Positions 1 to 64,000 of a stretch of DNA of 64,000 nucleotides are shown here, piece by piece. This DNA is from Chryseobacterium gleum. GTDB lineage: Bacteria; Bacteroidota; Bacteroidia; Flavobacteriales; Weeksellaceae. Made by a program: the position numbers and the translations under genes. The notes under the pieces are model-generated. The model had not been told where the DNA came from and made no database searches. It saw only the letters and a list, made by a program, of their open reading frames with translations. Each line of letters opens with the position of its first letter. Position 1 is the stretch's first letter. Where the stretch lies: positions 3,365,001 through 3,429,000 of the forward strand of contig NZ_LR134289.1 in the NCBI RefSeq assembly GCF_900636535.1, given 5' to 3'.

Positions 1-913
<913 letters not shown>

Positions 914-1054
914 GTATGTTTGTCTGACTCACTCAAAGTTTTTAACGCTTTAGTTTTTCCTTACTTGGTTGTTATATTGTATGTCAATGATCTTTATATC
1001 TTCCGCTTTTCCCGAAGTACCCTCTCTGTCAGTAGCGCTCCGTATTTGCGAGTG

Positions 1055-1086
1055 CAAAAGTAAAACTTTATTTTTTAATGACCAAA
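1055..1086 (-). promoter_or_regulatory. rrn promoter module closest to 16S
   Basis: On the minus strand TACTTTTG (1055-1062) matches the Bacteroidota -7 box TAnnTTTG, and TTTG (1083-1086) lies 20 bases upstream as a -33 element. It points at the 16S gene. The transcribed stretch beyond it carries CGGAGCGC and AGAGAG, also found behind the next module. Confidence 0.6.
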
Positions 1087-1180
1087 TGTTTTTGAAGAAA
1101 ATTTTAAAGTTTTTTAAGTAACCTTAATCCTTCTCAAACCCTCAATCTCTCTACTCCTGCGCTCCGATTTATTCGGACTG

Positions 1181-1210
1181 CAAAGATACAAACTCTTTTT
1201 TATCTTACAA
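1181..1210 (-). promoter_or_regulatory. rrn promoter module, middle
   Basis: Minus-strand TATCTTTG (1181-1188) matches TAnnTTTG, with TTG (1208-1210) 19 bases upstream. It is followed downstream by CGGAGCGC and AGAGAG, like the proximal module, which suggests a duplicated promoter-leader unit. Confidence 0.6.
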
Positions 1211-1327
1211 CTCTTTTTGCAAAAAGTTTTAAAGTTTTTTTTCGTCTGTCTCTTGTGAAGTAAATAATGTTCCTGCTTACCTAAAAGCTCTTCTGCGCTT
1301 ACTGTTCTACTCTCGTTTTCAGTGGGG

Positions 1328-1359
1328 CAAAGATAGCAACTTCTAACAACGCAAAACAA
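1328..1359 (-). promoter_or_regulatory. rrn promoter module, distal
   Basis: Minus-strand TATCTTTG (1328-1335) is identical to the middle -7 box, with TTG (1357-1359) 21 bases upstream. Tandem promoters are usual for rRNA operons. Spacing and orientation support this one, but no transcript evidence is available. Confidence 0.55.
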
Positions 1360-1600
1360 GTTTATTTAACATAAATTTTACCGTTTCGTAATATTTACTC
1401 TTAAAGCACTGGATTGCAGGGAGAAAAATTTTAAACATTTGTTTGGGGTATTGGGTTGGAGAGTTGGAGTGTATGAGAGTTTGAGAGTTTGAGCGTGGGA
1501 GGGTTTGAGGGTGAGAGAATGGTGATACGGGATGCGGGGGTGCGGGGTGTGGGGTTTAGGATGATGGTAATATACTATATATAATAAAAAGATAAGTTTA

Positions 1601-1660
1601 TGCTAAAGCCAGCGGAGAATGTATTTTCGTAAACGGGTTAAAACCCGTTTCTATTGAATG
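1601..1660. repeat. Dispersed stem-loop repeat, copy 1
   Basis: It has a GCTAAAGCC head, then a hairpin AAACGGG-TTAAAA-CCCGTTT (1631-1650), then CTATTGA. The same layout occurs at 21001-21061 with compensating changes in the stem (AACGGACT/AGTCCGTT), so the two are copies of one repeat family. Confidence 0.65.
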
Positions 1661-1749
1661 TTTTTTTTCTTTTTAACCACAAATGGTGCGGATTTACACG
1701 GAGCATAATGTCTATTTTATAGCATATAAACTATTTTTATTGTGCCAAC

Positions 1750-1805
1750 TTATTACTTATTACTTATTACTTATTACTTATTACTTATTACTTATTACTT
1801 ATTAC
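1750..1805. repeat. Tandem repeat, 8 x TTATTAC
   Basis: Eight perfect back-to-back copies of the 7-base unit TTATTAC fill 1750-1805. There are no spacers, so this is a short microsatellite-like tract and not a CRISPR. It lies between the rRNA promoter region and the next gene. Confidence 0.95.
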
Positions 1806-2027
1806 ATCCCTCCTTCCCTAGCCCTTATAGAAATGGTTACCCCGCAGCAAGAGTTGGAGGGCGAGAGGGTTTGGGCGTGGGAGGGTGCAGGCGCGAGGAG
1901 TATGAATGAATAGCAGGAAATAGCTCCTGAAAATCTATTACTATATTTATAATGATGTACAATATTGCGAAACCCATTGTAAAATTATCCTATACTATAT
2001 ATATGATATGATTTCTTCGAAGTTTGG

Positions 2028-3074
2028 CTAATCAAATAGTCTCAATTGCTGATCGCGGGTTCCGGTGAAGTTTGCGGTTGAAAGTTTCGGGAATTCTTTA
2101 CCTTCAAAAAATTTCTTTCTTCCGACTTTAAAGGTAGTGTGAATCATTTCTGCAATATTACCTTCTCCCCTTTGTCGTTCAAAATATCTTTTATCTCCAA
2201 GCTTTCCTCCTCTCATAGACCGGATAAGGTTTAAGACTTTCTGGGCCCTATCGGGAAAATGTGCTTCTATCCAATTTACAAAAACAGGTTCAACGGTATC
2301 ATTTAACCTTACAAGCGTGTATCCGAAGCCGGAAGCACCGGCATCCGAAATGGCCTTCAATATATTCAGCGGCTCATCACTATTGAGTCCGGGAATTATA
2401 GGAGCGACCATTACATGTACAGGAATGTTGTTTCCGGAAAGAATTTCTACTGCTTTTAATTTATTTTTTGCGGAACTGGTTCTCGGTTCCATCTTTCTTC
2501 TGAGTTCTTCGTTGATTGTCGGAATACTTAGGGAAACGGAAACAAGATGTTGTTCTGCCATTGGCTTTAAAATATCCAGATCCCTTAAAACCAATGCATT
2601 TTTTGTCAGAATATTGACAGGATGTCTGTAGTCAAGACAGACCTGCAGTAATTTTCTTGTGATTTCAAATTGTCTTTCTGCCGGCTGATAGCAGTCTGTA
2701 TTTCCGGACAACAGAATAGGTGCTGCTTTGTAACCTCTTTTCTGAAAAAACTTTTCCAATAGTTCCGGAGCGTTTTTCTTCACCATGATTTTTCTTTCAA
2801 AATCAATTCCGGCGCTATAACCCCAGTATTCATGAGTGGGTCTCGCAAAACAGTAGGAGCAGCCGTGTTCACATCCCTGATAAGGATTCATTGAATACTC
2901 CATGGGAAGATCCTCGCTTTTCACCTGATTGACAATTGTTTTGGGAAAGACTTCGGTAAAAGAGGTCTTTACGGATTCGAAATCTTCATCTTCAGGTTCA
3001 TAGGTATATCTGTCGAAACGATTGATAACGTTTCGCTGAGCTCCCTGACCTTTTATGAAATTTTCGTTTTGCAT
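2028..3074 (-). CDS. Radical SAM protein, PA0069/SplB-like family
   Basis: A 348-residue protein. Residues 68-75 contain Cys-x3-Cys-x2-Cys (CEHGCSYC), the ligand set for the 4Fe-4S cluster that cleaves S-adenosylmethionine. The following FARPTHEYWG is typical of the PA0069-like radical SAM family, related to spore photoproduct lyase. The family's substrate is not established, so a DNA-repair role would be a guess. It is a single-gene unit with no obvious partner. The start is the ATG at 3074, and the N-terminal GAQRNVINRFD block is characteristic of the family. Family assignment is confident; the reaction is unknown. Confidence 0.88.
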   Translation of the reverse strand: MQNENFIKGQGAQRNVINRFDRYTYEPEDEDFESVKTSFTEVFPKTIVNQVKSEDLPMEYSMNPYQGCEHGCSYCFARPTHEYWGYSAGIDFERKIMVKKNAPELLEKFFQKRGYKAAPILLSGNTDCYQPAERQFEITRKLLQVCLDYRHPVNILTKNALVLRDLDILKPMAEQHLVSVSLSIPTINEELRRKMEPRTSSAKNKLKAVEILSGNNIPVHVMVAPIIPGLNSDEPLNILKAISDAGASGFGYTLVRLNDTVEPVFVNWIEAHFPDRAQKVLNLIRSMRGGKLGDKRYFERQRGEGNIAEMIHTTFKVGRKKFFEGKEFPKLSTANFTGTRDQQLRLFD

Positions 3075-3137
3075 GCGAGTGTAAAATTAGAATGGAATTT
3101 TTATAAAATAATGAGTTTTAACACTAAAGTTTTCCAC

Positions 3138-3172
3138 AAAAAAAATCCAACACTTTCAAAAGCGTTGGATTT
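3138..3172 (-). terminator. Intrinsic terminator
   Basis: On the minus strand a hairpin AAATCCAAC...GTTGGATTT (3143-3172), extended inward by CGCTTT/AAAGTG pairs, runs into eight T's (3138-3145). It lies 26 bases after the stop of the small gene at 3198-3392. Confidence 0.85.
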
Positions 3173-3197
3173 AAACATAATTAAATATATTTTTTTA

Positions 3198-3392
3198 CTA
3201 CTTCACTGCGTAAAATTCGACACCATGATATTCATCTTCATGGTTCTTTTCATCAAAGTGTCTGTGATAATCTGAGTAGGTATCACTATATTTTTTATCT
3301 TTTTTTGTCAATATTTTTTTTATGCTTATTAAACTTAATACTGCCAAAAGACCAACTCCCCCTGCCAGTAAAACTCCAACTTCTTTTTTCAT
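3198..3392 (-). CDS. Small single-pass membrane protein, unknown function
   Basis: A 64-residue protein: MKKE, then a Gly/Leu/Val-rich hydrophobic segment (about residues 5-24), a Lys-rich stretch, and a Tyr/Asp/His-rich tail. This suggests an N-terminal anchor with a short soluble tail. I recognise no family. It is supported as a real gene by an ATG start with A/T-rich upstream sequence, a membrane-anchor pattern and a strong terminator directly behind its stop. Confidence 0.6.
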   Translation of the reverse strand: MKKEVGVLLAGGVGLLAVLSLISIKKILTKKDKKYSDTYSDYHRHFDEKNHEDEYHGVEFYAVK

Positions 3393-3567
3393 ATTTTCTC
3401 TGATTTATTATTGATACCATTGCAAAAAGTATACCCATTTTATTTTTCCGGATTATAAATTTTGTTAACATTCAACTTTATTTTTAAGAAAATTATAATC
3501 TGTTATATTTCTTATATTTAGAAATTGCAATGGTTTAATTATTGTACTTATCAACAAAAATATTATT

Positions 3568-3921
3568 ATGGAAAATCCGGAAAACATCGACAGAATGACG
3601 ACCTTGAGCCAAGTCATGAAAACGCTTTCTGAAAGAGGAATACACAGAGAGTTCAGAATGAATGAAAAATGTGAAATGAAGTTTGAAAATTCCGACAAAA
3701 TTTATCAGCCTTCGGATCTGGTCATTTTGAAAACATACCGCTTTGAAGGAGACAGCAATCCCGATGATAATGCAGTTCTTTATGTGGTAAAAGACAATAG
3801 CGGAAACCGCGGAATGATCATAGATTCTTACGGAGCAGACAGTAATTATCCGGGTGAAGAGTTTGATAAGTTTTTAAGAGATATTCCCATTCAGGAAAGT
3901 GATGAATTCAATTTTAACTGA
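3568..3921 (+). CDS. Conserved small Bacteroidota protein (unknown function)
   Basis: A 117-residue soluble protein with the pattern LSQVMKTLSERG...F....C.MKF, then a RFEGDSNPDDNAVLYVV block and a NRGMIIDSYG block. I recall short Bacteroidota proteins with this layout (RFEG-x-S-x-P-x-D-x-AxLY), often mislabelled 'phosphoribosylpyrophosphate synthetase'. It has none of that enzyme's catalytic signatures and is far too short. No signal peptide or membrane segment is visible. It stands alone, convergent with the AsmA-like gene. Confidence 0.7.
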   Translation: MENPENIDRMTTLSQVMKTLSERGIHREFRMNEKCEMKFENSDKIYQPSDLVILKTYRFEGDSNPDDNAVLYVVKDNSGNRGMIIDSYGADSNYPGEEFDKFLRDIPIQESDEFNFN

Positions 3922-3942
3922 ATCTTTCTTATATTAATTCTA

Positions 3943-3991
3943 AAACCATTAAGGTTATTATTAAATAGTGATAGTTCTATCTTAATGGTTT
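3943..3991. terminator. Possible shared hairpin between convergent genes
   Basis: Perfect 11-base arms AAACCATTAAG (3943-3953) and CTTAATGGTTT (3981-3991) flank a 27-base loop, between the stops of two convergent genes. T-runs are weak on both sides, so this is a likely but imperfect bidirectional terminator. Confidence 0.45.
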
Positions 3992-3996
3992 AAGAA

Positions 3997-6651
3997 TTAT
4001 TCCTGAGGGTTCTCTTTTTTCCTGAAAATTCCTTTAAGAAAACCTTTCTTTTCTTTTTTCTCTTCTTCTTTTGGTGCAGAAGTTTCTTTTTTATTTTTTA
4101 TTTCCTGTTTTATTTCTTTTACAGACTGCTTCATGTCTTTCACCGAAGAAACCGCATCTTTTACTTTCTTCTCTGTTTTTTCAACATTTTTACCAATCAG
4201 GGTTTTCTTTAATCCTTGTTCAATTCCTCTCCAGAAAAGGTTAAAGAAAGACTTCGTAGGATCACGCTCCACATCTTCCACAGTAACTGCCTCAGGAAAG
4301 CTTCCTGAGTCTGATTTCAGAAAAACATTGGCAACAGCAGTCAGAAAACCTTTTTTCTCATGGTTGTTTTTATTTAAGACAGCAATTTTCAGATCTTTAT
4401 GTTTAAGATTAAAGGTTCCGTGTAATCCGGCGGGATTTCCTTTAAAATTAAAGAGCATTTCCTGAATAGTTCCTGCAGTAGCCGTTACATGAAGATAAGG
4501 TCTGATAAACGGATTGATTCCACTAGCCGGAAGATTGGATGTTTTCCCGGAAATTGCAAATTTATCACTCTGATCGGCTACATCGAAGTTCCAGTTTACG
4601 GAGAGTGGCGACAGATTCATAAAAGAGCAATTGATTTTAATATCTACCCTGGTTGGTTTTCCTTTTATTTTAGCTGAATTCAGATTCCTTACATTCATAT
4701 TAAAATTGCTGAAAGTCAGTTTTCCCGGTCCCATACTTTCAGGCGTATCTTCTTCATACACTAATACAGAGTTTTTCACATCAAGGTTATTAACCGTCAC
4801 CGGAATTTTAATGGATCTCAGCATTTTGGAGTATAAAGCTTTTATTTTCGGATCGTCTTTCGGAATTTTACTTCTGAAAATATTGGCATCTGCTGACTGA
4901 ATAACGACATGGGAAGCATTTACCATTTTATTTTGAGAAAATAGCTCCCAGACCCCTTCTGCAGTTATCTGTCCTGCTTTCAGGTCATACAGATCTCTCT
5001 CAACGGGTATCATTTTGATAAACTGAGCTCTTGAAACGAGAGGTTTCATGGCAAAGTTATTAACCTGGACTCTGTTCTTATTAAGCTTAAGAAGCCCGAG
5101 GCTCATATTATAAAACTGCGTTTTGTAGGCAAAATTTCTGGTGGTCAGATAGTAATCTTTCACTTTAAAAGAAAGTCCTTTGTGATCAGGTTTAGGAGAC
5201 AGCTCAATGCCATTAAAGGTAGCATTCAGATCACGGAAAGCTAAAGGCTGTTTTCCTTTATCATAAATAATATTTGAATTTTTTAAGGAAGCTTTTCTTA
5301 TGATAATGGATTTTACAATATCAGGTCCGCCAGCGTTGTTCTGCTTTTTTTCACCTGCCGTAAAAGTCCCGTTCACATTTTCTATAAGAAGATCTTTAAG
5401 GTCAAGATCCAGTTTTTTATCTGCAAATTCCAGTTTATTGATGTTAAAAGCAATATGGTCGGTTCTTAATCCTTCTATTAGTTTTCCTGTTTCCGAATTG
5501 CCTCCTGATAATACCACATCCCGGATTTCACCGCTGGAAGGCTTAAGTGCAAGGCTTCTTACTGTAATATTCTGATGGTTTGAATATTCAATATCTCTTC
5601 CGGCAACGGTAAAGTCTTTATATCCTACGGGAATGATCTGTTCTGAAGTTTCTTTATTAAACATCAGCTGATTGATATTCAAATTAAGATTCCCGACAGA
5701 TAAAAGTTTATTGCCATCCGGTTTATTGATCCGAACAATAGCATTATTGAGTTTTATATTTTTTAAATCTACCTCAAAATTTGATTTTTTTTCATTTTTT
5801 TTCCCTTTTACTCCTGTATTGTACACCGCCAAAACAGGGTTTTTAAAATCCGCATTCGCAAGTGATACTTTGTTCTTATTTAAAACAACATCTTTAAATT
5901 CCATTTTAGGAATGGAAAATTCAAATAGCTGGACCTTCTCGGGATAAAACTTTTTAAAGCGGACCAAAGAAAGCAGTGGAATCAGCCTGAAGTTATCCAC
6001 CGACATTTGTCCGTTCTCTGTATTGATTTTACTGATGGTAATGGCATAGATATTATCCGGACGGAAGAAGAACCTTTCTCCTTTAATGCTGTATCTGTCA
6101 AAAACGACCGGTAATTTATCCTCTACAGATTCTTCCGTCATCTGTAAATTTTCAACAAACAGATCCAGCTTCTCTACAGATAAAAACTTTTGTTTGGTAT
6201 GTCTGAAAACAGCAATTTTTCCATCACTGATCCTGATATTTTCAAAAAGCACGGGATTTCTCTTTTTGCCCGTTTTACGATCAACCGGTTTTGCAAGAAT
6301 AACATTTAAACTGGGTGTAGCCAGCAAAAGGTCCGAAGAGCTGATTCTTTTATTGAAAACAGCATCATAAATCCCGAAACGGCTTATTTTCAAGGTATCA
6401 ATTGTTCCCTGCAGGCCAATGACATCAGTATTTTGCGGATCTTTACTGTTGACGGAAATTCCTGTTGCGAATATATTGCCTGATGCTAAATCCACATCAA
6501 GAGTTTTATAGGATACTTTATAATCCGTGTTCTTTTTTATATAATCCGGAAGCCGGGTTTTAAGCCATATGTTAACTCCGAAATTTGCGGCAAGAAGGAT
6601 ACCTGCCAGAACCCCGAAACTTATCAATAGTCTTTTAACCCATTTTTTCAT
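3997..6651 (-). CDS. Large AsmA/DUF748-like membrane-anchored protein
   Basis: An 884-residue protein. One N-terminal hydrophobic helix (about residues 8-27, after MKKWVKR) is followed by a very long, repetitive beta-rich region with many 'KLTF/ISDGK/LxLxNLxxxI' type strands. The last ~90 residues are Lys/Glu-rich and look coiled-coil (KKVKDAVSSVKDMKQSVKEI). This matches the AsmA-like/DUF748 type of envelope protein, whose members are anchored in the inner membrane and are now thought to form lipid-conducting grooves across the periplasm. That role is inferred from family knowledge. The DUF2797 gene ends 31 bases beyond this gene's start on the same strand, so the two may be co-transcribed. 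Confidence 0.72.
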   Translation of the reverse strand: MKKWVKRLLISFGVLAGILLAANFGVNIWLKTRLPDYIKKNTDYKVSYKTLDVDLASGNIFATGISVNSKDPQNTDVIGLQGTIDTLKISRFGIYDAVFNKRISSSDLLLATPSLNVILAKPVDRKTGKKRNPVLFENIRISDGKIAVFRHTKQKFLSVEKLDLFVENLQMTEESVEDKLPVVFDRYSIKGERFFFRPDNIYAITISKINTENGQMSVDNFRLIPLLSLVRFKKFYPEKVQLFEFSIPKMEFKDVVLNKNKVSLANADFKNPVLAVYNTGVKGKKNEKKSNFEVDLKNIKLNNAIVRINKPDGNKLLSVGNLNLNINQLMFNKETSEQIIPVGYKDFTVAGRDIEYSNHQNITVRSLALKPSSGEIRDVVLSGGNSETGKLIEGLRTDHIAFNINKLEFADKKLDLDLKDLLIENVNGTFTAGEKKQNNAGGPDIVKSIIIRKASLKNSNIIYDKGKQPLAFRDLNATFNGIELSPKPDHKGLSFKVKDYYLTTRNFAYKTQFYNMSLGLLKLNKNRVQVNNFAMKPLVSRAQFIKMIPVERDLYDLKAGQITAEGVWELFSQNKMVNASHVVIQSADANIFRSKIPKDDPKIKALYSKMLRSIKIPVTVNNLDVKNSVLVYEEDTPESMGPGKLTFSNFNMNVRNLNSAKIKGKPTRVDIKINCSFMNLSPLSVNWNFDVADQSDKFAISGKTSNLPASGINPFIRPYLHVTATAGTIQEMLFNFKGNPAGLHGTFNLKHKDLKIAVLNKNNHEKKGFLTAVANVFLKSDSGSFPEAVTVEDVERDPTKSFFNLFWRGIEQGLKKTLIGKNVEKTEKKVKDAVSSVKDMKQSVKEIKQEIKNKKETSAPKEEEKKEKKGFLKGIFRKKENPQE

Positions 6652-6682
6652 ATTTTGTGATTTGATTATATTTTTATTCCGA

Positions 6683-7480
6683 TCAATTCCTGATTTCCAG
6701 ATCGATCACATATCCTTCATGGCCTCTTACATTGATGAAATTTCCTCCTTCAAACCCAAGATATTGCCCTTTGATTCCGGTAAGCCTTCCTGCAAATTCA
6801 GGTTTTTTGTCTAATGTGAATGAAGTTACTTTTTCCGGTTTTTCAAACGGATAATCCAGCATCCACAATTCTTCTCCATCACTATAGAATTTCTGGAAAT
6901 CCTCAGGGAAATATTCTTTAATCTTCTGCCTGAAATCCGCAAGATCCACTTCTCCTTCAAAATCATCCTGCAGCATTTTCCTCCAGTTCGTTTTGTCCGG
7001 TAAATGTTCTTTTAAAGCAACTTCTATCATTCCTGCTTCATAGCGGTTTTCTGTTCTTGCAATAGGTAAAGCAAAAGTTGCACCCTGATCTATCCATCTT
7101 GTTGGAATTTGTGTATTTCTTGTCACTCCTACTTTCACATCTCCTGTATAGGCCAGATAAACAGTATGCGGCTGCAGCTGAATTTGTTTTTCAATTTCGA
7201 GATCACGTTCTGCGATATCAAGATGGGCCGTGGAAAGTTCCGGACGGATAATGGTATCACTTGCATAAGGGCTTTCAAAAAAACAGTTTTTGCAGAATCC
7301 CATTCTGTAAATCGGTTTATTCTCACCACAATTTACACATTGAAATCCAATATGTTTTATGCTTAACTCCTTTCCAAACAGCTCATTCATATGAATCAGA
7401 TCTCCTGAAAGATTGAGGTAGTACTGGATAGGTTTGGCATCGTAGCTTGTCATCTTTAAAATTTGCCCTTGAAACTGCAT
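6683..7480 (-). CDS. DUF2797 zinc-ribbon protein
   Basis: A 265-residue soluble protein. Cys48-x2-Cys51 (CVNC) and Cys63-x2-Cys66 (CKNC) form a likely zinc ribbon. The following TVYLAYTGDVKVGVTR...RWIDQGA block is the hallmark of DUF2797. This middle part also resembles the layout of GIY-YIG nuclease folds (aromatic-containing strand, then GVT-R, then a helix with Arg and Glu), but I cannot confirm the catalytic set. No partner gene is evident. The ATG at 7480 faces the divergent epimerase gene across 89 bases. Confidence 0.8.
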   Translation of the reverse strand: MQFQGQILKMTSYDAKPIQYYLNLSGDLIHMNELFGKELSIKHIGFQCVNCGENKPIYRMGFCKNCFFESPYASDTIIRPELSTAHLDIAERDLEIEKQIQLQPHTVYLAYTGDVKVGVTRNTQIPTRWIDQGATFALPIARTENRYEAGMIEVALKEHLPDKTNWRKMLQDDFEGEVDLADFRQKIKEYFPEDFQKFYSDGEELWMLDYPFEKPEKVTSFTLDKKPEFAGRLTGIKGQYLGFEGGNFINVRGHEGYVIDLEIRN

Positions 7481-7543
7481 ATTATATTTATATTACTTTT
7501 TTAAGTAAATTTAATGATTATATTTTTCAAATAGTAAAATTTA

Positions 7544-7551
7544 TATTTTTG
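7544..7551 (+). promoter_or_regulatory. -7 box for the epimerase gene
   Basis: TATTTTTG fits TAnnTTTG and ends 18 bases before the ATG at 7570. No clear TTG lies at -33. Confidence 0.5.
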
Positions 7552-7569
7552 TATCCATAAAAAATACAA

Positions 7570-8598
7570 ATGGTTTATCTTGTAACAGGCGGCAGCGGGT
7601 TCATTGGCTCTCATTTAACTGAGCGATTATTAAGAAATGGACATTCTGTCATAAACATTGACAATTTTGATGATTTTTACGACTATCAGGTAAAAATTAA
7701 AAATACTTTAGAGTCAATTGGTAAAATTTCGGATTTTGAGTTCTCGGATAAAGAGACTGACATCCGTCGTTTGGTTTCCCTCTCCCATTCTGATCAATAT
7801 TCCCTCTATTGGCAGGATATAAGGGATTATAAGGGTCTTGAAGCTATCTTTAAAAATCATCATATTGACATGGTGATTCATCTGGCAGCACTTGCCGGGG
7901 TGCGCCCTTCTATTGAACGTCCTTTGGAATATGAAGAAGTAAATGTAAGAGGCACTATGAACCTTTGGGAATTGTGCAAAGAACATCAGATTAAAAAATT
8001 CATTTGTGCGTCCTCTTCAAGTGTTTACGGAAATAATGAAAAAATTCCTTTTGCAGAAACAGATAATGTAGACAACCCTATCTCTCCTTATGCAGCGACC
8101 AAAAAAAGTGGCGAAGTTATAGGCCATGTTTATCATAACCTATACCATATAGATATGATCCAGCTCAGGTTCTTCACGGTATATGGACCAAGACAGAGGC
8201 CCGATCTTGCAATCCATAAGTTTACAAAGCTTATTTCGGAAAATCAGGAAATTCCTTTCTATGGGGATGGAAATACAGCAAGAGACTATACTTATATAGA
8301 TGATATCATTGATGGAATTACCAAATCAATCCTTTACCTTGAAAATAATACAGAGGTATATGAGATTCTTAATCTCGGAGAAAACCAGGTTGTGACTTTA
8401 TCGGAAATGGTAGCTACTATAGAAATGGCGCTTGAAAAATCTGCCACTAAAAAATTTCTGCCAATGCAGCCGGGAGATGTCACAAAAACCAATGCAGATA
8501 TCACAAAAGCAAAGGAATTAATAGGGTATAAACCTGCCACAGACTTCCAAAATGGCATAAAAAAATTTGTGGAATGGTTTTTGAGAAAACGACATTAA
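7570..8598 (+). CDS. NAD-dependent epimerase, UDP-glucuronate 4-epimerase-like
   Basis: A 342-residue short-chain dehydrogenase/reductase of the extended type. It shows the Rossmann motif TGGSGFIG (residues 6-13), the serine-rich active-site strand (SSSSVYG, about 148-154) and the catalytic Tyr174-x3-Lys178 (YAATK). The RFFTVYGPRQRPD and GDGNTARDYTYIDD segments are typical of UDP-glucuronate 4-epimerases and close relatives, which interconvert UDP-GlcA and UDP-GalA for surface polysaccharides. Specificity cannot be settled by eye. No glycosyltransferase neighbours are present, so it is a stand-alone sugar-nucleotide enzyme. Confidence 0.88.
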   Translation: MVYLVTGGSGFIGSHLTERLLRNGHSVINIDNFDDFYDYQVKIKNTLESIGKISDFEFSDKETDIRRLVSLSHSDQYSLYWQDIRDYKGLEAIFKNHHIDMVIHLAALAGVRPSIERPLEYEEVNVRGTMNLWELCKEHQIKKFICASSSSVYGNNEKIPFAETDNVDNPISPYAATKKSGEVIGHVYHNLYHIDMIQLRFFTVYGPRQRPDLAIHKFTKLISENQEIPFYGDGNTARDYTYIDDIIDGITKSILYLENNTEVYEILNLGENQVVTLSEMVATIEMALEKSATKKFLPMQPGDVTKTNADITKAKELIGYKPATDFQNGIKKFVEWFLRKRH

Positions 8599-8709
8599 GT
8601 AAATTGCTGACATAGCTGACAGCCAGTTTGTGACAGCCATTTATAAGAAAAAATTATAAAAAGAATTGAAAATCAAGTATAAAAAAGTTTATTATACAAC
8701 CTATTTTTA

Positions 8710-8717
8710 TACTTTTG
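8710..8717 (+). promoter_or_regulatory. -7 box for the DUF2795 gene
   Basis: TACTTTTG fits TAnnTTTG, 17 bases before the ATG at 8735. The -33 region has only TTT. Confidence 0.5.
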
Positions 8718-8734
8718 CAAAAAATTAGAAAATT

Positions 8735-8956
8735 ATGTACTGGACATTAGAATTAGCTTCATATTTAAGTGACGCACCTTGGCCAATGACAAAAGCAGAG
8801 CTTATCGACTACGCAATCAGAACTGGTGCACCTATGGAAGTAGTAGAAAACCTTCAGGCAATTGAAGACGAAGGAGAAATTTATGAATCTATCGAAGAAG
8901 TATGGAGTGATTATCCTACTGACGAGGATTTCCTTTGGAACGAAGACGAATATTAA
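8735..8956 (+). CDS. Small acidic DUF2795 protein
   Basis: A 73-residue protein. The central ELIDYAIRTGAPMEVVENLQ block is the DUF2795 signature, a short helical domain that in other proteins usually reads as a VxxNLxxL motif. The C-terminal third is strongly acidic (DYPTDEDFLWNEDEY). The function of the family is unknown. It has its own promoter-like box and terminator, so it is a monocistronic, possibly highly expressed gene. Confidence 0.85.
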   Translation: MYWTLELASYLSDAPWPMTKAELIDYAIRTGAPMEVVENLQAIEDEGEIYESIEEVWSDYPTDEDFLWNEDEY

Positions 8957-8965
8957 TAAAGCGAT

Positions 8966-8996
8966 AAGCTTTAGGCTGCGTGCTTAGAGCTTTTTT
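8966..8996 (+). terminator. Intrinsic terminator
   Basis: Arms AAGCTTTAG (8966-8974) and CTTAGAGCTT (8983-8992) pair with one bulge/mismatch and run into TTTTTT (8991-8996), just after the DUF2795 stop. Confidence 0.7.
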
Positions 8997-9039
8997 GCCC
9001 TTTTTATATATAATTTACACGATAAGTGTTATTTAAAAC

Positions 9040-9061
9040 GCTTAAAGCATTTGCATTAAGC
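9040..9061 (+). promoter_or_regulatory. Inverted repeat just upstream of secA
   Basis: GCTTAA (9040-9045) and TTAAGC (9056-9061) flank a short loop that itself contains AGC/GCA. It ends 16 bases before the secA ATG. It could be a leader hairpin or a decayed dispersed repeat; no function can be shown. Confidence 0.3.
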
Positions 9062-9077
9062 ATAAAGCAAAAAATTT

Positions 9078-12152
<3,075 letters not shown>

Positions 12153-12175
12153 GAAAAATTTAATAATAATACTTA

Positions 12176-12209
12176 AAAACCGCTATGGCATTGACCATAG
12201 CGGTTTTTT
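12176..12209 (+). terminator. Intrinsic terminator of secA
   Basis: A strong hairpin AAAACCGCTATGG / CCATAGCGGTTTT (12176-12188, 12195-12207) ends in a T-run, 24 bases after the secA stop. Confidence 0.92.
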
Positions 12210-12278
12210 ATTATTCGGTATATAACAAATTTATGATAAATATCAATCTTATTATTTATTTAGAACAGTTAAAAATAA

Positions 12279-12286
12279 TATATTTG
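12279..12286 (+). promoter_or_regulatory. -7 box for the first TonB receptor
   Basis: TATATTTG fits TAnnTTTG, 17 bases before the ATG. The AT-rich ATGATAAATATCAATCTTAT just upstream (about 12232-12251) loosely resembles Fur-type repeats, but I would not call an operator. Confidence 0.5.
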
Positions 12287-12303
12287 CAGAAAATTTTGCT
12301 TTC

Positions 12304-14493
12304 ATGAAAAATGTACTGATCTGTGCTTCTGCACTGGGGACAATGATGGTTTCTGCCCAAAAAAAAGATTCATTAACCACAAAAAACATAGATGAAGTAG
12401 TTATCAATACATATGTCAAGAAAGACAGTGATTATTCCAATAAAATGCCTCTTAAAGCCATAGAGGATCCACAGGTATATTCCTCTATTGACAAGGGCGT
12501 TTTGGAAAATCAATTACTATTCACTGTAGATGATGCCTTCAGGAATGTTGCCGGCGCACAAAAAATGTGGAGTGCAACCAACAGATCCGGAGATGGGGGA
12601 ATTTATCTTAACCTGAGAGGTTTCGTAGCAGGAAACTCTATCAGAAATGGGATGGTAGCTCCTATTACCACTTCCATGGATGCCATTAATATTGAAAGAA
12701 TTGAAGTTTTAAAAGGACCTTCCGCAACGCTATTTGGAAGTAATGTAACTTCTTATGGTGGAGTTGTCAACAGAATTACAAAAAGGCCCTATGAAACTTT
12801 CGGAGGAGCAATATCTCTTGCAGGAGGAAGTTACAACTACTACAGGGTACAGGCGGATGTAAATACTCCGCTGACTAACGATAAAAAGTTATTATTCAGA
12901 TTAAATACGGCTTATACAAATCAGGGTACTTTCCAGAGAACTGATGCAAAGAATTCATTCTATGCATTTACACCTTCCATCACTTACCGTCCTACCGACA
13001 ATTTGGAAATCAATGCAGAGCTGGAAATGTTTGAAACCAATTCCTATCCTGAAACAGCATTTTTCTTTTATTTTCCAAGCTCACAACTTGGTGCAGACAG
13101 CATGGACAAAATGGAAAAATTGGGGTATAACTATAAACAGTCTTATACCGGGGAAGGTCTTAAAACTGTAGGTAAGGCAAGAAACTTCTTTGGCCAGGTT
13201 AACTATAAAGTTAATGAACATATTAAATCTTCCACTAATGTAAGTACTGCCTATTCTTATTCAGACGGATATAGCCCATATTTTTATTTCTCCCCCAATC
13301 CTGCAAATAGTTCTGAAATTGGAATAGCAAGAGCCGATCAGTCAACCAAAGACAGTAAAAGAACTTATTTCCAGTTTCAGCAGAATTTCAATTTTGATTT
13401 CAATATTGGAAGTATAAGAAACAGAACTGTAGCTGGTTTCGATTATATGAGATTAAATGACAACCAATACTTTATGTTCACCAATTTTGACTGGGTTCCT
13501 TTTAAAGGTACAGACTATTCTAATATGAATAGCCAGACATTGGGAGCCATGTATGATAATCTGAGAAATCAGCCTGATTTTGAAAAAAATAACACCTATA
13601 TCAGTACGGGGAAAAAGGATGTTTACAGTGGATACATTTCCAATGTAATAACTCCTGTAGCAGGGCTTAATATCCTTACCTCTCTGCGATATGAAAGTGT
13701 AGACTTTAAAGGAGGTCAAACGGGACAAAATGTAACTGCAGCATATACCCAGGGAGCATGGTCTCCGAAACTGGGAATTGTTTATCAGATTGTTCAGGAT
13801 AAAGTCTCTGTATTTGGAAATTATCAAAATAGTTTCACAAGCAACGGATATTATGTTTCCGATGCAAATTCTAATGTAACCCTTTCTGATCCTGAACGAG
13901 CTAATCAGTTCGAAGGTGGATTTAAAGCCAGTCTTATCAAAGGAAGGATCAGTACAACATTAAGCTATTATAATATCAAAGTAAAAAATACACTTCTGAA
14001 TGCTGGATATACTGATCAAGGGAGAGCAATTCAAAGACAGGCAGGTTCACTAACGAGTCAGGGTGTTGAATTGGAAGCAAATGCTTATCTGATCAAAGGA
14101 TTCTCTGTAATTGCCGGTGTAAGTTATAATGATATGAAATATACGGAAGCTGATGAAACTGTAATTGGAAGAAGACCTGCCACAGCTTCTTCTCCGTGGT
14201 TGGTTAATTTCAATGCGAGCTATCAGTTCCTTGACGGAAAATTGAAAGGACTTGGATTTGGTGTAGGAGGAAATTATGCCAGCGATAATAAGATCGTCAA
14301 CTCAACCACAATGGGAACTTTCATCCTTCCAAAATATCTGGTATTGAATGCTAATGCCTTTTATGATACAAAAAAATTCAGAATCGGGGTAAAGGTAGAC
14401 AACTTTACCAACGAACATTACTGGAGCGGGTATACAACAGCCAATGCACAAGCTCTTGCCAACGTATTAGGAAGCTTCACTTATAAATTTTAA
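12304..14493 (+). CDS. TonB-dependent siderophore receptor (FhuA/FcuA-like)
   Basis: A 729-residue outer-membrane receptor. A signal peptide (MKNVLICASALGTMMVSAQ) is followed by a TonB-box-like DEVVINTY, then a plug domain with LRGF, IERIEVLKGPSATLFGS and GGVVNRITKRP, which is the pattern of siderophore receptors. The barrel follows with the typical repeated aromatic strands and ends in a terminal Phe (FTYKF). A PepSY membrane protein follows 39 bases downstream. Siderophore-iron import is inferred from the family; the ligand cannot be read. A very similar pair follows directly. Confidence 0.92.
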   Translation: MKNVLICASALGTMMVSAQKKDSLTTKNIDEVVINTYVKKDSDYSNKMPLKAIEDPQVYSSIDKGVLENQLLFTVDDAFRNVAGAQKMWSATNRSGDGGIYLNLRGFVAGNSIRNGMVAPITTSMDAINIERIEVLKGPSATLFGSNVTSYGGVVNRITKRPYETFGGAISLAGGSYNYYRVQADVNTPLTNDKKLLFRLNTAYTNQGTFQRTDAKNSFYAFTPSITYRPTDNLEINAELEMFETNSYPETAFFFYFPSSQLGADSMDKMEKLGYNYKQSYTGEGLKTVGKARNFFGQVNYKVNEHIKSSTNVSTAYSYSDGYSPYFYFSPNPANSSEIGIARADQSTKDSKRTYFQFQQNFNFDFNIGSIRNRTVAGFDYMRLNDNQYFMFTNFDWVPFKGTDYSNMNSQTLGAMYDNLRNQPDFEKNNTYISTGKKDVYSGYISNVITPVAGLNILTSLRYESVDFKGGQTGQNVTAAYTQGAWSPKLGIVYQIVQDKVSVFGNYQNSFTSNGYYVSDANSNVTLSDPERANQFEGGFKASLIKGRISTTLSYYNIKVKNTLLNAGYTDQGRAIQRQAGSLTSQGVELEANAYLIKGFSVIAGVSYNDMKYTEADETVIGRRPATASSPWLVNFNASYQFLDGKLKGLGFGVGGNYASDNKIVNSTTMGTFILPKYLVLNANAFYDTKKFRIGVKVDNFTNEHYWSGYTTANAQALANVLGSFTYKF

Positions 14494-14502
14494 AATTCAA
14501 AG

Positions 14503-14529
14503 GTTAGCCCCTCATGGGGTTAACTTTTT
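14503..14529 (+). terminator. Intercistronic terminator-like hairpin
   Basis: GTTAGCCCC (14503-14511) pairs with GGGGTTAAC (14516-14524, one G-T pair) and runs into TTTTT. It sits only 3 bases before the PepSY start, so it probably reduces rather than abolishes read-through, or protects the receptor mRNA 3' end. Confidence 0.65.
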
Positions 14530-14532
14530 GCT

Positions 14533-15735
14533 ATGAGAAAAAAGCATCATCATAAAAAGAAGGTTTCTTCAACAAAAAAATGGTCCGCAAAGCTGCATTT
14601 GTGGCTGGGTTTATCTGTTGGAATCATTGTATTTATAGTCTCTCTTTCAGGGACTTTATATGTTTTTAAGGATGAAATACAGGATAGCTTAAGAAAAGAA
14701 GCCATATATCTTACAAAAGAAGATGTAGGGACAAAACCTTTACCTATCAATCTGCTTCGTGAAAAAGTATCACTGGAACTTAATGAAAAATATCCTGTAA
14801 GTGCTGTAGAAATTCCTTTGGATAAAAGTAAATCCTATCAGTTCCAGTATTATGAAAAAAGTAAAAAGGGATGGAATTATTTTCAGCAGGTGCTCATCAG
14901 CAAACAGGTCTATGTCAATCAATATACCGGTCAAATCCTTGCGGTTTATGATGAAAAATACGATGTATTCAATATTCTGAAATACATCCATTGGGGATTA
15001 TTGCTTAACTCAGAATGGGGGCCGTACACGGTGGGAATCCCAACCATTATTTTTGTGATTATGCTGATTACAGGAATCATTTTATGGTGGCCCAAAAACA
15101 AAAATGCAAGAAAAGGACGTTTCTGGTTCAATTGGGAAAATGTAAAAAACTGGAAGCGTAAAAATTATGATCTTCATAATGTCCTTGGATTTTATGCCTC
15201 ATTTATTGCTTTGCTTATGAGTGTTACCGGACTTTATTTTGCCTATCCCTTTGTAAAAAACACTTTTACTTTTGCATTATCCGGCTCATGGGAACTTCCA
15301 AAGGAAAAAGAAAGAAAATCTCCGGACTCTCTGATGGCAAAGAATGAAGCTGTTTTTGATCTGGCTGCAGCACAGGCTGAAAACCTGTATTCAAAATCAT
15401 CCAGCTTCAGAATTACTTTAAACGGAAAGAATAAAAAAGGAAAAGAGCTGAAAAATCTTCCTGTAACGGTTTACGGAATGGATGGAAGATACAGTGAAAG
15501 AAACATCCTGACCTTTGACAAATATTCAGGTAAACTACTTGCCAACAAACCTCATCACAATCTCAATACTGCCGAGAAATATTCCAACGCCAATTATGAT
15601 ATCCATACCGGTTCCTACTTCGGAATTATTGGAAAAATCATCTGGTTTATTGCCGGCCTTACGTGTACGTCACTCCCTGTAACCGGATTTCTGGTTTGGT
15701 GGGGAAAAAGAAAAAAAAAAGGAAAGAAAATATAA
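14533..15735 (+). CDS. PepSY-domain membrane protein (PiuB-like), copy 1
   Basis: A 400-residue membrane protein. It starts with a His/Lys-rich tip (MRKKHHHKKK), then a first helix (LWLGLSVGIIVFIVSLSGTLYVFKDE, about residues 25-46), a periplasmic PepSY region, a middle hairpin of helices (IPTIIFVIMLITGIILWWPKN), another pair around FYASFIALLMSVTGLYFA, and a last helix ending in a WWGKRKKKGKK tail. This is the PepSY-associated transmembrane family, often paired with siderophore receptors and suggested to be inner-membrane reductases for ferric siderophores. It lies between two TonB receptors, and its stop overlaps the next start by one base (TAATG), so translation is probably coupled. Confidence 0.88.
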   Translation: MRKKHHHKKKVSSTKKWSAKLHLWLGLSVGIIVFIVSLSGTLYVFKDEIQDSLRKEAIYLTKEDVGTKPLPINLLREKVSLELNEKYPVSAVEIPLDKSKSYQFQYYEKSKKGWNYFQQVLISKQVYVNQYTGQILAVYDEKYDVFNILKYIHWGLLLNSEWGPYTVGIPTIIFVIMLITGIILWWPKNKNARKGRFWFNWENVKNWKRKNYDLHNVLGFYASFIALLMSVTGLYFAYPFVKNTFTFALSGSWELPKEKERKSPDSLMAKNEAVFDLAAAQAENLYSKSSSFRITLNGKNKKGKELKNLPVTVYGMDGRYSERNILTFDKYSGKLLANKPHHNLNTAEKYSNANYDIHTGSYFGIIGKIIWFIAGLTCTSLPVTGFLVWWGKRKKKGKKI

Positions 15736-17849
15736 TGAAAAAAGTGCTTTTATCAGCTGCCTGCTTAGGAACTACTACCCTTTTTGCCCAGGTAAAAGAC
15801 AGTTTACAAACTAAAAATGTAGATGAGGTGGTAATGACTGCTTCCAGAAAAAAGGAAAACATCAAAGAAGTTCCTAGCTCTATCACAATTGTTGGTGAAA
15901 AGCAGATTCAGTCTCAACTGACTGTTAACTCAGATATTACAAGTATCCTACAGTACACCGTTCCGAGTTTGGGAACCAATTCAGGACAGACTTCCAATAC
16001 AGGACAGACGTTAAGAGGACGCCAGGTTCTGGTTTTGATTGATGGCATTCCGCAGTCTACACCACTTCGTAACGGAGCCAGAGATTTAAGGACGATTGAT
16101 CCTTCAGCGATTGAAAGAATAGAGGTGATCAAAGGAGCTTCCTCTATCTATGGAAACGGAGCCGACGGAGGGATCATCAATTATATTACGAAAAGAAACA
16201 AAACAGATAAAAAAATCTCAGGAATTTCACAGATTGGTCTCACCGGACAGCCTTATGGTGGTACCTTAGGAGTAAGAGCCAGTCAGCTTGTATCGGGAAA
16301 GATCAACAAATTTGACTATACCCTTTCATTAGCTTATGAAAGAACCGGATATACGAAAGACGGAAATGGCGTTTTAATAAGCCCGACTTACAGCATTGCC
16401 AAGATGGGCAATTACAACGGATTGCTGAAAATAGGCTATGATATCAACGAAAATCAGAGAATTGAGGCTTCTTACATTGGTTATTCTTCAAGATCAGATC
16501 TGAATGTAGGATTAAAAACGGGAAAGTACGGCATAACACCAACCATTGGTGAAGGAATCGGAAAAGGTTTGGAAACAACCCCTCAGGGAACTCCGAAAAA
16601 CCACAACATCAGAGTGAGCTATGACAATAAAAATCTTTTTGCCAGAACCTCTTTAAATGTCAATCTTTATTACCAGGATTTTAAAACCGTCTACGGCTAC
16701 AGCGATACGTTCTTCAATGGCGGTCAATCTAATGTAATCTCAAAAAAAGCAGGAGCCAGATTTAATTTCGATACCCAGCTTTGGAGTTCGGCCAACTCTC
16801 AGGGAGAAATTATCTATGGAGCTGATATTCTGAATGATGAAACTGTACAAAAGCTGGAAGACGGACGTTTCTGGACTCCTAACATGAATATGACCAATAT
16901 TGCACCTTTTGTGCTGGCAAAAATTGATCTGTTTAAAAAGTTCACCATCAAAGGAGGGCTTCGCTACGAAAACATCAGAGTAAATGTTGATGATTTCAAT
17001 ACCCTTTCTACCCTTAAAAGTGACGGAACTTTCACCAAAAGCATTCCTGTAGCCGGCGGAAAGCTGAACTATAATGCTTTGGTCGGAAACATTGGTGTTC
17101 GCTACAATATTGAACCTTATATCAACCTTTTTGGAAGCTTTTCTCAGGCGTACTCTATCAATGAGTTGGGAAGAATCTTAAGAACCTCAACTTCTGAAAC
17201 GATCAAAAACCTGGAAACCAAACCGATTATTGTCAACAATTATGAATTGGGCGCTACAGGGCAGCTTTCCAGCTGGATGAATTATGAATTAACGTCTTAT
17301 GTAAGTACCTCAAAACTGGGAGCCTCATTCGTACAAAGTCCGGACAGAGCATTAATGATTCAGCGATCTCCTGAAATTGTCTACGGAGTCGAAGGATTTT
17401 TACACTTTACCCCAGTGAAATGGATCCGGTTTGGCGGAAGCTACAGCTGGATGGAAGGAATTACTTCTGTAAAAGATGACGGTGATTATTCCACAAAAAT
17501 CAACAACAGCAGAATTTCTGCTCCTAAAGTTTTGGCATATGTGCAGGCCAGACCGATCCCTGCTCTCTCCATTGGATTTGATATGCTTCACTCTTTCCAG
17601 CAAAACAGATTTGAACCTAATGCCAAGACGGGATTATATGCTTATGGTGAAGGATATGTACCTGAGTATACTGTTTTCAATTTCAAATCAAGTTATGAGG
17701 TTAATAACAACTGGAGAGTATCATTAGGTATTGAAAACCTTTTCAATAAACTGTACCAGCCTGCTATTTCATGGTGGACCGCAAGAGACAGTGATTTTAC
17801 CAATGCTCTGGGATTGAGAGGAACATTCATGGTTGAATATAGATTTTAA
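15735..17849 (+). CDS. TonB-dependent receptor, second copy
   Basis: A 704-residue receptor. I place the start at the ATG at 15735, giving a clean signal peptide (MKKVLLSAACLGTTTLFAQ) similar to that of the first receptor; a longer reading from 15663 would begin inside the PepSY gene. A TonB-box-like DEVVMTASRK is followed by a plug with LRGRQVLVLIDGIPQ and IERIEVIKGASSIYGNGADGG, then the barrel, ending FMVEYRF. The one-base overlap with the PepSY gene indicates an operon. It likely imports a ferric siderophore or similar chelate; the ligand is unknown. Confidence 0.92.
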   Translation: MKKVLLSAACLGTTTLFAQVKDSLQTKNVDEVVMTASRKKENIKEVPSSITIVGEKQIQSQLTVNSDITSILQYTVPSLGTNSGQTSNTGQTLRGRQVLVLIDGIPQSTPLRNGARDLRTIDPSAIERIEVIKGASSIYGNGADGGIINYITKRNKTDKKISGISQIGLTGQPYGGTLGVRASQLVSGKINKFDYTLSLAYERTGYTKDGNGVLISPTYSIAKMGNYNGLLKIGYDINENQRIEASYIGYSSRSDLNVGLKTGKYGITPTIGEGIGKGLETTPQGTPKNHNIRVSYDNKNLFARTSLNVNLYYQDFKTVYGYSDTFFNGGQSNVISKKAGARFNFDTQLWSSANSQGEIIYGADILNDETVQKLEDGRFWTPNMNMTNIAPFVLAKIDLFKKFTIKGGLRYENIRVNVDDFNTLSTLKSDGTFTKSIPVAGGKLNYNALVGNIGVRYNIEPYINLFGSFSQAYSINELGRILRTSTSETIKNLETKPIIVNNYELGATGQLSSWMNYELTSYVSTSKLGASFVQSPDRALMIQRSPEIVYGVEGFLHFTPVKWIRFGGSYSWMEGITSVKDDGDYSTKINNSRISAPKVLAYVQARPIPALSIGFDMLHSFQQNRFEPNAKTGLYAYGEGYVPEYTVFNFKSSYEVNNNWRVSLGIENLFNKLYQPAISWWTARDSDFTNALGLRGTFMVEYRF

Positions 17850-17872
17850 TTAAACTAAATAAAGAGTAAGCT

Positions 17873-17880
17873 TATATTTG
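17873..17880 (+). promoter_or_regulatory. -7 box for PepSY copy 2
   Basis: TATATTTG fits TAnnTTTG, 17 bases before the ATG at 17898. This suggests the second PepSY gene also has its own promoter. Confidence 0.45.
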
Positions 17881-17897
17881 CTTTACTTTACTGCGAT

Positions 17898-19097
17898 ATG
17901 AAGAAAAAGCATCATCATAAAAAGAAACCGGGATTCATTAAAAAATGGTCTGCAAAGCTGCATCTCTGGTTCGGATTGGGCATAGGTTTCCTGATCTTTA
18001 TTATTTCTATTACCGGAGCATTATACGTTTTTAAGGATGAAGTAGAAAATATCACCCGAAAAGATGTCATCTACCATCATGAGCAGAATATTGAACAGAA
18101 GCAGGTACTTCCTATCCGGGTAATGGAAAAGGCTGTCGCGGAACAGGTAAAAGAAAAATATCCGATCCACTGGGTCAATGTTCCAATCGATAAAAAAATG
18201 TCCTACATGTTCTTCTGGTACGAACATAATACGGATTCCTGGAATTATTTTGATGAATTTCCTATTTACAAACAGGCTTATGTAAACCCATACACCGGAA
18301 AGGTACTGAGAGTTTATGATGAGAAAAACGGATTCTTCAATATTGTAAAAATGATACACTGGAGCTATCTTCTGAAACAGGACTGGGGAACGTATGTGGT
18401 GGGAATTCCAGTTATTATCTTTATCATTATGCTCATCTCCGGGATTATTCTTTGGTGGCCCAAGAACAAAGCAGCAAGAAAACAGCGTTTCACTTTCAAA
18501 TGGAAAAATATCAAAAGCTGGAAACGAAAGAACTATGATCTTCATAACGTATTAGGATTTTATGCATCTATCTTTGCTTTGATCTTTTCCATCACAGGAC
18601 TTTTCTATGCATTCTTTGTCGTTCAGGCGATGATTTATGTGATCTTTTCCGGTGGAGAAACAAAGTACCCTGACTTCTCCCATATCAAGACAAAAGCTCC
18701 CATTGAGCTGAGAACAGAAGGAACGCTTGATAAAATTATAAATACTGTACAGACAAAATATCCCGATGCCTATGGTTTTGCTATAGATCTGGGCCACCCT
18801 CACATGGATGATCACGAGCACCCTAACTTTGAAGTGTATGTGAAGCATTTGTCTTATTCTTATCATAAAAGCAGCAGCTTAATCTTTGATGAAAATTCAG
18901 GAGAACTTCTCCATACTCATGATCCGAAGGACAAAAACTTTGGCGAGAAAGTGGTAAATGCCAATTACGACATTCACGTAGGGGCAATTTTAGGACTTCC
19001 TACCAAGATTATTGCTTTTATTGTAAGTCTTATATGCGCCTCTCTTCCGGTTACAGGATTTATGATCTGGTGGGGAAGAAAAAAGAAAAATCAATAA
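17898..19097 (+). CDS. PepSY-domain membrane protein (PiuB-like), copy 2
   Basis: A 399-residue paralogue of the protein at 14533: the same MKKKHHHKKK tip, the same four-block helix layout, LWWPKNKAARK loop, WKRKNYDLHNVLGFYAS block and WWGRKKKNQ tail. The periplasmic loops differ more; this copy has a His/Asp-rich stretch (LGHPHMDDHEHPNFEVY) that could contact metal. Together with 15735-17849 it forms a second receptor/PepSY pair, so the locus looks like a tandem duplication that has since diverged. Confidence 0.87.
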   Translation: MKKKHHHKKKPGFIKKWSAKLHLWFGLGIGFLIFIISITGALYVFKDEVENITRKDVIYHHEQNIEQKQVLPIRVMEKAVAEQVKEKYPIHWVNVPIDKKMSYMFFWYEHNTDSWNYFDEFPIYKQAYVNPYTGKVLRVYDEKNGFFNIVKMIHWSYLLKQDWGTYVVGIPVIIFIIMLISGIILWWPKNKAARKQRFTFKWKNIKSWKRKNYDLHNVLGFYASIFALIFSITGLFYAFFVVQAMIYVIFSGGETKYPDFSHIKTKAPIELRTEGTLDKIINTVQTKYPDAYGFAIDLGHPHMDDHEHPNFEVYVKHLSYSYHKSSSLIFDENSGELLHTHDPKDKNFGEKVVNANYDIHVGAILGLPTKIIAFIVSLICASLPVTGFMIWWGRKKKNQ

Positions 19098-19187
19098 AAA
19101 CAGCTTAAGGCATTAAATAAAACTCAGTTAATAATCCATTAATACAATCTTTTTTATAATTTTAGCCCTTAGAATTTAATCATAGAA

Positions 19188-20156
19188 ATGTCATTAATAG
19201 ATTTATCAAAACAAGTTGCCCTTGGAGTTGACATCGGCGGAACCAATACTAAATTCGGAATCGTAAACCACCGTGGAGAAGTTCTGGATAAAGGAAATCT
19301 GAGAACCGATGCTTATGACAAAGTTGAGGATTTCATCGATGCTTTGTATGAACATGTTCATCCCATGATGGAAAAACATGGTACTGAAAAGCATTTTGAC
19401 GGAATCGGGGTAGGAGCACCCAATGCCAACTACTATAAAGGAACCATTGAACTGGCTCCTAACCTTCCCTGGAAAGGAGTGATTCCTTTTGCCGAACTGA
19501 TGAAAGCAAAATTCGGTCTCCCTTGTACGGTTACCAATGATGCCAATGCAGCAGCCCTTGGAGAAATGCTTTTCGGAGCAGCCAGAGGAATGAAGGATTT
19601 TATCATGATTACACTGGGAACAGGAGTAGGAAGCGGAATCATTGCCAACGGAAGTTTAATCTATGGACATGACGGGTTTGCCGGAGAATTAGGACATACA
19701 ATAGTGAAACCCGGCGGTAGAAAGCACTGGAGCACAGGTTCTGAAGGAAGTCTGGAGGCTTATGCTTCTGCAACAGGAATTACCATCACCGCAAAGAAAA
19801 TGAGAGCAGAGTTCCCGGAATCTATGCTGAATCAATATCCTGAAGATGCCATCAATTCTAAAACGGTATACGAATGTGCCATCAAAGAAGACCCTATCGC
19901 TATTGAGGTTTTCCGATATACGGGTCAGAAGCTGGGAGAAGCATTAGCTAATTTTGTGATGTTCTCTTCACCTGAAGCTATTCTTTTATTTGGAGGAGTG
20001 ATTAAAGCGGGAGATTTTATTTTAAAACCAGCTAAGCTTCATATGGAAAGAAACCTTCTTCCTATTTTCAGAAATAAGGTAAAACTGGTATTCAGTGAGC
20101 TTGACGAAGCAGATGCTGCCATTCTTGGAGCAAGTGCTTTGGTTTGGGAAAAATAA
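19188..20156 (+). CDS. ROK-family sugar kinase (glucokinase-like)
   Basis: A 322-residue protein. VDIGGTNTKFG near the N-terminus is the phosphate-1 ATP motif; VTNDANAAALGE and ITLGTGVGSGII are the other kinase motifs, and GELGHT carries a sugar-contacting Glu/His. ROK members usually continue with a zinc motif CxCGxxGCxE. Here the equivalent region reads GRKHWSTGSEGSLEAY, with no cysteine at all, so the structural zinc site is missing or replaced. It likely phosphorylates glucose or an N-acetylated hexose, but specificity cannot be told. It is followed by a terminator and is probably monocistronic. Confidence 0.87.
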   Translation: MSLIDLSKQVALGVDIGGTNTKFGIVNHRGEVLDKGNLRTDAYDKVEDFIDALYEHVHPMMEKHGTEKHFDGIGVGAPNANYYKGTIELAPNLPWKGVIPFAELMKAKFGLPCTVTNDANAAALGEMLFGAARGMKDFIMITLGTGVGSGIIANGSLIYGHDGFAGELGHTIVKPGGRKHWSTGSEGSLEAYASATGITITAKKMRAEFPESMLNQYPEDAINSKTVYECAIKEDPIAIEVFRYTGQKLGEALANFVMFSSPEAILLFGGVIKAGDFILKPAKLHMERNLLPIFRNKVKLVFSELDEADAAILGASALVWEK

Positions 20157-20180
20157 CTGAACGCTATTTTAAATAATTAA

Positions 20181-20212
20181 GAGCATCCTTTTTTAGGGTG
20201 CTTTTTGTTTTT
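20181..20212 (+). terminator. Intrinsic terminator
   Basis: AGCATCC (20182-20188) and GGGTGCT (20196-20202) form a short stem followed by TTTTTGTTTTT, 24 bases after the ROK kinase stop. Confidence 0.85.
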
Positions 20213-20310
20213 CCCGCAGATTACACAGGTTTTCACAGATGGTATGCTATATTTTCTTGTGGCTATTCGTGAAAAACATTTGCATTATTTGTGTTTAGAA
20301 ATCATTTGTC
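20213..20310. repeat. Probable degenerate dispersed repeat
   Basis: 'CCGCAGATTACACAGG', 'TTCACAGATG' and 'CTTGTGGCTATTCGTGAAAA' resemble the dispersed non-coding text common in flavobacterial spacers. Related wording appears near 1678-1705. No gene is visible in it. Confidence 0.4.
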
Positions 20311-20372
20311 ATATCTATCATTACAATTTAAGTTTAAGACTTAAAACCGTGTTCAAATGAAAAAGTTTTTCC

Positions 20373-20380
20373 TATTTTTG
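20373..20380 (+). promoter_or_regulatory. -7 box for msrA
   Basis: TATTTTTG fits TAnnTTTG, leaving a leader of about 45 bases before the ATG at 20433. Confidence 0.4.
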
Positions 20381-20432
20381 ATCATCTTTTCCGTATAAAG
20401 GAAGAGATCATAAAACAATATAATTACCAACA

Positions 20433-20987
20433 ATGGACAACAATAATTTAGAACAGATTACTTTCGGGGGCGGATGTTTCTGGTGTGTGGAAAGCTGTTT
20501 CAATATGCTGAAAGGGGTACAATCTGCTATTTCAGGATATTCAGGCGGACATAAAGACAATCCGACTTATCAGGAAGTTTGTACAGGAGAAACAGGACAT
20601 GCGGAAGTGGTGCAGATTACTTATGATCCGGCTGTTATTTCTTACGAACAGCTAATGGATGTATTTTTCTTTCTTCATGATCCCACTCAGCTGAACAGAC
20701 AGGGAAATGATATCGGAACTCAATATCGTTCTGTTATCTATTATAAAGATGATGCAGAGAAGGCAAAAGCAGAAGAAGCCATCAAAGTATCTCAGGAATC
20801 AGGAAGATGGGCTGGTACTTATGTCACAGAGCTAACGAAATTCGATAAATTCTGGCCGGCAGAACAGTATCATCAGGGATATTACAATGAAAACCCGACA
20901 CAGCCTTATTGCAGCGCTGTAGTGGGGCCTAAAATTCAGAAGTTTAAAAAACATTTCGGAGAATTGGGAATGCTGAATGCAGAGTAA
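20433..20987 (+). CDS. msrA: Peptide methionine-S-sulfoxide reductase MsrA
   Basis: A 184-residue cytosolic protein of the usual length. The catalytic cysteine is Cys15 in the signature GGCFWC, and GYSGGH, EVCTGETGHAEVVQ and HDPTQLNRQGNDIGTQYRS are classical MsrA blocks. Near the C-terminus YHQGYYNENPTQPYCSAVV holds another conserved cysteine that could resolve the disulfide. It reduces the S-epimer of methionine sulfoxide in oxidised proteins. No MsrB is fused or adjacent. It is monocistronic. Confidence 0.97.
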   Translation: MDNNNLEQITFGGGCFWCVESCFNMLKGVQSAISGYSGGHKDNPTYQEVCTGETGHAEVVQITYDPAVISYEQLMDVFFFLHDPTQLNRQGNDIGTQYRSVIYYKDDAEKAKAEEAIKVSQESGRWAGTYVTELTKFDKFWPAEQYHQGYYNENPTQPYCSAVVGPKIQKFKKHFGELGMLNAE

Positions 20988-21000
20988 AATCTTAAGTTTT

Positions 21001-21061
21001 GGCTAAAGCCGGATTTGATGATATAATTTCAGTTAAACGGACTAAAGTCCGTTCCTAGTGA
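21001..21061. repeat. Dispersed stem-loop repeat, copy 2
   Basis: It has a GCTAAAGCC head, an AACGGACT / AGTCCGTT hairpin and a CCTAGTGA tail, the same arrangement as 1601-1660. It lies in the gap between msrA and the SusD gene. Confidence 0.65.
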
Positions 21062-21107
21062 TATTTAATATCCAAATAGAAGCTGGAATAAGACAAAATC
21101 CATATAA

Positions 21108-21142
21108 AAATAACAGAAGCGAAGAGAGATCTCTTCGCTTCT
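21108..21142 (-). terminator. Terminator of the SusC/SusD operon
   Basis: Perfect arms AGAAGCGAAGAG / CTCTTCGCTTCT (21115-21142, 4-base loop) are followed on the minus strand by TTATTTTTAT, 35 bases after the SusD stop. Confidence 0.8.
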
Positions 21143-21176
21143 TGTTTGGCGCAAAAATAATTGTAATATGAAAAAA

Positions 21177-22937
21177 CTAATATCCAGGATTTTGGGTAAA
21201 ATCTTTTGAAGCATCAATGGTTGCCTGAGGAATCGGGAAAATCCTTCTGAACGGCTGAGAAGCTGGTTTAGCTGTTCCAGGCAAATCAAATTTCCCAAAT
21301 CTGATCATAGCCTTTCTTCTGTACATTTCCCAATACAGCTCATATCCTGATTCTTTAAATAGCGTATTCAGATCCAAAGAAGTAATAGCAACTCCCGGCG
21401 CATTGTTCTTTAAAGCATCATTCGTTCTGCTGGTTCTCAGTTTATTGACATCTGCCAAAGCAGCTGACAGGTTGCCACTTCTTAAATAAGCTTCTGCTCT
21501 CATCATATAAATGGTTCCTAATCTGTACAACGGCACATCCATTCCGCTGGTTCCGTTGTTTCCATAACCCGGATCGAATTCAAACTTAAAGTTCCTTACT
21601 CCTCTGTTGATCTGGGCCTGTGTAAATACAGATTCAGAAGGGTTATCAAAATTCAGGTCAGGCGTAAAGTCTGCAGCGAGGGTTGTATTTTTTTCAGTAA
21701 ATAATTTATAAACTTTAATTCTTCCATCTGCTGTCATATCAAAGTTTCCGTCTGCAAGGATTTTAGGCCCGTATTGCTGTCCTACCTGTAATCCTCTGTT
21801 GAAATGAAACCATGGTTTTCCTGTTCCCTCCACTTTACTGAACGAAGGTACACTTATATCTGTTCCATCGTTTCTGAACCAGGTACCGTCTGCATACTGG
21901 TAAGATCTCTGAAAACGCGGATCATCGTGATTTCCGTTCCATGAATAATAGAATTCCGGGGTGACACAGGAAGCATTCGTTCCTCTATTATCCGGTGACG
22001 GCTTTTGGATTCTTTCCATGGACATGTACGCCAGATCATTATCCGAAGTTTTATCCGTATTCTTTTTCTGAACAACTGAAAAGATCATTTCTTTACTCGT
22101 ATCATTGTTGATATCAAAATTGTGGAAATAATTGGGTTCCAGACTGAAATTCGGATTATTGATCAGCAGATTGGAATATTCAATTACCTTATCCATATCT
22201 GTTCCGGAACCATTGACTGCCTGCTCCAAAAAGTTGAAGGTTCCTGCTGTCTTATTCTTCAAAACTGCCCTGTTCAGGTACATATCCGCAAGGAATGCAT
22301 ACGCAGCCTGCTTGGTAAATCTTCCGGCGTGGGTATTCTGGGTCTTAATATCGGCCAGATTCGGAATAAGACCTTCTACTTCAGTAATCAAAGCATCAAT
22401 AGTAGTTTCTGCTTTTCTGATCTGAATAGGAGCATTGATATTACCCGGATCTCTGTACGGAGCCTGCCCGAAAAGATCTATTGTTGTATAAGTATAATAG
22501 GCCAATAAACCTTTTGCTTCTGCTAAAAATAAGGCTCTGTTGGTACTGTTACTTTTTTCGATACTCGAAATGGCCGTCAGAGACTTTGTAATTCCGAAAT
22601 TAAGCGAGTTCCAGGTTGTTTTCACAACATCGTTACCTGCATCCCATGTAAACTCGTGCATGGCTCTCCATTTTCCACCATCTCCCCAGTCACTTCCTCT
22701 TGTAGGTAATAATGCTTCATCAGTAGAATATTCCTGTAAAGCGAAGACATTTCCATGGTCAACAAAAGTACCGTCTCCAAGCTGCCCATAAGCTGCAGCA
22801 AGTGCTGCTTCAGGATCTGCTGTTTCAGAACCTAAAACCTCATCAATTACTTTTTCATCAAGATTGGTACATCCTATTAAAGAAAGTACAGCAAAGGATA
22901 ATATAATTTTATTACTATATAAAAATTTAGATTTCAT
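21177..22937 (-). CDS. SusD/RagB-family outer-membrane lipoprotein
   Basis: A 586-residue protein with a lipoprotein signal peptide ending LSLIGC (Cys23 acylated). A helical TPR-type N-terminal half follows, with motifs such as AEAKGLLAYYTYTTIDLFGQAPYRD. The C-terminal region contains LYRLGTIYMMRAEAYLRSGN and ELYWEMYRRKAMIRFGKFD, typical SusD features, ending in IFPIPQATIDASKDFTQNPGY. SusD proteins sit as lids on SusC channels at the cell surface and capture nutrients, usually glycans. It starts 11 bases after the SusC stop in the same operon. The substrate is unknown; the nearby phosphodiesterase-type genes hint at phosphorylated material. Confidence 0.95.
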   Translation of the reverse strand: MKSKFLYSNKIILSFAVLSLIGCTNLDEKVIDEVLGSETADPEAALAAAYGQLGDGTFVDHGNVFALQEYSTDEALLPTRGSDWGDGGKWRAMHEFTWDAGNDVVKTTWNSLNFGITKSLTAISSIEKSNSTNRALFLAEAKGLLAYYTYTTIDLFGQAPYRDPGNINAPIQIRKAETTIDALITEVEGLIPNLADIKTQNTHAGRFTKQAAYAFLADMYLNRAVLKNKTAGTFNFLEQAVNGSGTDMDKVIEYSNLLINNPNFSLEPNYFHNFDINNDTSKEMIFSVVQKKNTDKTSDNDLAYMSMERIQKPSPDNRGTNASCVTPEFYYSWNGNHDDPRFQRSYQYADGTWFRNDGTDISVPSFSKVEGTGKPWFHFNRGLQVGQQYGPKILADGNFDMTADGRIKVYKLFTEKNTTLAADFTPDLNFDNPSESVFTQAQINRGVRNFKFEFDPGYGNNGTSGMDVPLYRLGTIYMMRAEAYLRSGNLSAALADVNKLRTSRTNDALKNNAPGVAITSLDLNTLFKESGYELYWEMYRRKAMIRFGKFDLPGTAKPASQPFRRIFPIPQATIDASKDFTQNPGY

Positions 22938-22948
22938 GATTTTTTCAA

Positions 22949-25900
22949 TTAAAATTTAACAGTAGCTCCCAGAATGAAAGTCTTAGCAGAAGGATAAGTG
23001 GTATAATCAATTCCCAGCGACTGGTTTCCGCTTACCTGCTTGTTGGTATCCACCAGCGGGTCATACCCTGAATAACTTGTAATGGTCAATAGGTTTTGTG
23101 CGCTGACATACAGATTGATGCTTCTCAGAAATTTCAGCTGGCTGGTATCGAAAGTATATCCTAATCTTACATTATTCAACCTTATAAAATCTGACTTTTC
23201 AAGATAAAGAGATGACAACTGAGGCTGGTTGGTAAAGCTTGCTCCGGAATCATAGAAGCTTTTCAGGACGTTTCTGTCTGAGGCTAAATTGTTGATATTT
23301 AAATCCAATGCGGTATTATTTACAAGGTAGCCGCCGGTTTGTCCGATGAAAGAAAATGCAAAATCAAATTTCTTGTATCTCATATAAGAATTGATTCCGA
23401 ATGTAAAATTCGGGATGGCCCCTTCAAAGATTTTTCTGTCATTCTGATCAATTCTTCCGTCACCATTTATGTCTTCATAGATGTATTTTCCGTTCGCATC
23501 CACTCCCAGATAATTCAGCATATAAAAAGATCCTGCTTCGTAGCCGTTCTTATAGATATTGGCGGTAACCCCTGACAGCCCTGGTCCCGAAACTTCTCCC
23601 GAGTAAATGGCAGACACCGGAAGATCTTTCACTACATTATTGACTGTAGCTCCATTAACATCAACATTCCATGTGAAGTTTTCAGTTTTGATAATTTCCG
23701 AACCTAAAGAGAACTCAAATCCTTTATTGACAATTTTTGCATCAACGTTTTTCCAAACCGTACTTGTGGGGCTTAGCGGTCTGGATGGGATATTCAGGAT
23801 AGGATCTTTAGTGACTTTGTTGTAATACTCCAATGATCCGTACAATTTGTTTCTCCACAAGCTGAAATCCGCACCAATATTGGTTTGTTCCACCACTTCC
23901 CATTTCAGGTCAGGATTAGGGGTCCTGTTGATCACTACCCCATTGATGAGGTTGAGGTTATCATACAGATAATATCCTCCTGATGGTGACAGGGAAGAAC
24001 TCGCCTGGGTGATCTTGTTCGGAACTTCCTGGTTACCGGTTTGTCCCCAGCTTCCTCTTAATTTTAATTCATTAATAATTTGAGAATCTTTCAGAAAATT
24101 TTCATTGGAAACAGTCCAGCCTACTGCAACAGATGGGAAATATCCGTATTTGTTGTTCTGCCCGAAACGGGTAGAACCGTCAGCCCTTAATGAAGCTGTT
24201 AATAAGTATTTTTTATCATAGTTGTAATTTACTCTTCCAAAATATGACTGCAGCTCATTTTCCTGGGCATATCCCGCAGCAGGAACAAAGGCTTCCCCGG
24301 AATATCCAGGATTGATGTCAGGTGAAATACCTGCTCCCTGGTTGGCAATATTTTTCAACCCGAAATAGGTGCCTGTCGTTTTGAATTTTTGATAAGAGAA
24401 ACCGCCTAATAAACTGAAATTGTGTTTATTTAAACTCAGGTCATAGGTTAAATAATGTTCCAGCAATACATTATAAGAATCAAGGTTGGCCTGAACATAC
24501 ATTCCTTTTGGAGTTCTGTCCGTGATATTCGGATACATTGTCGTATTCCTCTCAGACATTGTTTTATCAATCCCTAAATTGAACTTATAATTCAGCCCCG
24601 GTAAGATTCTTAATGTTGCCTCAGTATTTCCAAGGACTCTGAAAGTATTGGTTTTATCGTTATAAACACTCAAAAGATACAATGGATTGTAATGAGCGTT
24701 CATATTAAAGTTCGTATAATTCCCATTTTCATCATATACGGAACGTGTAGGATTTGCCATCAGAGCATGGATGATCACCTGACTGTCAGAACCTGCATTT
24801 CCACCATTCGGAATTCCTGTTTCTTTGATGTCACTTGCCGTAAGGTTGAGCTTGATTTTTAATCTCTTATTATCAAAAAACGACTCTTCAGCATTCAGAC
24901 GGGCTGTCGTTCTTTTGAAACCGCTGTTCAGCACAATACCGTCCTGATCCATATGGGATATAGAAGCAAAATAGTTCCCCGTTTCCGTAGATTTTGAAAA
25001 TGATACTGAGTGATTGGATGAAACGGCATTTCTGAAAATCTCATCCTGCCAGTCTGTATTTCCTCCATGATCATATAATTTGTTGATCCCTGCCGATCTG
25101 TATTCATCAGCCGTCATCAGATCCAGTTTTTTAATGACTGAAGAAAAGCCTAAATAAGTATCATATGTAAACAAAGGTTCTCCTTTTTTTCCTCTTTTAG
25201 TTGTAACCAAAACAACACCGTTGGATCCTCTGGCACCATAAATAGCTGCCGCAGAAGCATCTTTCAATACAGTAATCGATTCAATATCACTGGTATTTAA
25301 AAAGTTTAACGGGTTTTTAGCCTGGGCATTTCCCAAACCGATATTCGGTGCGGTAGCACTTACGGCATCATTACTCAAAGGAACTCCATCTACGACAAAT
25401 AAGGGAGTACTTCCGCTTCGGATGGAGCCTATACCTCGGATGGAAACATTCACTCCAGCTCCCGGTTCTCCACTCGACTGAACGATACGTACCCCTGCAA
25501 TTTTCCCTTGCATCAGGTTATCAACGGAAATATTCATTCCCTCTTTAAAATTTTCTGCCTTCAACTGGCTTACTGCTCCTGTTAAATCAGATTTTTTCTG
25601 AGAACCATATCCTACGAGAGTCACCTCTTCAATGGAAGTAGATTGTTTTTTAGGCTCTAATTGTACAGATATTGAAGTTCCGGATATTCTGATCATTTGT
25701 TCTCCGTATCCATCGTAAGAAATGGATAAAGTCTGCCCAATACTGGCCGAAATGGTAAAATTTCCAGATGCGTCAGTAGAAGCACTGTCCCCGGTTTCTA
25801 CAACAGTGATCTTTGCGCCTTCTATGGCAGAGCCATTCTGATCCTTTACAGTTCCGGAAATGGTTTCGTTTACCTGTGAAAATACAGGATGGTTTAAAGT

Positions 25901-25993
25901 AAATCCTTTAGCATCAGCATGGTTCACCACCAAAAAAATTAACGCAATCGGGATTAGTTTTTTAAACTTAAAAAAATTAATTTTGTGGTACAT
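22949..25993 (-). CDS. SusC/RagA-family TonB-linked outer-membrane channel
   Basis: A 1014-residue protein. I start at the ATG at 25993 (MYHKINFFKFKKLIPIALIF), which gives a proper signal peptide; a longer frame begins at a TTG at 26035. After the signal comes a carboxypeptidase-regulatory-like domain (ISGTVKDQNGSAIEGAKI), a TonB-box-like EEVTLVGYGSQKK, and the plug with SVDNLMQGKIAGVRI and SITVLKDASAAAIYGARGSNGVV, which are SusC signatures. The barrel ends in FILGATVKF. It partners the SusD protein directly downstream in TonB-driven uptake across the outer membrane. Confidence 0.95.
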   Translation of the reverse strand: MYHKINFFKFKKLIPIALIFLVVNHADAKGFTLNHPVFSQVNETISGTVKDQNGSAIEGAKITVVETGDSASTDASGNFTISASIGQTLSISYDGYGEQMIRISGTSISVQLEPKKQSTSIEEVTLVGYGSQKKSDLTGAVSQLKAENFKEGMNISVDNLMQGKIAGVRIVQSSGEPGAGVNVSIRGIGSIRSGSTPLFVVDGVPLSNDAVSATAPNIGLGNAQAKNPLNFLNTSDIESITVLKDASAAAIYGARGSNGVVLVTTKRGKKGEPLFTYDTYLGFSSVIKKLDLMTADEYRSAGINKLYDHGGNTDWQDEIFRNAVSSNHSVSFSKSTETGNYFASISHMDQDGIVLNSGFKRTTARLNAEESFFDNKRLKIKLNLTASDIKETGIPNGGNAGSDSQVIIHALMANPTRSVYDENGNYTNFNMNAHYNPLYLLSVYNDKTNTFRVLGNTEATLRILPGLNYKFNLGIDKTMSERNTTMYPNITDRTPKGMYVQANLDSYNVLLEHYLTYDLSLNKHNFSLLGGFSYQKFKTTGTYFGLKNIANQGAGISPDINPGYSGEAFVPAAGYAQENELQSYFGRVNYNYDKKYLLTASLRADGSTRFGQNNKYGYFPSVAVGWTVSNENFLKDSQIINELKLRGSWGQTGNQEVPNKITQASSSLSPSGGYYLYDNLNLINGVVINRTPNPDLKWEVVEQTNIGADFSLWRNKLYGSLEYYNKVTKDPILNIPSRPLSPTSTVWKNVDAKIVNKGFEFSLGSEIIKTENFTWNVDVNGATVNNVVKDLPVSAIYSGEVSGPGLSGVTANIYKNGYEAGSFYMLNYLGVDANGKYIYEDINGDGRIDQNDRKIFEGAIPNFTFGINSYMRYKKFDFAFSFIGQTGGYLVNNTALDLNINNLASDRNVLKSFYDSGASFTNQPQLSSLYLEKSDFIRLNNVRLGYTFDTSQLKFLRSINLYVSAQNLLTITSYSGYDPLVDTNKQVSGNQSLGIDYTTYPSAKTFILGATVKF

Positions 25994-26029
25994 ATCAATA
26001 AGTAAGTAATTGCACGATGTTACATTGCT

Positions 26030-26063
26030 TATCAAAAAGCCGCTGTTGTTCCCGCAACAGTGG
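26030..26063 (-). promoter_or_regulatory. Terminator-like hairpin in the SusC leader
   Basis: On the minus strand CCACTGTTG and CAACAGCGG pair (26040-26063, one G-T) and run into CTTTTTG. The hairpin lies 47 bases ahead of the SusC ATG, inside the predicted leader, so it could act as an attenuator. Read on the plus strand it is also followed by TTTTCTTTT, so an orphan terminator is possible. Confidence 0.45.
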
Positions 26064-26122
26064 TTTTCTTTTCAGGCAACGGTTAGTTTTTATTTCGGCA
26101 TACAAAGTAAAAGGATCTACCA

Positions 26123-26130
26123 CAAATCTA
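26123..26130 (-). promoter_or_regulatory. -7 box for the SusC/SusD operon
   Basis: Minus-strand TAGATTTG fits TAnnTTTG. It would give a leader of about 120 bases carrying the hairpin at 26040-26063. A candidate TTG lies 25 bases upstream, rather far. Confidence 0.4.
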
Positions 26131-26296
26131 TTTTAACATAATATTATCTTAAAGTCAACAAAATATAAATATCTCAGATTGATAAAATAGAAAACAATTA
26201 GCAATCAAACGCTTACAACCCTCTATTTTTCTTATATTCACAGAATTTTAAAAATCACTTAACATAATATATAGCTTATCCCCTGCCAAAAGTGAT

Positions 26297-26304
26297 TAAT
26301 TTTG
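26297..26304 (+). promoter_or_regulatory. -7 box for the broken phospholipase gene
   Basis: TAATTTTG fits TAnnTTTG and ends 10 bases before an ATG at 26315. The box includes the TTG (26302-26304) that would otherwise be the only start codon in the main reading frame. Confidence 0.45.
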
Positions 26305-26314
26305 AACTTAAAAT

Positions 26315-27399
26315 ATGTCGAAATAAAAAAGGCTTTTTTTCTGGGGATCTGTGTTTCATCATTCAATCTGCTTTGGGCGCAATCTCAGCATCTTGATGAG
26401 TTAAAAATCAATGAAATTCAGGTTATTGGTTCACATAATTCTTATAAAAAAGCGATTCTGCCGGAAGTGTATCATTATTTATCTCAAAAAGATACTCTTA
26501 ATGTGCTGCCGAAAATTCAGTATGAACACATTCCTATACTCCAACAGCTGGATCTCGGACTCAGAAATCTGGAAATTGATGTATATGCAGACCGTAAAGG
26601 AGGAAAATATGCCCATCCGAAAATTCTGGATCTGGTTCAAACAAAAGAGCCTTTCGATCCTGAAAATATAATGAAAAAGCCGGGCTATAAGATAATCCAC
26701 ATTACAGATATTGATTACCAGACCTGGTATTTTACATTAAAAGACTGCCTGAATGACCTGAAAAAATGGTCGGACAGCCATCCGGATCACGATCCGGTTT
26801 TTATAACGCTTGAACCTAAAGACGGAAAGGTCAATCAATTCGGAACAGAACCTGAACATTATACGTCAAAACTTTTTGATGATCTTGATAACGAATTAAA
26901 AAAGTATCTGGGAAAAGATAAAATAATTACACCTGATGATATTCGCGGCGCTTATACAACATTGAACGAAGCTGTTTTAAAGAAAAACTAGCCCAAAGTA
27001 AAAAACGTAAAGGGAAAATTCCTTTTTGTGTTAGATAATAACGGGGAAAACAGGGATTTGTATATTAAAGGGCACCCCTCTTTGAAAGGAAGAATGATTT
27101 TTACCAATTCTGCTCCGGGAACTCCCGAATCTGCTGTTCTTTTTATGAATGAACCGAAAAAAGATGATGCGATGATCAAAGATCTGGTCAAAAAAGGTTA
27201 TATCATCCGTACCAGAGCTGATGCTGATACCATGGAAGCAAGAAGTGAAGACTACTCAAGGTTTGAAAAAGCAAAAGCAAGCGGAGCACAAATTATTACA
27301 ACAGACTACTATTACCCGAGCAAGCTATTTAAATCCGGTTATAGAGTAAGCTTTGATCATAATACGTATGAAAGAATAAACCCCATAACAGGAAAATAA
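26315..27399 (+). pseudogene. Phosphoinositide phospholipase C-like gene, broken
   Basis: The coding frame runs from about 26323 to 27399, interrupted by a TAG at 26989-26991. Before it lie a signal peptide (KKAFFLGICVSSFNLLWAQS), then IQVIGSHNSYKKA with the catalytic-type His, LGLRNLEIDVYAD and FITLEPKDG. After it, in the same frame, lie FLFVLDNNGENRDLY and RADADTMEARS. The layout matches the Ca2+-dependent PI-PLC-like family. The stop falls in KKN*PKV, where relatives I recall have Trp (TGG to TAG). The natural ATG at 26315 is one base out of frame (ATG TCG AAA TAA); one extra A would give MSKIKKAFFLG. Two lesions, or sequencing errors, separate it from an intact gene. Confidence 0.78.
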
Positions 27400-27428
27400 T
27401 CCTGTTTCTGTCAGATTTATAATTGAGG

Positions 27429-27458
27429 AGGCTGTCTGAATGGGCAGCCTTTCTATTT
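27429..27458 (+). terminator. Intrinsic terminator
   Basis: AGGCTG (27429-27434) and CAGCCT (27445-27450) form a stem followed by TTCTATTTT, 30 bases beyond the phospholipase stop. Confidence 0.6.
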
Positions 27459-27539
27459 TAAACACAAATAACACTAATGCTTTTAACAAATATTCACCAA
27501 TCTGTAAGTATGAATTGAATGCTCTTAAAGCATTGTAAA

Positions 27540-29327
27540 TTACAGCTTTCTGATTTCTTTTCTTTTTAAATCTATTTCAAAATGGTCTGCCGGATCTCCG
27601 TGGGAAAGTAATGAAAGGATTTTGAAAACAGATTTTAACTGCTGAATAAATGGATCTTTCGAGTTGTTATCTCTGTACAGGGTTTCCAATACATGATACT
27701 GCTTCAGCCTTTCTTCAGGAATATCCTTTTTTGCCAGCTCATCTGCAGACTGAAATTGATATACATCCAACAACAGATCATCAAAAGACCAATTTTTAAA
27801 ATTCTCAGATTTGATTCCTTTAGCTTTTAGCCCTTCTTTATTCTGAATAAGCAGAAGCAGATCTTCCCCATTCAACTCCTTTGCTTTTTTAATAAAATCT
27901 TTCGGCCAGTCATCGGGAATCATTCGTAAGCGAACCAGCTCTTTTAAATGAAAAAGCATGAAGTCATGATACGATTTTGTCTTTAATATATCTTTATTCC
28001 AAAGTATTTTACCCGTATTTCTTTGTAAAGCATCATATTCTTTTTCATATAAAGGAAACAATTCATCGAAGCGGGGAACTTCGTCTAAAACCTCGGTCTG
28101 AATTTCCATCTTATCGGGAGACTGTATGGTCAGAACCTTATATGCCGGCAGATAAGCCGCCAGTGATGGTACCTGAATATTTACCAGAAACGTACCTTCC
28201 GTTTTTCTGATTCCTGAATCATTAATATGCATATGACCTGCAAAGTGAACCTGCAATCCCGCCTCAGCAAATACTTTTGCCACTTCCTCCTCCGGAACAC
28301 GTTCCAGCTGCCACTTTTTTTCGCCCAATAAACTTTTAATTTCATGAGTTGCCCCATCATTAAAATCGATCATTGGATAATGAGTGAATGCAATCAGGGT
28401 TTTGTTATTCTTCTTTGCTTCATGGGTAAGTTTCTTTACCCACTGTATTAAATGCAGCTTACTGGTCAGTACATTATTATATCCAATGGCTGCTCCTTTA
28501 TAATTAGATGGGTTTGCAGGATTTTCGCTAAGATTTTTTGGTATATAGGTATTACCGTCAATAGCAATCATCCGTACACCTTTCACAGGTTCAACAACAT
28601 AACTGAAATCAGGAACAGAAAATCCTTTGGCTACTTCATACATTCTTTTCGAATAGTCTGCAGCCTGCAGCCCTTTTCCGTAAGAGTAATTTTCAAATGA
28701 ATTGCGATCAAAAGGAGTACTCCAAAACAGGTCTTCTTTCTGAGGATAAAAACCAAAGTCTTTCAATTCATTTAAAATTTCAAGATATCCTGATTCGGCA
28801 ATATCTCTTGTAATTACTTTCTCCATTGATTTCCCCACATCTTTCCGACTGTAAATTCCCAGTGGGTTTCCATCAGTCCCCAGAAAATCGTCTTTCCCTC
28901 CGTCATTTCGAAACGGTCCAACGGGATCATGGTTTCCTGTGGTTAAATAAAAACGGATTCCGTATCTCCTGTGATATTCTTCTAAAATTTTATGAAGTCC
29001 ACGCAGATTATAAGCCTGTCCGTCATCTGAGAAATCACCGGGCATCGCTACAATTTTAATTCCTTTCACAGCAATATCATCCAGCGCTTTAAGAAAGGCA
29101 AAGTAATTCTCATTGAAGATTCTTGTGGAATGCAACTGAGAATCCATGGTTCTCAGAATAGTAGATTTTCCCGTTTTCGGATTGATAATTCCCTTAAAAT
29201 CATGGTCCGAAAAACTCCCGTACAGGTCCTGGAAATGGACATCCGAAAGAAAAGCAATCTGCACGGGTTTCTGTGCATGAAAAAGGGTAAACATCAATAA
29301 TATAACAACGAATATTCCTTTGTTCAT
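27540..29327 (-). CDS. Secreted calcineurin-like metallophosphoesterase
   Basis: A 595-residue protein with a signal peptide (MNKGIFVVILLMFTLFHAQ). The metal-binding motifs of the calcineurin-like fold appear in order: Asp29-x-His31 (SDVHF), GDFSDDG, GNHD, an AFTHYP His, and GHMH near residue 360. The C-terminal ~200 residues are helical and unassigned. It likely hydrolyses a phosphomono- or diester outside the cytoplasm. Its position next to a PI-PLC-like gene and a SusC/SusD pair suggests phosphate or phospholipid head-group scavenging; this is inference. Confidence 0.88.
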   Translation of the reverse strand: MNKGIFVVILLMFTLFHAQKPVQIAFLSDVHFQDLYGSFSDHDFKGIINPKTGKSTILRTMDSQLHSTRIFNENYFAFLKALDDIAVKGIKIVAMPGDFSDDGQAYNLRGLHKILEEYHRRYGIRFYLTTGNHDPVGPFRNDGGKDDFLGTDGNPLGIYSRKDVGKSMEKVITRDIAESGYLEILNELKDFGFYPQKEDLFWSTPFDRNSFENYSYGKGLQAADYSKRMYEVAKGFSVPDFSYVVEPVKGVRMIAIDGNTYIPKNLSENPANPSNYKGAAIGYNNVLTSKLHLIQWVKKLTHEAKKNNKTLIAFTHYPMIDFNDGATHEIKSLLGEKKWQLERVPEEEVAKVFAEAGLQVHFAGHMHINDSGIRKTEGTFLVNIQVPSLAAYLPAYKVLTIQSPDKMEIQTEVLDEVPRFDELFPLYEKEYDALQRNTGKILWNKDILKTKSYHDFMLFHLKELVRLRMIPDDWPKDFIKKAKELNGEDLLLLIQNKEGLKAKGIKSENFKNWSFDDLLLDVYQFQSADELAKKDIPEERLKQYHVLETLYRDNNSKDPFIQQLKSVFKILSLLSHGDPADHFEIDLKRKEIRKL

Positions 29328-29404
29328 CTTTTAAAATAAGACGAAATTACAGGAATTGAGAAGGAAATATTTTAATTGAATTTTAAATAATTGTGAAGGA
29401 AGTT

Positions 29405-30220
29405 TCATTCTTCTAATTCTGCATTTTTTCCGGCATAATTTTCCAATATTCTTTCAGAAACATCTCTTAATGTCTTTTCATTCTCAGGATGTTTTCCAAA
29501 ACTCGTAAAGAATTCTACATGATTTTTACTTTTATTATACCACACTTTTCCTAAGGAATTTTTAACAGTCAATGTGTCTGGTCTTGTAATTTTTTTGAAA
29601 TACTTAAACATATATTCATTCATTGGAACAACCTCCACTTGAGAACCTAGAGAACTACTATCCGTTGCCATATATCTATCTTTATCCCAATACATATAGG
29701 CTTTATTAATTGCAGGAGGCTCCCAGCCAGAAATAATGCCAAAAGATTTAGAATTTTTGCCATTAGAGAAAACAACGCCTCCAGTAACAAGAAATAAAAT
29801 AAAGGTCATTTCTAAAATACCTAATCCATTTTTTCTAATCAAATCTGGTAATAAAACTGTTGGTGATACAGTAATAATTATCTGCTGAACTTTATCAGAT
29901 ATATCTTTGAAACTTAAACCAAAAATATTTGTTGCATCTTTTCCCTCCAGACTTATCTTATCACAAAAATTATTAAAATCAGTATACCCTATATATTTAC
30001 TTAGACAGTCTAACGCAATATCATCAATATTATAATCTTCATTTTCTTGGACTAGGCTGGTATAATATCTTGTATATGACCTCTCATCTCTTTTAAAACC
30101 ATATTGTTCTTCAAAAAGAGAACTTAAATAGCCAGAAACAGAATTTTTACTTCCCCTTGGAAGCTCACTTTTTGCTTTCTCGAAAACGGTTTTCATTAAA
30201 AATCTTTTCTTCTCATACAT
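29405..30220 (-). CDS. Membrane protein with HTH-like N-terminus, unknown function
   Basis: A 271-residue protein. Residues 12-90 (ELPRGSKNSVSGYLSSLFEE...YTRYY...LSKYIGYTDFNNF) resemble a helical domain seen at the start of many uncharacterised Bacteroidota proteins, reminiscent of winged-helix/HTH layouts. A hydrophobic helix spans about 133-151 (GILEMTFILFLVTGGVVF), followed by a soluble C-terminal half. It could be a membrane-tethered sensor or regulator; nothing proves this. The coding sequence is noticeably AT-rich. Upstream at 30278-30293 is the inverted repeat also found ahead of two neighbouring units, so it probably belongs to the same regulon. An ATG at 30196 is an alternative start. 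Confidence 0.65.
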   Translation of the reverse strand: MYEKKRFLMKTVFEKAKSELPRGSKNSVSGYLSSLFEEQYGFKRDERSYTRYYTSLVQENEDYNIDDIALDCLSKYIGYTDFNNFCDKISLEGKDATNIFGLSFKDISDKVQQIIITVSPTVLLPDLIRKNGLGILEMTFILFLVTGGVVFSNGKNSKSFGIISGWEPPAINKAYMYWDKDRYMATDSSSLGSQVEVVPMNEYMFKYFKKITRPDTLTVKNSLGKVWYNKSKNHVEFFTSFGKHPENEKTLRDVSERILENYAGKNAELEE

Positions 30221-30249
30221 AATTTTTCAGGTATTAATTATTTGCTGTC

Positions 30250-30293
30250 CAAATTAGACAAAAACAAGACGTTAAAATTGCGGTTTTCCGTAA
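30250..30293 (-). promoter_or_regulatory. Inverted-repeat operator and promoter, copy A
   Basis: On the minus strand TTACGG-AAAA-CCGCAA (30278-30293) matches, with one change, the palindrome at 33193 and 34004. A CTAATTTG (-7-like; TTTG at 30250-30253) starts its TTTG 40 bases from the operator's first base, versus 41 at the other two sites. It points at the gene 29405-30220. Confidence 0.6.
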
Positions 30294-30599
30294 AAATCAA
30301 ACACTTACAATATATCTAACTGTCCATCGCCTGTCTGAGTATTTGAGGTTATATACAAGATATTTGTAAAAGAAATCAGAACAAAAAATAACATTAAAAA
30401 ATCTAAAACCTGATTTCAAAAATCACCAGATAAAACGGAGGAAAACTCCGGATTGGGAAGCAGATGTTTCTCCTCCGTTTTTGAAGGTTCACTTCCCTAA
30501 AAAATTAAGAAGCGCTTCGAAATTTTAATTGTGTACAGCCTGAGATAAATACATCTCGGGAGGAAGAAAAACTATTTCAACTTCAAAAATTTTAAGGAA
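30294..30599 (+). other. Structured non-coding leader or small RNA candidate
   Basis: No gene is visible. Perfect 11-base arms AAAACGGAGGA (30432-30442) and TCCTCCGTTTT (30471-30481) enclose a 28-base loop that holds an alternative partner (ACTCC) for GGAGG. Further on are a palindrome GAAGCGCTTC near 30509-30518 and a second hairpin CCTGAGAT / ATCTCGGG (30539-30560), before the ATG at 30600. This could be a regulated leader or a separate RNA. I found no convincing -7 box. Confidence 0.45.
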
Positions 30600-30800
30600 A
30601 TGATCGAGATTATATTGATGCTATTAGGTTTAGCATTCTCAAACAATAATGCCAATACAACAACTGCAAATGATAATAACCCAACTACTGTAACAACTCA
30701 AACTCAAGGTGGGGCTACGGATCCTGGAGGATCTACAGGGGAAAGTGGGGGAAGCGATACGGGAGGAGACACAGGTCCTGTTCTGCCACCTAAAAAATAG
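30600..30800 (+). CDS. Small low-complexity Thr/Asn/Gly-rich peptide
   Basis: A 66-residue peptide. A hydrophobic start (MIEIILMLLGLAFS) is followed by an NNNANTTTANDNN stretch, a Gly/Ser/Thr/Asp-rich segment and a VLPPKK end. It lacks positive charges before the hydrophobic part, so a classical signal peptide is uncertain; it may be membrane-associated or exported. AAGGAA precedes the ATG at a plausible ribosome-binding distance, and a terminator follows at once, which supports a real gene. It lies between a structured leader and a sensor kinase gene. No family is recognised. Confidence 0.6.
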   Translation: MIEIILMLLGLAFSNNNANTTTANDNNPTTVTTQTQGGATDPGGSTGESGGSDTGGDTGPVLPPKK

Positions 30801-30806
30801 AAAATC

Positions 30807-30840
30807 AAACCGTTCTACATTAGAGCGGTTTTTTTTATTT
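30807..30840 (+). terminator. Intrinsic terminator
   Basis: AACCGTTC and GAGCGGTT (one G-T pair) are followed by an eight-T run (30829-30836), directly behind the small peptide gene and 8 bases before the sensor kinase ATG. Confidence 0.85.
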
Positions 30841-30847
30841 TAGTAAA

Positions 30848-32485
30848 ATGATACGATATCTATTACTTATTCTGATGTTTTTTGTTGCTTGTGAAAAGAA
30901 ACAAGCAATTCATAATGTTTCTCAGGCAGATAAATTGTATGATGAAGGTGCCAATCTTCTCCTTAAAGATAATGTTGAAGCCTATAAAAAGTTTCAAAAA
31001 GCCCTACATTATTATTATAAAGTAAGAGATTCATCTAACATTTCTAAAAGCTTGATATGTCAGGCTATAGCTCAAAAATATACAGGAGATATATTTGGTG
31101 CTGAAACCACATTAGTAGATGCTCTCACCTTTATGAAAGAAGGGGACGAAAGTCTTTATTCTGCATATAGTACACTTGGAGATATAAAATATGCACAAAA
31201 AGAATACACATCTGCTGAAGAATGGTATAGTAAAGGCCTTTCCGAAAAAAATATTTCTCAAAAGGACAGATTTGACATGCTTAATAACAAAGGTGCTTCT
31301 GAATATAGGCAAAAGAAATATTCTTCAGCATTGAGAACATTACAAAGTATAGATCTAAAAAATGTAAAGGATATTAATCTAAAAAACAGGATTCAAGAAA
31401 ATATTGTATATACTCAATGGTTACAAAATAAAAACTATCCCGCTCAATCAGAGTTTGAAAAACTATTAAAGCTTAAATTAAAAAATGAAGATAATTGGGG
31501 GGCAAATTCAAGCTATTCTCATTTAGCAGAGATAAATCAGGATAGTAATCCTACCAAGTCTTTATACTATGCACAACAAATGCTTAATATCGCTAACAAA
31601 ATAAAAAGTCCTGATGATAGACTTGAAGCGATAGAAAAGATATCATTAGTTGACAATCCTTCTAATGCAATTAAAAACTTCAAACTCTACAAAAACTTAT
31701 CTGACAGTATTCAAAACTATAAAAATGATAATAGAAATCGATTTGCTTATATAAAATATGATAGCGAAAAGAAAGAAATAGAAAATCAAAGATTAAAGGC
31801 TGACAACTCACAAAAAAAACTTAATATTTTGTTATTATTAATGGCCTTAATCTTAGCTCTTATTGTTATTGTATGGTTTCGTAAGCGCCAGATAAGATTA
31901 AAACAAGAAAAAGAAATCGAGGTAAAAAACACGCAACTCAAAATGTCGAAGAAAGTTCATGATGTGGTTGCCAATGGAATCTACCAGGTGATGACAAAGA
32001 TTGAAAACCAGGAAGACTTCGACCGGGATAAAGCGCTTGACGAACTGGAATTTGTATATGAAAAATCCAGGGATATTTCCTATGATAAAATTGGGGAAGA
32101 AAAAGAGTTCAGCAAAGTCGTCTCAGAGCTTATTGCTTCTTTTAATAATGATACCGTAAAAACCTTTACCGCTGGAAACAGCCCTGCGATCTGGGAGTCC
32201 GTTTCTCCTACAGTAAAAGAGGAAGTTTACCAAATGGTCCGTGAGCTGATGGTGAATATGAAAAAGCACAGCCGGGCCAGTCATGTTGCGGTTAAATTTG
32301 AAAAAATAAACAATGTCGTTGAAATTCAGTACAAAGACAATGGAATAGGAATTCCGGGAGACCTTGTGTATAAAAATGGCTTACGAAATACGGCATCCCG
32401 CATTGAAGCGATTAAAGGAACCATTACTTTTGACACGAAAATTGAAAAAGGGCTGAAGGTCAATCTTTCATTCCCTGTTTCCTAA
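30848..32485 (+). CDS. TPR-containing sensor histidine kinase
   Basis: A 545-residue protein. The signal ends FVAC (Cys15), a possible lipoprotein site. Residues 25-290 form TPR-like helical repeats, a transmembrane helix spans 327-344, and a short coiled coil follows. The kinase region has a candidate phospho-acceptor His371 (KKVHDVVANGIYQ), the N box RELMVNMKKHSRAS and the G1 box DNGIGIP. This is the HisKA_3/LytS-like type common with LuxR-type regulators. A response regulator follows 10 bases later. The TPR part is far more AT-rich than the kinase part, suggesting a mosaic origin. The signal sensed is unknown. Confidence 0.88.
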   Translation: MIRYLLLILMFFVACEKKQAIHNVSQADKLYDEGANLLLKDNVEAYKKFQKALHYYYKVRDSSNISKSLICQAIAQKYTGDIFGAETTLVDALTFMKEGDESLYSAYSTLGDIKYAQKEYTSAEEWYSKGLSEKNISQKDRFDMLNNKGASEYRQKKYSSALRTLQSIDLKNVKDINLKNRIQENIVYTQWLQNKNYPAQSEFEKLLKLKLKNEDNWGANSSYSHLAEINQDSNPTKSLYYAQQMLNIANKIKSPDDRLEAIEKISLVDNPSNAIKNFKLYKNLSDSIQNYKNDNRNRFAYIKYDSEKKEIENQRLKADNSQKKLNILLLLMALILALIVIVWFRKRQIRLKQEKEIEVKNTQLKMSKKVHDVVANGIYQVMTKIENQEDFDRDKALDELEFVYEKSRDISYDKIGEEKEFSKVVSELIASFNNDTVKTFTAGNSPAIWESVSPTVKEEVYQMVRELMVNMKKHSRASHVAVKFEKINNVVEIQYKDNGIGIPGDLVYKNGLRNTASRIEAIKGTITFDTKIEKGLKVNLSFPVS

Positions 32486-32495
32486 CCATCCAGCC

Positions 32496-33158
32496 ATGTT
32501 CAAAAAAGTTTTAATCGTTGAAGATCAGGAAGTCATGAACCGGGGAGTCCTGAATACAATAAAAGAATTAAATATCCCTGATTTTGATTATGTAACCTAT
32601 TGTGATGAAGCCTTAAGCAGAATCAGAACAGCTTTGGAAAGGAAAAACCCATATGATCTGCTTATTGCTGATCTTTCATTTGAAAAAGACCATATTCCCC
32701 AGAAACTTCGTTCCGGACAGGAACTTATTCTTGAAGCAAAAAAAGTTCAGCCGGCTTTAAAAGTAGTGGTATTTTCTGTTGAAAAGAAAGCAAAAACAAT
32801 TGACGACCTTTACAAAATCTATCAGATTGACGGGTTTGTAAGCAAGGCAAGGCGTGACGGACAAGATCTGAAAAGCACAATACGGAAAATCTTTAACGGA
32901 GAAACCGTAATTCCCCAGGAAATTCTGAATACAATGCGTCATATTTCTTCTGAGTTTGATGCGTATGATATCAAATTGCTTGAGCTGTTAGCTAAAGGCT
33001 ATAAGCAAAGTGAAATAAGCACTTCTCTGAAACAACAAAGAATGATGCCATATGGCATCAGGTCTATCGAAAGGAGACTGAACGAACTCAGAGACAGTCT
33101 CGGCGCAAAAAATAATATTGAGATGATCGTAATCTGCAAAGATATTGGCCTCATCTGA
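32496..33158 (+). CDS. LuxR-type response regulator, copy 1
   Basis: A 220-residue two-domain regulator. The receiver has acidic Glu9-Asp10, the phosphorylatable Asp59 (LLIADLSF), Ser94 and Lys117 (FVSKARR). The C-terminal part (YDIKLLELLAKGYKQSEIS...RSIERRLNELRDSLGAKNNIEM) reads as a LuxR/GerE-like helix-turn-helix, with several extra residues between the helices. It is co-transcribed with the sensor kinase (10-base gap) and is most likely its partner. Confidence 0.88.
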   Translation: MFKKVLIVEDQEVMNRGVLNTIKELNIPDFDYVTYCDEALSRIRTALERKNPYDLLIADLSFEKDHIPQKLRSGQELILEAKKVQPALKVVVFSVEKKAKTIDDLYKIYQIDGFVSKARRDGQDLKSTIRKIFNGETVIPQEILNTMRHISSEFDAYDIKLLELLAKGYKQSEISTSLKQQRMMPYGIRSIERRLNELRDSLGAKNNIEMIVICKDIGLI

Positions 33159-33192
33159 TCAGGCTTGCTGAAATATCATTTTTTCGTCCCTT

Positions 33193-33237
33193 TTACGTGA
33201 AACCGTAATGACGAAAAATTAAATGAATATACTTTTG
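33193..33237 (+). promoter_or_regulatory. Inverted-repeat operator and promoter, copy B
   Basis: TTACGT-GAAA-CCGTAA (33193-33208) is followed after 21 bases by TACTTTTG (33230-33237), a TAnnTTTG -7 box. The distance from operator start to -7 start is 37 bases, identical to copy C. The operator lies where a -33 element would be. It serves the second response regulator gene, suggesting autoregulation or cross-regulation. Confidence 0.72.
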
Positions 33238-33273
33238 AGGACTTAAACATTTTTTTAATTAAACCGTATAACC

Positions 33274-33939
33274 ATGTTCAAAAAAATTTTAATTGCCGAA
33301 GATCATGAAAGCATCAATATTTCTGTTCAGAAAACCCTTGAAGAGCTGAATATTCCCACCGTAGATTATGTGTATTACTGTGATGATGCTATTGGAAAAA
33401 TTCAGAAAGCGTTACGGGAAGAATATCCTTATGACCTGTTGATTACAGATCTGTATTATGAAGAAGATCATCATGAACAAAACCTTAAAGACGGAAAAGA
33501 ACTCATCAGAAAAGCAAAAGAGATACAGCCTGATTTGAAAATCATTGTATTTTCGGCAGAACATAAAACGGGTGTAATAGAAAATCTTTTTTCAGATTAT
33601 GAAATCAACGGATATATCCGTAAAGCCAGAAACGATTCAAAAGAACTGAAAAAGGCCATTGCATCTGTATATATCGGCGAAAACTATTTATCTTTTGATC
33701 TGAAGCAGGATATGAAAAAGTTCAACAGCTATGAGTTTTCTACATTTGATATCACCCTTGTCTCTCTCCTTTCTAAGGGAATCTTGCAAAAAAACATTCC
33801 TGCCCACCTCGAAGAAAGAAATATTAAACCCTCCAGCCTGAGCAGCGTTGAGAAGAGATTAAACAGTCTGAAGGAAGACCTTGAAATAAACAGCAATGAG
33901 CAGCTGGTAGCCTTCTGCAAGGACATCGGGATTATATAG
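33274..33939 (+). CDS. LuxR-type response regulator, copy 2
   Basis: A 221-residue paralogue of the preceding regulator, with the same spacing of Glu9-Asp10, Asp59 (LLITDLYY), Ser94 and Lys117 (YIRKARN). The C-terminal HTH-like region is more divergent (FDITLVSLLSKGILQKNIP...SSVEKRLNSLKEDLEINSNEQ). It has its own promoter with the shared operator and its own terminator, so it can be controlled separately from the kinase. Both regulators may be served by one kinase; this is inference. Confidence 0.88.
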   Translation: MFKKILIAEDHESINISVQKTLEELNIPTVDYVYYCDDAIGKIQKALREEYPYDLLITDLYYEEDHHEQNLKDGKELIRKAKEIQPDLKIIVFSAEHKTGVIENLFSDYEINGYIRKARNDSKELKKAIASVYIGENYLSFDLKQDMKKFNSYEFSTFDITLVSLLSKGILQKNIPAHLEERNIKPSSLSSVEKRLNSLKEDLEINSNEQLVAFCKDIGII

Positions 33940-33962
33940 TATATAATTCATCTTACATACAG

Positions 33963-33990
33963 CCTTTCAAATTTTTTGAAAGGTTTTTTA
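33963..33990 (+). terminator. Intrinsic terminator
   Basis: CCTTTCAAA (33963-33971) and TTTGAAAGG (33975-33983) form a perfect stem with a 3-base loop and run into TTTTTT. Confidence 0.92.
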
Positions 33991-34003
33991 TTTTTTGCCC
34001 GTT

Positions 34004-34048
34004 TTACGGAAACCCGTAACGAACCAAAATTTAATGCTCATATTTTTG
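34004..34048 (+). promoter_or_regulatory. Inverted-repeat operator and promoter, copy C
   Basis: A perfect palindrome TTACGG-AAAC-CCGTAA (34004-34019) precedes TATTTTTG (34041-34048) by 21 bases. Spacing equals copy B. No TTG is present at -33, so an activator bound here could substitute for it. This is the predicted promoter of the ten-gene operon that follows. Confidence 0.75.
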
Positions 34049-34076
34049 GACTGTTAAACCAATAAAAATTTTTGCA

Positions 34077-34247
34077 ATGGAAAAAAAACCATTAGGAACA
34101 AAAGCGAAGACAGGAGAAAATTGTCCTGAATCTGGAGTTTGGAAAGTCGTTGGAAATCCTTCTACAACCGCTCCAATTTCAAAAGGAAATAGAATGCCTC
34201 CTTATGATGGTAAAGCTGTTACTTGGGAATTAATTCAGTACGCTTAA
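34077..34247 (+). CDS. 56-residue protein heading the operon
   Basis: A short gene: MEKKPLGTKAKTGENC, then PESGVWKVVG, then APISKGNRMPPYDG and KAVTWELIQYA. The pattern TG-x2-CPxSGxW ... KG-x2-MPP-x2-G-x2-VxW-x-L looks like a compact conserved module that I have the impression of seeing attached to other bacterial proteins, but I cannot name a family. It has a single cysteine, no signal peptide and no membrane segment. It is the first gene after operator copy C, with a leader of about 25 bases. Confidence 0.65.
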   Translation: MEKKPLGTKAKTGENCPESGVWKVVGNPSTTAPISKGNRMPPYDGKAVTWELIQYA

Positions 34248-34259
34248 CAAATCATTATT

Positions 34260-34292
34260 TCCAGTGATTATTAACAAAAAATGATCACTGGA
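34260..34292 (+). promoter_or_regulatory. Intercistronic hairpin
   Basis: TCCAGTGATTATT (34260-34272) pairs with AATGATCACTGGA (34280-34292) with one mismatch. No T-run follows, so it is more likely an mRNA-processing or stabilising hairpin than a terminator. It sits between the 56-residue gene and the rest of the operon. Confidence 0.5.
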
Positions 34293-34314
34293 TTATCTAA
34301 TAAACAAAATAATC

Positions 34315-34653
34315 ATGGGAAAATTCGTAATCACACAAAGAATCAACAAAGAGTATCAGTTTAATCTGAAAGCCGGAAACGGTGAAATTATTTTAACCAG
34401 TGAAGGGTATGTTCAGAAAGCATCATGCCAGAAAGGTATTGAATCTGTAAAAGTCAATTCTCAGGATCTTTCAAGGTATGACAGAAGACTTGCAAAAAAT
34501 GGAAAAGACTATTTCGTTCTAAAAGCAAGAAACGGTGAAATTATAGGGAACAGCCAGATGTATAGTACAAAATCCGGAATGGAAAATGGTATTGCTTCTG
34601 TAAAATCAAATGCCCCGACAGCTGAAATCATTGACGAAACTTTAAAAAACTAA
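34315..34653 (+). CDS. YegP-family protein with two DUF1508 repeats
   Basis: A 112-residue protein made of two tandem ~45-residue repeats: FNLKAGNGEIILTSEGY...KGIESVK and FVLKARNGEIIGNSQMY...NGIASVK. The F-x-LKA-NGEII-S-x-Y-x(5-6)-GI-SVK pattern is the DUF1508/YegP signature. Proteins of this family are small, soluble and of unknown molecular role, often reported in stress or defence settings. It ends 5 bases before the nuclease-like gene. Confidence 0.9.
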   Translation: MGKFVITQRINKEYQFNLKAGNGEIILTSEGYVQKASCQKGIESVKVNSQDLSRYDRRLAKNGKDYFVLKARNGEIIGNSQMYSTKSGMENGIASVKSNAPTAEIIDETLKN

Positions 34654-34658
34654 ACACT

Positions 34659-35729
34659 ATGGATCTCAAAATTAAACTGGAGCAATTGCAGCAGAAAGTT
34701 ATGGGGCTTAAAGACCAGATCGGAACTGAAGAAGCCACAAAAAATGCATTCGTGATGCCTTTTATACAAATCCTGGGATATGATATTTTTAATCCCACAG
34801 AAGTGGTTCCCGAGCACGTTTGTGATATCGGAACAAAAAAAGGAGAAAAGGTAGATTATGTGATCAAAAATAATGATGAACCTATCTTCATTATCGAGTG
34901 CAAACACTGGAAGGAAAGTGCAGATGCCCATAATTCACAGCTTCACAGGTATTATCATGTTTCGAAAACGAGATTCGGAGTTTTGACCAATGGAATTGTG
35001 TACAACTTTTATACAGATCTGGAAAAGCCCAATATTATGGACGAAAAACCGTTTTTCACCATCAATATTGAAGATTTAAAAGACAGTTCCATCAAAATTC
35101 TGGAAAGTTTCACCAAAAAAAATTATAACCTGGAAAGTATACTTGATTCTGCAGAAGCATTAAAGTATATCAAAGCCATCAGAAAGGAATTCGAAAAGGA
35201 AATTGAAAATCCATCTGATGAATTGGTAAAACTTCTGGTGAACCTCTTCTTTGAGAAACCTTTAACAGCCAACAGAATGATTTCTTTTAAAGAGTATGCT
35301 AAAAAAGCATTAACTACTTCTATTAATGAATCAATTAGTTTCCGGTTAAAGTCCGCATTGAGTATTAATGAACAGATAGAGAAAAAAGAAGATGATGTAA
35401 AATCATCACAATCTATTGATCAAAATAATGACTCTAAAATTATCACCACAGAAGAAGAGCTGGAAGGGTTTCAGATTGTAAAAGCCATTTTGAGAGAGAA
35501 AATTCCTTCTTCAAGAATTGCCTATCGGGATACTTTATCCTATTTCGGGATTTTATTAGATGACAATAACAGAAAACCACTTTGCAGATTACACTTCAAT
35601 ACAACAAATAAATACCTGGAAACTTTCCACAACGGAAAAGAAGCAGGAGAAAAGATTTTATTGAATACCCTTGATGAAATTTATAATTACAGAAATCAGC
35701 TTCATCTGACGCTGGAAAACTATGGATAA
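34659..35729 (+). CDS. Type I restriction R-like nuclease-domain protein (HsdR_N)
   Basis: A 356-residue protein. The N-terminal half has the PD-(D/E)xK core of HsdR N-terminal domains: NAFVMPFIQILGYDIFNPTEV, Asp66 (EKVDYVI), Glu80-x-Lys82 (IIECKHW) and Gln94 (QLHRYY). There is no helicase domain, so it is not a complete restriction subunit. A linker (about 250-280) and a separate C-terminal domain (EGFQIVKAILRE...CRLHFN...LDEIYNYR) follow. No methylase or specificity subunit is nearby. It could cleave or bind nucleic acid as an effector; that is inference from the intact catalytic residues. Confidence 0.85.
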   Translation: MDLKIKLEQLQQKVMGLKDQIGTEEATKNAFVMPFIQILGYDIFNPTEVVPEHVCDIGTKKGEKVDYVIKNNDEPIFIIECKHWKESADAHNSQLHRYYHVSKTRFGVLTNGIVYNFYTDLEKPNIMDEKPFFTINIEDLKDSSIKILESFTKKNYNLESILDSAEALKYIKAIRKEFEKEIENPSDELVKLLVNLFFEKPLTANRMISFKEYAKKALTTSINESISFRLKSALSINEQIEKKEDDVKSSQSIDQNNDSKIITTEEELEGFQIVKAILREKIPSSRIAYRDTLSYFGILLDDNNRKPLCRLHFNTTNKYLETFHNGKEAGEKILLNTLDEIYNYRNQLHLTLENYG

Positions 35730-35741
35730 AAATTAATAGCC

Positions 35742-36251
35742 ATGAAAAAACTAATTCCATTCATATTACTGATCTTCACTTTATTTCCATTAATTTCTTG
35801 TTTTAAAGCCAATGACAATGTAGGATACGGTGGGAGATGTACCGGTTCCGCCAATTGTACGGCCTGTTCAAATTGCTCAGGCTGCGGACACTGCAGCAGC
35901 GGAGGAGTCTGTGGAGTCTGCCGTGGTGGATATTCCGAGAGGAGCTCTTCAAAAAGCAAGTCTAAAAAAGATAAATCTTCGGATTCCTACAAATCTTCAA
36001 AGCCCCACACTGGTAAACCTCCAAAAGTATTTATTGATAAGGTAAACATCAATCTTAACTCTAACAACAGATACATTGCAGGCATTTCAACAACAAATGT
36101 TTATGAAAAACCGACTTTTAAATCTAAAGTAATAACAACAGTTCCTAAAGATACCAAACTAACACAGCTCTCAAAGGAAGGATCATGGTATAAAGTACAG
36201 GTTAAATCAAGTAGAAAAATAGGATATGTTTTCAATAAAGATGTCAAATAA
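35742..36251 (+). CDS. Cys-rich lipoprotein with SH3-like domain
   Basis: A 169-residue protein. The signal peptide ends PLISC (Cys20, lipoprotein). Residues about 33-62 contain eight cysteines in a Gly/Ser-rich setting (RCTGSANCTACSNCSGCGHC, then CGVC), likely disulfide-linked or metal-binding. A Ser/Lys-rich linker follows, then a bacterial SH3b-type domain from about residue 105 (STTNVYEKPTFKSKVITTVP...GSWYKVQVKS..KIGYVFNKDV), a fold that often binds peptidoglycan. It sits between the nuclease-like and PH-domain genes in the operon. Confidence 0.85.
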   Translation: MKKLIPFILLIFTLFPLISCFKANDNVGYGGRCTGSANCTACSNCSGCGHCSSGGVCGVCRGGYSERSSSKSKSKKDKSSDSYKSSKPHTGKPPKVFIDKVNINLNSNNRYIAGISTTNVYEKPTFKSKVITTVPKDTKLTQLSKEGSWYKVQVKSSRKIGYVFNKDVK

Positions 36252-36268
36252 TCAAAAAACAAAATAAC

Positions 36269-36895
36269 ATGAACTTAAAAAAATTTTTAAATGAAGAACA
36301 GGATCCTCAAGCTGTTGAAAAGCTGTTAGGAAGAATCAACAGTTTACTTACCTCACAAGAATTTGTAGAATATATAGCTGTTCAGAAGAAACCTGTGATC
36401 AATTTATCTCCTGATTGTATTGCTCTAACCAACAGAAGAATTATTTTCTGCAGGCCGAAAACCTTTGGGTTATCCATGGATTTTCAGGATTATAACTGGG
36501 TAGACATCGCTGATTGTCATATCAAAGAAGGAATTGTTGGCTCTACTTTTACAATGAGAACAACAAAAAATTATACTAATATGATGGATTATCTGCCTAA
36601 AAATCAAGCCAGAAAGCTATATCAGTTTGCACAGGAAGTAGAAGAAAGAATGCGCGGTGTAAGAAGAGAAAAAAATCTTGAAACTTTGAGGGCTTCCGCA
36701 GGAGGGGTTACTGTAAACAATGCGACCCCTATCATCACGCAACCTCAACCATTTCAGGAAGAAAAAAAGCCACTGCTAATAGAAAATGAAGATCCTTTTG
36801 CCTTATTGCAGAAGCTGAAAGACTTAAAAGAGAACGGAATAATCTCTCCCGAAGAATTTGAAATAAAAAAGAACGAAATTTTATCAAGAGTTTAA
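36269..36895 (+). CDS. Bacterial PH-domain protein with SHOCT tail
   Basis: A 208-residue protein. The N-terminal ~130 residues fit a bacterial pleckstrin-like domain (VEYIAVQKKPVINLSPDCIALTNRRIIF...DYNWVDIADCHIKEG). A linker leads to a C-terminal SHOCT motif at about 178-208 (FALLQKLKDLKENGIISPEEFE). PH-SHOCT proteins are usually cytosolic or membrane-proximal and help oligomerise. No signal peptide is seen. It ends 3 bases before the TM2 gene, indicating tight coupling. Confidence 0.88.
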   Translation: MNLKKFLNEEQDPQAVEKLLGRINSLLTSQEFVEYIAVQKKPVINLSPDCIALTNRRIIFCRPKTFGLSMDFQDYNWVDIADCHIKEGIVGSTFTMRTTKNYTNMMDYLPKNQARKLYQFAQEVEERMRGVRREKNLETLRASAGGVTVNNATPIITQPQPFQEEKKPLLIENEDPFALLQKLKDLKENGIISPEEFEIKKNEILSRV

Positions 36896-36898
36896 ATT

Positions 36899-37114
36899 AT
36901 GAAATCAAAATCTACCGCCGCATTACTTGCTTTTTTCCTGGGAGGATTAGGCATTCACAGATTCTACTTAGGTCAGAATGGTGTGGGAATACTTTATCTT
37001 GTATTTTGCTGGACATTCATTCCCGCATTAGTTGCATTTTTTGATTTCTTCGTACTTATTTTTATGTCTGAAAACCGTTTTAATTGTAAATATAATTTTA
37101 ACACAGGATTTTAA
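36899..37114 (+). CDS. TM2-domain protein
   Basis: A 71-residue membrane protein that is essentially one TM2 domain: a helix (AALLAFFLGGLGIHRFYLGQ), a turn with the conserved GxHRFYLGQ signature, and a second helix (GILYLVFCWTFIPALVAFFDFFVLIF). TM2 proteins form a hairpin in the inner membrane; their functions in bacteria are mostly unknown. Confidence 0.92.
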   Translation: MKSKSTAALLAFFLGGLGIHRFYLGQNGVGILYLVFCWTFIPALVAFFDFFVLIFMSENRFNCKYNFNTGF

Positions 37115-37122
37115 ACAGCATC

Positions 37123-37530
37123 ATGAAACCATTTCTCACCATCTGTGCGTTATGTTGTTTTGCTGGTATTTTCAAACTTCCTATAGAATATTATACTTTT
37201 CTTAGAATTATTATTTCCATTGGAGCTTTATTGGTTTTATACAATACGCTGAGCTCTAGACAACATTATTTCAGTATACTATTTCTAATCATTCTCATTC
37301 TTTTCAATCCCGTTTTCCCAATTTATCTGTATCGGAAAAACATTTGGATCCCAATTGATATTATAACGGGAATTTTATTTCTGCTGATCAATTTCATAGA
37401 AAGAAAAGAACAAAAAAAAGAAGAAGAGGAAGAAATTATCGAAGAAACCTCAGAGCACTTACCTGCCATACACCAAAGAACTGTTTCCAGAGACAGAATT
37501 ATTAATCCTAAAACAACAAAACAAGAGTAA
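37123..37530 (+). CDS. Small multi-pass membrane protein (DUF6804-like)
   Basis: A 135-residue protein with about four hydrophobic helices in its first 90 residues (FLTICALCCFAGIF, FLRIIISIGALLVLYNTL, FSILFLIILILFNPVFPIYL, IDIITGILFLLINFI). A strongly acidic coiled stretch (KKEEEEEIIEETSE) and a basic tail follow. The ILFNPVFPIYLYRKNIWIPID block is reminiscent of DUF6804; I hold that family name loosely. It lies in the tight operon, 8 bases after the TM2 gene. Confidence 0.7.
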   Translation: MKPFLTICALCCFAGIFKLPIEYYTFLRIIISIGALLVLYNTLSSRQHYFSILFLIILILFNPVFPIYLYRKNIWIPIDIITGILFLLINFIERKEQKKEEEEEIIEETSEHLPAIHQRTVSRDRIINPKTTKQE

Positions 37531-37535
37531 CCATC

Positions 37536-37943
37536 ATGGAAAACAATCAAATAACAGAAAGCCTCAAAGCTCATTTTCTAAGACTCTATCAAATGGCAAT
37601 ATGTGATGACGATTTCAGTGCTTTAGAATTAAAAATGCTCTACAAATGTGCAGAAGAAAGAGGAATTTCATCAAAAAATTTAGATGAGATCCTTTTAAAT
37701 CCGATCAATTTAAAGTCATTGGTACCCCAAACGATCGAAGAAAAAGTAGATTATTTATATGATCTCACTGTCATGATCTGGGCTGATGGAATCATTTCTC
37801 CGAATGAATACTCTGCCATGCAAAAGTATGTTCTGATGTTTGGTTTTCTGGAAGAAAATACAACAGCTATTGTAGATTACCTCATTGAAGCTATAAAAAT
37901 CGGCAAGAACAAAAGCGAAATTTTATATGAATTAAAAAACTAA
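37536..37943 (+). CDS. TerB-like helical protein
   Basis: A 135-residue soluble all-helical protein. Two acidic repeats, CDDDFSALELKML and WADGIISPNEYSAM, follow the D-x2-[FI]-S-x2-E layout of TerB-like domains, which bind metal in tellurite-resistance TerB. In Ter systems TerB links membrane and soluble partners; here it sits next to membrane proteins and a vWA-like lipoprotein, a comparable set. The TerB label is based on pattern rather than alignment. Confidence 0.72.
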   Translation: MENNQITESLKAHFLRLYQMAICDDDFSALELKMLYKCAEERGISSKNLDEILLNPINLKSLVPQTIEEKVDYLYDLTVMIWADGIISPNEYSAMQKYVLMFGFLEENTTAIVDYLIEAIKIGKNKSEILYELKN

Positions 37944-37948
37944 TCATC

Positions 37949-39289
37949 ATGGATACCACCAGTATAAAAAATTTATTTAAACTAAAATCCGTTCCGATAG
38001 AACCACAACAGGAACAGCTTGCTAAAAGTGATGTCATTCCGGGTGATGAATCTTTCGAAGAAACCCGAAAAAGGACCTACCACGAATCGGGCTACAGAGA
38101 TAGCTCGCGAACCAACGGAAATCACTCGACCCTATCTATATGTTTGGATGCCGTTTATTCAAAATTTCAGAATGAAGAAAAAGAAATGGTTGAAAAACAG
38201 AAGAATCTTAAAGAATCTTATGTAAACGAACAGAAAAACCGGGAAACTGAAATCAAAGCTTTATTCGTTTCACAGGAGACCAAAGAAGAACAATTACAAA
38301 GCAAGAGCATAGAAATTGAGAATCATCAGCATACCATTGAAACATTAAAAGCTGAGATCCTTGATCTTCCCAGAAACCCGGAAAAATATAATATAAAAGC
38401 GACAAGAGGAGCTTCAGCAAAATTCTGGATCGGACTTTTTCTTTTGATTCCCATCACCTTATATTTAGGAACTTTCTATATCTCAACTTCTTACTCGGCT
38501 TTTTTCAAAAGTTTTGATGCAAAAAGTACAATTATCCAAAGTGTTTTAGATGCACAGGCTTTCAGCAAAGCATGGAACGAAGGAGTTATTGAAGGAGCAT
38601 TTGTCACCTTGATTCCCTTTGTATTCCTAGGATTGGGTTACTTAATTCACATGTTCTGGGAGAATAAAACGAGAGCCAACTATATCAAGCTTGGTTTATT
38701 ATTTATCGTGACATTTATTTTCGACTGCATTTTAGCCTACGAAATTGAGTCAAAATTGTATGAATTAAACAAAACTTTTGAATCTCCACCCTTTGATATT
38801 AAAATTGCTTTTACCAAAATTCAGTTTTGGGGAATAATTTTCGCGGGATTTATTGTATACATTATCTGGGGGTTGGTTTTTGACTTTGTAATGAAAGAAC
38901 ACCGTGAAAAAGATAAGATTAAAAATGAACAGGAAATCAGGCAAAAGAGAATTGAATTCTTTCAGGATAAAGTCAATATTTTAAAAAAAGAAATAGAAGA
39001 AATCCTTTCCAACATTGGAATGATAAAAGAAACTGTTATTAAAACCCGGGGCAGAATCGAAGAGCTTCAGAATATTATTGACGGCGTAATTATTCCCACC
39101 AAGGATTACAAACTATATGCCTCGGAATACGTGCAGGGCTGGATCACTTTTATCGGTGAAAAAATAGCAGTGTCAAGAACGGAAAAACAAACAATGATTG
39201 AAGACTGCATTGCCACCTATAATACCAGCTTGGAAACTGTAGGCGCTAATTCCGACAACCAAAATTTAGTGTATTTATCATCTTTATAA
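37949..39289 (+). CDS. Four-helix coiled-coil membrane protein, unknown
   Basis: A 446-residue protein. A coiled-coil region at about 72-137 (rich in Glu/Lys/Gln) is followed by four transmembrane helices near 160-180, 216-236, 247-265 and 293-313, and a second long coiled coil at 315-375 leading to a C-terminal soluble part. Both ends are probably cytosolic. I recognise no family. The architecture suits a scaffold or a membrane-remodelling or channel component. The short stretch near residues 42-62 (HESGYRDSSRTNGNHS) looks unlike the rest and could reflect a compensated frameshift. Confidence 0.75.
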   Translation: MDTTSIKNLFKLKSVPIEPQQEQLAKSDVIPGDESFEETRKRTYHESGYRDSSRTNGNHSTLSICLDAVYSKFQNEEKEMVEKQKNLKESYVNEQKNRETEIKALFVSQETKEEQLQSKSIEIENHQHTIETLKAEILDLPRNPEKYNIKATRGASAKFWIGLFLLIPITLYLGTFYISTSYSAFFKSFDAKSTIIQSVLDAQAFSKAWNEGVIEGAFVTLIPFVFLGLGYLIHMFWENKTRANYIKLGLLFIVTFIFDCILAYEIESKLYELNKTFESPPFDIKIAFTKIQFWGIIFAGFIVYIIWGLVFDFVMKEHREKDKIKNEQEIRQKRIEFFQDKVNILKKEIEEILSNIGMIKETVIKTRGRIEELQNIIDGVIIPTKDYKLYASEYVQGWITFIGEKIAVSRTEKQTMIEDCIATYNTSLETVGANSDNQNLVYLSSL

Positions 39290-39299
39290 CGCGCAGATT

Positions 39300-40199
39300 A
39301 TGAAAAAAATATTTTATTTATTATTGTTCATTTCTTTGGCTTCTTGCTGTAAAAACAAAGACGATGGAACAAACACTGGAAAGAAAGATTCTGCTGTGGC
39401 TGACCCAAACAATATCAATGTCAGTATTTTGATTGATTTATCCGATAGAATTGATCCTAATACAAACCCAAATTCTACAATGGAATATTATCAACGGGAC
39501 ACAGAGTATATCAAAGCCATTGAAAAAGGATTTTTAAATCATATTAAATCAAAAAGAATCATCACCTATGACGATCAGATGCAGGTTTTCTTCAATCCGG
39601 AACCTTCAGATCCGAAAATGAATGACCTTACCAAAGAATTAAAAGTTTCTTTCAATAAAGATACTCCAAGAAATTATTTTGATTCTGTTGATAAAAAATA
39701 TTCTGAGTTACCTTTAAAAATTTATAATTCAGCAATTAAAGATGGAAAATATGTCGGGTCCGACATCTGGGAATTCTTTAAAAACAAAGTCAAAGATTAC
39801 TGTATAAAAGATGATCGCAGAAACATCCTTTTCATTTTAACCGACGGGTATATGTATCATCAAAACACGAAGTTTGAAGAAAAAAATGAAAATTCATACA
39901 GAACCTCCTATTTAACAACGAAACTTATAAAAGCCAATAACCTGACAACATCCAGTTTTAAAGATACCATTGAAAAAAATGGCTATGGTTTTGTAAAAGC
40001 AAATGAAAATCTGAGTAACCTTGAGGTTATCGTTTTAGGAATTAACCCGGAAAAAGGAAACCCATTCGAAGAAGCTGTTATTAAAGAATACTGGGAAAAC
40101 TGGTTCATAGAGATGAAAATTAAAAATTATCAGATTAAATCCACAGATCTGCCTTCCAACCTGGAGCCCATTATCTTAAAATCGATTTCAGGGAAATAA
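39300..40199 (+). CDS. vWA-like lipoprotein
   Basis: A 299-residue protein. The signal peptide ends ISLASC (Cys16), predicting a lipoprotein, followed by a charged linker. The body resembles a von Willebrand A fold: ILIDLSDRIDP at about 43-53 (a partial MIDAS, D-x-S), a central region, then NILFILTDGYMYH with the second acidic position. A vWA protein next to a TerB-like one recalls TerY/TerB pairs, though here the vWA part is extracytoplasmic. It is the last gene of the operon; a bidirectional terminator follows. Confidence 0.72.
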   Translation: MKKIFYLLLFISLASCCKNKDDGTNTGKKDSAVADPNNINVSILIDLSDRIDPNTNPNSTMEYYQRDTEYIKAIEKGFLNHIKSKRIITYDDQMQVFFNPEPSDPKMNDLTKELKVSFNKDTPRNYFDSVDKKYSELPLKIYNSAIKDGKYVGSDIWEFFKNKVKDYCIKDDRRNILFILTDGYMYHQNTKFEEKNENSYRTSYLTTKLIKANNLTTSSFKDTIEKNGYGFVKANENLSNLEVIVLGINPEKGNPFEEAVIKEYWENWFIEMKIKNYQIKSTDLPSNLEPIILKSISGK

Positions 40200-40227
40200 A
40201 AAAACACACTCAATATATTAATTATTC

Positions 40228-40260
40228 AAAAAAAGCGAAGAAATGTATTCTTCGCTTTTT
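40228..40260. terminator. Bidirectional terminator
   Basis: GCGAAGAA (40235-40242) and TTCTTCGC (40248-40255) form a perfect stem flanked by A-runs on the left and T-runs on the right, between two convergent genes. Confidence 0.92.
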
Positions 40261-40262
40261 CT

Positions 40263-40712
40263 CTATTTTCTTATCATTTCCGTATGCGGAATATCATCTT
40301 CCAGATATTTCTTTCCGGTGTCTTCAAACCCGAATCCGCTGTAAAATTTTAACAGATAATCCTGTGCTGAAATTCTGATTTCAGAAGTATGGAAACGGTT
40401 TTCTATAGTTTCTACAGCATATTGTATCAGTTGTTTTCCAAGACTTTTTCCTCTTGCCAGCTCTGTGGTAAGAACTCTGCCAATAGAAGTTTCATCGTAC
40501 TTTATACCTTTATCAAAAATACGGCAGTAGGCTAAAACCTGCCCGCCTTCTTCTGCCCAGATATGGACTGCTTTCTGGTCATAATTATCCAGATCAGGAT
40601 AAGGGCAGTTCTGTTCAATAACAAAAACATCAATACGTGCTTTCAGTACGGCATACAGCTCCGGAACAGTAAACTCATCAAATGTTTTGATTTTCCAGAC
40701 AATATTACTCAT
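40263..40712 (-). CDS. ElaA-like GNAT N-acetyltransferase
   Basis: A 149-residue protein. RIDVFVIEQNCPYPDLDNYD, HIWAEEGGQVLAYCRIF and IGRVLTTELARGKSLGKQL (acetyl-CoA binding Q/R-x2-G-x-G/A region) are typical of the ElaA branch of GNAT enzymes; the end FYSGFGFEDTGKKYLEDDIPH is equally typical. The substrate is unknown. The ATG at 40712 overlaps the upstream GTPase gene by 8 bases, so the two are translationally coupled. A longer frame begins at a TTG at 40715. Confidence 0.88.
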   Translation of the reverse strand: MSNIVWKIKTFDEFTVPELYAVLKARIDVFVIEQNCPYPDLDNYDQKAVHIWAEEGGQVLAYCRIFDKGIKYDETSIGRVLTTELARGKSLGKQLIQYAVETIENRFHTSEIRISAQDYLLKFYSGFGFEDTGKKYLEDDIPHTEMIRK

Positions 40713-41328
40713 CAAAGCTTATATTATTATGGGTTAAAAACTCATTGGTTTTTTGAATAAAATCAAGAATCTTATCTCCTCCTTCTTTCTTTTCTGCTGA
40801 GGTAATATACAACTCAGGGAGATCTTCCCACGTTTTGTGAAGCTCTGCCTTATAATCCTCAACATTTTTGATTACGGCATTCGGTTTCAGCTTATCAGCT
40901 TTTGTAAACACAATTGAGAATGGTATTCCGCTTTCTCCACACCATTGGATGAATTCCAGATCAATTTTCTGTGGAGTATGTCTCACATCTACCAAGACAA
41001 AAAGATTGACCAGATTCCTTCTGTTCAGAATATAATTGGTGATCAGTTTTTCAAAATCCTTTCGCTGTACTTTTGAAACCTTTGCATATCCATATCCGGG
41101 TAAATCGGTAAGATACCAGTTTTCATTCACTAAAAAATGATTGATCAGCTGGGTTTTTCCGGGTGTCTGTGATGTTTTGGCAAGATCTTTATGATTCATC
41201 ATCGCATTGATGAGTGATGACTTTCCTACATTAGACCTTCCGATAAAAGCATACTCGGGAATATTAGGTTCAGGACATTCCTGCCATTTTCCGCTACTCT
41301 TTACAAACTCTGCTGTCTTGATAATCAT
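40705..41328 (-). CDS. yihA: Ribosome biogenesis GTPase YihA/YsxC (EngB)
   Basis: A 207-residue GTPase. GRSNVGKSSLINAM is the P-loop (G1), followed by TPGKTQ (G2), DLPGYG (G3), TKAD (G4) and ITSAEKKEG (G5). It assists late assembly of the large ribosomal subunit. I choose the ATG at 41328, because the family normally starts around M-I-K-x-AEFVKSS; an ATG at 41358 would add ten residues. Confidence 0.95.
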   Translation of the reverse strand: MIIKTAEFVKSSGKWQECPEPNIPEYAFIGRSNVGKSSLINAMMNHKDLAKTSQTPGKTQLINHFLVNENWYLTDLPGYGYAKVSKVQRKDFEKLITNYILNRRNLVNLFVLVDVRHTPQKIDLEFIQWCGESGIPFSIVFTKADKLKPNAVIKNVEDYKAELHKTWEDLPELYITSAEKKEGGDKILDFIQKTNEFLTHNNISFDE

Positions 41329-41390
41329 TTTTGAATGTATTTTAGAAAAATAAACCATTAAGAAAAGCTCTTAATGGTCATTTATATGTT

Positions 41391-42152
41391 TTAAACTTTA
41401 TCTTTTATCCAGTTGTACAGGATCTCATTGAATTCATCCGGCTTTTCCATCATGGCAGCATGACCGCATTTATCTATCCAGAACAAATCTGAATTAGGAA
41501 TGAACTTGTGCATATCTTCTGCTACTTCCGGCGGAGTTACATTATCCTGTTTACCCCATATCAGACAGGTTGGTGTCATAATTTTCGGAAGGTCATTCAG
41601 CATGTTATGTTTGATGGCACTTCTTGCCAGCATTACTGTTTTTATACCCTTCATTCTGTCATTTACCACTCCAAAAACTTCATCTACAAGATCTTCTGTT
41701 GCAATCTTTGGATCATAGAAAACTTCTTCGGTTTTCTTTCTGATATAAGACCGGTCATTTTTCCTTGGAAAGCTGTCCCCGAAAGTTCTTTCATACAATC
41801 CGGAACTTCCGGTAAGAACCAGGTTTTTTACCAGATCAGGTCTTGCCAGAGTTAGAATAAGCCCTACATGACCTCCCATTGAGTTTCCTACAATGGTTAC
41901 AGGTCCTGAAATATGACTTTCTATAAACTTGATAATATATTTTGCGATAGTGGTAAGATTCGTATTGAGTACCGGCAGATCATAGATGGGCAACTGAGGC
42001 ACATAGACCTTAAACCCTTTTTCCGAAAAAAAATCTACCATTTTATCGAAATTACTCAAACCACCCATTAACCCGTGCAACAGCACTAATGGATGTCCTT
42101 CTCCTGCTTCTATATAGGAATATTTCTTTTCTTTTTTTGTACTAAATATCAT
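41391..42152 (-). CDS. Alpha/beta hydrolase
   Basis: A 253-residue protein starting at the ATG at 42152 (MIFSTKKEKKYSYIEAG). HGLMGG forms the oxyanion region, the nucleophile Ser is in GNSMGG, the acid is probably Asp in WGKQDNVTP, and the catalytic His is in CGHAAM. This is a generic serine hydrolase or esterase fold; the substrate cannot be predicted. It is upstream of yihA on the same strand, with a 62-base gap. Confidence 0.9.
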   Translation of the reverse strand: MIFSTKKEKKYSYIEAGEGHPLVLLHGLMGGLSNFDKMVDFFSEKGFKVYVPQLPIYDLPVLNTNLTTIAKYIIKFIESHISGPVTIVGNSMGGHVGLILTLARPDLVKNLVLTGSSGLYERTFGDSFPRKNDRSYIRKKTEEVFYDPKIATEDLVDEVFGVVNDRMKGIKTVMLARSAIKHNMLNDLPKIMTPTCLIWGKQDNVTPPEVAEDMHKFIPNSDLFWIDKCGHAAMMEKPDEFNEILYNWIKDKV

Positions 42153-42376
42153 AAAACGCCTTAATAAAGCCCTGCAAAAATACAAATTAAACCTCAAAAA
42201 AATTTTGATTATCCTAATTTAAGATAAAAATAATATAATATTCTCCTTTTTAACTTTTTTTTTCAAAACCGCTTTATTATGGCGTAAATAACACTTTCAA
42301 CAAGTCTCTTCATATCAGTATTTTACATTATTGAAATTCAATCTTTAATAAAACTTATTAACATTGAGTCAAAAAG
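42153..42376. other. Divergent spacer upstream of the dcw cluster
   Basis: AT-rich non-coding sequence between the hydrolase gene and the dcw promoter. I see no gene and no clear repeat. Confidence 0.6.
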
Positions 42377-42418
42377 TGGGAAAAAGTGGGAAATTTTGGA
42401 AATTATTATATAAATTTG
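42377..42418 (+). promoter_or_regulatory. MraZ operator and dcw promoter
   Basis: TGGGA-N5-TGGGA-N5-TGGAA (42377-42401) is the repeated 10-base-periodic box recognised by MraZ in other bacteria. TAAATTTG (42411-42418) is a TAnnTTTG -7 box ending only 6 bases before the mraZ ATG. The operator covers the -33 region, consistent with autorepression. The short distance implies a nearly leaderless mraZ mRNA. Confidence 0.82.
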
Positions 42419-42424
42419 TCCCAA

Positions 42425-42883
42425 ATGAAAAATTTCATTGGAACATATGAGTGTAAAATTGACGACAAAGGCCGCTTAAAAGTTCCTTCATCTTTAATCA
42501 AACAGATGGAAAACTTCGACGATAAGGCGTTTGTAGTCAAAAGATCTGTGTTCCAACCTTGTCTGGAAGTTTATCCTATGAATGCATGGGACAAACTGAT
42601 GGGTAAAATTAATAAACTGAACAGGTTCATAAAAAAGAATGCTGATTTCATACGAATGTTTACGGCAGGAGTAAAAACAGTAGAACTGGATAATGCAGGA
42701 AGACTACAGATCTCAAAAGACCTTACGGTTTTTGCAAATCTTCAGAAAGATATTGTGATTACCAGCGCAGGAGAACTCTTTGAGATTTGGGATAAAGACG
42801 CCTATGAAAAGGTGATTGCAACCAACGAAGCTGATTTTGCAAGCCTTGCTGAAGATGTGATGGGTTCTTTCGACGAAGAATAA
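42425..42883 (+). CDS. mraZ: Transcriptional regulator MraZ
   Basis: A 152-residue protein with two AbrB/SpoVT-like halves: FIGTYECKIDDKGRLKVPSSL and TVELDNAGRLQISKDL. MraZ is a ring-forming DNA-binding protein that represses the dcw cluster by binding GTGGG-type repeats. I start at the ATG at 42425 (MKNFIGTY), where the family begins; a longer frame from a GTG at 42386 would run through the operator itself. It is the first gene of the cluster, 49 bases before rsmH. Confidence 0.95.
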   Translation: MKNFIGTYECKIDDKGRLKVPSSLIKQMENFDDKAFVVKRSVFQPCLEVYPMNAWDKLMGKINKLNRFIKKNADFIRMFTAGVKTVELDNAGRLQISKDLTVFANLQKDIVITSAGELFEIWDKDAYEKVIATNEADFASLAEDVMGSFDEE

Positions 42884-42932
42884 CTGCAGTAGATTATTAA
42901 TTGATAGTATTAAATAAAAAACACAATTAAGC

Positions 42933-43826
42933 ATGTATCATAACCCCGTTTTGTTGAAGCAGAGTGTTGATGATTTGGTGACGAATCCTGACGGAATATA
43001 CGTGGACTGCACCTTTGGAGGAGGAGGCCATTCAAGAGAAATCCTGAGCCGGCTTTCCGATAAAGGAAGATTGTTCAGTTTTGATCAGGACCTGGATGCA
43101 CTTAAAAATACAATTGATGATCCACGTTTTACATTGGTTAATCAGAATTTCAGATTCCTTGAAAACTCATTGCTGATGTATGGCGTTTCACAGGTAGACG
43201 GCATTTTGGCAGACTTAGGGGTGTCTTCTCATCAGTTTGATGAGGCAGACAGAGGTTTTTCAACAAGAAGTAATGCTCCTTTGGATATGAGAATGAATGT
43301 GATGCAGAATCTTGATGCCAAAAGAGTAATCAACGAATATGAAGAAGAAGAGCTTGCCGATCTTTTTTATCACTATGGAGAATTAAGAGAAGCAAGAAAG
43401 CTGGCGAGAGAAATTGTACATCACAGAAAAACAAAAAGTATAGAAACTACGGAAGATCTGAAAAAATTGTTCAGCTACATTCCGCCTCACAAGGTTAATA
43501 AATTCTATGCACAGCTTTTTCAGGCAATAAGAATTGAAGTGAATCAGGAACTTGAAGTATTGAAAGAAATGCTGGTTCAGGCTTACAATGTTTTGAAACC
43601 GGAAGGAAGATTAGTCGTTATTTCTTACCATTCCCTGGAAGACCGTTTGGTAAAGAGATTCCTGAAAAACGGAATGTTCGAGGGAGAACCGGAAAGAGAT
43701 ATCTACGGAAATTATAAAAAGGCATTCGAATTGGTCAAGAGTAAAGCAATCATCCCTGATGACAAAGAGATCGAAGAAAACTCGCGAGCAAGAAGTGCCA
43801 AGATGAGAACAGGAATTAAAGTATAA
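42933..43826 (+). CDS. rsmH: 16S rRNA m4C1402 methyltransferase RsmH
   Basis: A 297-residue S-adenosylmethionine-dependent methyltransferase that N4-methylates C1402 of 16S rRNA in the decoding centre. DCTFGGGGHSREIL is the SAM-binding motif, FDQDLDAL the acidic loop, ILADLGVSSHQFDEADRGFS a family signature, and VISYHSLEDRLVKRF another. The length is normal. It is the second gene of the dcw cluster, as in most bacteria. Confidence 0.97.
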   Translation: MYHNPVLLKQSVDDLVTNPDGIYVDCTFGGGGHSREILSRLSDKGRLFSFDQDLDALKNTIDDPRFTLVNQNFRFLENSLLMYGVSQVDGILADLGVSSHQFDEADRGFSTRSNAPLDMRMNVMQNLDAKRVINEYEEEELADLFYHYGELREARKLAREIVHHRKTKSIETTEDLKKLFSYIPPHKVNKFYAQLFQAIRIEVNQELEVLKEMLVQAYNVLKPEGRLVVISYHSLEDRLVKRFLKNGMFEGEPERDIYGNYKKAFELVKSKAIIPDDKEIEENSRARSAKMRTGIKV

Positions 43827-43890
43827 ACGATAAATTATAAATGATAAGTGATATCAATTATCTTTTATCATTAATCAATTATAAAAAAAA
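43827..43890. repeat. Decayed palindromic spacer, family I
   Basis: ATAAATTATAAATGATAAG ... ATCATTAATCAATTAT is an imperfect inverted repeat. Similar wording fills the gaps at 47752-47828 and 56857-56940, suggesting one repeat family. Confidence 0.5.
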
Positions 43891-43892
43891 CT

Positions 43893-44258
43893 TTGGCAAA
43901 AAGAACAACAAATCGCCCCCAGAAAAGACTCACTTTTATAGACATTATAAAAGGAAACTTTCTGAACCGTGATGAGATCAAAATACATTACAAGTATTTT
44001 CTCCTGCTGTTTGTTCTGATGATGGCCATGATTTATACCAACCATCTCGTCAATAAAAAAATTAAAATTGTAAACGCCTTAAAGGAAGAAACAGAAGAAT
44101 ATAAATCGAGAAATGCTTACGCTCAAAGTAAGCTGATCAAAGTAAAAATGGAATCAGAGCTGGGGAAAGAGGTAGCACGGGATTCATTGATGACCCTGGA
44201 AAACCACCCTCACAAATTGCTAATAAAACTGGACAGTACAGATGCAAAAGCAAAATGA
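43893..44258 (+). CDS. ftsL: FtsL-like division protein, TTG start
   Basis: A 121-residue protein in the FtsL position between rsmH and ftsI. A basic cytoplasmic tip (AKRTTNRPQKR) precedes one transmembrane helix (about residues 35-51, YFLLLFVLMMAMIYTNHL) and a periplasmic coiled coil (KIKIVNALKEETEEYKSR). FtsL helps recruit the septal synthase. The only reasonable start is a TTG at 43893; upstream in frame there is a stop at 43872 and no ATG. The end overlaps ftsI by 17 bases. The name rests on position and topology more than on sequence identity. Confidence 0.85.
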   Translation: MAKRTTNRPQKRLTFIDIIKGNFLNRDEIKIHYKYFLLLFVLMMAMIYTNHLVNKKIKIVNALKEETEEYKSRNAYAQSKLIKVKMESELGKEVARDSLMTLENHPHKLLIKLDSTDAKAK

Positions 44259-46233
44259 ATACGACAATAAACGTAAAAAAACGTTACGATGGGGCTACCT
44301 CTTTGCAGTGGTAGCTTTGTGCGTGTTTGTTATGTTCTTGGCAAGGATTGTGATCCTTCAGAATACCAATGTCCAGGAAATTAAAGATGATTACATTAAT
44401 AAAAACTATCGTGAAGCCACTTTAAAGGCTGCCCGCGGTAATCTTTTTGCTTCCGACGGTTCTATCCTCGCTACAACTGTAATGCGTTATGACATCTATC
44501 TTGACTTCAAAACGATGAAAGATACGGTGTATTCCAACAACATCGGAGCATTGACTGATTCCCTGAGTAAAATGTTCGGGAAACCGAGAAGTGAATTCAG
44601 ACAGAAGTTTGATGAGCAGAAAAAAAAGAAAAATCAGTACTACACTTTGGTAAAAGGGCTTGACTTTGACCAGTATGACAGAATCAGAAAGTTCCCGATC
44701 TTCAAAAGAGGTAAAAACAAAGGAGGATTTATCGTTGACAGAAACTATAAAAGAGAATTGGCTACCTCAGAAATCGGAGCCGGTACCATCGGTATGGATA
44801 ACGGAGAACTTAAATCCGGACTGGAAGGCGCTTTTTCAAAATATCTGACAGGTACTGACGGAAAAAGACTGGAACAAAGAATTAACTCTTCCCAGTGGAA
44901 ACCGATTGATTTCTGGAAAGTTCAGGAACCTGTAGATGGTGAAGATGTTTATACCACTTTAGACCTTAGAATTCAGGATATTGCGCACTCTGCTCTTGAG
45001 AAGCAGTTAATTAATTTCGAAGCAAAACATGGCACCGTAATCGTCATGGAGGTTGAAACTGGAAAAGTACGTGCTCTTGTTAATTTAAGAAGGACAGAAT
45101 CCGGCGATTATGAAGATTCTTACAACTATGCACTAAAAGACAATATCGAGCCCGGATCCACCTTTAAAACCATTTCTCTGCTGGCAGCAATGGATGATGG
45201 ATTTATTGATGAAAACACAACTGTAAATGTTGGAAACGGCGTTTGGGTATATGCAAAACAGAGAATTTCCGATGGCCACGGAGGTGGAACATACGATATC
45301 AGTGATGTACTGGCGAAGTCCAGTAATGTAGGTACTGCCAAACTGATCACAAAGTACTATGCTGAAAAACCACAGATTTTCCTTGATCACCTGAAACGCT
45401 GGAAATTATTCGACAAAATGGACATTGAACTTCCGGGTATTACAAAACCAAAAATTGTTACTCCGGAAAACAAAAGATGGAATGCAGCAACGCTTGCTTC
45501 TATATCATACGGATATTCTTCCAATATCAACCTGCTTCAATTAACAACATTTTATAATGGGGTAGCTAACGGGGGAAAAATGCTTAAGCCTTTATTCATT
45601 GATAAAATCATGAAAGACGGAAAAGTGATGTACAGTGCAAAACCTGAAGTAATGGTAAATAAAATGGCTTCTGAAAAAGCTATTAAAATGATGACCAGTG
45701 CTTTAACAAAAGCTGTAGAAAAAGGAACAGGACGAAGCATTTTTACGCCTAACCTGAAAATGGCAGGAAAAACAGGAACCGCAAGATTTGAATACTGGCT
45801 GCCCGGCCCTATGAAGTACCGTGCCTCATTCGCAGGCTTCTATCCGGCAGACGCTCCAAAATACACCTGTTATGTAATGATCAGTGAGCCGAATACGGCA
45901 AAAGGCTTTTACGGAGGATCGGTTTCAGCACCGGTGTTTAAGGAAATTGCAGGAAAGACATTCCTGAAAACTCCGCAGAATATTGAAAAAGAAATGCTGG
46001 TAGACAAAAAGGTAAACCTGAGTAAAATGGTTGAGCCTAATGTAAAAATAGCAGTAAATGATAAACAGATGCCTAATGTAGTAGGATTAATCGGGAAAAA
46101 TGTGATCCCGCAATTGGAAAACTTAGGCTATCGTGTCGACTATAAAGGAGTAGGAAGAATAAAAGAACAATTCCCTCTGGAAGGCACAACGATCAGTAAG
46201 AACCAGAGAATTTATTTATCTCTGCAGAATTAA
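44242..46233 (+). CDS. ftsI: Septal penicillin-binding protein FtsI (PBP3) with PASTA domain
   Basis: A 663-residue protein. A short cytoplasmic tail and one transmembrane helix (about 17-39) are followed by a dimerisation domain (AARGNLFASDGSILATT) and the transpeptidase domain with Ser306-x2-Lys309 (PGSTFK), KSSN and KTGT motifs. A C-terminal PASTA domain (about 605-663, MPNVVGLIGKNVIPQLENLG) is fused; E. coli FtsI lacks it. It cross-links septal peptidoglycan together with FtsW. It overlaps ftsL, showing coupled translation. Confidence 0.96.
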   Translation: MQKQNEYDNKRKKTLRWGYLFAVVALCVFVMFLARIVILQNTNVQEIKDDYINKNYREATLKAARGNLFASDGSILATTVMRYDIYLDFKTMKDTVYSNNIGALTDSLSKMFGKPRSEFRQKFDEQKKKKNQYYTLVKGLDFDQYDRIRKFPIFKRGKNKGGFIVDRNYKRELATSEIGAGTIGMDNGELKSGLEGAFSKYLTGTDGKRLEQRINSSQWKPIDFWKVQEPVDGEDVYTTLDLRIQDIAHSALEKQLINFEAKHGTVIVMEVETGKVRALVNLRRTESGDYEDSYNYALKDNIEPGSTFKTISLLAAMDDGFIDENTTVNVGNGVWVYAKQRISDGHGGGTYDISDVLAKSSNVGTAKLITKYYAEKPQIFLDHLKRWKLFDKMDIELPGITKPKIVTPENKRWNAATLASISYGYSSNINLLQLTTFYNGVANGGKMLKPLFIDKIMKDGKVMYSAKPEVMVNKMASEKAIKMMTSALTKAVEKGTGRSIFTPNLKMAGKTGTARFEYWLPGPMKYRASFAGFYPADAPKYTCYVMISEPNTAKGFYGGSVSAPVFKEIAGKTFLKTPQNIEKEMLVDKKVNLSKMVEPNVKIAVNDKQMPNVVGLIGKNVIPQLENLGYRVDYKGVGRIKEQFPLEGTTISKNQRIYLSLQN

Positions 46234-46290
46234 GAAACAAGTCCGGAAGGGCAATTTAAAACAAAATAAGGCAAAGCCTTATTGATAAAG

Positions 46291-47751
46291 ATGATTATAA
46301 CAGAATTAGTAAACAGAATCCCAGTACTGGAAATTCACGGAGATAACAGCCGTGAAATTACTGAATTGGTGATCGACAGCAGAAAAGTTACAGAAGACTC
46401 TCTATATGTTGCAATGAGAGGAACAGTAGTGGATGGTCACTCATTCATCACATCTGCTATTGAAAAAGGAGCTGCAGCAGTTGTTTGCGAAGAACTCCCT
46501 GAAACATTGGCAGAAAATGTAACATACATCCTGGTAAAAGATTCGTCTAAAGCCTTAGGATATCTCGCTTCCAATTACTATGGAAACCCTTCTCAGAAAC
46601 TGAAGCTGATAGGAGTTACGGGAACCAATGGAAAAACTTCTGTTTCCACCCTTCTTTTTGATGTTTTCAAAAATCTGGGTTATCCTGCTGCGTTACTTTC
46701 TACTGTTGAAATCAGAATTGGTGAAGAAATTATACCGGCTACCCACACTACGCCTGACGTGATTACCATCAACAGGATTTTAGCTGAAGCCGTAGAAAAA
46801 GGATGTGAATTTGCTTTCATGGAAGTAAGCTCACATGGGATTGCTCAGAACAGAATTGAAGGATTGCACTTCAAAATAGCAGGCTTTACCAACCTTACCC
46901 ATGATCATTTAGACTATCATAAAACATTCGAAGAATATTTAAAAACGAAAAAAAGATTCTTTGACGAATTAGAAGATACAGCTATTGCCATCACCAATGT
47001 GGATGATAAGAACGGCAATGTCATGCTTCAGAATACCAAGGCTAAAAAAAAGTCTTACGCTCTGAAAACCATGGCAGATTATCACGGAAAATTATTGGAA
47101 GTTGATTTCAACGGAATGCTGCTGAACTTCAACGGAAAAGAATTCTGGACGACATTGACCGGGAAATTCAATGTATACAACTTACTTCTTGTCTTTGGAA
47201 TTGCTGCTGAACTAGGTTTTGAACAGGATGAAATTCTTCAGGCTATCAGCAAGTTAAAAAGAGTTTCCGGAAGATTTGAAACCTTCAAATCCGATGGTGG
47301 AATTTTCTTTATCGTAGATTATGCACATACTCCGGATGCATTGGAAAACATTCTGGACAGCATCAACGATATCAGAACCAAGAACGAAAGATTAATCACC
47401 GTGTTCGGCTGCGGAGGAGACAGAGATCACTCCAAAAGACCTGAAATGGGAAATATTGCCACTAAAAAATCAACCTTGGCAATCATCACTTCAGACAACC
47501 CAAGAACAGAAGATCCTACGCAGATTATCAAAGAAATTGAAGCGGGTGTTGAGCCACAGAACTTCAGCAAATACACTTCAATTCCGGACAGAAAAGAAGC
47601 CATAAAAATGGCGATAAAATTTGCTGAGCCTAAAGATATCGTTTTAGTTGCCGGAAAAGGCCACGAAACCTATCAGGAGATTAATGGTGTGAAACATCAT
47701 TTTGATGACAAAGAAGTAATTAATGAGCTCTGGAAATTAATGAGCAAATAA
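46291..47751 (+). CDS. murE: UDP-MurNAc-tripeptide synthetase MurE (meso-DAP type)
   Basis: A 486-residue Mur ligase that adds the third stem-peptide residue. GVTGTNGKTS is the ATP P-loop, and DYAHTPDALE and GCGGDRDHSKRPEMG are Mur-ligase blocks. The motif DNPR (TSDNPRTEDP) marks specificity for meso-diaminopimelate rather than lysine. I use the ATG at 46291 (MIITELV); a TTG three codons upstream is the alternative. It follows ftsI; no murF follows it here. Confidence 0.95.
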   Translation: MIITELVNRIPVLEIHGDNSREITELVIDSRKVTEDSLYVAMRGTVVDGHSFITSAIEKGAAAVVCEELPETLAENVTYILVKDSSKALGYLASNYYGNPSQKLKLIGVTGTNGKTSVSTLLFDVFKNLGYPAALLSTVEIRIGEEIIPATHTTPDVITINRILAEAVEKGCEFAFMEVSSHGIAQNRIEGLHFKIAGFTNLTHDHLDYHKTFEEYLKTKKRFFDELEDTAIAITNVDDKNGNVMLQNTKAKKKSYALKTMADYHGKLLEVDFNGMLLNFNGKEFWTTLTGKFNVYNLLLVFGIAAELGFEQDEILQAISKLKRVSGRFETFKSDGGIFFIVDYAHTPDALENILDSINDIRTKNERLITVFGCGGDRDHSKRPEMGNIATKKSTLAIITSDNPRTEDPTQIIKEIEAGVEPQNFSKYTSIPDRKEAIKMAIKFAEPKDIVLVAGKGHETYQEINGVKHHFDDKEVINELWKLMSK

Positions 47752-47828
47752 ATTACAAGTGATAACTGAGAGAATAATTATTCAATCATTCATCAATTAT
47801 CAATGATCATTTATTAACAATTGAAACT
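47752..47828. repeat. Decayed palindromic spacer, family I
   Basis: Text such as AAGTGATAACTGAGAG ... CATTCATCAATTATCAATGATC resembles the spacers at 43827 and 56857. It forms imperfect inverted repeats between murE and mraY. Confidence 0.45.
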
Positions 47829-49070
47829 ATGCTATACTATCTATACGAATATCTAACCAACCATGGAATTCACGTTCCGGGATTAGGAATGTTGAAATAC
47901 ATTTCCTTCCGTGCCGGAATGGCTGTACTATTCTCTCTGATTATTGCTCTTGTCTACGGAAAAAGAGTCATTAATTACCTGAGAACAAAACAAATGGGTG
48001 AATTGGTACGTGATCTTGGATTGGATGGCCAGAAACAGAAAGAAGGAACCCCTACCATGGGAGGGCTTATCATTATTCTGGCAACCATTATTCCGGTATT
48101 GCTATTTACAAGGATTACCAATGTTTATATTGTTCTGCTGCTGGTTTCAATGTTATGGATGGGAGCAATTGGTTTCCTTGATGATTATTTAAAGAAGATT
48201 AAAAAAAATAAAGACGGATTAAGTGGTAAATTTAAAATTGTAGGCCAAGTCGGATTAGGACTAATTGTCGGAATTACAATGTACTTCCACCCGGACATCA
48301 CCGTTAAAAGAAAATATGCAGATGCTAAGGTGGTCAACAGGAACAACGTAGAGCAAAACTTTATGCCTACAGAAAAAATTACCGTTTCCACCGTTCCTTT
48401 TGCAAAAAATAATGAATTCGACTACAGCGGAATTTTATTTTGGATGAATGACAAAGATGCCCATGAGTGGGCATGGGTTGTCTTTATTCCTATCGTAATT
48501 TTCATAGTAACAGCCGTTTCAAACGGAGCCAATATCACAGACGGGATTGACGGTCTGGCCGCAGGAACAAGTACCATTATATTGCTTACGCTGGCCCTTT
48601 TCGCTTACCTTTCCGGAAATATCATCTTTGCAGATTACCTCAATATCATGTTCCTGCCGAACATGGGGGAAACCACCATCTTTGCCGTAGCAATGGTAGG
48701 GGCTGTAATTGGCTTCTTCTGGTACAATACCTATCCTGCACAGGTTTTCATGGGAGATACCGGAAGCTTGATGTTGGGAGGAGTCATTGCCGTTTTGGCC
48801 ATTATTTTAAGAAAAGAATTGCTTATTCCTGTATTATGCGGAATCTTCTTAATTGAAAACCTGTCTGTAATGCTTCAGGTAGTTGTTTTCAAATATAGAA
48901 AAAGAAAATACGGGCTGGAATATGCCCAAAACAATAGACTGTTCAAGATGTCACCATTACACCATCATTATCAGAAAGAAGGATTCCACGAAAGTAAAAT
49001 CGTGAACAGAATGATCATCATTGGGGTAATATTGGCAATTGTATGTCTGATCACATTAAAAATGAGATAA
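47829..49070 (+). CDS. mraY: Phospho-MurNAc-pentapeptide transferase MraY
   Basis: A 413-residue polytopic membrane enzyme that makes lipid I. Signatures include [17 protein letters not shown] (catalytic Asp pair), [27 protein letters not shown] and [14 protein letters not shown]. It is longer than the ~360 residues of E. coli MraY because of a charged periplasmic or cytoplasmic insertion at about 155-215 ([19 protein letters not shown] region), which I associate with Bacteroidota. Confidence 0.97.
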
Positions 49071-49150
49071 ATTTTGTAAAAAGTAAGAAGTATTAATGTA
49101 AAAAGACACCAGATACATTGTACGTTTTACATTTTACATTTTACAAAAGA
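49071..49150. repeat. Short repetitive spacer between mraY and murD
   Basis: TTTTACA-type words (three times near 49125-49146) face TGTAAAA words near 49075 and 49096, giving a loose inverted repeat. No gene is visible. Confidence 0.4.
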
Positions 49151-49156
49151 ATAAAT

Positions 49157-50494
49157 ATGAAAATAGTTGTTTTAGGAGGTGGAGAAAGCGGATGCGGCGC
49201 TGCTTATTTGGCTAAGAAGAAAGGTCTGGAAGTATTTCTTTCAGATAAAGGAGCCATTAAGGATAACTATAAGCAGTTCCTTACCGATAATGAAATTGAA
49301 TTTGAAGAAGGAAATCACGACGAAGAAAGAATTTTAAATGCAGACTGGATCGTAAAAAGTCCAGGAATTCCAAAAAAGGCAGATATTATTAGTAAAATTC
49401 ATGAAAAAGGAATCAGACTTTCCTCTGAAATTGAATTTGCTTCTGAATTTACAGATGCAAAAATTATCGCCATTACCGGAAGCAACGGAAAAACAACTAC
49501 TACTTCCCTGATCTATTATATCCTGAAAAATGACGGATTGAATGTAGGCTTGGGAGGAAATATCGGCTACAGCTTTGCCAAGCAGGTTGCAGATGAAAAT
49601 CATGAATATTATGTATTGGAAGTAAGTTCTTTCCAGCTGGATGATATTCAGAATTTCAGGCCTTATATCTCTTTATTGCTGAATCTGTCTCAGGATCACC
49701 TGGATCAGTACAATTACAATTATGAAGAGTATGCTTTGGCAAAATTCAGAATTGCTGAAAACCAGGAGAATGATAATTTCTTCATCTACAACAAAGATGA
49801 TGAAATGAGCAAAAATCTCCTTGAAAAGCTTGAGATAAAGGCTAAAATGATTCCTTTCTCAACAAAAGAGAAATTACAGGAAGGAGGTTTTGTGAATGAA
49901 GATGAAATTGTGGTAAAAATGAAAGACGAATTCTCAATGAAAGTTGATGAATTGTCTTTGTTGGGAAATCATAATGTAGCGAATAGCTTAGCCGCATCAA
50001 TTGCCGGTAAAATATTAGAAATCAACAATGAAAGTATCAGACATTCATTGATGACCTTTCAGGCAGTTGAACACAGATTGGAGTTTGTTACTGAAATTGA
50101 TGGCGTAAAATACATCAACGACAGCAAAGCAACCAACGTAAATGCTACTTACTATGCCTTGGAAAGCATGAAAACACCAACTGTTTGGATTGTTGGTGGA
50201 TTAGATAAAGGAAACGACTATACCGAAATTGAGGATTTAGTTAAAAGAAAAGTAAAGGCAATTGTTTGTCTTGGAATTGACAATAAGAAGATCATAGATT
50301 TCTTTAAAGATAAAAAAGAATTTATTTATGACACTTCAAGTATGGAAGAAGCCGTGAGAATTTCAAAATCACTGGCTAAAAAGGGTGATACCGTCTTATT
50401 GTCTCCTTGCTGTGCAAGCTTTGACTTGTTCAAAAGCTACGAAGACAGAGGACGCCAGTTTAAACAACAGGTATTAAATGCCAATGGCCATTAG
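49157..50494 (+). CDS. murD: UDP-MurNAc-L-alanine--D-glutamate ligase MurD
   Basis: A 445-residue Mur ligase. KIVVLGGGESGCGAAYLAKK is the N-terminal nucleotide-sugar site, ITGSNGKTTT the ATP P-loop, and YINDSKATNVNATYYALES and LLSPCCASFDLFKSYEDRG are MurD signatures. I start at the ATG at 49157; an upstream TTG at 49118 lies in repetitive spacer. The last residues (NANGH) are encoded by the beginning of a dispersed repeat, so the C-terminal tip may have been altered by it. Confidence 0.95.
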   Translation: MKIVVLGGGESGCGAAYLAKKKGLEVFLSDKGAIKDNYKQFLTDNEIEFEEGNHDEERILNADWIVKSPGIPKKADIISKIHEKGIRLSSEIEFASEFTDAKIIAITGSNGKTTTTSLIYYILKNDGLNVGLGGNIGYSFAKQVADENHEYYVLEVSSFQLDDIQNFRPYISLLLNLSQDHLDQYNYNYEEYALAKFRIAENQENDNFFIYNKDDEMSKNLLEKLEIKAKMIPFSTKEKLQEGGFVNEDEIVVKMKDEFSMKVDELSLLGNHNVANSLAASIAGKILEINNESIRHSLMTFQAVEHRLEFVTEIDGVKYINDSKATNVNATYYALESMKTPTVWIVGGLDKGNDYTEIEDLVKRKVKAIVCLGIDNKKIIDFFKDKKEFIYDTSSMEEAVRISKSLAKKGDTVLLSPCCASFDLFKSYEDRGRQFKQQVLNANGH

Positions 50495-50516
50495 CCAGAA
50501 GCCAATAGCATTAAAT
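50471..50516. repeat. Dispersed repeat, family II, overlapping the murD end
   Basis: GGCCATTAGCCAGAAGCC and AATAGCAT share wording with the larger palindromic copy at 58857-58940 (GCTATTAGCCAACTGCCAG, GAAGCCAAAAGCAT). It covers the murD stop and the gap before ftsW. Confidence 0.6.
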
Positions 50517-51755
50517 ATGGACGAACAGAACACAGAAAGCAGATTTGAATTTCTAAAGGGCGATAAAGTACTTTGGATGGTCATCCTTGTGATCTCCATC
50601 TTCTCTATTTTCCCTGTCTACTCTGCGAGTTCAAATCTTGAATACATTGTCAATAACGGGACCACAACAGGTCACGTTATCAAACATATGTTCTTTGTAG
50701 TCTTAGGTTTGGGTATTATGAGACTGGTTGGAACCGTAAAATATGAATACATCGGAAAGCTTAGCAGTATTCTGCTCGGCCTTATGATTGTCCTATTGGT
50801 GGTTACGATGTTTACAGGACAGACCATTGACGGAGCCAGTGCTTCCAGATGGCTGAAAATTCCCGGAACACCGATCTCCTTCCAGCCTTCATCATTTGCC
50901 TTTTTAATGTTAATCATCTATCTATGCAGATATCTAACCAAAAAAATTACAAGAGAAAGACTTCCGATAGAGAATATCATGTATATCTTCGGACCTATCC
51001 TGCTTGTTTTTGTGTTGGTAGCCAAAGATAACGGCTCCACGGCGTTAATGATTTTAATGGTTTCTGTGATTGTTCTTGTGATAGGACAGCTTCACTGGAA
51101 ATACATTGCAGGATTTATTTCCGCATCATTTGTAGCCATCGTATTCTTCTTATTGATTGCTTTAAATACCAATCTTATTGGAGGAAACCGTGTTCATACA
51201 TGGATGAGCCGTATTGAAACATTTACATCCAGCAAAGCCAAAACAGCCGATGTGGATGATGAAAGTGTAAAAGCGAAAAATTACCAGGTAATGCAGGCCA
51301 AAGCAGCCATTGTACATGGTGGAATTACCGGAATGGGACCAGGAAAAAGTGCATTGAAACAAATGCTTCCGCAATCTGCCTCCGACTTTATTTTCGCAGT
51401 TATTGTAGAGGAATATGGAGTGATAGGCGCTGCTTTTCTGATCAGCTTATACCTCATCATGATCATAAGGATTGTTATGATCGCCAGCAAGATGCCGGCA
51501 TTTTTCGGATCATTGCTCGTGCTCAGTCTCGGGGTAATGATCTTTATTCAGCTTTCAGTAAATATTGCTGTAGCAGTGAATCTGATCCCGGTAACTGGGC
51601 AGCCACTGCCTTTGATCAGTTACGGAGGAACCTCAATGCTGGTAACCTATTTACAGTTAGGTATTATTTTAAATATAAGCTCAAGGATTCAGATTTATGA
51701 TGAAGAAGGAATGGGCAAAAAACAAAGTATAGCAGAAATAAACGATATCGCTTAA
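50517..51755 (+). CDS. ftsW: Septal peptidoglycan polymerase FtsW
   Basis: A 412-residue SEDS-family membrane protein with about ten hydrophobic helices. It polymerises glycan strands at the septum in partnership with FtsI. Family marks include YSASSNLEY, GASRWLKIPGTPISFQPSSFA, ILMVSVIVLVIG and NLIPVTGQPLPLISYGGTSMLV. I start at the ATG at 50517 (MDEQNTESRFEFLKGD); an ATG at 50478 would translate the repeat that overlaps murD. murG follows one base after the stop. Confidence 0.95.
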   Translation: MDEQNTESRFEFLKGDKVLWMVILVISIFSIFPVYSASSNLEYIVNNGTTTGHVIKHMFFVVLGLGIMRLVGTVKYEYIGKLSSILLGLMIVLLVVTMFTGQTIDGASASRWLKIPGTPISFQPSSFAFLMLIIYLCRYLTKKITRERLPIENIMYIFGPILLVFVLVAKDNGSTALMILMVSVIVLVIGQLHWKYIAGFISASFVAIVFFLLIALNTNLIGGNRVHTWMSRIETFTSSKAKTADVDDESVKAKNYQVMQAKAAIVHGGITGMGPGKSALKQMLPQSASDFIFAVIVEEYGVIGAAFLISLYLIMIIRIVMIASKMPAFFGSLLVLSLGVMIFIQLSVNIAVAVNLIPVTGQPLPLISYGGTSMLVTYLQLGIILNISSRIQIYDEEGMGKKQSIAEINDIA

Positions 51756-51756
51756 A

Positions 51757-52851
51757 ATGGACAAAAAATTAAAAATACTATTATCAGGCGGAGGAACGGG
51801 AGGACATATCTTTCCTGCCATCGCTATTGCTGATGAGATCCGAAAAAGATTTCCTGATGCAGAGTTTTTGTTCATTGGTGCCAACGGGAAAATGGAAATG
51901 GAAAAAGTTCCCCAGGCAGGCTATAAAATTGAAGGAATTGATATTGCCGGAATTGACAGAGGTAACTTGTTATCTAATTTAGGTCTCCCTTTCAAGATTC
52001 TGAAAAGTCTATCAAAATCTAAGAAGATTATCAAAAACTTCACGCCTGACTTTGCTGTAGGAACAGGAGGATTTGCAAGCGGACCCGCGCTTTATGAAGC
52101 AAGCAAAATGGGAATTCCGATTTTCATTCAGGAACAGAATGCCCATGCAGGGGTAACGAATAAAATCCTCAGCAAGAAAGCTAAAGCAGTCTTCACGGCT
52201 TATCCGAAAGTAGACGGCTTTCCGGCAGAGAAAATAAAGTTTCTGGGAAATCCGATTCGTGAGAACATCGTTTCAGGAATGCAGGATACCGCTCAGGCAA
52301 AAGAAAAAATGGGATTGGACAAAGATAAACTTACCATTCTTTCAGTAGGCGGTTCTTTAGGATCCAGAACATTGAATAATGCCTGGAAAGAAAACCTTGA
52401 AAATCTGAAAGAAAAAGGGTATCAATTAATCTGGCAAACAGGAAAACTGGATTATAAAGAATTGTCTTCCAACCTCCAGCTTCCATCTTCTATTCATCTG
52501 AAAGAATTTATCAAAGATATGGAACTGGCCTACTCTGCTGCTGATATCATTGTTTCCAGAGCCGGAGCTATTGCCATTTCAGAGCTGGCTGTAGCACAGA
52601 AACCGGTGCTTTTGGTACCTTTCCCTTTTGCAGCGGAAGACCATCAAACCAAAAATGCCATGAATCTGGTAGAAAAGAACGCAGCCAGAATGGTAAAAGA
52701 CTCTGAGATGCAGGAAAAATTCTGGAATACATTATCAGAGATCTGCGAAAATGAAAATGTAAGAAAAGAAATGTCTGACAATCTGAAATATTTTGCCAAG
52801 CCCAATGCAGCAAAAGAGATTGTAGATGAAATATTTAATGTGATAAAATAG
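51757..52851 (+). CDS. murG: MurG GlcNAc transferase
   Basis: A 364-residue glycosyltransferase that converts lipid I to lipid II. LLSGGGTGGHIFPAIAIADE is the Gly-rich N-terminal loop, FIQEQNAHAGVTNK a family block, and SVGGSLGSRTLN and VSRAGAIAISELAVAQKPVLLVPFP form the UDP-GlcNAc site. It starts 2 bases after the ftsW stop, so the two are surely co-transcribed. Confidence 0.97.
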   Translation: MDKKLKILLSGGGTGGHIFPAIAIADEIRKRFPDAEFLFIGANGKMEMEKVPQAGYKIEGIDIAGIDRGNLLSNLGLPFKILKSLSKSKKIIKNFTPDFAVGTGGFASGPALYEASKMGIPIFIQEQNAHAGVTNKILSKKAKAVFTAYPKVDGFPAEKIKFLGNPIRENIVSGMQDTAQAKEKMGLDKDKLTILSVGGSLGSRTLNNAWKENLENLKEKGYQLIWQTGKLDYKELSSNLQLPSSIHLKEFIKDMELAYSAADIIVSRAGAIAISELAVAQKPVLLVPFPFAAEDHQTKNAMNLVEKNAARMVKDSEMQEKFWNTLSEICENENVRKEMSDNLKYFAKPNAAKEIVDEIFNVIK

Positions 52852-52995
52852 AAAGGCTTCGACAAGCTCAGCCTGACACCGTTAAAACTTAATTTATTAA
52901 CGAGTCATTGATGTTAGTTGATTAAAGCCTTATAATACAAAATATAGTAATACAACTCTGAGCTTATTCAAGAGTGGTTAAAGATCAAAATATAA
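52852..52995. repeat. Spacer with GGCTTCGACAAGCTCAGCC repeat
   Basis: GGCTTCGACAAGCTCAGCC followed by TGACA (about 52856-52879) is a short palindromic element that I recall being widespread between genes in this bacterial group. The remaining ~115 bases up to murC show nothing recognisable. Confidence 0.55.
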
Positions 52996-54354
52996 ATGAA
53001 CATTTTACAAACATATCAGACTTTTTACTTCGTCGGAATCGGAGGTATCGGAATGAGTGCATTAGCACGCTATTTCAACGCATCCGGAAAAAAAGTATTG
53101 GGATATGATAAAACCAATACCAAACTTACCCAGAACCTGATGAATGAGGGGATTGATATCGTTTTTGAAGATCTTATTGATGAAAGGATAACTTCCCTTC
53201 AGAAAGAAGATACATTGGTTATCTATACTCCGGCTATCAAAACGCTTGGAATATTGGATTACTTCAACCAAAATCAGTTTGAAGTTTTAAAAAGAGCCAA
53301 AGTCCTTGGATTAATTACAGAAAATACAGACTGTATCGCTATTGCCGGAACCCACGGAAAGACAACAACGTCTACCCTTGTTGCCCATTTATGCAAAGAA
53401 GCAGATCTTCCTTTCTCATGCTTTTTGGGAGGAATTTCTGAAAACTTTAAATCAAACTTCCTGTACAATGGTTCCATGTACTCAGTAGTTGAAGCTGACG
53501 AATATGACAGAAGCTTCCTGAATCTTTCTCCGGACTGGGCAGTGGTTACCTCTACAGATGCCGACCATCTGGATATTTATGGAGATAAAAGCCATATAGA
53601 AGAAGGATTCAGACAGTTTGCAGCGTTAGTCCCTCAGGACAAACAGCTTTTTATAAGAAAAGGATTGGAAATCGGCAGAGGACATCAGACTTATGCGGTC
53701 AATGAACCTGCAGATTACTATTCAGACAATCTGCGTATGGATCATGATAAGATTTATTTTGATTTCCATACCCCAACTGAAACAGTAAAAGATTTTGTCT
53801 GGGAAATTCCTGGTATCCATAATGTGGAAAATGCTACTGCAGCACTGGCTATTCTGCATAATTTAGGCGCAGATTTTGATACGCTGAAAAAAGCAATTTC
53901 CAATTTTAAGGGAATTAAAAGAAGATATACCAAACATATTTATCAGAACGGTAAAATTTATATTGATGACTATGCTCACCATCCTACAGAAATCAATGCT
54001 GTAATGAGCTCAATCAGAACGTTTTATCCTGATAAAAAACTTCTGGTAGCCTTCCAGCCACATCTTTTCAGCAGAACAAGAGATTTCGCAGACGGCTTTG
54101 CGGAAAGCTTAAGTAAGGCAGATGAACTCATTCTTCTTGATATTTATCCTGCAAGAGAACTTCAGGAAAATTTTGAAGGAATTACTTCAAACTGGCTGTT
54201 GGAAAAAGTAAAATTAGATAAAAAAGAAGTATCCTCTTTATCCGATGCTTTTGAAAAAATAAAAGAAAAAGATTTTGATATCCTCCTTACTGTAGGGGCA
54301 GGAAATATAGACACCCTGTATGATCCTATTTGTGAATGGATAAATAAATTGTAA
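52996..54354 (+). CDS. murC: UDP-MurNAc--L-alanine ligase MurC
   Basis: A 452-residue Mur ligase. FVGIGGIGMSALARYF is the N-terminal UDP-sugar site, IAGTHGKTTTSTLVAHL the ATP P-loop, and VEADEYDRSFL, DYAHHPTEINAV and FQPHLFSRTRDF are MurC signatures. It adds the first alanine of the stem peptide. In E. coli ddlB follows; here ftsQ comes next directly. Confidence 0.96.
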   Translation: MNILQTYQTFYFVGIGGIGMSALARYFNASGKKVLGYDKTNTKLTQNLMNEGIDIVFEDLIDERITSLQKEDTLVIYTPAIKTLGILDYFNQNQFEVLKRAKVLGLITENTDCIAIAGTHGKTTTSTLVAHLCKEADLPFSCFLGGISENFKSNFLYNGSMYSVVEADEYDRSFLNLSPDWAVVTSTDADHLDIYGDKSHIEEGFRQFAALVPQDKQLFIRKGLEIGRGHQTYAVNEPADYYSDNLRMDHDKIYFDFHTPTETVKDFVWEIPGIHNVENATAALAILHNLGADFDTLKKAISNFKGIKRRYTKHIYQNGKIYIDDYAHHPTEINAVMSSIRTFYPDKKLLVAFQPHLFSRTRDFADGFAESLSKADELILLDIYPARELQENFEGITSNWLLEKVKLDKKEVSSLSDAFEKIKEKDFDILLTVGAGNIDTLYDPICEWINKL

Positions 54355-54419
54355 AAAGTAATAATGTATTTACGTATTCATGAATACTTTTTACATAAAT
54401 ACATGAATACAAAAGATGT
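54355..54419. repeat. Palindromic spacer between murC and ftsQ
   Basis: Words TATTCATGAATA and ATACATGAATAC give short palindromes within 65 bases. This is another repetitive dcw gap with no gene. Confidence 0.4.
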
Positions 54420-55388
54420 ATGAAAAATAAATACAGAATATTAAAAATTGTTGTCACTGTAATTATCTTAGGATTTTTACTGAGCTTCTCATTGAGGAGA
54501 TTCAGCCGTGAGCAGATTACGGACAATAAGATTTCTGTAAAAATGAGTGAGAGAACACCGGTGTATTTTGTGGATGAAAAAGACATCAGGGAGATTGTAA
54601 AAAAAGAAAACCCGTCAGGAAAAGTTGGAGATCTTAATATTCCTGCTTTAGAAAAAAAGATCAATTCCTTACCGGCAGTAGACAGTGCCAATGTTTATCT
54701 GAACCTGAATGGAAAACTCAATCTGGACATCAAACAGAGAGTCCCGGTTTTCAGATTGAATAAAGACGGAAAAGACTTTTATGTAGACGAAAAAGGAATT
54801 GAATTCCCGATTTCAAGAACCTATTCGCACCCTTGCATGCTGGTCACAGGAAATGTACAGCCGGACGAATATGAAAAGCTGGCGGAACTGGTAGAAAAGA
54901 TTGACAAAGATGATTTCAGTAAAAAATATTTTATCGGAATCTCAAAAAATAAAGACAGCTACAGCCTGCTTACCAGTGAAGGCAACTATAGAGTAGAAAT
55001 CGGAGATCTTGATAATATTGATTTTAAAGTAAAAGGTTTCAAAACCTTTGTGGAAAAATATCTGGTATATCAGGATCCGCAGAAGTACAGCATGGTTTCT
55101 GTGAAGTACCAGAATCAGATTGTCACCACTTTAAACCCGTATTTTAAAGAAAATGACAGTATCTTAAAAGCAGGAAAAATGGAACTGGCAAAAGCGCCTT
55201 CCGTAGCTGCAGCCAAAAAGACGGAGGTGAAGCCCAAAACAGCGGAAGCAAAAAAGACCAGCTCAAACACGGTAAAACCGCAAGAGAGTACAAAACCGAA
55301 AACACATACAAAAGAAACAAAAAAAGCAGAAAAAAAGCCACCCGTCAAGGTACAGCCTAAATCTAAGCCAAAAGTAAAAATAGAATAA
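54420..55388 (+). CDS. ftsQ: FtsQ-like division protein with Lys/Ala/Pro tail
   Basis: A 322-residue protein. One transmembrane helix (about 8-24, ILKIVVTVIILGFLLSF) is followed by a periplasmic POTRA-like and beta domain (RTPVYFVDEKDIREIV...LNLNGKLNLDIKQRVPVFRL). Residues about 255-322 are low-complexity, rich in Lys, Ala, Pro and Thr, an extension I do not recall from E. coli FtsQ. FtsQ is the hub that links FtsA/FtsZ to FtsL, FtsB, FtsW and FtsI. It is named from topology and its place before ftsA. Confidence 0.9.
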   Translation: MKNKYRILKIVVTVIILGFLLSFSLRRFSREQITDNKISVKMSERTPVYFVDEKDIREIVKKENPSGKVGDLNIPALEKKINSLPAVDSANVYLNLNGKLNLDIKQRVPVFRLNKDGKDFYVDEKGIEFPISRTYSHPCMLVTGNVQPDEYEKLAELVEKIDKDDFSKKYFIGISKNKDSYSLLTSEGNYRVEIGDLDNIDFKVKGFKTFVEKYLVYQDPQKYSMVSVKYQNQIVTTLNPYFKENDSILKAGKMELAKAPSVAAAKKTEVKPKTAEAKKTSSNTVKPQESTKPKTHTKETKKAEKKPPVKVQPKSKPKVKIE

Positions 55389-55470
55389 ATCCGAAAGGAC
55401 ATTTATACACAAATAGGAGAATATCCTTATAGAAAAAAGGGAAAAGTAGAAAAAATCAAATCGATATAAA

Positions 55471-56856
55471 ATGGAAAATCAAGAGTATTCAGTAGGTCTG
55501 GACATCGGGACAACGAAGATAGTCGCGATTGTCGGAAGAAGGAATGCACACGGGAAAATAGAAGTTCTCGGTGTAGGAAAAGCTAAAAGTCTTGGTGTTC
55601 ATAAAGGTATTGTGAATAATATTTCACAGACCATTAATTCAATCAAGGCTGCAGTATCCGAAGCACAATCCAGTGCCGGAGTTCCTATCCGCAAAGTCAC
55701 GGTAGGTATTGCAGGAAAACACATCCGTTCTCTGCAGCACTCCGATTATATTATGCGTGAACATCCTGATAAATTTATTACAGACGATGACATCGAAGCA
55801 TTAAAAGATCAGGTAAAAAAGCTGGTTATGCTTCCTGGAGAAGAAATTATCCACGTACTTCCTCAAGAATATAAAGTGGATTCCGAAGGGGAAATTCAGG
55901 AACCTGTCGGAATGCATGGTAAGCGTTTAGAAGCCAACTTCCACGTTGTAGTGGGCCAGATGGGAAGCATCAGAAACATTGCAAGATGCGTTCGCGAAGC
56001 CGGATTAGAAATGGAAGCCCTTACTTTAGAGCCATTGGCCTCTTCAGAAGCTGTCCTTACAAAAGAAGAAAAAGAAGCCGGTGTGGCGATTGTTGACATT
56101 GGTGGTGGTACAACCGATATTGCGATTTTCAAAGATAATATCATCCGTCATACCTGTGTGATTCCATACGGAGGCGGAATTATTACCGAAGATATCAAAG
56201 AAGGCTGCTCCATCATAGAGAAACATGCAGAACAACTGAAAGTAAAATTTGGTTCGGCTGTTCCCGAATTGGAAAAAGACAGTACTTTTGTAACAATCCC
56301 GGGACTTCACGGAAGACCGGACAAAGAAATTTCTTTAAAAACTCTGGCTCAGATCATCAATGCGAGAGTAGAAGAAGTTCTTGAAATGGTAAATACCGAG
56401 CTGAAAGCATATGGCGCTTTTGAGCAAAAGAAAAAGCTTATTGCGGGAATTGTGCTTACCGGAGGAGGTTCAAATTTAAAACACCTTCGTCAGCTGGCTA
56501 ATTATACCACAGGTTTTGACAGCAGAATCGGTTTTGCGAATGAATATATCGCCAACGATAAAAATCAGTATCTGAAAGGCCCTGAATTTGCTACATCTAT
56601 CGGATTGCTGATGGAAAGCTTAAAGATCAGAGACAAAAAGCAGAATATTGATGAAGTAACAGAAGTTGTCACCGAACAGCCAAAACCGGAAGTTGCTGCA
56701 GCACAGACAGAAACTGTTCAACCTGTTCAGCAGACAGCCCCGGTCATGGAGCAGCATTCTGTTGAAAATGAAAGACAGGAGAACAGAAAAGCGAAATTAA
56801 CCTTCGGGCAGTCGCTTATGGAAAAAGTAAAAAAATTCTTTGAAGAAGTAGAGTAA
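55471..56856 (+). CDS. ftsA: Cell division protein FtsA
   Basis: A 461-residue actin-like ATPase. VGLDIGTTKIVAIVG is the first phosphate loop, VDIGGGTTDIAIFKDN the second, and GIVLTGGGSNLKHL the adenosine motif. The C-terminus has a flexible Glu/Gln/Val-rich linker and a terminal amphipathic helix (GQSLMEKVKKFFEEVE) that would tether it to the membrane. It anchors FtsZ to the membrane and coordinates the divisome. Confidence 0.97.
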   Translation: MENQEYSVGLDIGTTKIVAIVGRRNAHGKIEVLGVGKAKSLGVHKGIVNNISQTINSIKAAVSEAQSSAGVPIRKVTVGIAGKHIRSLQHSDYIMREHPDKFITDDDIEALKDQVKKLVMLPGEEIIHVLPQEYKVDSEGEIQEPVGMHGKRLEANFHVVVGQMGSIRNIARCVREAGLEMEALTLEPLASSEAVLTKEEKEAGVAIVDIGGGTTDIAIFKDNIIRHTCVIPYGGGIITEDIKEGCSIIEKHAEQLKVKFGSAVPELEKDSTFVTIPGLHGRPDKEISLKTLAQIINARVEEVLEMVNTELKAYGAFEQKKKLIAGIVLTGGGSNLKHLRQLANYTTGFDSRIGFANEYIANDKNQYLKGPEFATSIGLLMESLKIRDKKQNIDEVTEVVTEQPKPEVAAAQTETVQPVQQTAPVMEQHSVENERQENRKAKLTFGQSLMEKVKKFFEEVE

Positions 56857-56940
56857 ATTATAAATGATGAGTGATAAGCGATAAACGATTTTTTCCTTAT
56901 CCATTATCATTAATCAATGACCAATTATAATTGTAAAAAG
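56857..56940. repeat. Decayed palindromic spacer, family I
   Basis: AATTATAA (inside TAAATTATAAATGATGAG) on the left faces TTATAATT (CCAATTATAATTG) on the right, with GATAAGCGATAA / TTATCCATTATC inside. It is the clearest inverted repeat of this family and lies between ftsA and ftsZ. Confidence 0.6.
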
Positions 56941-56947
56941 TATAGTT

Positions 56948-58855
56948 ATGGAAAATATAGGTTCACAAGGATTTTCATTTGATTTACCAAAAGGAAATTC
57001 ATCCATTATAAAAGTAATCGGTGTAGGGGGCGGTGGAAACAACGCTCTGAAACACATGTACGAGAAAGGTATTCACGGTGTTGATTTCGTGATCTGTAAT
57101 ACAGATGCCCAGACTTTAGATAATAACCCGGTAGCCAATAAAGTTCAGTTGGGAACTTCTATCACAGAAGGTCTTGGAGCGGGTGCCGATCCTGAAGTTG
57201 GTGAGAAATCAGCTATCGAAAGTATTGAAGACATCAAAGCCGCTATGGGACAGAACACCAAAATGGTGTTCATCACTGCCGGAATGGGCGGTGGTACAGG
57301 TACCGGAGCTGCACCTGTCATTGCTAAAGTAGCAAAAGACATGGGAATTCTGACGGTAGGTATTGTTACCGTTCCTTTCAGCTTTGAAGGAAAAAGAAGA
57401 CTGGAACAGGCGGAAAACGGGCTTGATAAATTAAGAAACAATGTTGATTCGCTTATTGTGATCAACAATGATAAACTGAGACAACAGTTCGGAAATCTTG
57501 GATTCAAACAGGGATTCTCAAAAGCCGATGAAGTGTTAACCAATGCTGCGAAAGGGATGGCAGAAGTTATTACGGGTTACTTTGATGTAAACATTGACTT
57601 CAGAGATGCTAAATCTGTACTTCAGAACTCCGGTACAGCATTGATGTCTACAGGAATTGCTTCAGGTGAAAATAAAGCGGAAGAAGCAGTAAGAAAGGCA
57701 TTAGACTCTCCATTGCTGAATGACAATAAGATCACAGGAGCGAAAAACGTTCTTTTATTGATCAGAAGTGGTGCTGAAGAAGTTACCATGGATGAAATCG
57801 GTGTGATCATGGACCACATCCAGAAGGAGGCAGGAAACACAGCCGATATTATTTTCGGGGTAGGTGCTGATGAAGAATTGGGAGATGCAGTAAGCGTTCT
57901 TGTTATCGCAACAGGATTCTCTAACGATAATAAAAAATTTGCTGGTCCTACAGAGAAAATCAGAATCAGTCTTAATGACAGCTTTGAAGCTCCGAAAAAT
58001 TCACCTTTCAAAACTAGAGAAGAAAGAGAATCTGCAACAGAAACTACGCACGATTTTGGAGGAAAGAATCTTTTCAGGCTAGATGACGAAGACCACGACA
58101 TCTCTTTCAATGTGAAGTCTACTGAAAAAAAAATGATCATTGAGGAAGAACAGCCAAGAACTGAAATAAAATTCTTTGATAAAGAAGAAGATACGGTAAA
58201 TACTCCTGAACAGAACTGGAGAAATGAAGAAGGCGGAGAAGAAGAATACAGCTTATTTTCCATTGATGAAGAGCATGATGATCCTAACGATCTTGAGATC
58301 CAGTCTTTCTCATTTGATTTTGAAAATAAAAAAGATGAGCCACAATCCGGAACTCCGCTTACAAGCTCTTTTTCAGAGGAAAAACCTGTTGAATTCAGCT
58401 TCTTTGTAAACGAGCCTGTCAGAAACGAGCCAAATACGGATTTCGGACAGCCAAAAGCAGAATTTAATACACCAACAAATGCTGCTGTAGCTGAACCAGC
58501 TCAAAAGATTGAAACATTCTATCAGAAACAGGAAGAACCTAAAGCTGAAACAAAACCGGCTTTTGAAAACAAAATTGAAACTCCGAAAACTGAAGAATCG
58601 GAATTCACTTTCGTGAACAAAACAATTGATCAGGAAAGAGTGATTGAAAGAAGAAATAAATTAAAAGAATTCAACTCCCGCTATCAAAGCTTTGACAGCA
58701 CCAGTGAATTTGAATCTATTCCTGCTTTCAAAAGAAAAAATATTTCGATCGACGGAAACAATGCATCAGACCAGAATATCAATACATACCTGTCTGATAA
58801 CAACGGTTCCATGCAGATCAGAGAAAACAGGTTTTTAAATAAAGACGTAGATTAA
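56948..58855 (+). CDS. ftsZ: Cell division GTPase FtsZ with long C-terminal linker
   Basis: A 635-residue tubulin homologue, much longer than the ~380 of E. coli FtsZ. The GTPase core (about 1-330) shows GVGGGGNNAL, the tubulin signature GGGTGTG at 114-120, and NNDKLRQQFG. About 270 residues of acidic, Glu/Pro/Thr/Asn-rich, probably disordered linker follow, then a basic segment (IERRNKLKEFNSRYQSF) and a tail. FtsZ forms the ring that recruits the divisome. I cannot pick out the usual C-terminal anchoring peptide (DIPxFLR type); FESIPAFKRKNI near the end is a plausible equivalent. Confidence 0.97.
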   Translation: MENIGSQGFSFDLPKGNSSIIKVIGVGGGGNNALKHMYEKGIHGVDFVICNTDAQTLDNNPVANKVQLGTSITEGLGAGADPEVGEKSAIESIEDIKAAMGQNTKMVFITAGMGGGTGTGAAPVIAKVAKDMGILTVGIVTVPFSFEGKRRLEQAENGLDKLRNNVDSLIVINNDKLRQQFGNLGFKQGFSKADEVLTNAAKGMAEVITGYFDVNIDFRDAKSVLQNSGTALMSTGIASGENKAEEAVRKALDSPLLNDNKITGAKNVLLLIRSGAEEVTMDEIGVIMDHIQKEAGNTADIIFGVGADEELGDAVSVLVIATGFSNDNKKFAGPTEKIRISLNDSFEAPKNSPFKTREERESATETTHDFGGKNLFRLDDEDHDISFNVKSTEKKMIIEEEQPRTEIKFFDKEEDTVNTPEQNWRNEEGGEEEYSLFSIDEEHDDPNDLEIQSFSFDFENKKDEPQSGTPLTSSFSEEKPVEFSFFVNEPVRNEPNTDFGQPKAEFNTPTNAAVAEPAQKIETFYQKQEEPKAETKPAFENKIETPKTEESEFTFVNKTIDQERVIERRNKLKEFNSRYQSFDSTSEFESIPAFKRKNISIDGNNASDQNINTYLSDNNGSMQIRENRFLNKDVD

Positions 58856-58856
58856 A

Positions 58857-58940
58857 TGCTATTGGCAATTGGCTATTAGCAAATGGCTCTCGGGCCCTAT
58901 GAAAGCTATTAGCCAACTGCCAGAAGCCAAAAGCATATAA
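58857..58940. repeat. Palindromic dispersed repeat, family II
   Basis: TGCTATTGGCAATTGGC TATTAGC on the left faces GCTATTAGCCAACTGCC AGAAGCC AAAAGCA on the right, with GGGCCC at the centre: an ~85-base imperfect palindrome. A shorter relative covers 50471-50516. Confidence 0.7.
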
Positions 58941-58942
58941 AC

Positions 58943-59389
58943 ATGAGTTTAGAAAATACAATAAACGAAGCTATAAAAACGGCCATGAGAGCTAAAGACA
59001 AAGTGGCTTTAGATTCTCTGCGTGCTGTAAAATCTCAGATATTACTGCTTAAAACTGAGGCTGTAGGGGCTGAAGTAACAGCAGAACAGGAAATTGCCAT
59101 TCTTCAGAGAATGGTAAAACAGCGTAAGGATTCTTACGACCAGTTTACAGCACAGGGAAGAAATGACCTTGCTGAAGTAGAAGATGCTCAAATGAAAGTT
59201 ATTGAGCAGTTTTTACCGAAACAGCTTTCTGCTGAAGAACTGGAAACAGAAATTAAAAACATTATTTCTGAAACCGGAGCTGAATCTGTCAAAGATTTAG
59301 GGAAGGTAATGGGAGTGGCATCAAAAGCATTAGCCGGAAAATCTGACGGAAAAAGTATTTCCGAGATGGCTAAAAAGCTCCTTTCTTAA
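58943..59389 (+). CDS. GatB/YqeY domain-containing protein
   Basis: A 148-residue soluble protein made of the GatB/YqeY helical domain: LENTINEAIKTAMRAKDKVAL, LRAVKSQI, MVKQRKDSYDQFTAQGR, EQFLPKQLSAEEL and a GKVMG end (GVASKALAGKSDGKSISEM). YqeY-like proteins resemble the tRNA-binding tail of GatB; their function is unclear. It follows ftsZ after the palindromic repeat and may be read from the dcw operon. Confidence 0.93.
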   Translation: MSLENTINEAIKTAMRAKDKVALDSLRAVKSQILLLKTEAVGAEVTAEQEIAILQRMVKQRKDSYDQFTAQGRNDLAEVEDAQMKVIEQFLPKQLSAEELETEIKNIISETGAESVKDLGKVMGVASKALAGKSDGKSISEMAKKLLS

Positions 59390-59488
59390 CGTGATGTGCG
59401 TTTGATTCAGAATCATTCTGAAGCCCAAACAGCACGTTTCACACCATAACTATAGGATATACAACCTTTGCATATCGATTTGATTAAA

Positions 59489-59526
59489 GAAGCCCTGAAC
59501 TGTTCGGTTCAGGGCTTCATTTCTTT
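59489..59526 (+). terminator. Intrinsic terminator
   Basis: A strong hairpin GAAGCCCTGAAC / GTTCAGGGCTTC (59489-59500, 59507-59518) is followed by ATTTCTTT, 100 bases after the YqeY stop. It probably ends the whole dcw transcript. Confidence 0.85.
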
Positions 59527-59790
59527 GGATATTAAAGTTTGTCAGTCAGTTTGATTCTAAACTGAAAAAAGTGTTAAAATACTACCATATTTCAGACAGT
59601 GTTTAAGTGGTTGATTGCTTGAGGGAAAGCTTTTAAATGTTTTTTCACGGTCGTTTGTTTTTCAGAATCATTTCAAATTTAATAATAATATTTCATTATT
59701 CCTAATCTTAATTCACTTTTTTTTGAATATTATTACATTATTAATATTCTATTAATTTTGTATGACTAATCCATTGATAGTTTTTATATA
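59527..59790. other. AT-rich spacer
   Basis: No gene is seen. A second -7-like box TAATTTTG (59753-59760) occurs ahead of the better promoter at 59791-59821 and could be an alternative start for the bacilliredoxin gene. Confidence 0.5.
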
Positions 59791-59821
59791 TTGAACAAAC
59801 GCAAAGAATTGCTTAACTTTG
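59791..59821 (+). promoter_or_regulatory. Promoter of the bacilliredoxin gene
   Basis: TTG (59791-59793), a 20-base gap, then TAACTTTG (59814-59821), a full match to the Bacteroidota -33/-7 pattern, 21 bases before the ATG. Confidence 0.7.
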
Positions 59822-59842
59822 TAGAGATAAAAAACAAAATAT

Positions 59843-60253
59843 ATGTATCCAACAGATTTAGTAATGCCTATGAAGGCAGAGCTTACAGATAAAGGTTTCC
59901 AGGATTTAACAACTCCTGCTCAGGTAGAAGAAGCTTTGAAGCAGTCCGGAACCACATTATTGGTAATCAACTCCGTATGTGGATGTGCAGCAGGTGCGGC
60001 AAGACCGGGAGTAGTATACTCTTTAACAGGCGATAAAAAGCCTGATCATTTAACAACCGTATTCGCAGGATATGATACTGAGGCGGTAGTAGAAGCAAGA
60101 AAACACCTTGCTCCATTCCCTCCAAGTTCTCCATGTGTGGCGCTTTTCAAAGATGGTGAATTGGTTCACATGCTGGAAAGACACCATATTGAAGGAAACC
60201 CTGCAGGTGCTATTGCAGCAAATCTTCAGGCTGCTTACGATGAGTATTGCTAA
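59843..60253 (+). CDS. BrxA/BrxB-family bacilliredoxin
   Basis: A 136-residue thioredoxin-fold protein. The active site is Cys46-Gly-Cys48 (NSVCGCAAG), the CGC motif of the YphP/YqiW (BrxA/BrxB) family. FPPSSPCVALFKDGELVHMLERHHIEG is the family's C-terminal block. In Bacillus it removes bacillithiol from mixed disulfides; whether this bacterium makes bacillithiol is not shown here. It is monocistronic. Confidence 0.93.
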   Translation: MYPTDLVMPMKAELTDKGFQDLTTPAQVEEALKQSGTTLLVINSVCGCAAGAARPGVVYSLTGDKKPDHLTTVFAGYDTEAVVEARKHLAPFPPSSPCVALFKDGELVHMLERHHIEGNPAGAIAANLQAAYDEYC

Positions 60254-60273
60254 CATACAACAAACTAGATATC

Positions 60274-60306
60274 AAACCGTTACAAATTTTGTAACGGTTT
60301 TTTTAT
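60274..60306 (+). terminator. Intrinsic terminator
   Basis: AAACCGTTACAAA / TTTGTAACGGTTT with a tiny loop runs into a seven-T stretch, 20 bases after the bacilliredoxin stop. Confidence 0.92.
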
Positions 60307-60345
60307 TTAATCACGTAAAAAATTTTCTGAAAATTCAAATATCAT

Positions 60346-60353
60346 TATATTTG
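60346..60353 (+). promoter_or_regulatory. -7 box touching the GH3 start codon
   Basis: TATATTTG (TAnnTTTG) ends 5 bases before the ATG at 60359, so transcription would begin at or very near the start codon. Confidence 0.55.
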
Positions 60354-60358
60354 TTGGA

Positions 60359-61873
60359 ATGGCAACCAAAGCACTTTTCAATACCGTAGTCAACTGGTTT
60401 ATCCGTCAAAGGATTGATCAGATACAGAATTTCATGGACCATCCCATTGAAACACAAAAAGGGATTCTCTTTTCACAGCTGTTTCATGCAGAGGACACGG
60501 AATATGGAAAATTGTACGGATTCAATTCAATATCAAGCTATCAGGATTTTAAAAATAAAGTTCCTATTGTCACTTATGAGGAAATGGAACCTTATATTGA
60601 AAAAGCAAGACAAGGACATAAGGACGTAAGCTGGCCGGGCCTCATCAAGCATTTTGCCAAATCATCCGGTACTACCAATGCCAGAAGCAAATTCATCCCT
60701 ATCTCTGCTGAAAGCCTTGAGTACTGCCATATGAAAGCAGGAAAGGACATGGTTTCCATTTATGCCAACAACCATCCGGAAAACCAGCTTTTTAACTATA
60801 AAAACCTACGTTTAGGTGGCAGCTCTGAGCTGTATGCCGATTTCAACACCAAATTTGGAGATTTATCTGCTATTTTAATTGATAACCTTCCGTTCTGGGT
60901 AGAAATCACCACAACGCCCAGTAAGAAAGTTTCTCTGATGGGAGAATGGGAAAGTAAGCTGAAAGCGATTACCTCCGAAGTTAAAAATGAAGACGTAGGA
61001 AGTATCCTTGGTGTACCAAGCTGGATGATGGTTCTTCTACAAAGAGTATTGAAGGAAACCAATGTAGGAAGTATTTCCGAGCTATGGCCCAATCTGGAGG
61101 TGTTTTTTCACGGTGGAATCAGCTTTAAGCCCTACAGGGAGCAATACAGGCAGATCATCGGAAAAAACATCAATTACTACGAAATCTATAATGCTTCTGA
61201 AGGCTTCTTCGGTATCCAGGATAGATCAGACAGTGATGAAATGCTTCTGATGCTGGATTATGGTATATTTTATGAATTTATTCCGATGGACCAGTTCCAT
61301 TTTTCAAATCCGAAGGTCGTAAGCCTGGAAGACGTGGAAGTAGGGAAAAATTATGCCATGGTCATTACCACCAACGGAGGGCTTTGGAGATACCTGATTG
61401 GTGATACTGTGGTATTTACCTCAACCAATCCTTTCAGAATAAAAATAACAGGAAGAACAAAGCACTACATCAATGCTTTTGGAGAGGAACTCATGATTAC
61501 CAATGTAGAATCTGCTCTTTCAAAGGCCTGCGAAGTAACGGGTGCACACATCACCGATTTCACAGGAGCACCTGTCTTTATGAAAGGAAATGAAGGCGGC
61601 GCTCATGAGTGGATTTTTGAATTCAGCCAGCATCCGGACAATCTGGACAACTTTATAGATGCCTTTGACAAGCACCTGAAAGCTATCAATTCAGATTATG
61701 AGGCAAAAAGGTACAATAACATGACTTTAAAAAGACCTATTGTACATATAGCCAAAGAAAACCTTTTCTATCAGTGGCTGGAGGCCAAAGGAAAACTTGG
61801 CGGACAGAATAAGGTTCCGCGACTGAGCAATGACAGAGAATATATTGATCCGCTGCTGGAAATGAATAAATAA
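60359..61873 (+). CDS. GH3-family acyl-adenylate/amido synthetase-like protein
   Basis: A 504-residue protein of the GH3 family, named for plant auxin-responsive amido synthetases and also present in many Bacteroidota. HFAKSSGTTNARSKFIP is the ATP/AMP motif, followed by YEIYNASEGFFGIQD and MVITTNGGLWRYLIGDTVVFTS, then TGRTKHYINAFGEEL and a C-terminal lid domain. It presumably activates a carboxylic acid with ATP and may join it to an amine; the bacterial substrate is unknown. The ATG lies right after a promoter box. Confidence 0.93.
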   Translation: MATKALFNTVVNWFIRQRIDQIQNFMDHPIETQKGILFSQLFHAEDTEYGKLYGFNSISSYQDFKNKVPIVTYEEMEPYIEKARQGHKDVSWPGLIKHFAKSSGTTNARSKFIPISAESLEYCHMKAGKDMVSIYANNHPENQLFNYKNLRLGGSSELYADFNTKFGDLSAILIDNLPFWVEITTTPSKKVSLMGEWESKLKAITSEVKNEDVGSILGVPSWMMVLLQRVLKETNVGSISELWPNLEVFFHGGISFKPYREQYRQIIGKNINYYEIYNASEGFFGIQDRSDSDEMLLMLDYGIFYEFIPMDQFHFSNPKVVSLEDVEVGKNYAMVITTNGGLWRYLIGDTVVFTSTNPFRIKITGRTKHYINAFGEELMITNVESALSKACEVTGAHITDFTGAPVFMKGNEGGAHEWIFEFSQHPDNLDNFIDAFDKHLKAINSDYEAKRYNNMTLKRPIVHIAKENLFYQWLEAKGKLGGQNKVPRLSNDREYIDPLLEMNK

Positions 61874-61897
61874 AGGAATGTTAATTCATTCGCGTAT

Positions 61898-61932
61898 AAT
61901 AAAAAAGCCGTCACAAATTGACGGCTTTCATT
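61898..61932. terminator. Bidirectional terminator
   Basis: AAAGCCGTC (61904-61912) and GACGGCTTT (61920-61928) with A-runs to the left and TCATTTTTT to the right lie between convergent genes. Confidence 0.88.
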
Positions 61933-61934
61933 TT

Positions 61935-62345
61935 TTATTTGCTTAAATCTTCTTTTACTTTCTTCGCGGCTTCCTCTACTTTTGAAGCTCCTTTTTTTGC
62001 TGCTTCTTTAGCATCCTTTCCTACTTTATCAGCCTCTGCTTTAATATCCTGACCTGCTTTGTTAAGATCCTGTTTTGTCTTATCTGCAGTAGCATCAATT
62101 TTATCTTTTGCCTTTTGAGCAGCTTCGTCGATCTTATTCCCTGCTGCATCTACTTTAGTCTTTACATCTTCTTTAGCATTGTTGATCTTTGCTGTATCCA
62201 CACCATTAGGGGTTTCGGTAACCGTAGTGGTTGTGGTTGTAACTGAACCGTCAGGGTTTTCCACCTGTTCTGTTTTCGTTGTTGATTTTGTACATGCTAC
62301 CGTGAATACTGAAATCACTATTGCAGCGAAAATTTGTTTTTTCAT
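61935..62345 (-). CDS. Lipoprotein with amphipathic helical repeats
   Basis: A 136-residue protein with a signal ending FTVAC (Cys18, lipoprotein). After a Thr-rich stretch (GSVTTTTTTVTETP) comes a long helix of roughly 11-residue repeats rich in Ala, Lys and Asp (AAQKAKDKIDATADKTKQDL...AAKKVKEDL), like LEA-type or apolipoprotein-like proteins. A role in envelope stress or spacing is only a guess. It shares strand and short spacing (29 bases) with the next lipoprotein. Confidence 0.82.
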   Translation of the reverse strand: MKKQIFAAIVISVFTVACTKSTTKTEQVENPDGSVTTTTTTVTETPNGVDTAKINNAKEDVKTKVDAAGNKIDEAAQKAKDKIDATADKTKQDLNKAGQDIKAEADKVGKDAKEAAKKGASKVEEAAKKVKEDLSK

Positions 62346-62374
62346 ATTATTTATTTGTTTAATGTTTTTTGAAT

Positions 62375-62737
62375 TTATTCTGATCTAGTCTCCTGAGCAG
62401 CTGGTTTTTCAGTTGCTTTCTGTTTCTTTTCTGCCTCTGCCTTTTTCTTTTCCTCCTCCAGTTTTGCTTTATTTTCTTTTTCCAGCTCGGCTTTAATTTT
62501 ATTTTCTTCGTCCTGAAGCTTTTTAGCCTGTTTTACTGAATCAATATACTGTGGGGAAGACATTCTTATTTTTCGTGCAATATCCACTGAAACCGCCCCT
62601 GTAGAAAAGGAGTCAACAGCAGTGGTATCATAACTTATTTTAACTTCCTGCTCAGCCCCGAATCCTGGTGATTCTTTCTTGGAACAAGCGGTAAAAAAAA
62701 GAGTAGAAATAAAAATTGCAGCCAATAAATTTTTCAT
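62375..62737 (-). CDS. Small lipoprotein with charged coiled-coil tail
   Basis: A 120-residue protein. The signal ends FFTAC (Cys18). A short globular part (EVKISYDTTAVDSFSTGAVSVDIARKIRMSSPQYIDSV in outline) leads to a Glu/Lys/Ala-rich coiled coil from about residue 68. No family is recognised. It lies 4 bases after the stop of the EEP-family gene and is probably in one operon with it. Confidence 0.75.
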   Translation of the reverse strand: MKNLLAAIFISTLFFTACSKKESPGFGAEQEVKISYDTTAVDSFSTGAVSVDIARKIRMSSPQYIDSVKQAKKLQDEENKIKAELEKENKAKLEEEKKKAEAEKKQKATEKPAAQETRSE

Positions 62738-62741
62738 GGAA

Positions 62742-63713
62742 CTAATTTAACAGAAATTCTGCAATTACAGGATAATGATCCGATAATTTCACAGACTGGT
62801 CTACTTTATAGCTTAGCGGAATGATAGATTTCGAACTGAAAATATAATCAATTCTTAAAGGCACCTTATAATCATGGAAACTGCTGGCACTACCCTTTCC
62901 GGCTACCAGGAATGCGTCCTGAAGGTCTTTTCCAAGGTTATAATATTCATATGAATTGGGAACGGAATTAAAATCTCCCGCCAGAATAACAGGATATGGT
63001 GACAAGTCAACCATTTTTCTGATTCTTTTCACCTGATCTTCATGAGCCTGAAACGTAGGAGTCATATGAGAAAGTAATGTTGAAACATTTCCCAGACCTA
63101 ATGCATCCAGTTTTGTAAACATCGATTTATTAAGTCTGAATGGCTCAAGATAAACGTTAATAATCCTAACCACTTTCCCATTAATGTCTATATCAGCATA
63201 AAATGAATTTCCCCGCGCTTTCTCATCAATTAATTCTGCCTGTCTTACAATTTTATGTTTCGTTTTAAGAATAACTGACGGATACTTAATAAGATCACGT
63301 TTTATAACACGGTTTGTATCTTTTTCCTGCACAAGAATAATATCGGCATCCTGGGCCTTGATATAGTCTTTTACTTTATCCCAGCCGTATTCGCCGTATT
63401 TCACATTAAAAGTCAATACTTTGATATCCCGTATTGTTTTTAAATTCTCTGTTTTCGGGGAAAAGTTAATCCATCGTCTGATAGGATTATAGAAAATAAG
63501 TGTACCTAAAGCAAAAGCTATCGCAATTTTTTCTTTTTTAAAGATCCAGATCAATGTAAGGATGATATGGGCAAGGATCAGATAAGGAAATCCAAGAGAC
63601 AGAAGATTCAGGTTGCCCAGAATATTGGGTGGAATCCATGCATTCCCCAATGTGCATAAGAGCAAAACGGCAACAACGATATGTATAAATAGTAATATCT
63701 GATTCGACTTCAT
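62742..63713 (-). CDS. Membrane-anchored endonuclease/exonuclease/phosphatase-family protein
   Basis: A 323-residue protein from the ATG at 63713 (MKSNQILLFIHI); an ATG at 63764 would add 17 residues. Two to three N-terminal helices (residues 5-85 of this reading) precede an EEP catalytic domain: TFNVKYGEYGW, VQEKD (metal Glu), RIINVYLEP, GDFNS (Asp/Asn) and SDHYPV (Asp-His). The domain probably faces the periplasm and hydrolyses a phosphodiester, either nucleic acid or phospholipid head group. A partial paralogue lies directly upstream. Confidence 0.88.
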   Translation of the reverse strand: MKSNQILLFIHIVVAVLLLCTLGNAWIPPNILGNLNLLSLGFPYLILAHIILTLIWIFKKEKIAIAFALGTLIFYNPIRRWINFSPKTENLKTIRDIKVLTFNVKYGEYGWDKVKDYIKAQDADIILVQEKDTNRVIKRDLIKYPSVILKTKHKIVRQAELIDEKARGNSFYADIDINGKVVRIINVYLEPFRLNKSMFTKLDALGLGNVSTLLSHMTPTFQAHEDQVKRIRKMVDLSPYPVILAGDFNSVPNSYEYYNLGKDLQDAFLVAGKGSASSFHDYKVPLRIDYIFSSKSIIPLSYKVDQSVKLSDHYPVIAEFLLN

Positions 63714-63787
63714 GAAAAAACGTTCTTGGTACTGTTTTCTTTCAACAAAAATCCTACCAAGCATAAAAATTTTAACTATTTTTATGA

Positions 63788-64000
63788 TTATTTACTTTCT
63801 GAAGAAAATTTTACAATGACAGGATAATGATCTGAAATACTTACAGAACGGTCAACTTTGTAAGATATTGCCTTTAAAGATTTTGAAGAAAAAACATAGT
63901 CGATCCTGATTGGAAATTTATAATCATGAAAACTCGTTGCACTTCCCTTTCCGGCTGTTAAAAATGTATCTTCAAGTCCGTCTGATAAATGGTAATATTC
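63788..64000 (-). CDS. Second EEP-family gene, C-terminal part only
   Basis: The last 70 residues of a gene cut by the window edge. EYYHLSDGLEDTFLTAGKG, SATSFHDYKFPIRIDYVFSS and SISDHYPVIVKF align position by position with the end of the neighbouring EEP protein (GKDLQDAFLVAGKGSASSFHDYK...SDHYPVIAEF), including the catalytic Asp-His. The stop is TAA at 63788-63790. The pair is a tandem duplication. Confidence 0.88.
   Translation of the reverse strand, partial: EYYHLSDGLEDTFLTAGKGSATSFHDYKFPIRIDYVFSSKSLKAISYKVDRSVSISDHYPVIVKFSSESK

What the first reader, a model, noticed from the sequence alone, without database searches (positions are those of the whole stretch)
29405..40199. Candidate undescribed Ter-like stress/defence island with its own two-component control
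Seen: a low-GC membrane protein, a tiny peptide, a TPR kinase, two twin regulators, then ten tightly spaced genes (gaps of 3-17 bases after the second gene). These encode a 56-residue protein, YegP/DUF1508, a PD-(D/E)xK nuclease-like protein, a Cys-rich SH3 lipoprotein, PH-SHOCT, TM2, a small membrane protein, a TerB-like protein, a coiled-coil membrane protein and a vWA-like lipoprotein. Known: TerB, vWA (TerY-type) and nuclease modules recur in Ter stress systems. Inferred: the set spans cytosol, inner membrane and envelope with a nuclease as possible effector, so it may sense envelope or phage attack.
Basis: partly seen in the sequence, partly recalled or inferred. Interest (0 to 1): 0.82.

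Follow-up and report, generated by a model that had tools for sequence, protein, structure and literature searches.

The report
Peptide-linked kinase switching bacterial immunity genes
The cluster is one optional cargo beside a fast-changing sensor system whose probable DNA switch also sits in front of many unrelated anti-virus defence systems in Chryseobacterium and its relatives, which suggests these bacteria control much of their immunity as one regulon.

Summary
The two-component part is not the island's own: membrane protein A, a 66-aa peptide gene B, a TPR kinase and a regulator occur nearly genus-wide (kinase in 85 of 88 genomes), at eight loci without cargo. The ten-gene block is optional (strong g9 in 34 of 88). 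A palindrome, TTACGG-N4-CCGTAA, often with a Bacteroidota -7 box 21 bp on, stands before A, the second regulator and the cargo. It occurs 423 times in 88 genomes (reversed control 12) and is absent from the two near-complete genomes lacking the kinase. Elsewhere it lies between genes, near CBASS, Gabija, Qat, Shango, IetAS, restriction-modification, VgrG and, in Pedobacter, Cas9. The kinase sensor is hypervariable and tends to swap with B's C-terminal tail; half of the orphan B copies found carry tails of other genomes. Best reading: a peptide-linked two-component system running a defence regulon, with g8-g10 (TerB-like, membrane coil, vWA-like) as one member; a fused g9-g10 lies in a type III-B CRISPR locus. 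Operator binding, peptide-receptor binding and anti-phage activity are inferred; linkage may explain part of the tail-sensor link. Membership of the Ter systems is not supported.

The parts
29405..30220 (-). A: 271-aa protein, helical N-terminal domain, one membrane segment (read by eye), alpha/beta C-terminal domain
   Evidence: no Pfam family; alignment of 34; AF2, pLDDT 73; no fold match
30278..30293 (.). operator copy next to A (TTGCGGTTTTCCGTAA), 58 bp from the A start; no exact -7 box 21 bp on
30430..30560 (+). conserved structured leader upstream of B (stem, pseudoknot-like GGGAAG/CTTCCC, second stem)
   Evidence: 12 pairs with two-sided changes, 0 of 500 shuffles as high; the six pseudoknot pairs never vary
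30600..30800 (+). B: 66-aa putative secreted peptide precursor with polymorphic C-terminal tail
   Evidence: found in 79 of 85 genus loci
30808..30836 (+). terminator-like hairpin plus T-run between B and the kinase
   Evidence: read by eye
30848..32485 (+). sensor histidine kinase: lipobox-like start and TM at about 326-345 (read by eye), TPR sensor, kinase domain
32496..33158 (+). R1: response regulator, VraR-like
33193..33208 (.). operator copy before R2 (TTACGTGAAACCGTAA); -7 box TACTTTTG at 33230-33237
33274..33939 (+). R2: second response regulator
34004..34019 (.). operator copy before the cargo (TTACGGAAACCCGTAA); -7 box TATTTTTG at 34041-34048
34077..34247 (+). g1: 56-aa accessory protein
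34315..34653 (+). g2: DUF1508 x2 (YegP-like), accessory
34659..35729 (+). g3: HsdR-N type PD-(D/E)xK protein, accessory
35742..36251 (+). g4: Cys-rich SH3 lipoprotein, accessory
36269..36895 (+). g5: bacterial PH + SHOCT, accessory
36899..37114 (+). g6: TM2 protein, accessory
37123..37530 (+). g7: DUF6804 membrane protein
37536..37943 (+). g8: TerB-like protein (below Pfam cut-off)
37949..39289 (+). g9: coiled-coil multi-TM membrane protein (TM and coil read by eye); core of the cargo
39300..40199 (+). g10: lipoprotein with vWA-like fold; core of the cargo

Best explanation
The locus is the control centre of a conflict (anti-phage defence plus type VI) regulon. A periplasmic TPR sensor kinase, whose signal is most likely the C-terminal tail of the small peptide B encoded just upstream, phosphorylates a VraR-like response regulator. 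The regulator activates promoters made of TTACGG-N4-CCGTAA, about 21 bp, TAnnTTTG: parts of its own locus, the local cargo, and scattered defence systems. The ten-gene block is exchangeable local cargo; its conserved core is g9-g10 (coiled-coil membrane protein plus vWA-like lipoprotein) with an exchangeable partner (TerB-like or PLD-like), probably an envelope-acting defence module. Shown by sequence: operator, promoter geometry, neighbouring target genes, optional cargo, hypervariable sensor, tail-sensor association, orphan tails. Inferred: regulator-operator binding, activation rather than repression, peptide export and receptor binding, anti-phage activity of g8-g10.
For: Operator: 423 exact sites in 88 genus genomes against 12 for the reversed pattern; with the -7 box, 62 of 296 order genomes have it and 0 of 296 the reversed control. 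The -7 box is found exactly 21 bp on 78 times among 103 HK-locus sites and 20-22 bp on 24 times among 56 other sites, with 1 and 5 hits at all other offsets up to about 72 bp. Of 57 sites outside the HK locus 2 are intragenic; of 89 sites in 80 named loci, 2. Targets: CBASS III in the window's own genome; GajB 4e-267, CBASS effector and cyclase, QatA, IetS, PDC-M23B, PDC-M30A, methyltransferase; Shango SngA/SngB and SngC, Cas9 with Cas1, IetS, type I MTase; VgrG. PADLOC models matched at 1e-10: 216 for 91 downstream genes, 56 for 91 control genes. Link to the TCS: a site within 320 bp after a regulator in 73 of 83 other genus loci, next to A in 39 of 81; the two near-complete genomes without the kinase are the two without a site; 24 of 80 named operator loci also hold HK and RR relatives, 16 of them outside Chryseobacterium. 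Peptide: B in 79 of 85 loci; tail-sensor Mantel r 0.56, partial 0.57, tail-kinase 0.13, n = 78; in four identical-tail pairs sensors are 87-95% alike on kinases 46-68% alike; 9 of 18 orphan B-type ORFs end in nine residues identical to a kinase-linked B of another genome. Cargo core: g10 profile matches in 20 of 22 g9 loci, the other two ending before it; a fused homologue inside a type III-B CRISPR locus.
Against: No binding, expression or phage data. The non-coding spacer between B and kinase tracks the sensor as strongly as the tail does (0.58 vs 0.56; tail given spacer 0.43), so swapping of one linked block explains part of the association, and some identical-tail pairs have sensors only 39-49% alike. 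G039, without a kinase hit (87% complete, 410 contigs), has 7 sites. 9 of 84 other genus loci show no site near the kinase by the relaxed pattern. 30 of 55 non-intragenic outside sites have no exact TAnnTTTG at 18-24 bp, among them those near VgrG, Gabija, Qat and the CBASS of L203; Qat and that CBASS were assigned by eye, the fixed rule chose the other side. Many downstream genes have no defence label. PADLOC counts are overlapping models, not proteins. B's export is judged only from its hydrophobic N-terminus.
Confidence: 0.7

Rival explanations
1. The regulon is real and belongs to this two-component system, but B is not the signal: it is an output such as a secreted or toxin-like small protein, or an accessory of the sensor, while the TPR domain reads envelope damage or a phage-derived cue. 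B tail and sensor swap together only because they are neighbours.
For: Spacer DNA correlates with the sensor as well as the tail does; small proteins also lie next to operators elsewhere; weak bacteriocin-like Pfam hit of B, YxzE 0.0014, below cut-off.
Against: The tail stays associated with the sensor when the spacer is controlled for (0.43, permutation 0.001); correlation is lower at HK residues 20-49, next to B, than at 140-169; 9 of 18 orphan B-type ORFs carry tails of other genomes while the rest of the sequence differs.
Confidence: 0.3
2. The palindrome is the site of another, unrelated global regulator that also happens to control this locus; the two-component system responds to something else.
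For: No direct binding data; sites occur far from the locus; G039 has sites without a kinase hit.
Against: A site follows a regulator within 320 bp in 73 of 83 other genus loci, cargo-free ones included; sites and kinase are missing together in G029 and G031; HK and RR relatives lie beside the element in 24 of 80 named loci.
Confidence: 0.14
3. One reading: a self-contained Ter-like stress/defence island with a nuclease effector and private control.
For: TerB-like, vWA-like and PD-(D/E)xK proteins in one operon.
Against: Control module near-universal and cargo-independent; nuclease not tied to g9; no TerC/TerD; TerB below cut-off; 10 of 22 g9 loci show no TerB match.
Confidence: 0.05
4. The cargo is an envelope-maintenance set (SH3, PH, TM2, vWA-like lipoprotein) under a general stress regulator, not a defence system.
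For: Domains are mostly envelope-related; no PADLOC family above weak scores.
Against: Rare and patchy (14 of 395 class genomes); the same operator stands near CBASS, Gabija, Shango, R-M and Cas9 genes; PLD-type partners and a CRISPR III-B context of g9-g10.
Confidence: 0.2

Closest known systems
agr-type peptide two-component quorum sensing (recalled)
   Same: small peptide gene, membrane protein, hypervariable sensor part of a kinase, less variable kinase part, sensor-ligand module swapping
   Different: no family, PDB or fold relative of an AgrB-type processing protease found for A; sensor is a TPR domain placed outside the membrane by sequence reading; Gram-negative Bacteroidota; output is defence genes
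RRNPP receptors (recalled)
   Same: TPR domain as candidate reader of a short linear peptide
   Different: RRNPP receptors are cytosolic; here the TPR domain precedes a TM segment and a histidine kinase
Quorum-sensing or Rsm control of CRISPR-Cas (PMC8861277, PMC8450108; seen as search listings with abstract starts only)
   Same: a signalling or global regulatory system acting on immunity
   Different: those are general regulators acting on CRISPR and T6SS; here one operator stands near many unrelated systems
Ter stress systems with TerB and TerY-type vWA (recalled)
   Same: TerB-like and vWA-like proteins together
   Different: no TerC/TerD, TerB below cut-off, vWA-like protein is a lipoprotein, fixed membrane partner g9
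Shango (SngABC) and DISARM DrmC
   Same: Shango lies beside the same operator in this genus; L205's PLD partner of g9-g10 matches DrmC (5.5e-10)
   Different: the ten window cargo proteins match no SngB/SngC or DrmA/B model at E up to 1

Membership tests
Ter-dependent stress system | TerB-family protein above curated cut-off | tested here: not met
   g8 15.8 bits vs 24.4; relative in L242 22.9 vs 24.4
Ter-dependent stress system | TerC and TerD/E/F family proteins in the neighbourhood | tested here: not met
   none among the ten cargo genes or seven neighbours
Ter-dependent stress system | vWA (TerY-like) protein | tested here: inconclusive
   no Pfam hit; weak vWA-type fold matches mixed with flavodoxin-like folds; pdb_via not available
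Two-component system | histidine kinase ATPase domain plus receiver domain regulator | tested here: met
   HATPase_c 2.3e-07; Response_reg 3.4e-09 for R2 and 1.4e-06 for R1, the latter just under the curated cut-off; VraR match of R1 1.2e-04
Peptide quorum sensing (agr-like logic) | hypervariable ligand and sensor with a more conserved kinase part | tested here: met
   sensor 0.38 vs kinase part 0.64 median identity, engB 0.89; tail-sensor association, with linkage caveat
Peptide quorum sensing (agr-like logic) | peptide is exported and binds the sensor | not testable with these tools
   hydrophobic N-terminus only
agr system proper | AgrB-type processing peptidase | tested here: not met
   A has no Pfam family and no PDB sequence or fold match; other genes of the genome were not searched
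RRNPP | cytosolic TPR receptor | tested here: not met
   lipobox-like start and TM segment at about 326-345, read from the sequence, place the TPR part outside; no topology program was run
Known anti-phage system (PADLOC) | cargo proteins match a described system | tested here: not met
   only weak hits: PDC-S48 0.00022, Cas4 0.0043, DrmC 0.0044

The most novel reading that the evidence does not exclude
Bacteroidota carry a dedicated immune regulon: a species- and strain-specific peptide code (hypervariable B tail read by a co-swapping periplasmic TPR kinase) switches on, through one operator-promoter element, whatever defence and T6SS genes have been acquired behind it, so that immunity is deployed by kin or density signalling; orphan tail arrays would then be eavesdropping, jamming or remnants of past pherotypes.
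Probability: 0.42. Interest if true: 0.95.

Novelty: new variant of a known kind. Interest (0 to 1): 0.85.

Why it matters
Defence systems are usually studied one by one, with local regulators (recalled). A single operator beside CBASS, Gabija, Qat, Shango, IetAS, restriction systems, Cas9 and VgrG would mean that horizontally acquired immunity is plugged into one host circuit. It makes three open questions directly testable: when defence is switched on, whether it is socially controlled in Bacteroidota, and which unannotated operons behind the operator are new defence systems (guilt by operator). The hypervariable peptide-kinase locus would be a peptide communication code in a phylum for which the ten paper searches made here listed none.

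Tried and rejected
Rejected: (1) mobile island with private control: the kinase is near-universal and 29 of 33 g9 loci keep engB at hand. (2) The conserved A-B intergenic stretch as a genomic repeat: single copy in the own genome. (3) Rfam family in 27000-43000: none at gathering thresholds. (4) The operator with N5 spacer and the TTGCGG-N4-CCGCAA variant in the own genome: both intragenic (L148; L234), taken as chance. (5) Simple distance decay as the whole cause of tail-sensor covariation: not supported, but linkage was NOT excluded. (6) g9 in the phage collection: no match. (7) Fold of A: none found. (8) PDB relatives of g9: only weak coiled-coil type hits, best E 0.031. (9) Papers: ten searches listed nothing on this locus, operator or peptide; the library lacks most subscription journals, and I saw listings and abstract starts only, no full paper.

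Rows dropped and choices: B was not found in 6 of 85 loci (L046, L112, L113, L115, L116, L117), and L123 (no A in its stretch) was dropped, leaving 78; the frameshifted L064 never entered. The sites were listed only as far as the third of six sites of G008, so the 57 outside sites come from the own genome and 16 others, G008 in part; L071's site was not among them. The 50 loci with no HK/RR relative had been chosen to lie outside the HK locus, so they show only that chance HK/RR neighbours are rare. Searches tested ten proteins each, chosen by eye (of 145 downstream genes). Several control hits are genes of operator-near operons that the fixed rule left out (L226, L203) or later genes of operons (L151, L198). 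After the recount (operator next to A in 39 of 81, not nearly all loci) I lowered the main confidence from 0.72 to 0.70 and the novel case from 0.45 to 0.42.
Full report
Observation. The window is C1:3365001-3429000 of an unnamed 5.6 Mb genome. Contigs of equal length in the named collection (G024:C15, 1297594 bases, and NZ_LMQN01000015.1, Chryseobacterium sp. Leaf405; G022:C3, 1214495 bases, and NZ_JAELVM010000002.1, Chryseobacterium endalhagicum) indicate that the genus is Chryseobacterium.

Distribution of the cargo. g9 has a match in 41 of 147 relatives: 34 strong ones in the genus (of 88), 4 in another family of the order and 3 distant ones in the genus; g10 is found in the same 38 genomes as strong g9. 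In all 33 other genus loci with strong g9, g7-g8-g9-g10 are collinear, while g1-g6 come and go, and 29 of 33 have engB within the fetched stretch. g3 is commoner (64 of 147). Across the class g9 is rare (14 of 395 genomes, 9 of 196 genera at E <= 1e-8). It is neither housekeeping nor without a conserved neighbourhood.

The control module is separate from the cargo. The kinase is found in 85 of 88 genus genomes at E <= 1e-30, twice in G060 and G068 and once in the rest, at 35-67% identity, although engB is found in 88 of 88 at 82-100%. Eight loci (L105, L108, L128, L129, L130, L134, L136, L138) have only 139-229 bases between regulator and the GNAT-engB flank, no room for cargo. Other genomes hold other genes at the same place, for example a 149/567/57/174/516-aa set whose last member is an AAA ATPase. 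Median pairwise identities: kinase sensor part 0.38 and kinase part 0.64 (85 loci), regulator 0.57 (84, R1 and R2 types mixed), engB 0.89 (66), mraW 0.93 (65).

The operator. Next to A and upstream of R2 and g1 lie three copies of one palindrome (30278, 33193, 34004), the only ones in the 64 kb by the relaxed pattern. In the other genus loci a copy lies within 320 bp after a regulator in 73 of 83 and 40-75 bp from the A start in 39 of 81; 75 of 84 have at least one near the kinase and 9 have none (L084, L093, L102, L103, L107, L113, L116, L117, L141). The exact form occurs 423 times in 88 genomes against 12 for the reversed pattern; the two genomes with none, G029 and G031, are also without kinase hit, while the third kinase-negative genome, G039 (87% complete), has 7. 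A TAnnTTTG box (the Bacteroidota -7 element, recalled) is found exactly 21 bp downstream 78 times among 103 HK-locus sites and at 20-22 bp 24 times among 56 others, with 1 and 5 hits at other offsets; the window's copies before R2 and g1 have it, the copy next to A does not exactly. A site just upstream of the box suggests activation (inference). With the box added, the element is found in 62 of 296 order genomes, all in two families, with no reversed control. In the named collection at least 119 stretches hold it; of the 80 listed, 78 are Bacteroidota by name and 2 belong to one MAG labelled Bifidobacterium; since the box itself is a Bacteroidota feature, this restriction is partly built in.

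The targets. I fetched contexts of sites outside the HK locus in the own genome and 16 others. Of 57 sites 2 are intragenic and 2 have no near gene; 25 of the 55 non-intragenic ones have an exact box at 18-24 bp. In the own genome: a type III CBASS operon with box (Cyclase 3.7e-110, HORMA 1.1e-96, TRIP13 4.1e-114, effector 3.1e-127, capP divergent); a VgrG/DUF4280 cassette behind a 59-aa frame, no exact box; two sites near unknown genes, one of them beside a B-like lipoprotein although its box points the other way; and one site in an ICE-like region with no gene assigned. Elsewhere, with the fixed rule: Gabija (GajB 4e-267), PDC-M30A, PDC-M23B with HamB-like matches, IetS, type II methyltransferase, DrmC-like PLD, GajA and Shango SngA/SngB, two members each, Vsr and DndB-like genes. 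By eye only, the rule having chosen the other side: a CBASS with SAVED-type endonuclease effector and cyclase (L203) and Qat (QatA 9.1e-108, L226). In named genomes, ten proteins chosen by eye: Cas9 and Cas1 in Pedobacter chinensis, SngC in Chryseobacterium shigense, IetS in Kaistella, type I methyltransferase in Mariniflexile, methyltransferase in Pedobacter, a partly ThsA-like protein in Chryseobacterium sp. FH1, PDC-S26 in Flavobacterium ginsenosidimutans, weaker HEC-06/Orf5 and PbeA matches in two more. The unselected comparison gave 216 PADLOC models matched by 91 downstream genes and 56 by 91 control genes; these are overlapping model counts, not proteins, and control hits include genes of operator-near operons. 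A recurrent unannotated triple (about 342/308/411 aa, weak DO-GTPase1 hit, below cut-off) follows the site in six loci. Many targets have no label.

Link of operator and two-component system. Beyond co-location and joint absence, 24 of the 80 named operator loci carry both kinase and regulator relatives at 1e-10, 16 of them outside Chryseobacterium; 50 genus loci around other sites, chosen to lie outside the HK locus, carry none, which shows only that chance neighbours are rare. R1 resembles VraR. Binding is not shown.

Peptide B. A gene of mostly 50-80 aa, typically starting M[IL]xxILMLLGLAF and ending in a Pro-rich polymorphic tail, precedes the kinase in 79 of 85 loci; in loci of the other family the same slot holds a small lipoprotein with a similar Pro-rich end (L066-L068, L100). 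Distances between tails follow distances between sensor domains (r 0.56; 0.57 after kinase and regulator are controlled for), hardly kinase domains (0.13), and the signal stops at the TM segment (n = 78). Identical-tail pairs include L036/L125 (sensor 0.87, kinase 0.68, mraW 0.92), L111/L137 (0.95, 0.49), L050/L052 (0.89, 0.46) and L054/L058 (0.92, 0.65), but also pairs sharing QLPPPFTNP with sensors of only 0.39-0.49; over 38 identical-tail pairs the median sensor identity is 0.72 against 0.38 for the other 3043 (kinase 0.70 against 0.65). Against: the non-coding spacer between B and kinase tracks the sensor equally well (0.58), leaving 0.43 for the tail once it is controlled for; a cassette swapped by recombination explains part of the pattern. 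Of 18 orphan B-type ORFs found, 9 (in L083, L093, L104, L111 and L137) carry tails identical over nine residues to a kinase-linked B of another genome. B has a conserved leader whose two stems covary (12 pairs with two-sided changes, 0 of 500 shuffles as high, slid controls 0-5; but the number of further pair types is not unusual, 163 of 500, helix 3 is paired in 82% of cells, and the pseudoknot helix never varies and so says nothing).

The cargo core. With profiles, all 22 g9 loci examined match g9, 20 also match g10 (L242 and L364 end before it; in L368 one frame lies between), and TerB is found in 12 of 22. Of the other ten, five have a PLD-like domain fused to g9 (L069-L071, L306, L366), L205 has it as a separate gene, and four show neither. 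In a Runella plasmid one protein combines both (g9 part 52-407, g10 part 476-706 of a 708-residue open frame) and lies between cmr4-6/csx2/WYL and a CRISPR primase-polymerase, cas2 and cas1. These contexts make a membrane-acting defence role the likeliest, but no test was made.

Verdict. I put 0.70 on the two-component system controlling a defence regulon through this operator, and 0.42 on the full peptide-code reading.

Noticed in passing
window 30430-30560: Strongly conserved leader upstream of B with two covarying stems and an invariant GGGAAG/CTTCCC pairing; possible cis-regulatory RNA, no Rfam match.
   Followed up: partly
L093 (G054): Array of about ten orphan B copies with different tails upstream of A and in the cargo region; the regulator after the kinase looks interrupted next to a transposase-like frame. 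Described only.
   Followed up: partly
L150:4520-6882: Small lipoprotein ending in a Pro-rich tail beside a TPR-AraC regulator, near an operator and a VgrG cassette; may be a second peptide-TPR pair.
   Followed up: no
L149:8845-9138: Small lipoprotein with Pro-rich tail and a 165-aa membrane protein beside an operator in the own genome; the exact -7 box points the other way.
   Followed up: no
L191, L194, L201, L215, L218, L250: Recurrent operator-linked triple of unknown proteins (about 342/308/411 aa, weak double-GTPase hit); candidate new defence system.
   Followed up: partly
L048, L109, L122, L126, L127, L140, L141: Alternative genes at the same site: 149/567/57/174/516-aa set, the last an AAA ATPase.
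   Followed up: partly
L354:6860-8974 (NZ_CP031032.1): Fused g9-g10 protein inside a type III-B CRISPR locus on a Runella plasmid; candidate membrane ancillary protein of CRISPR type III.
   Followed up: partly
L064 (G063): Many frameshifts across the locus, perhaps assembly quality (genome 75% complete).
   Followed up: no
L236, L266: Operator hits on contigs of a MAG labelled Bifidobacterium breve, one with kinase/regulator relatives; probably a contaminated bin.
   Followed up: no
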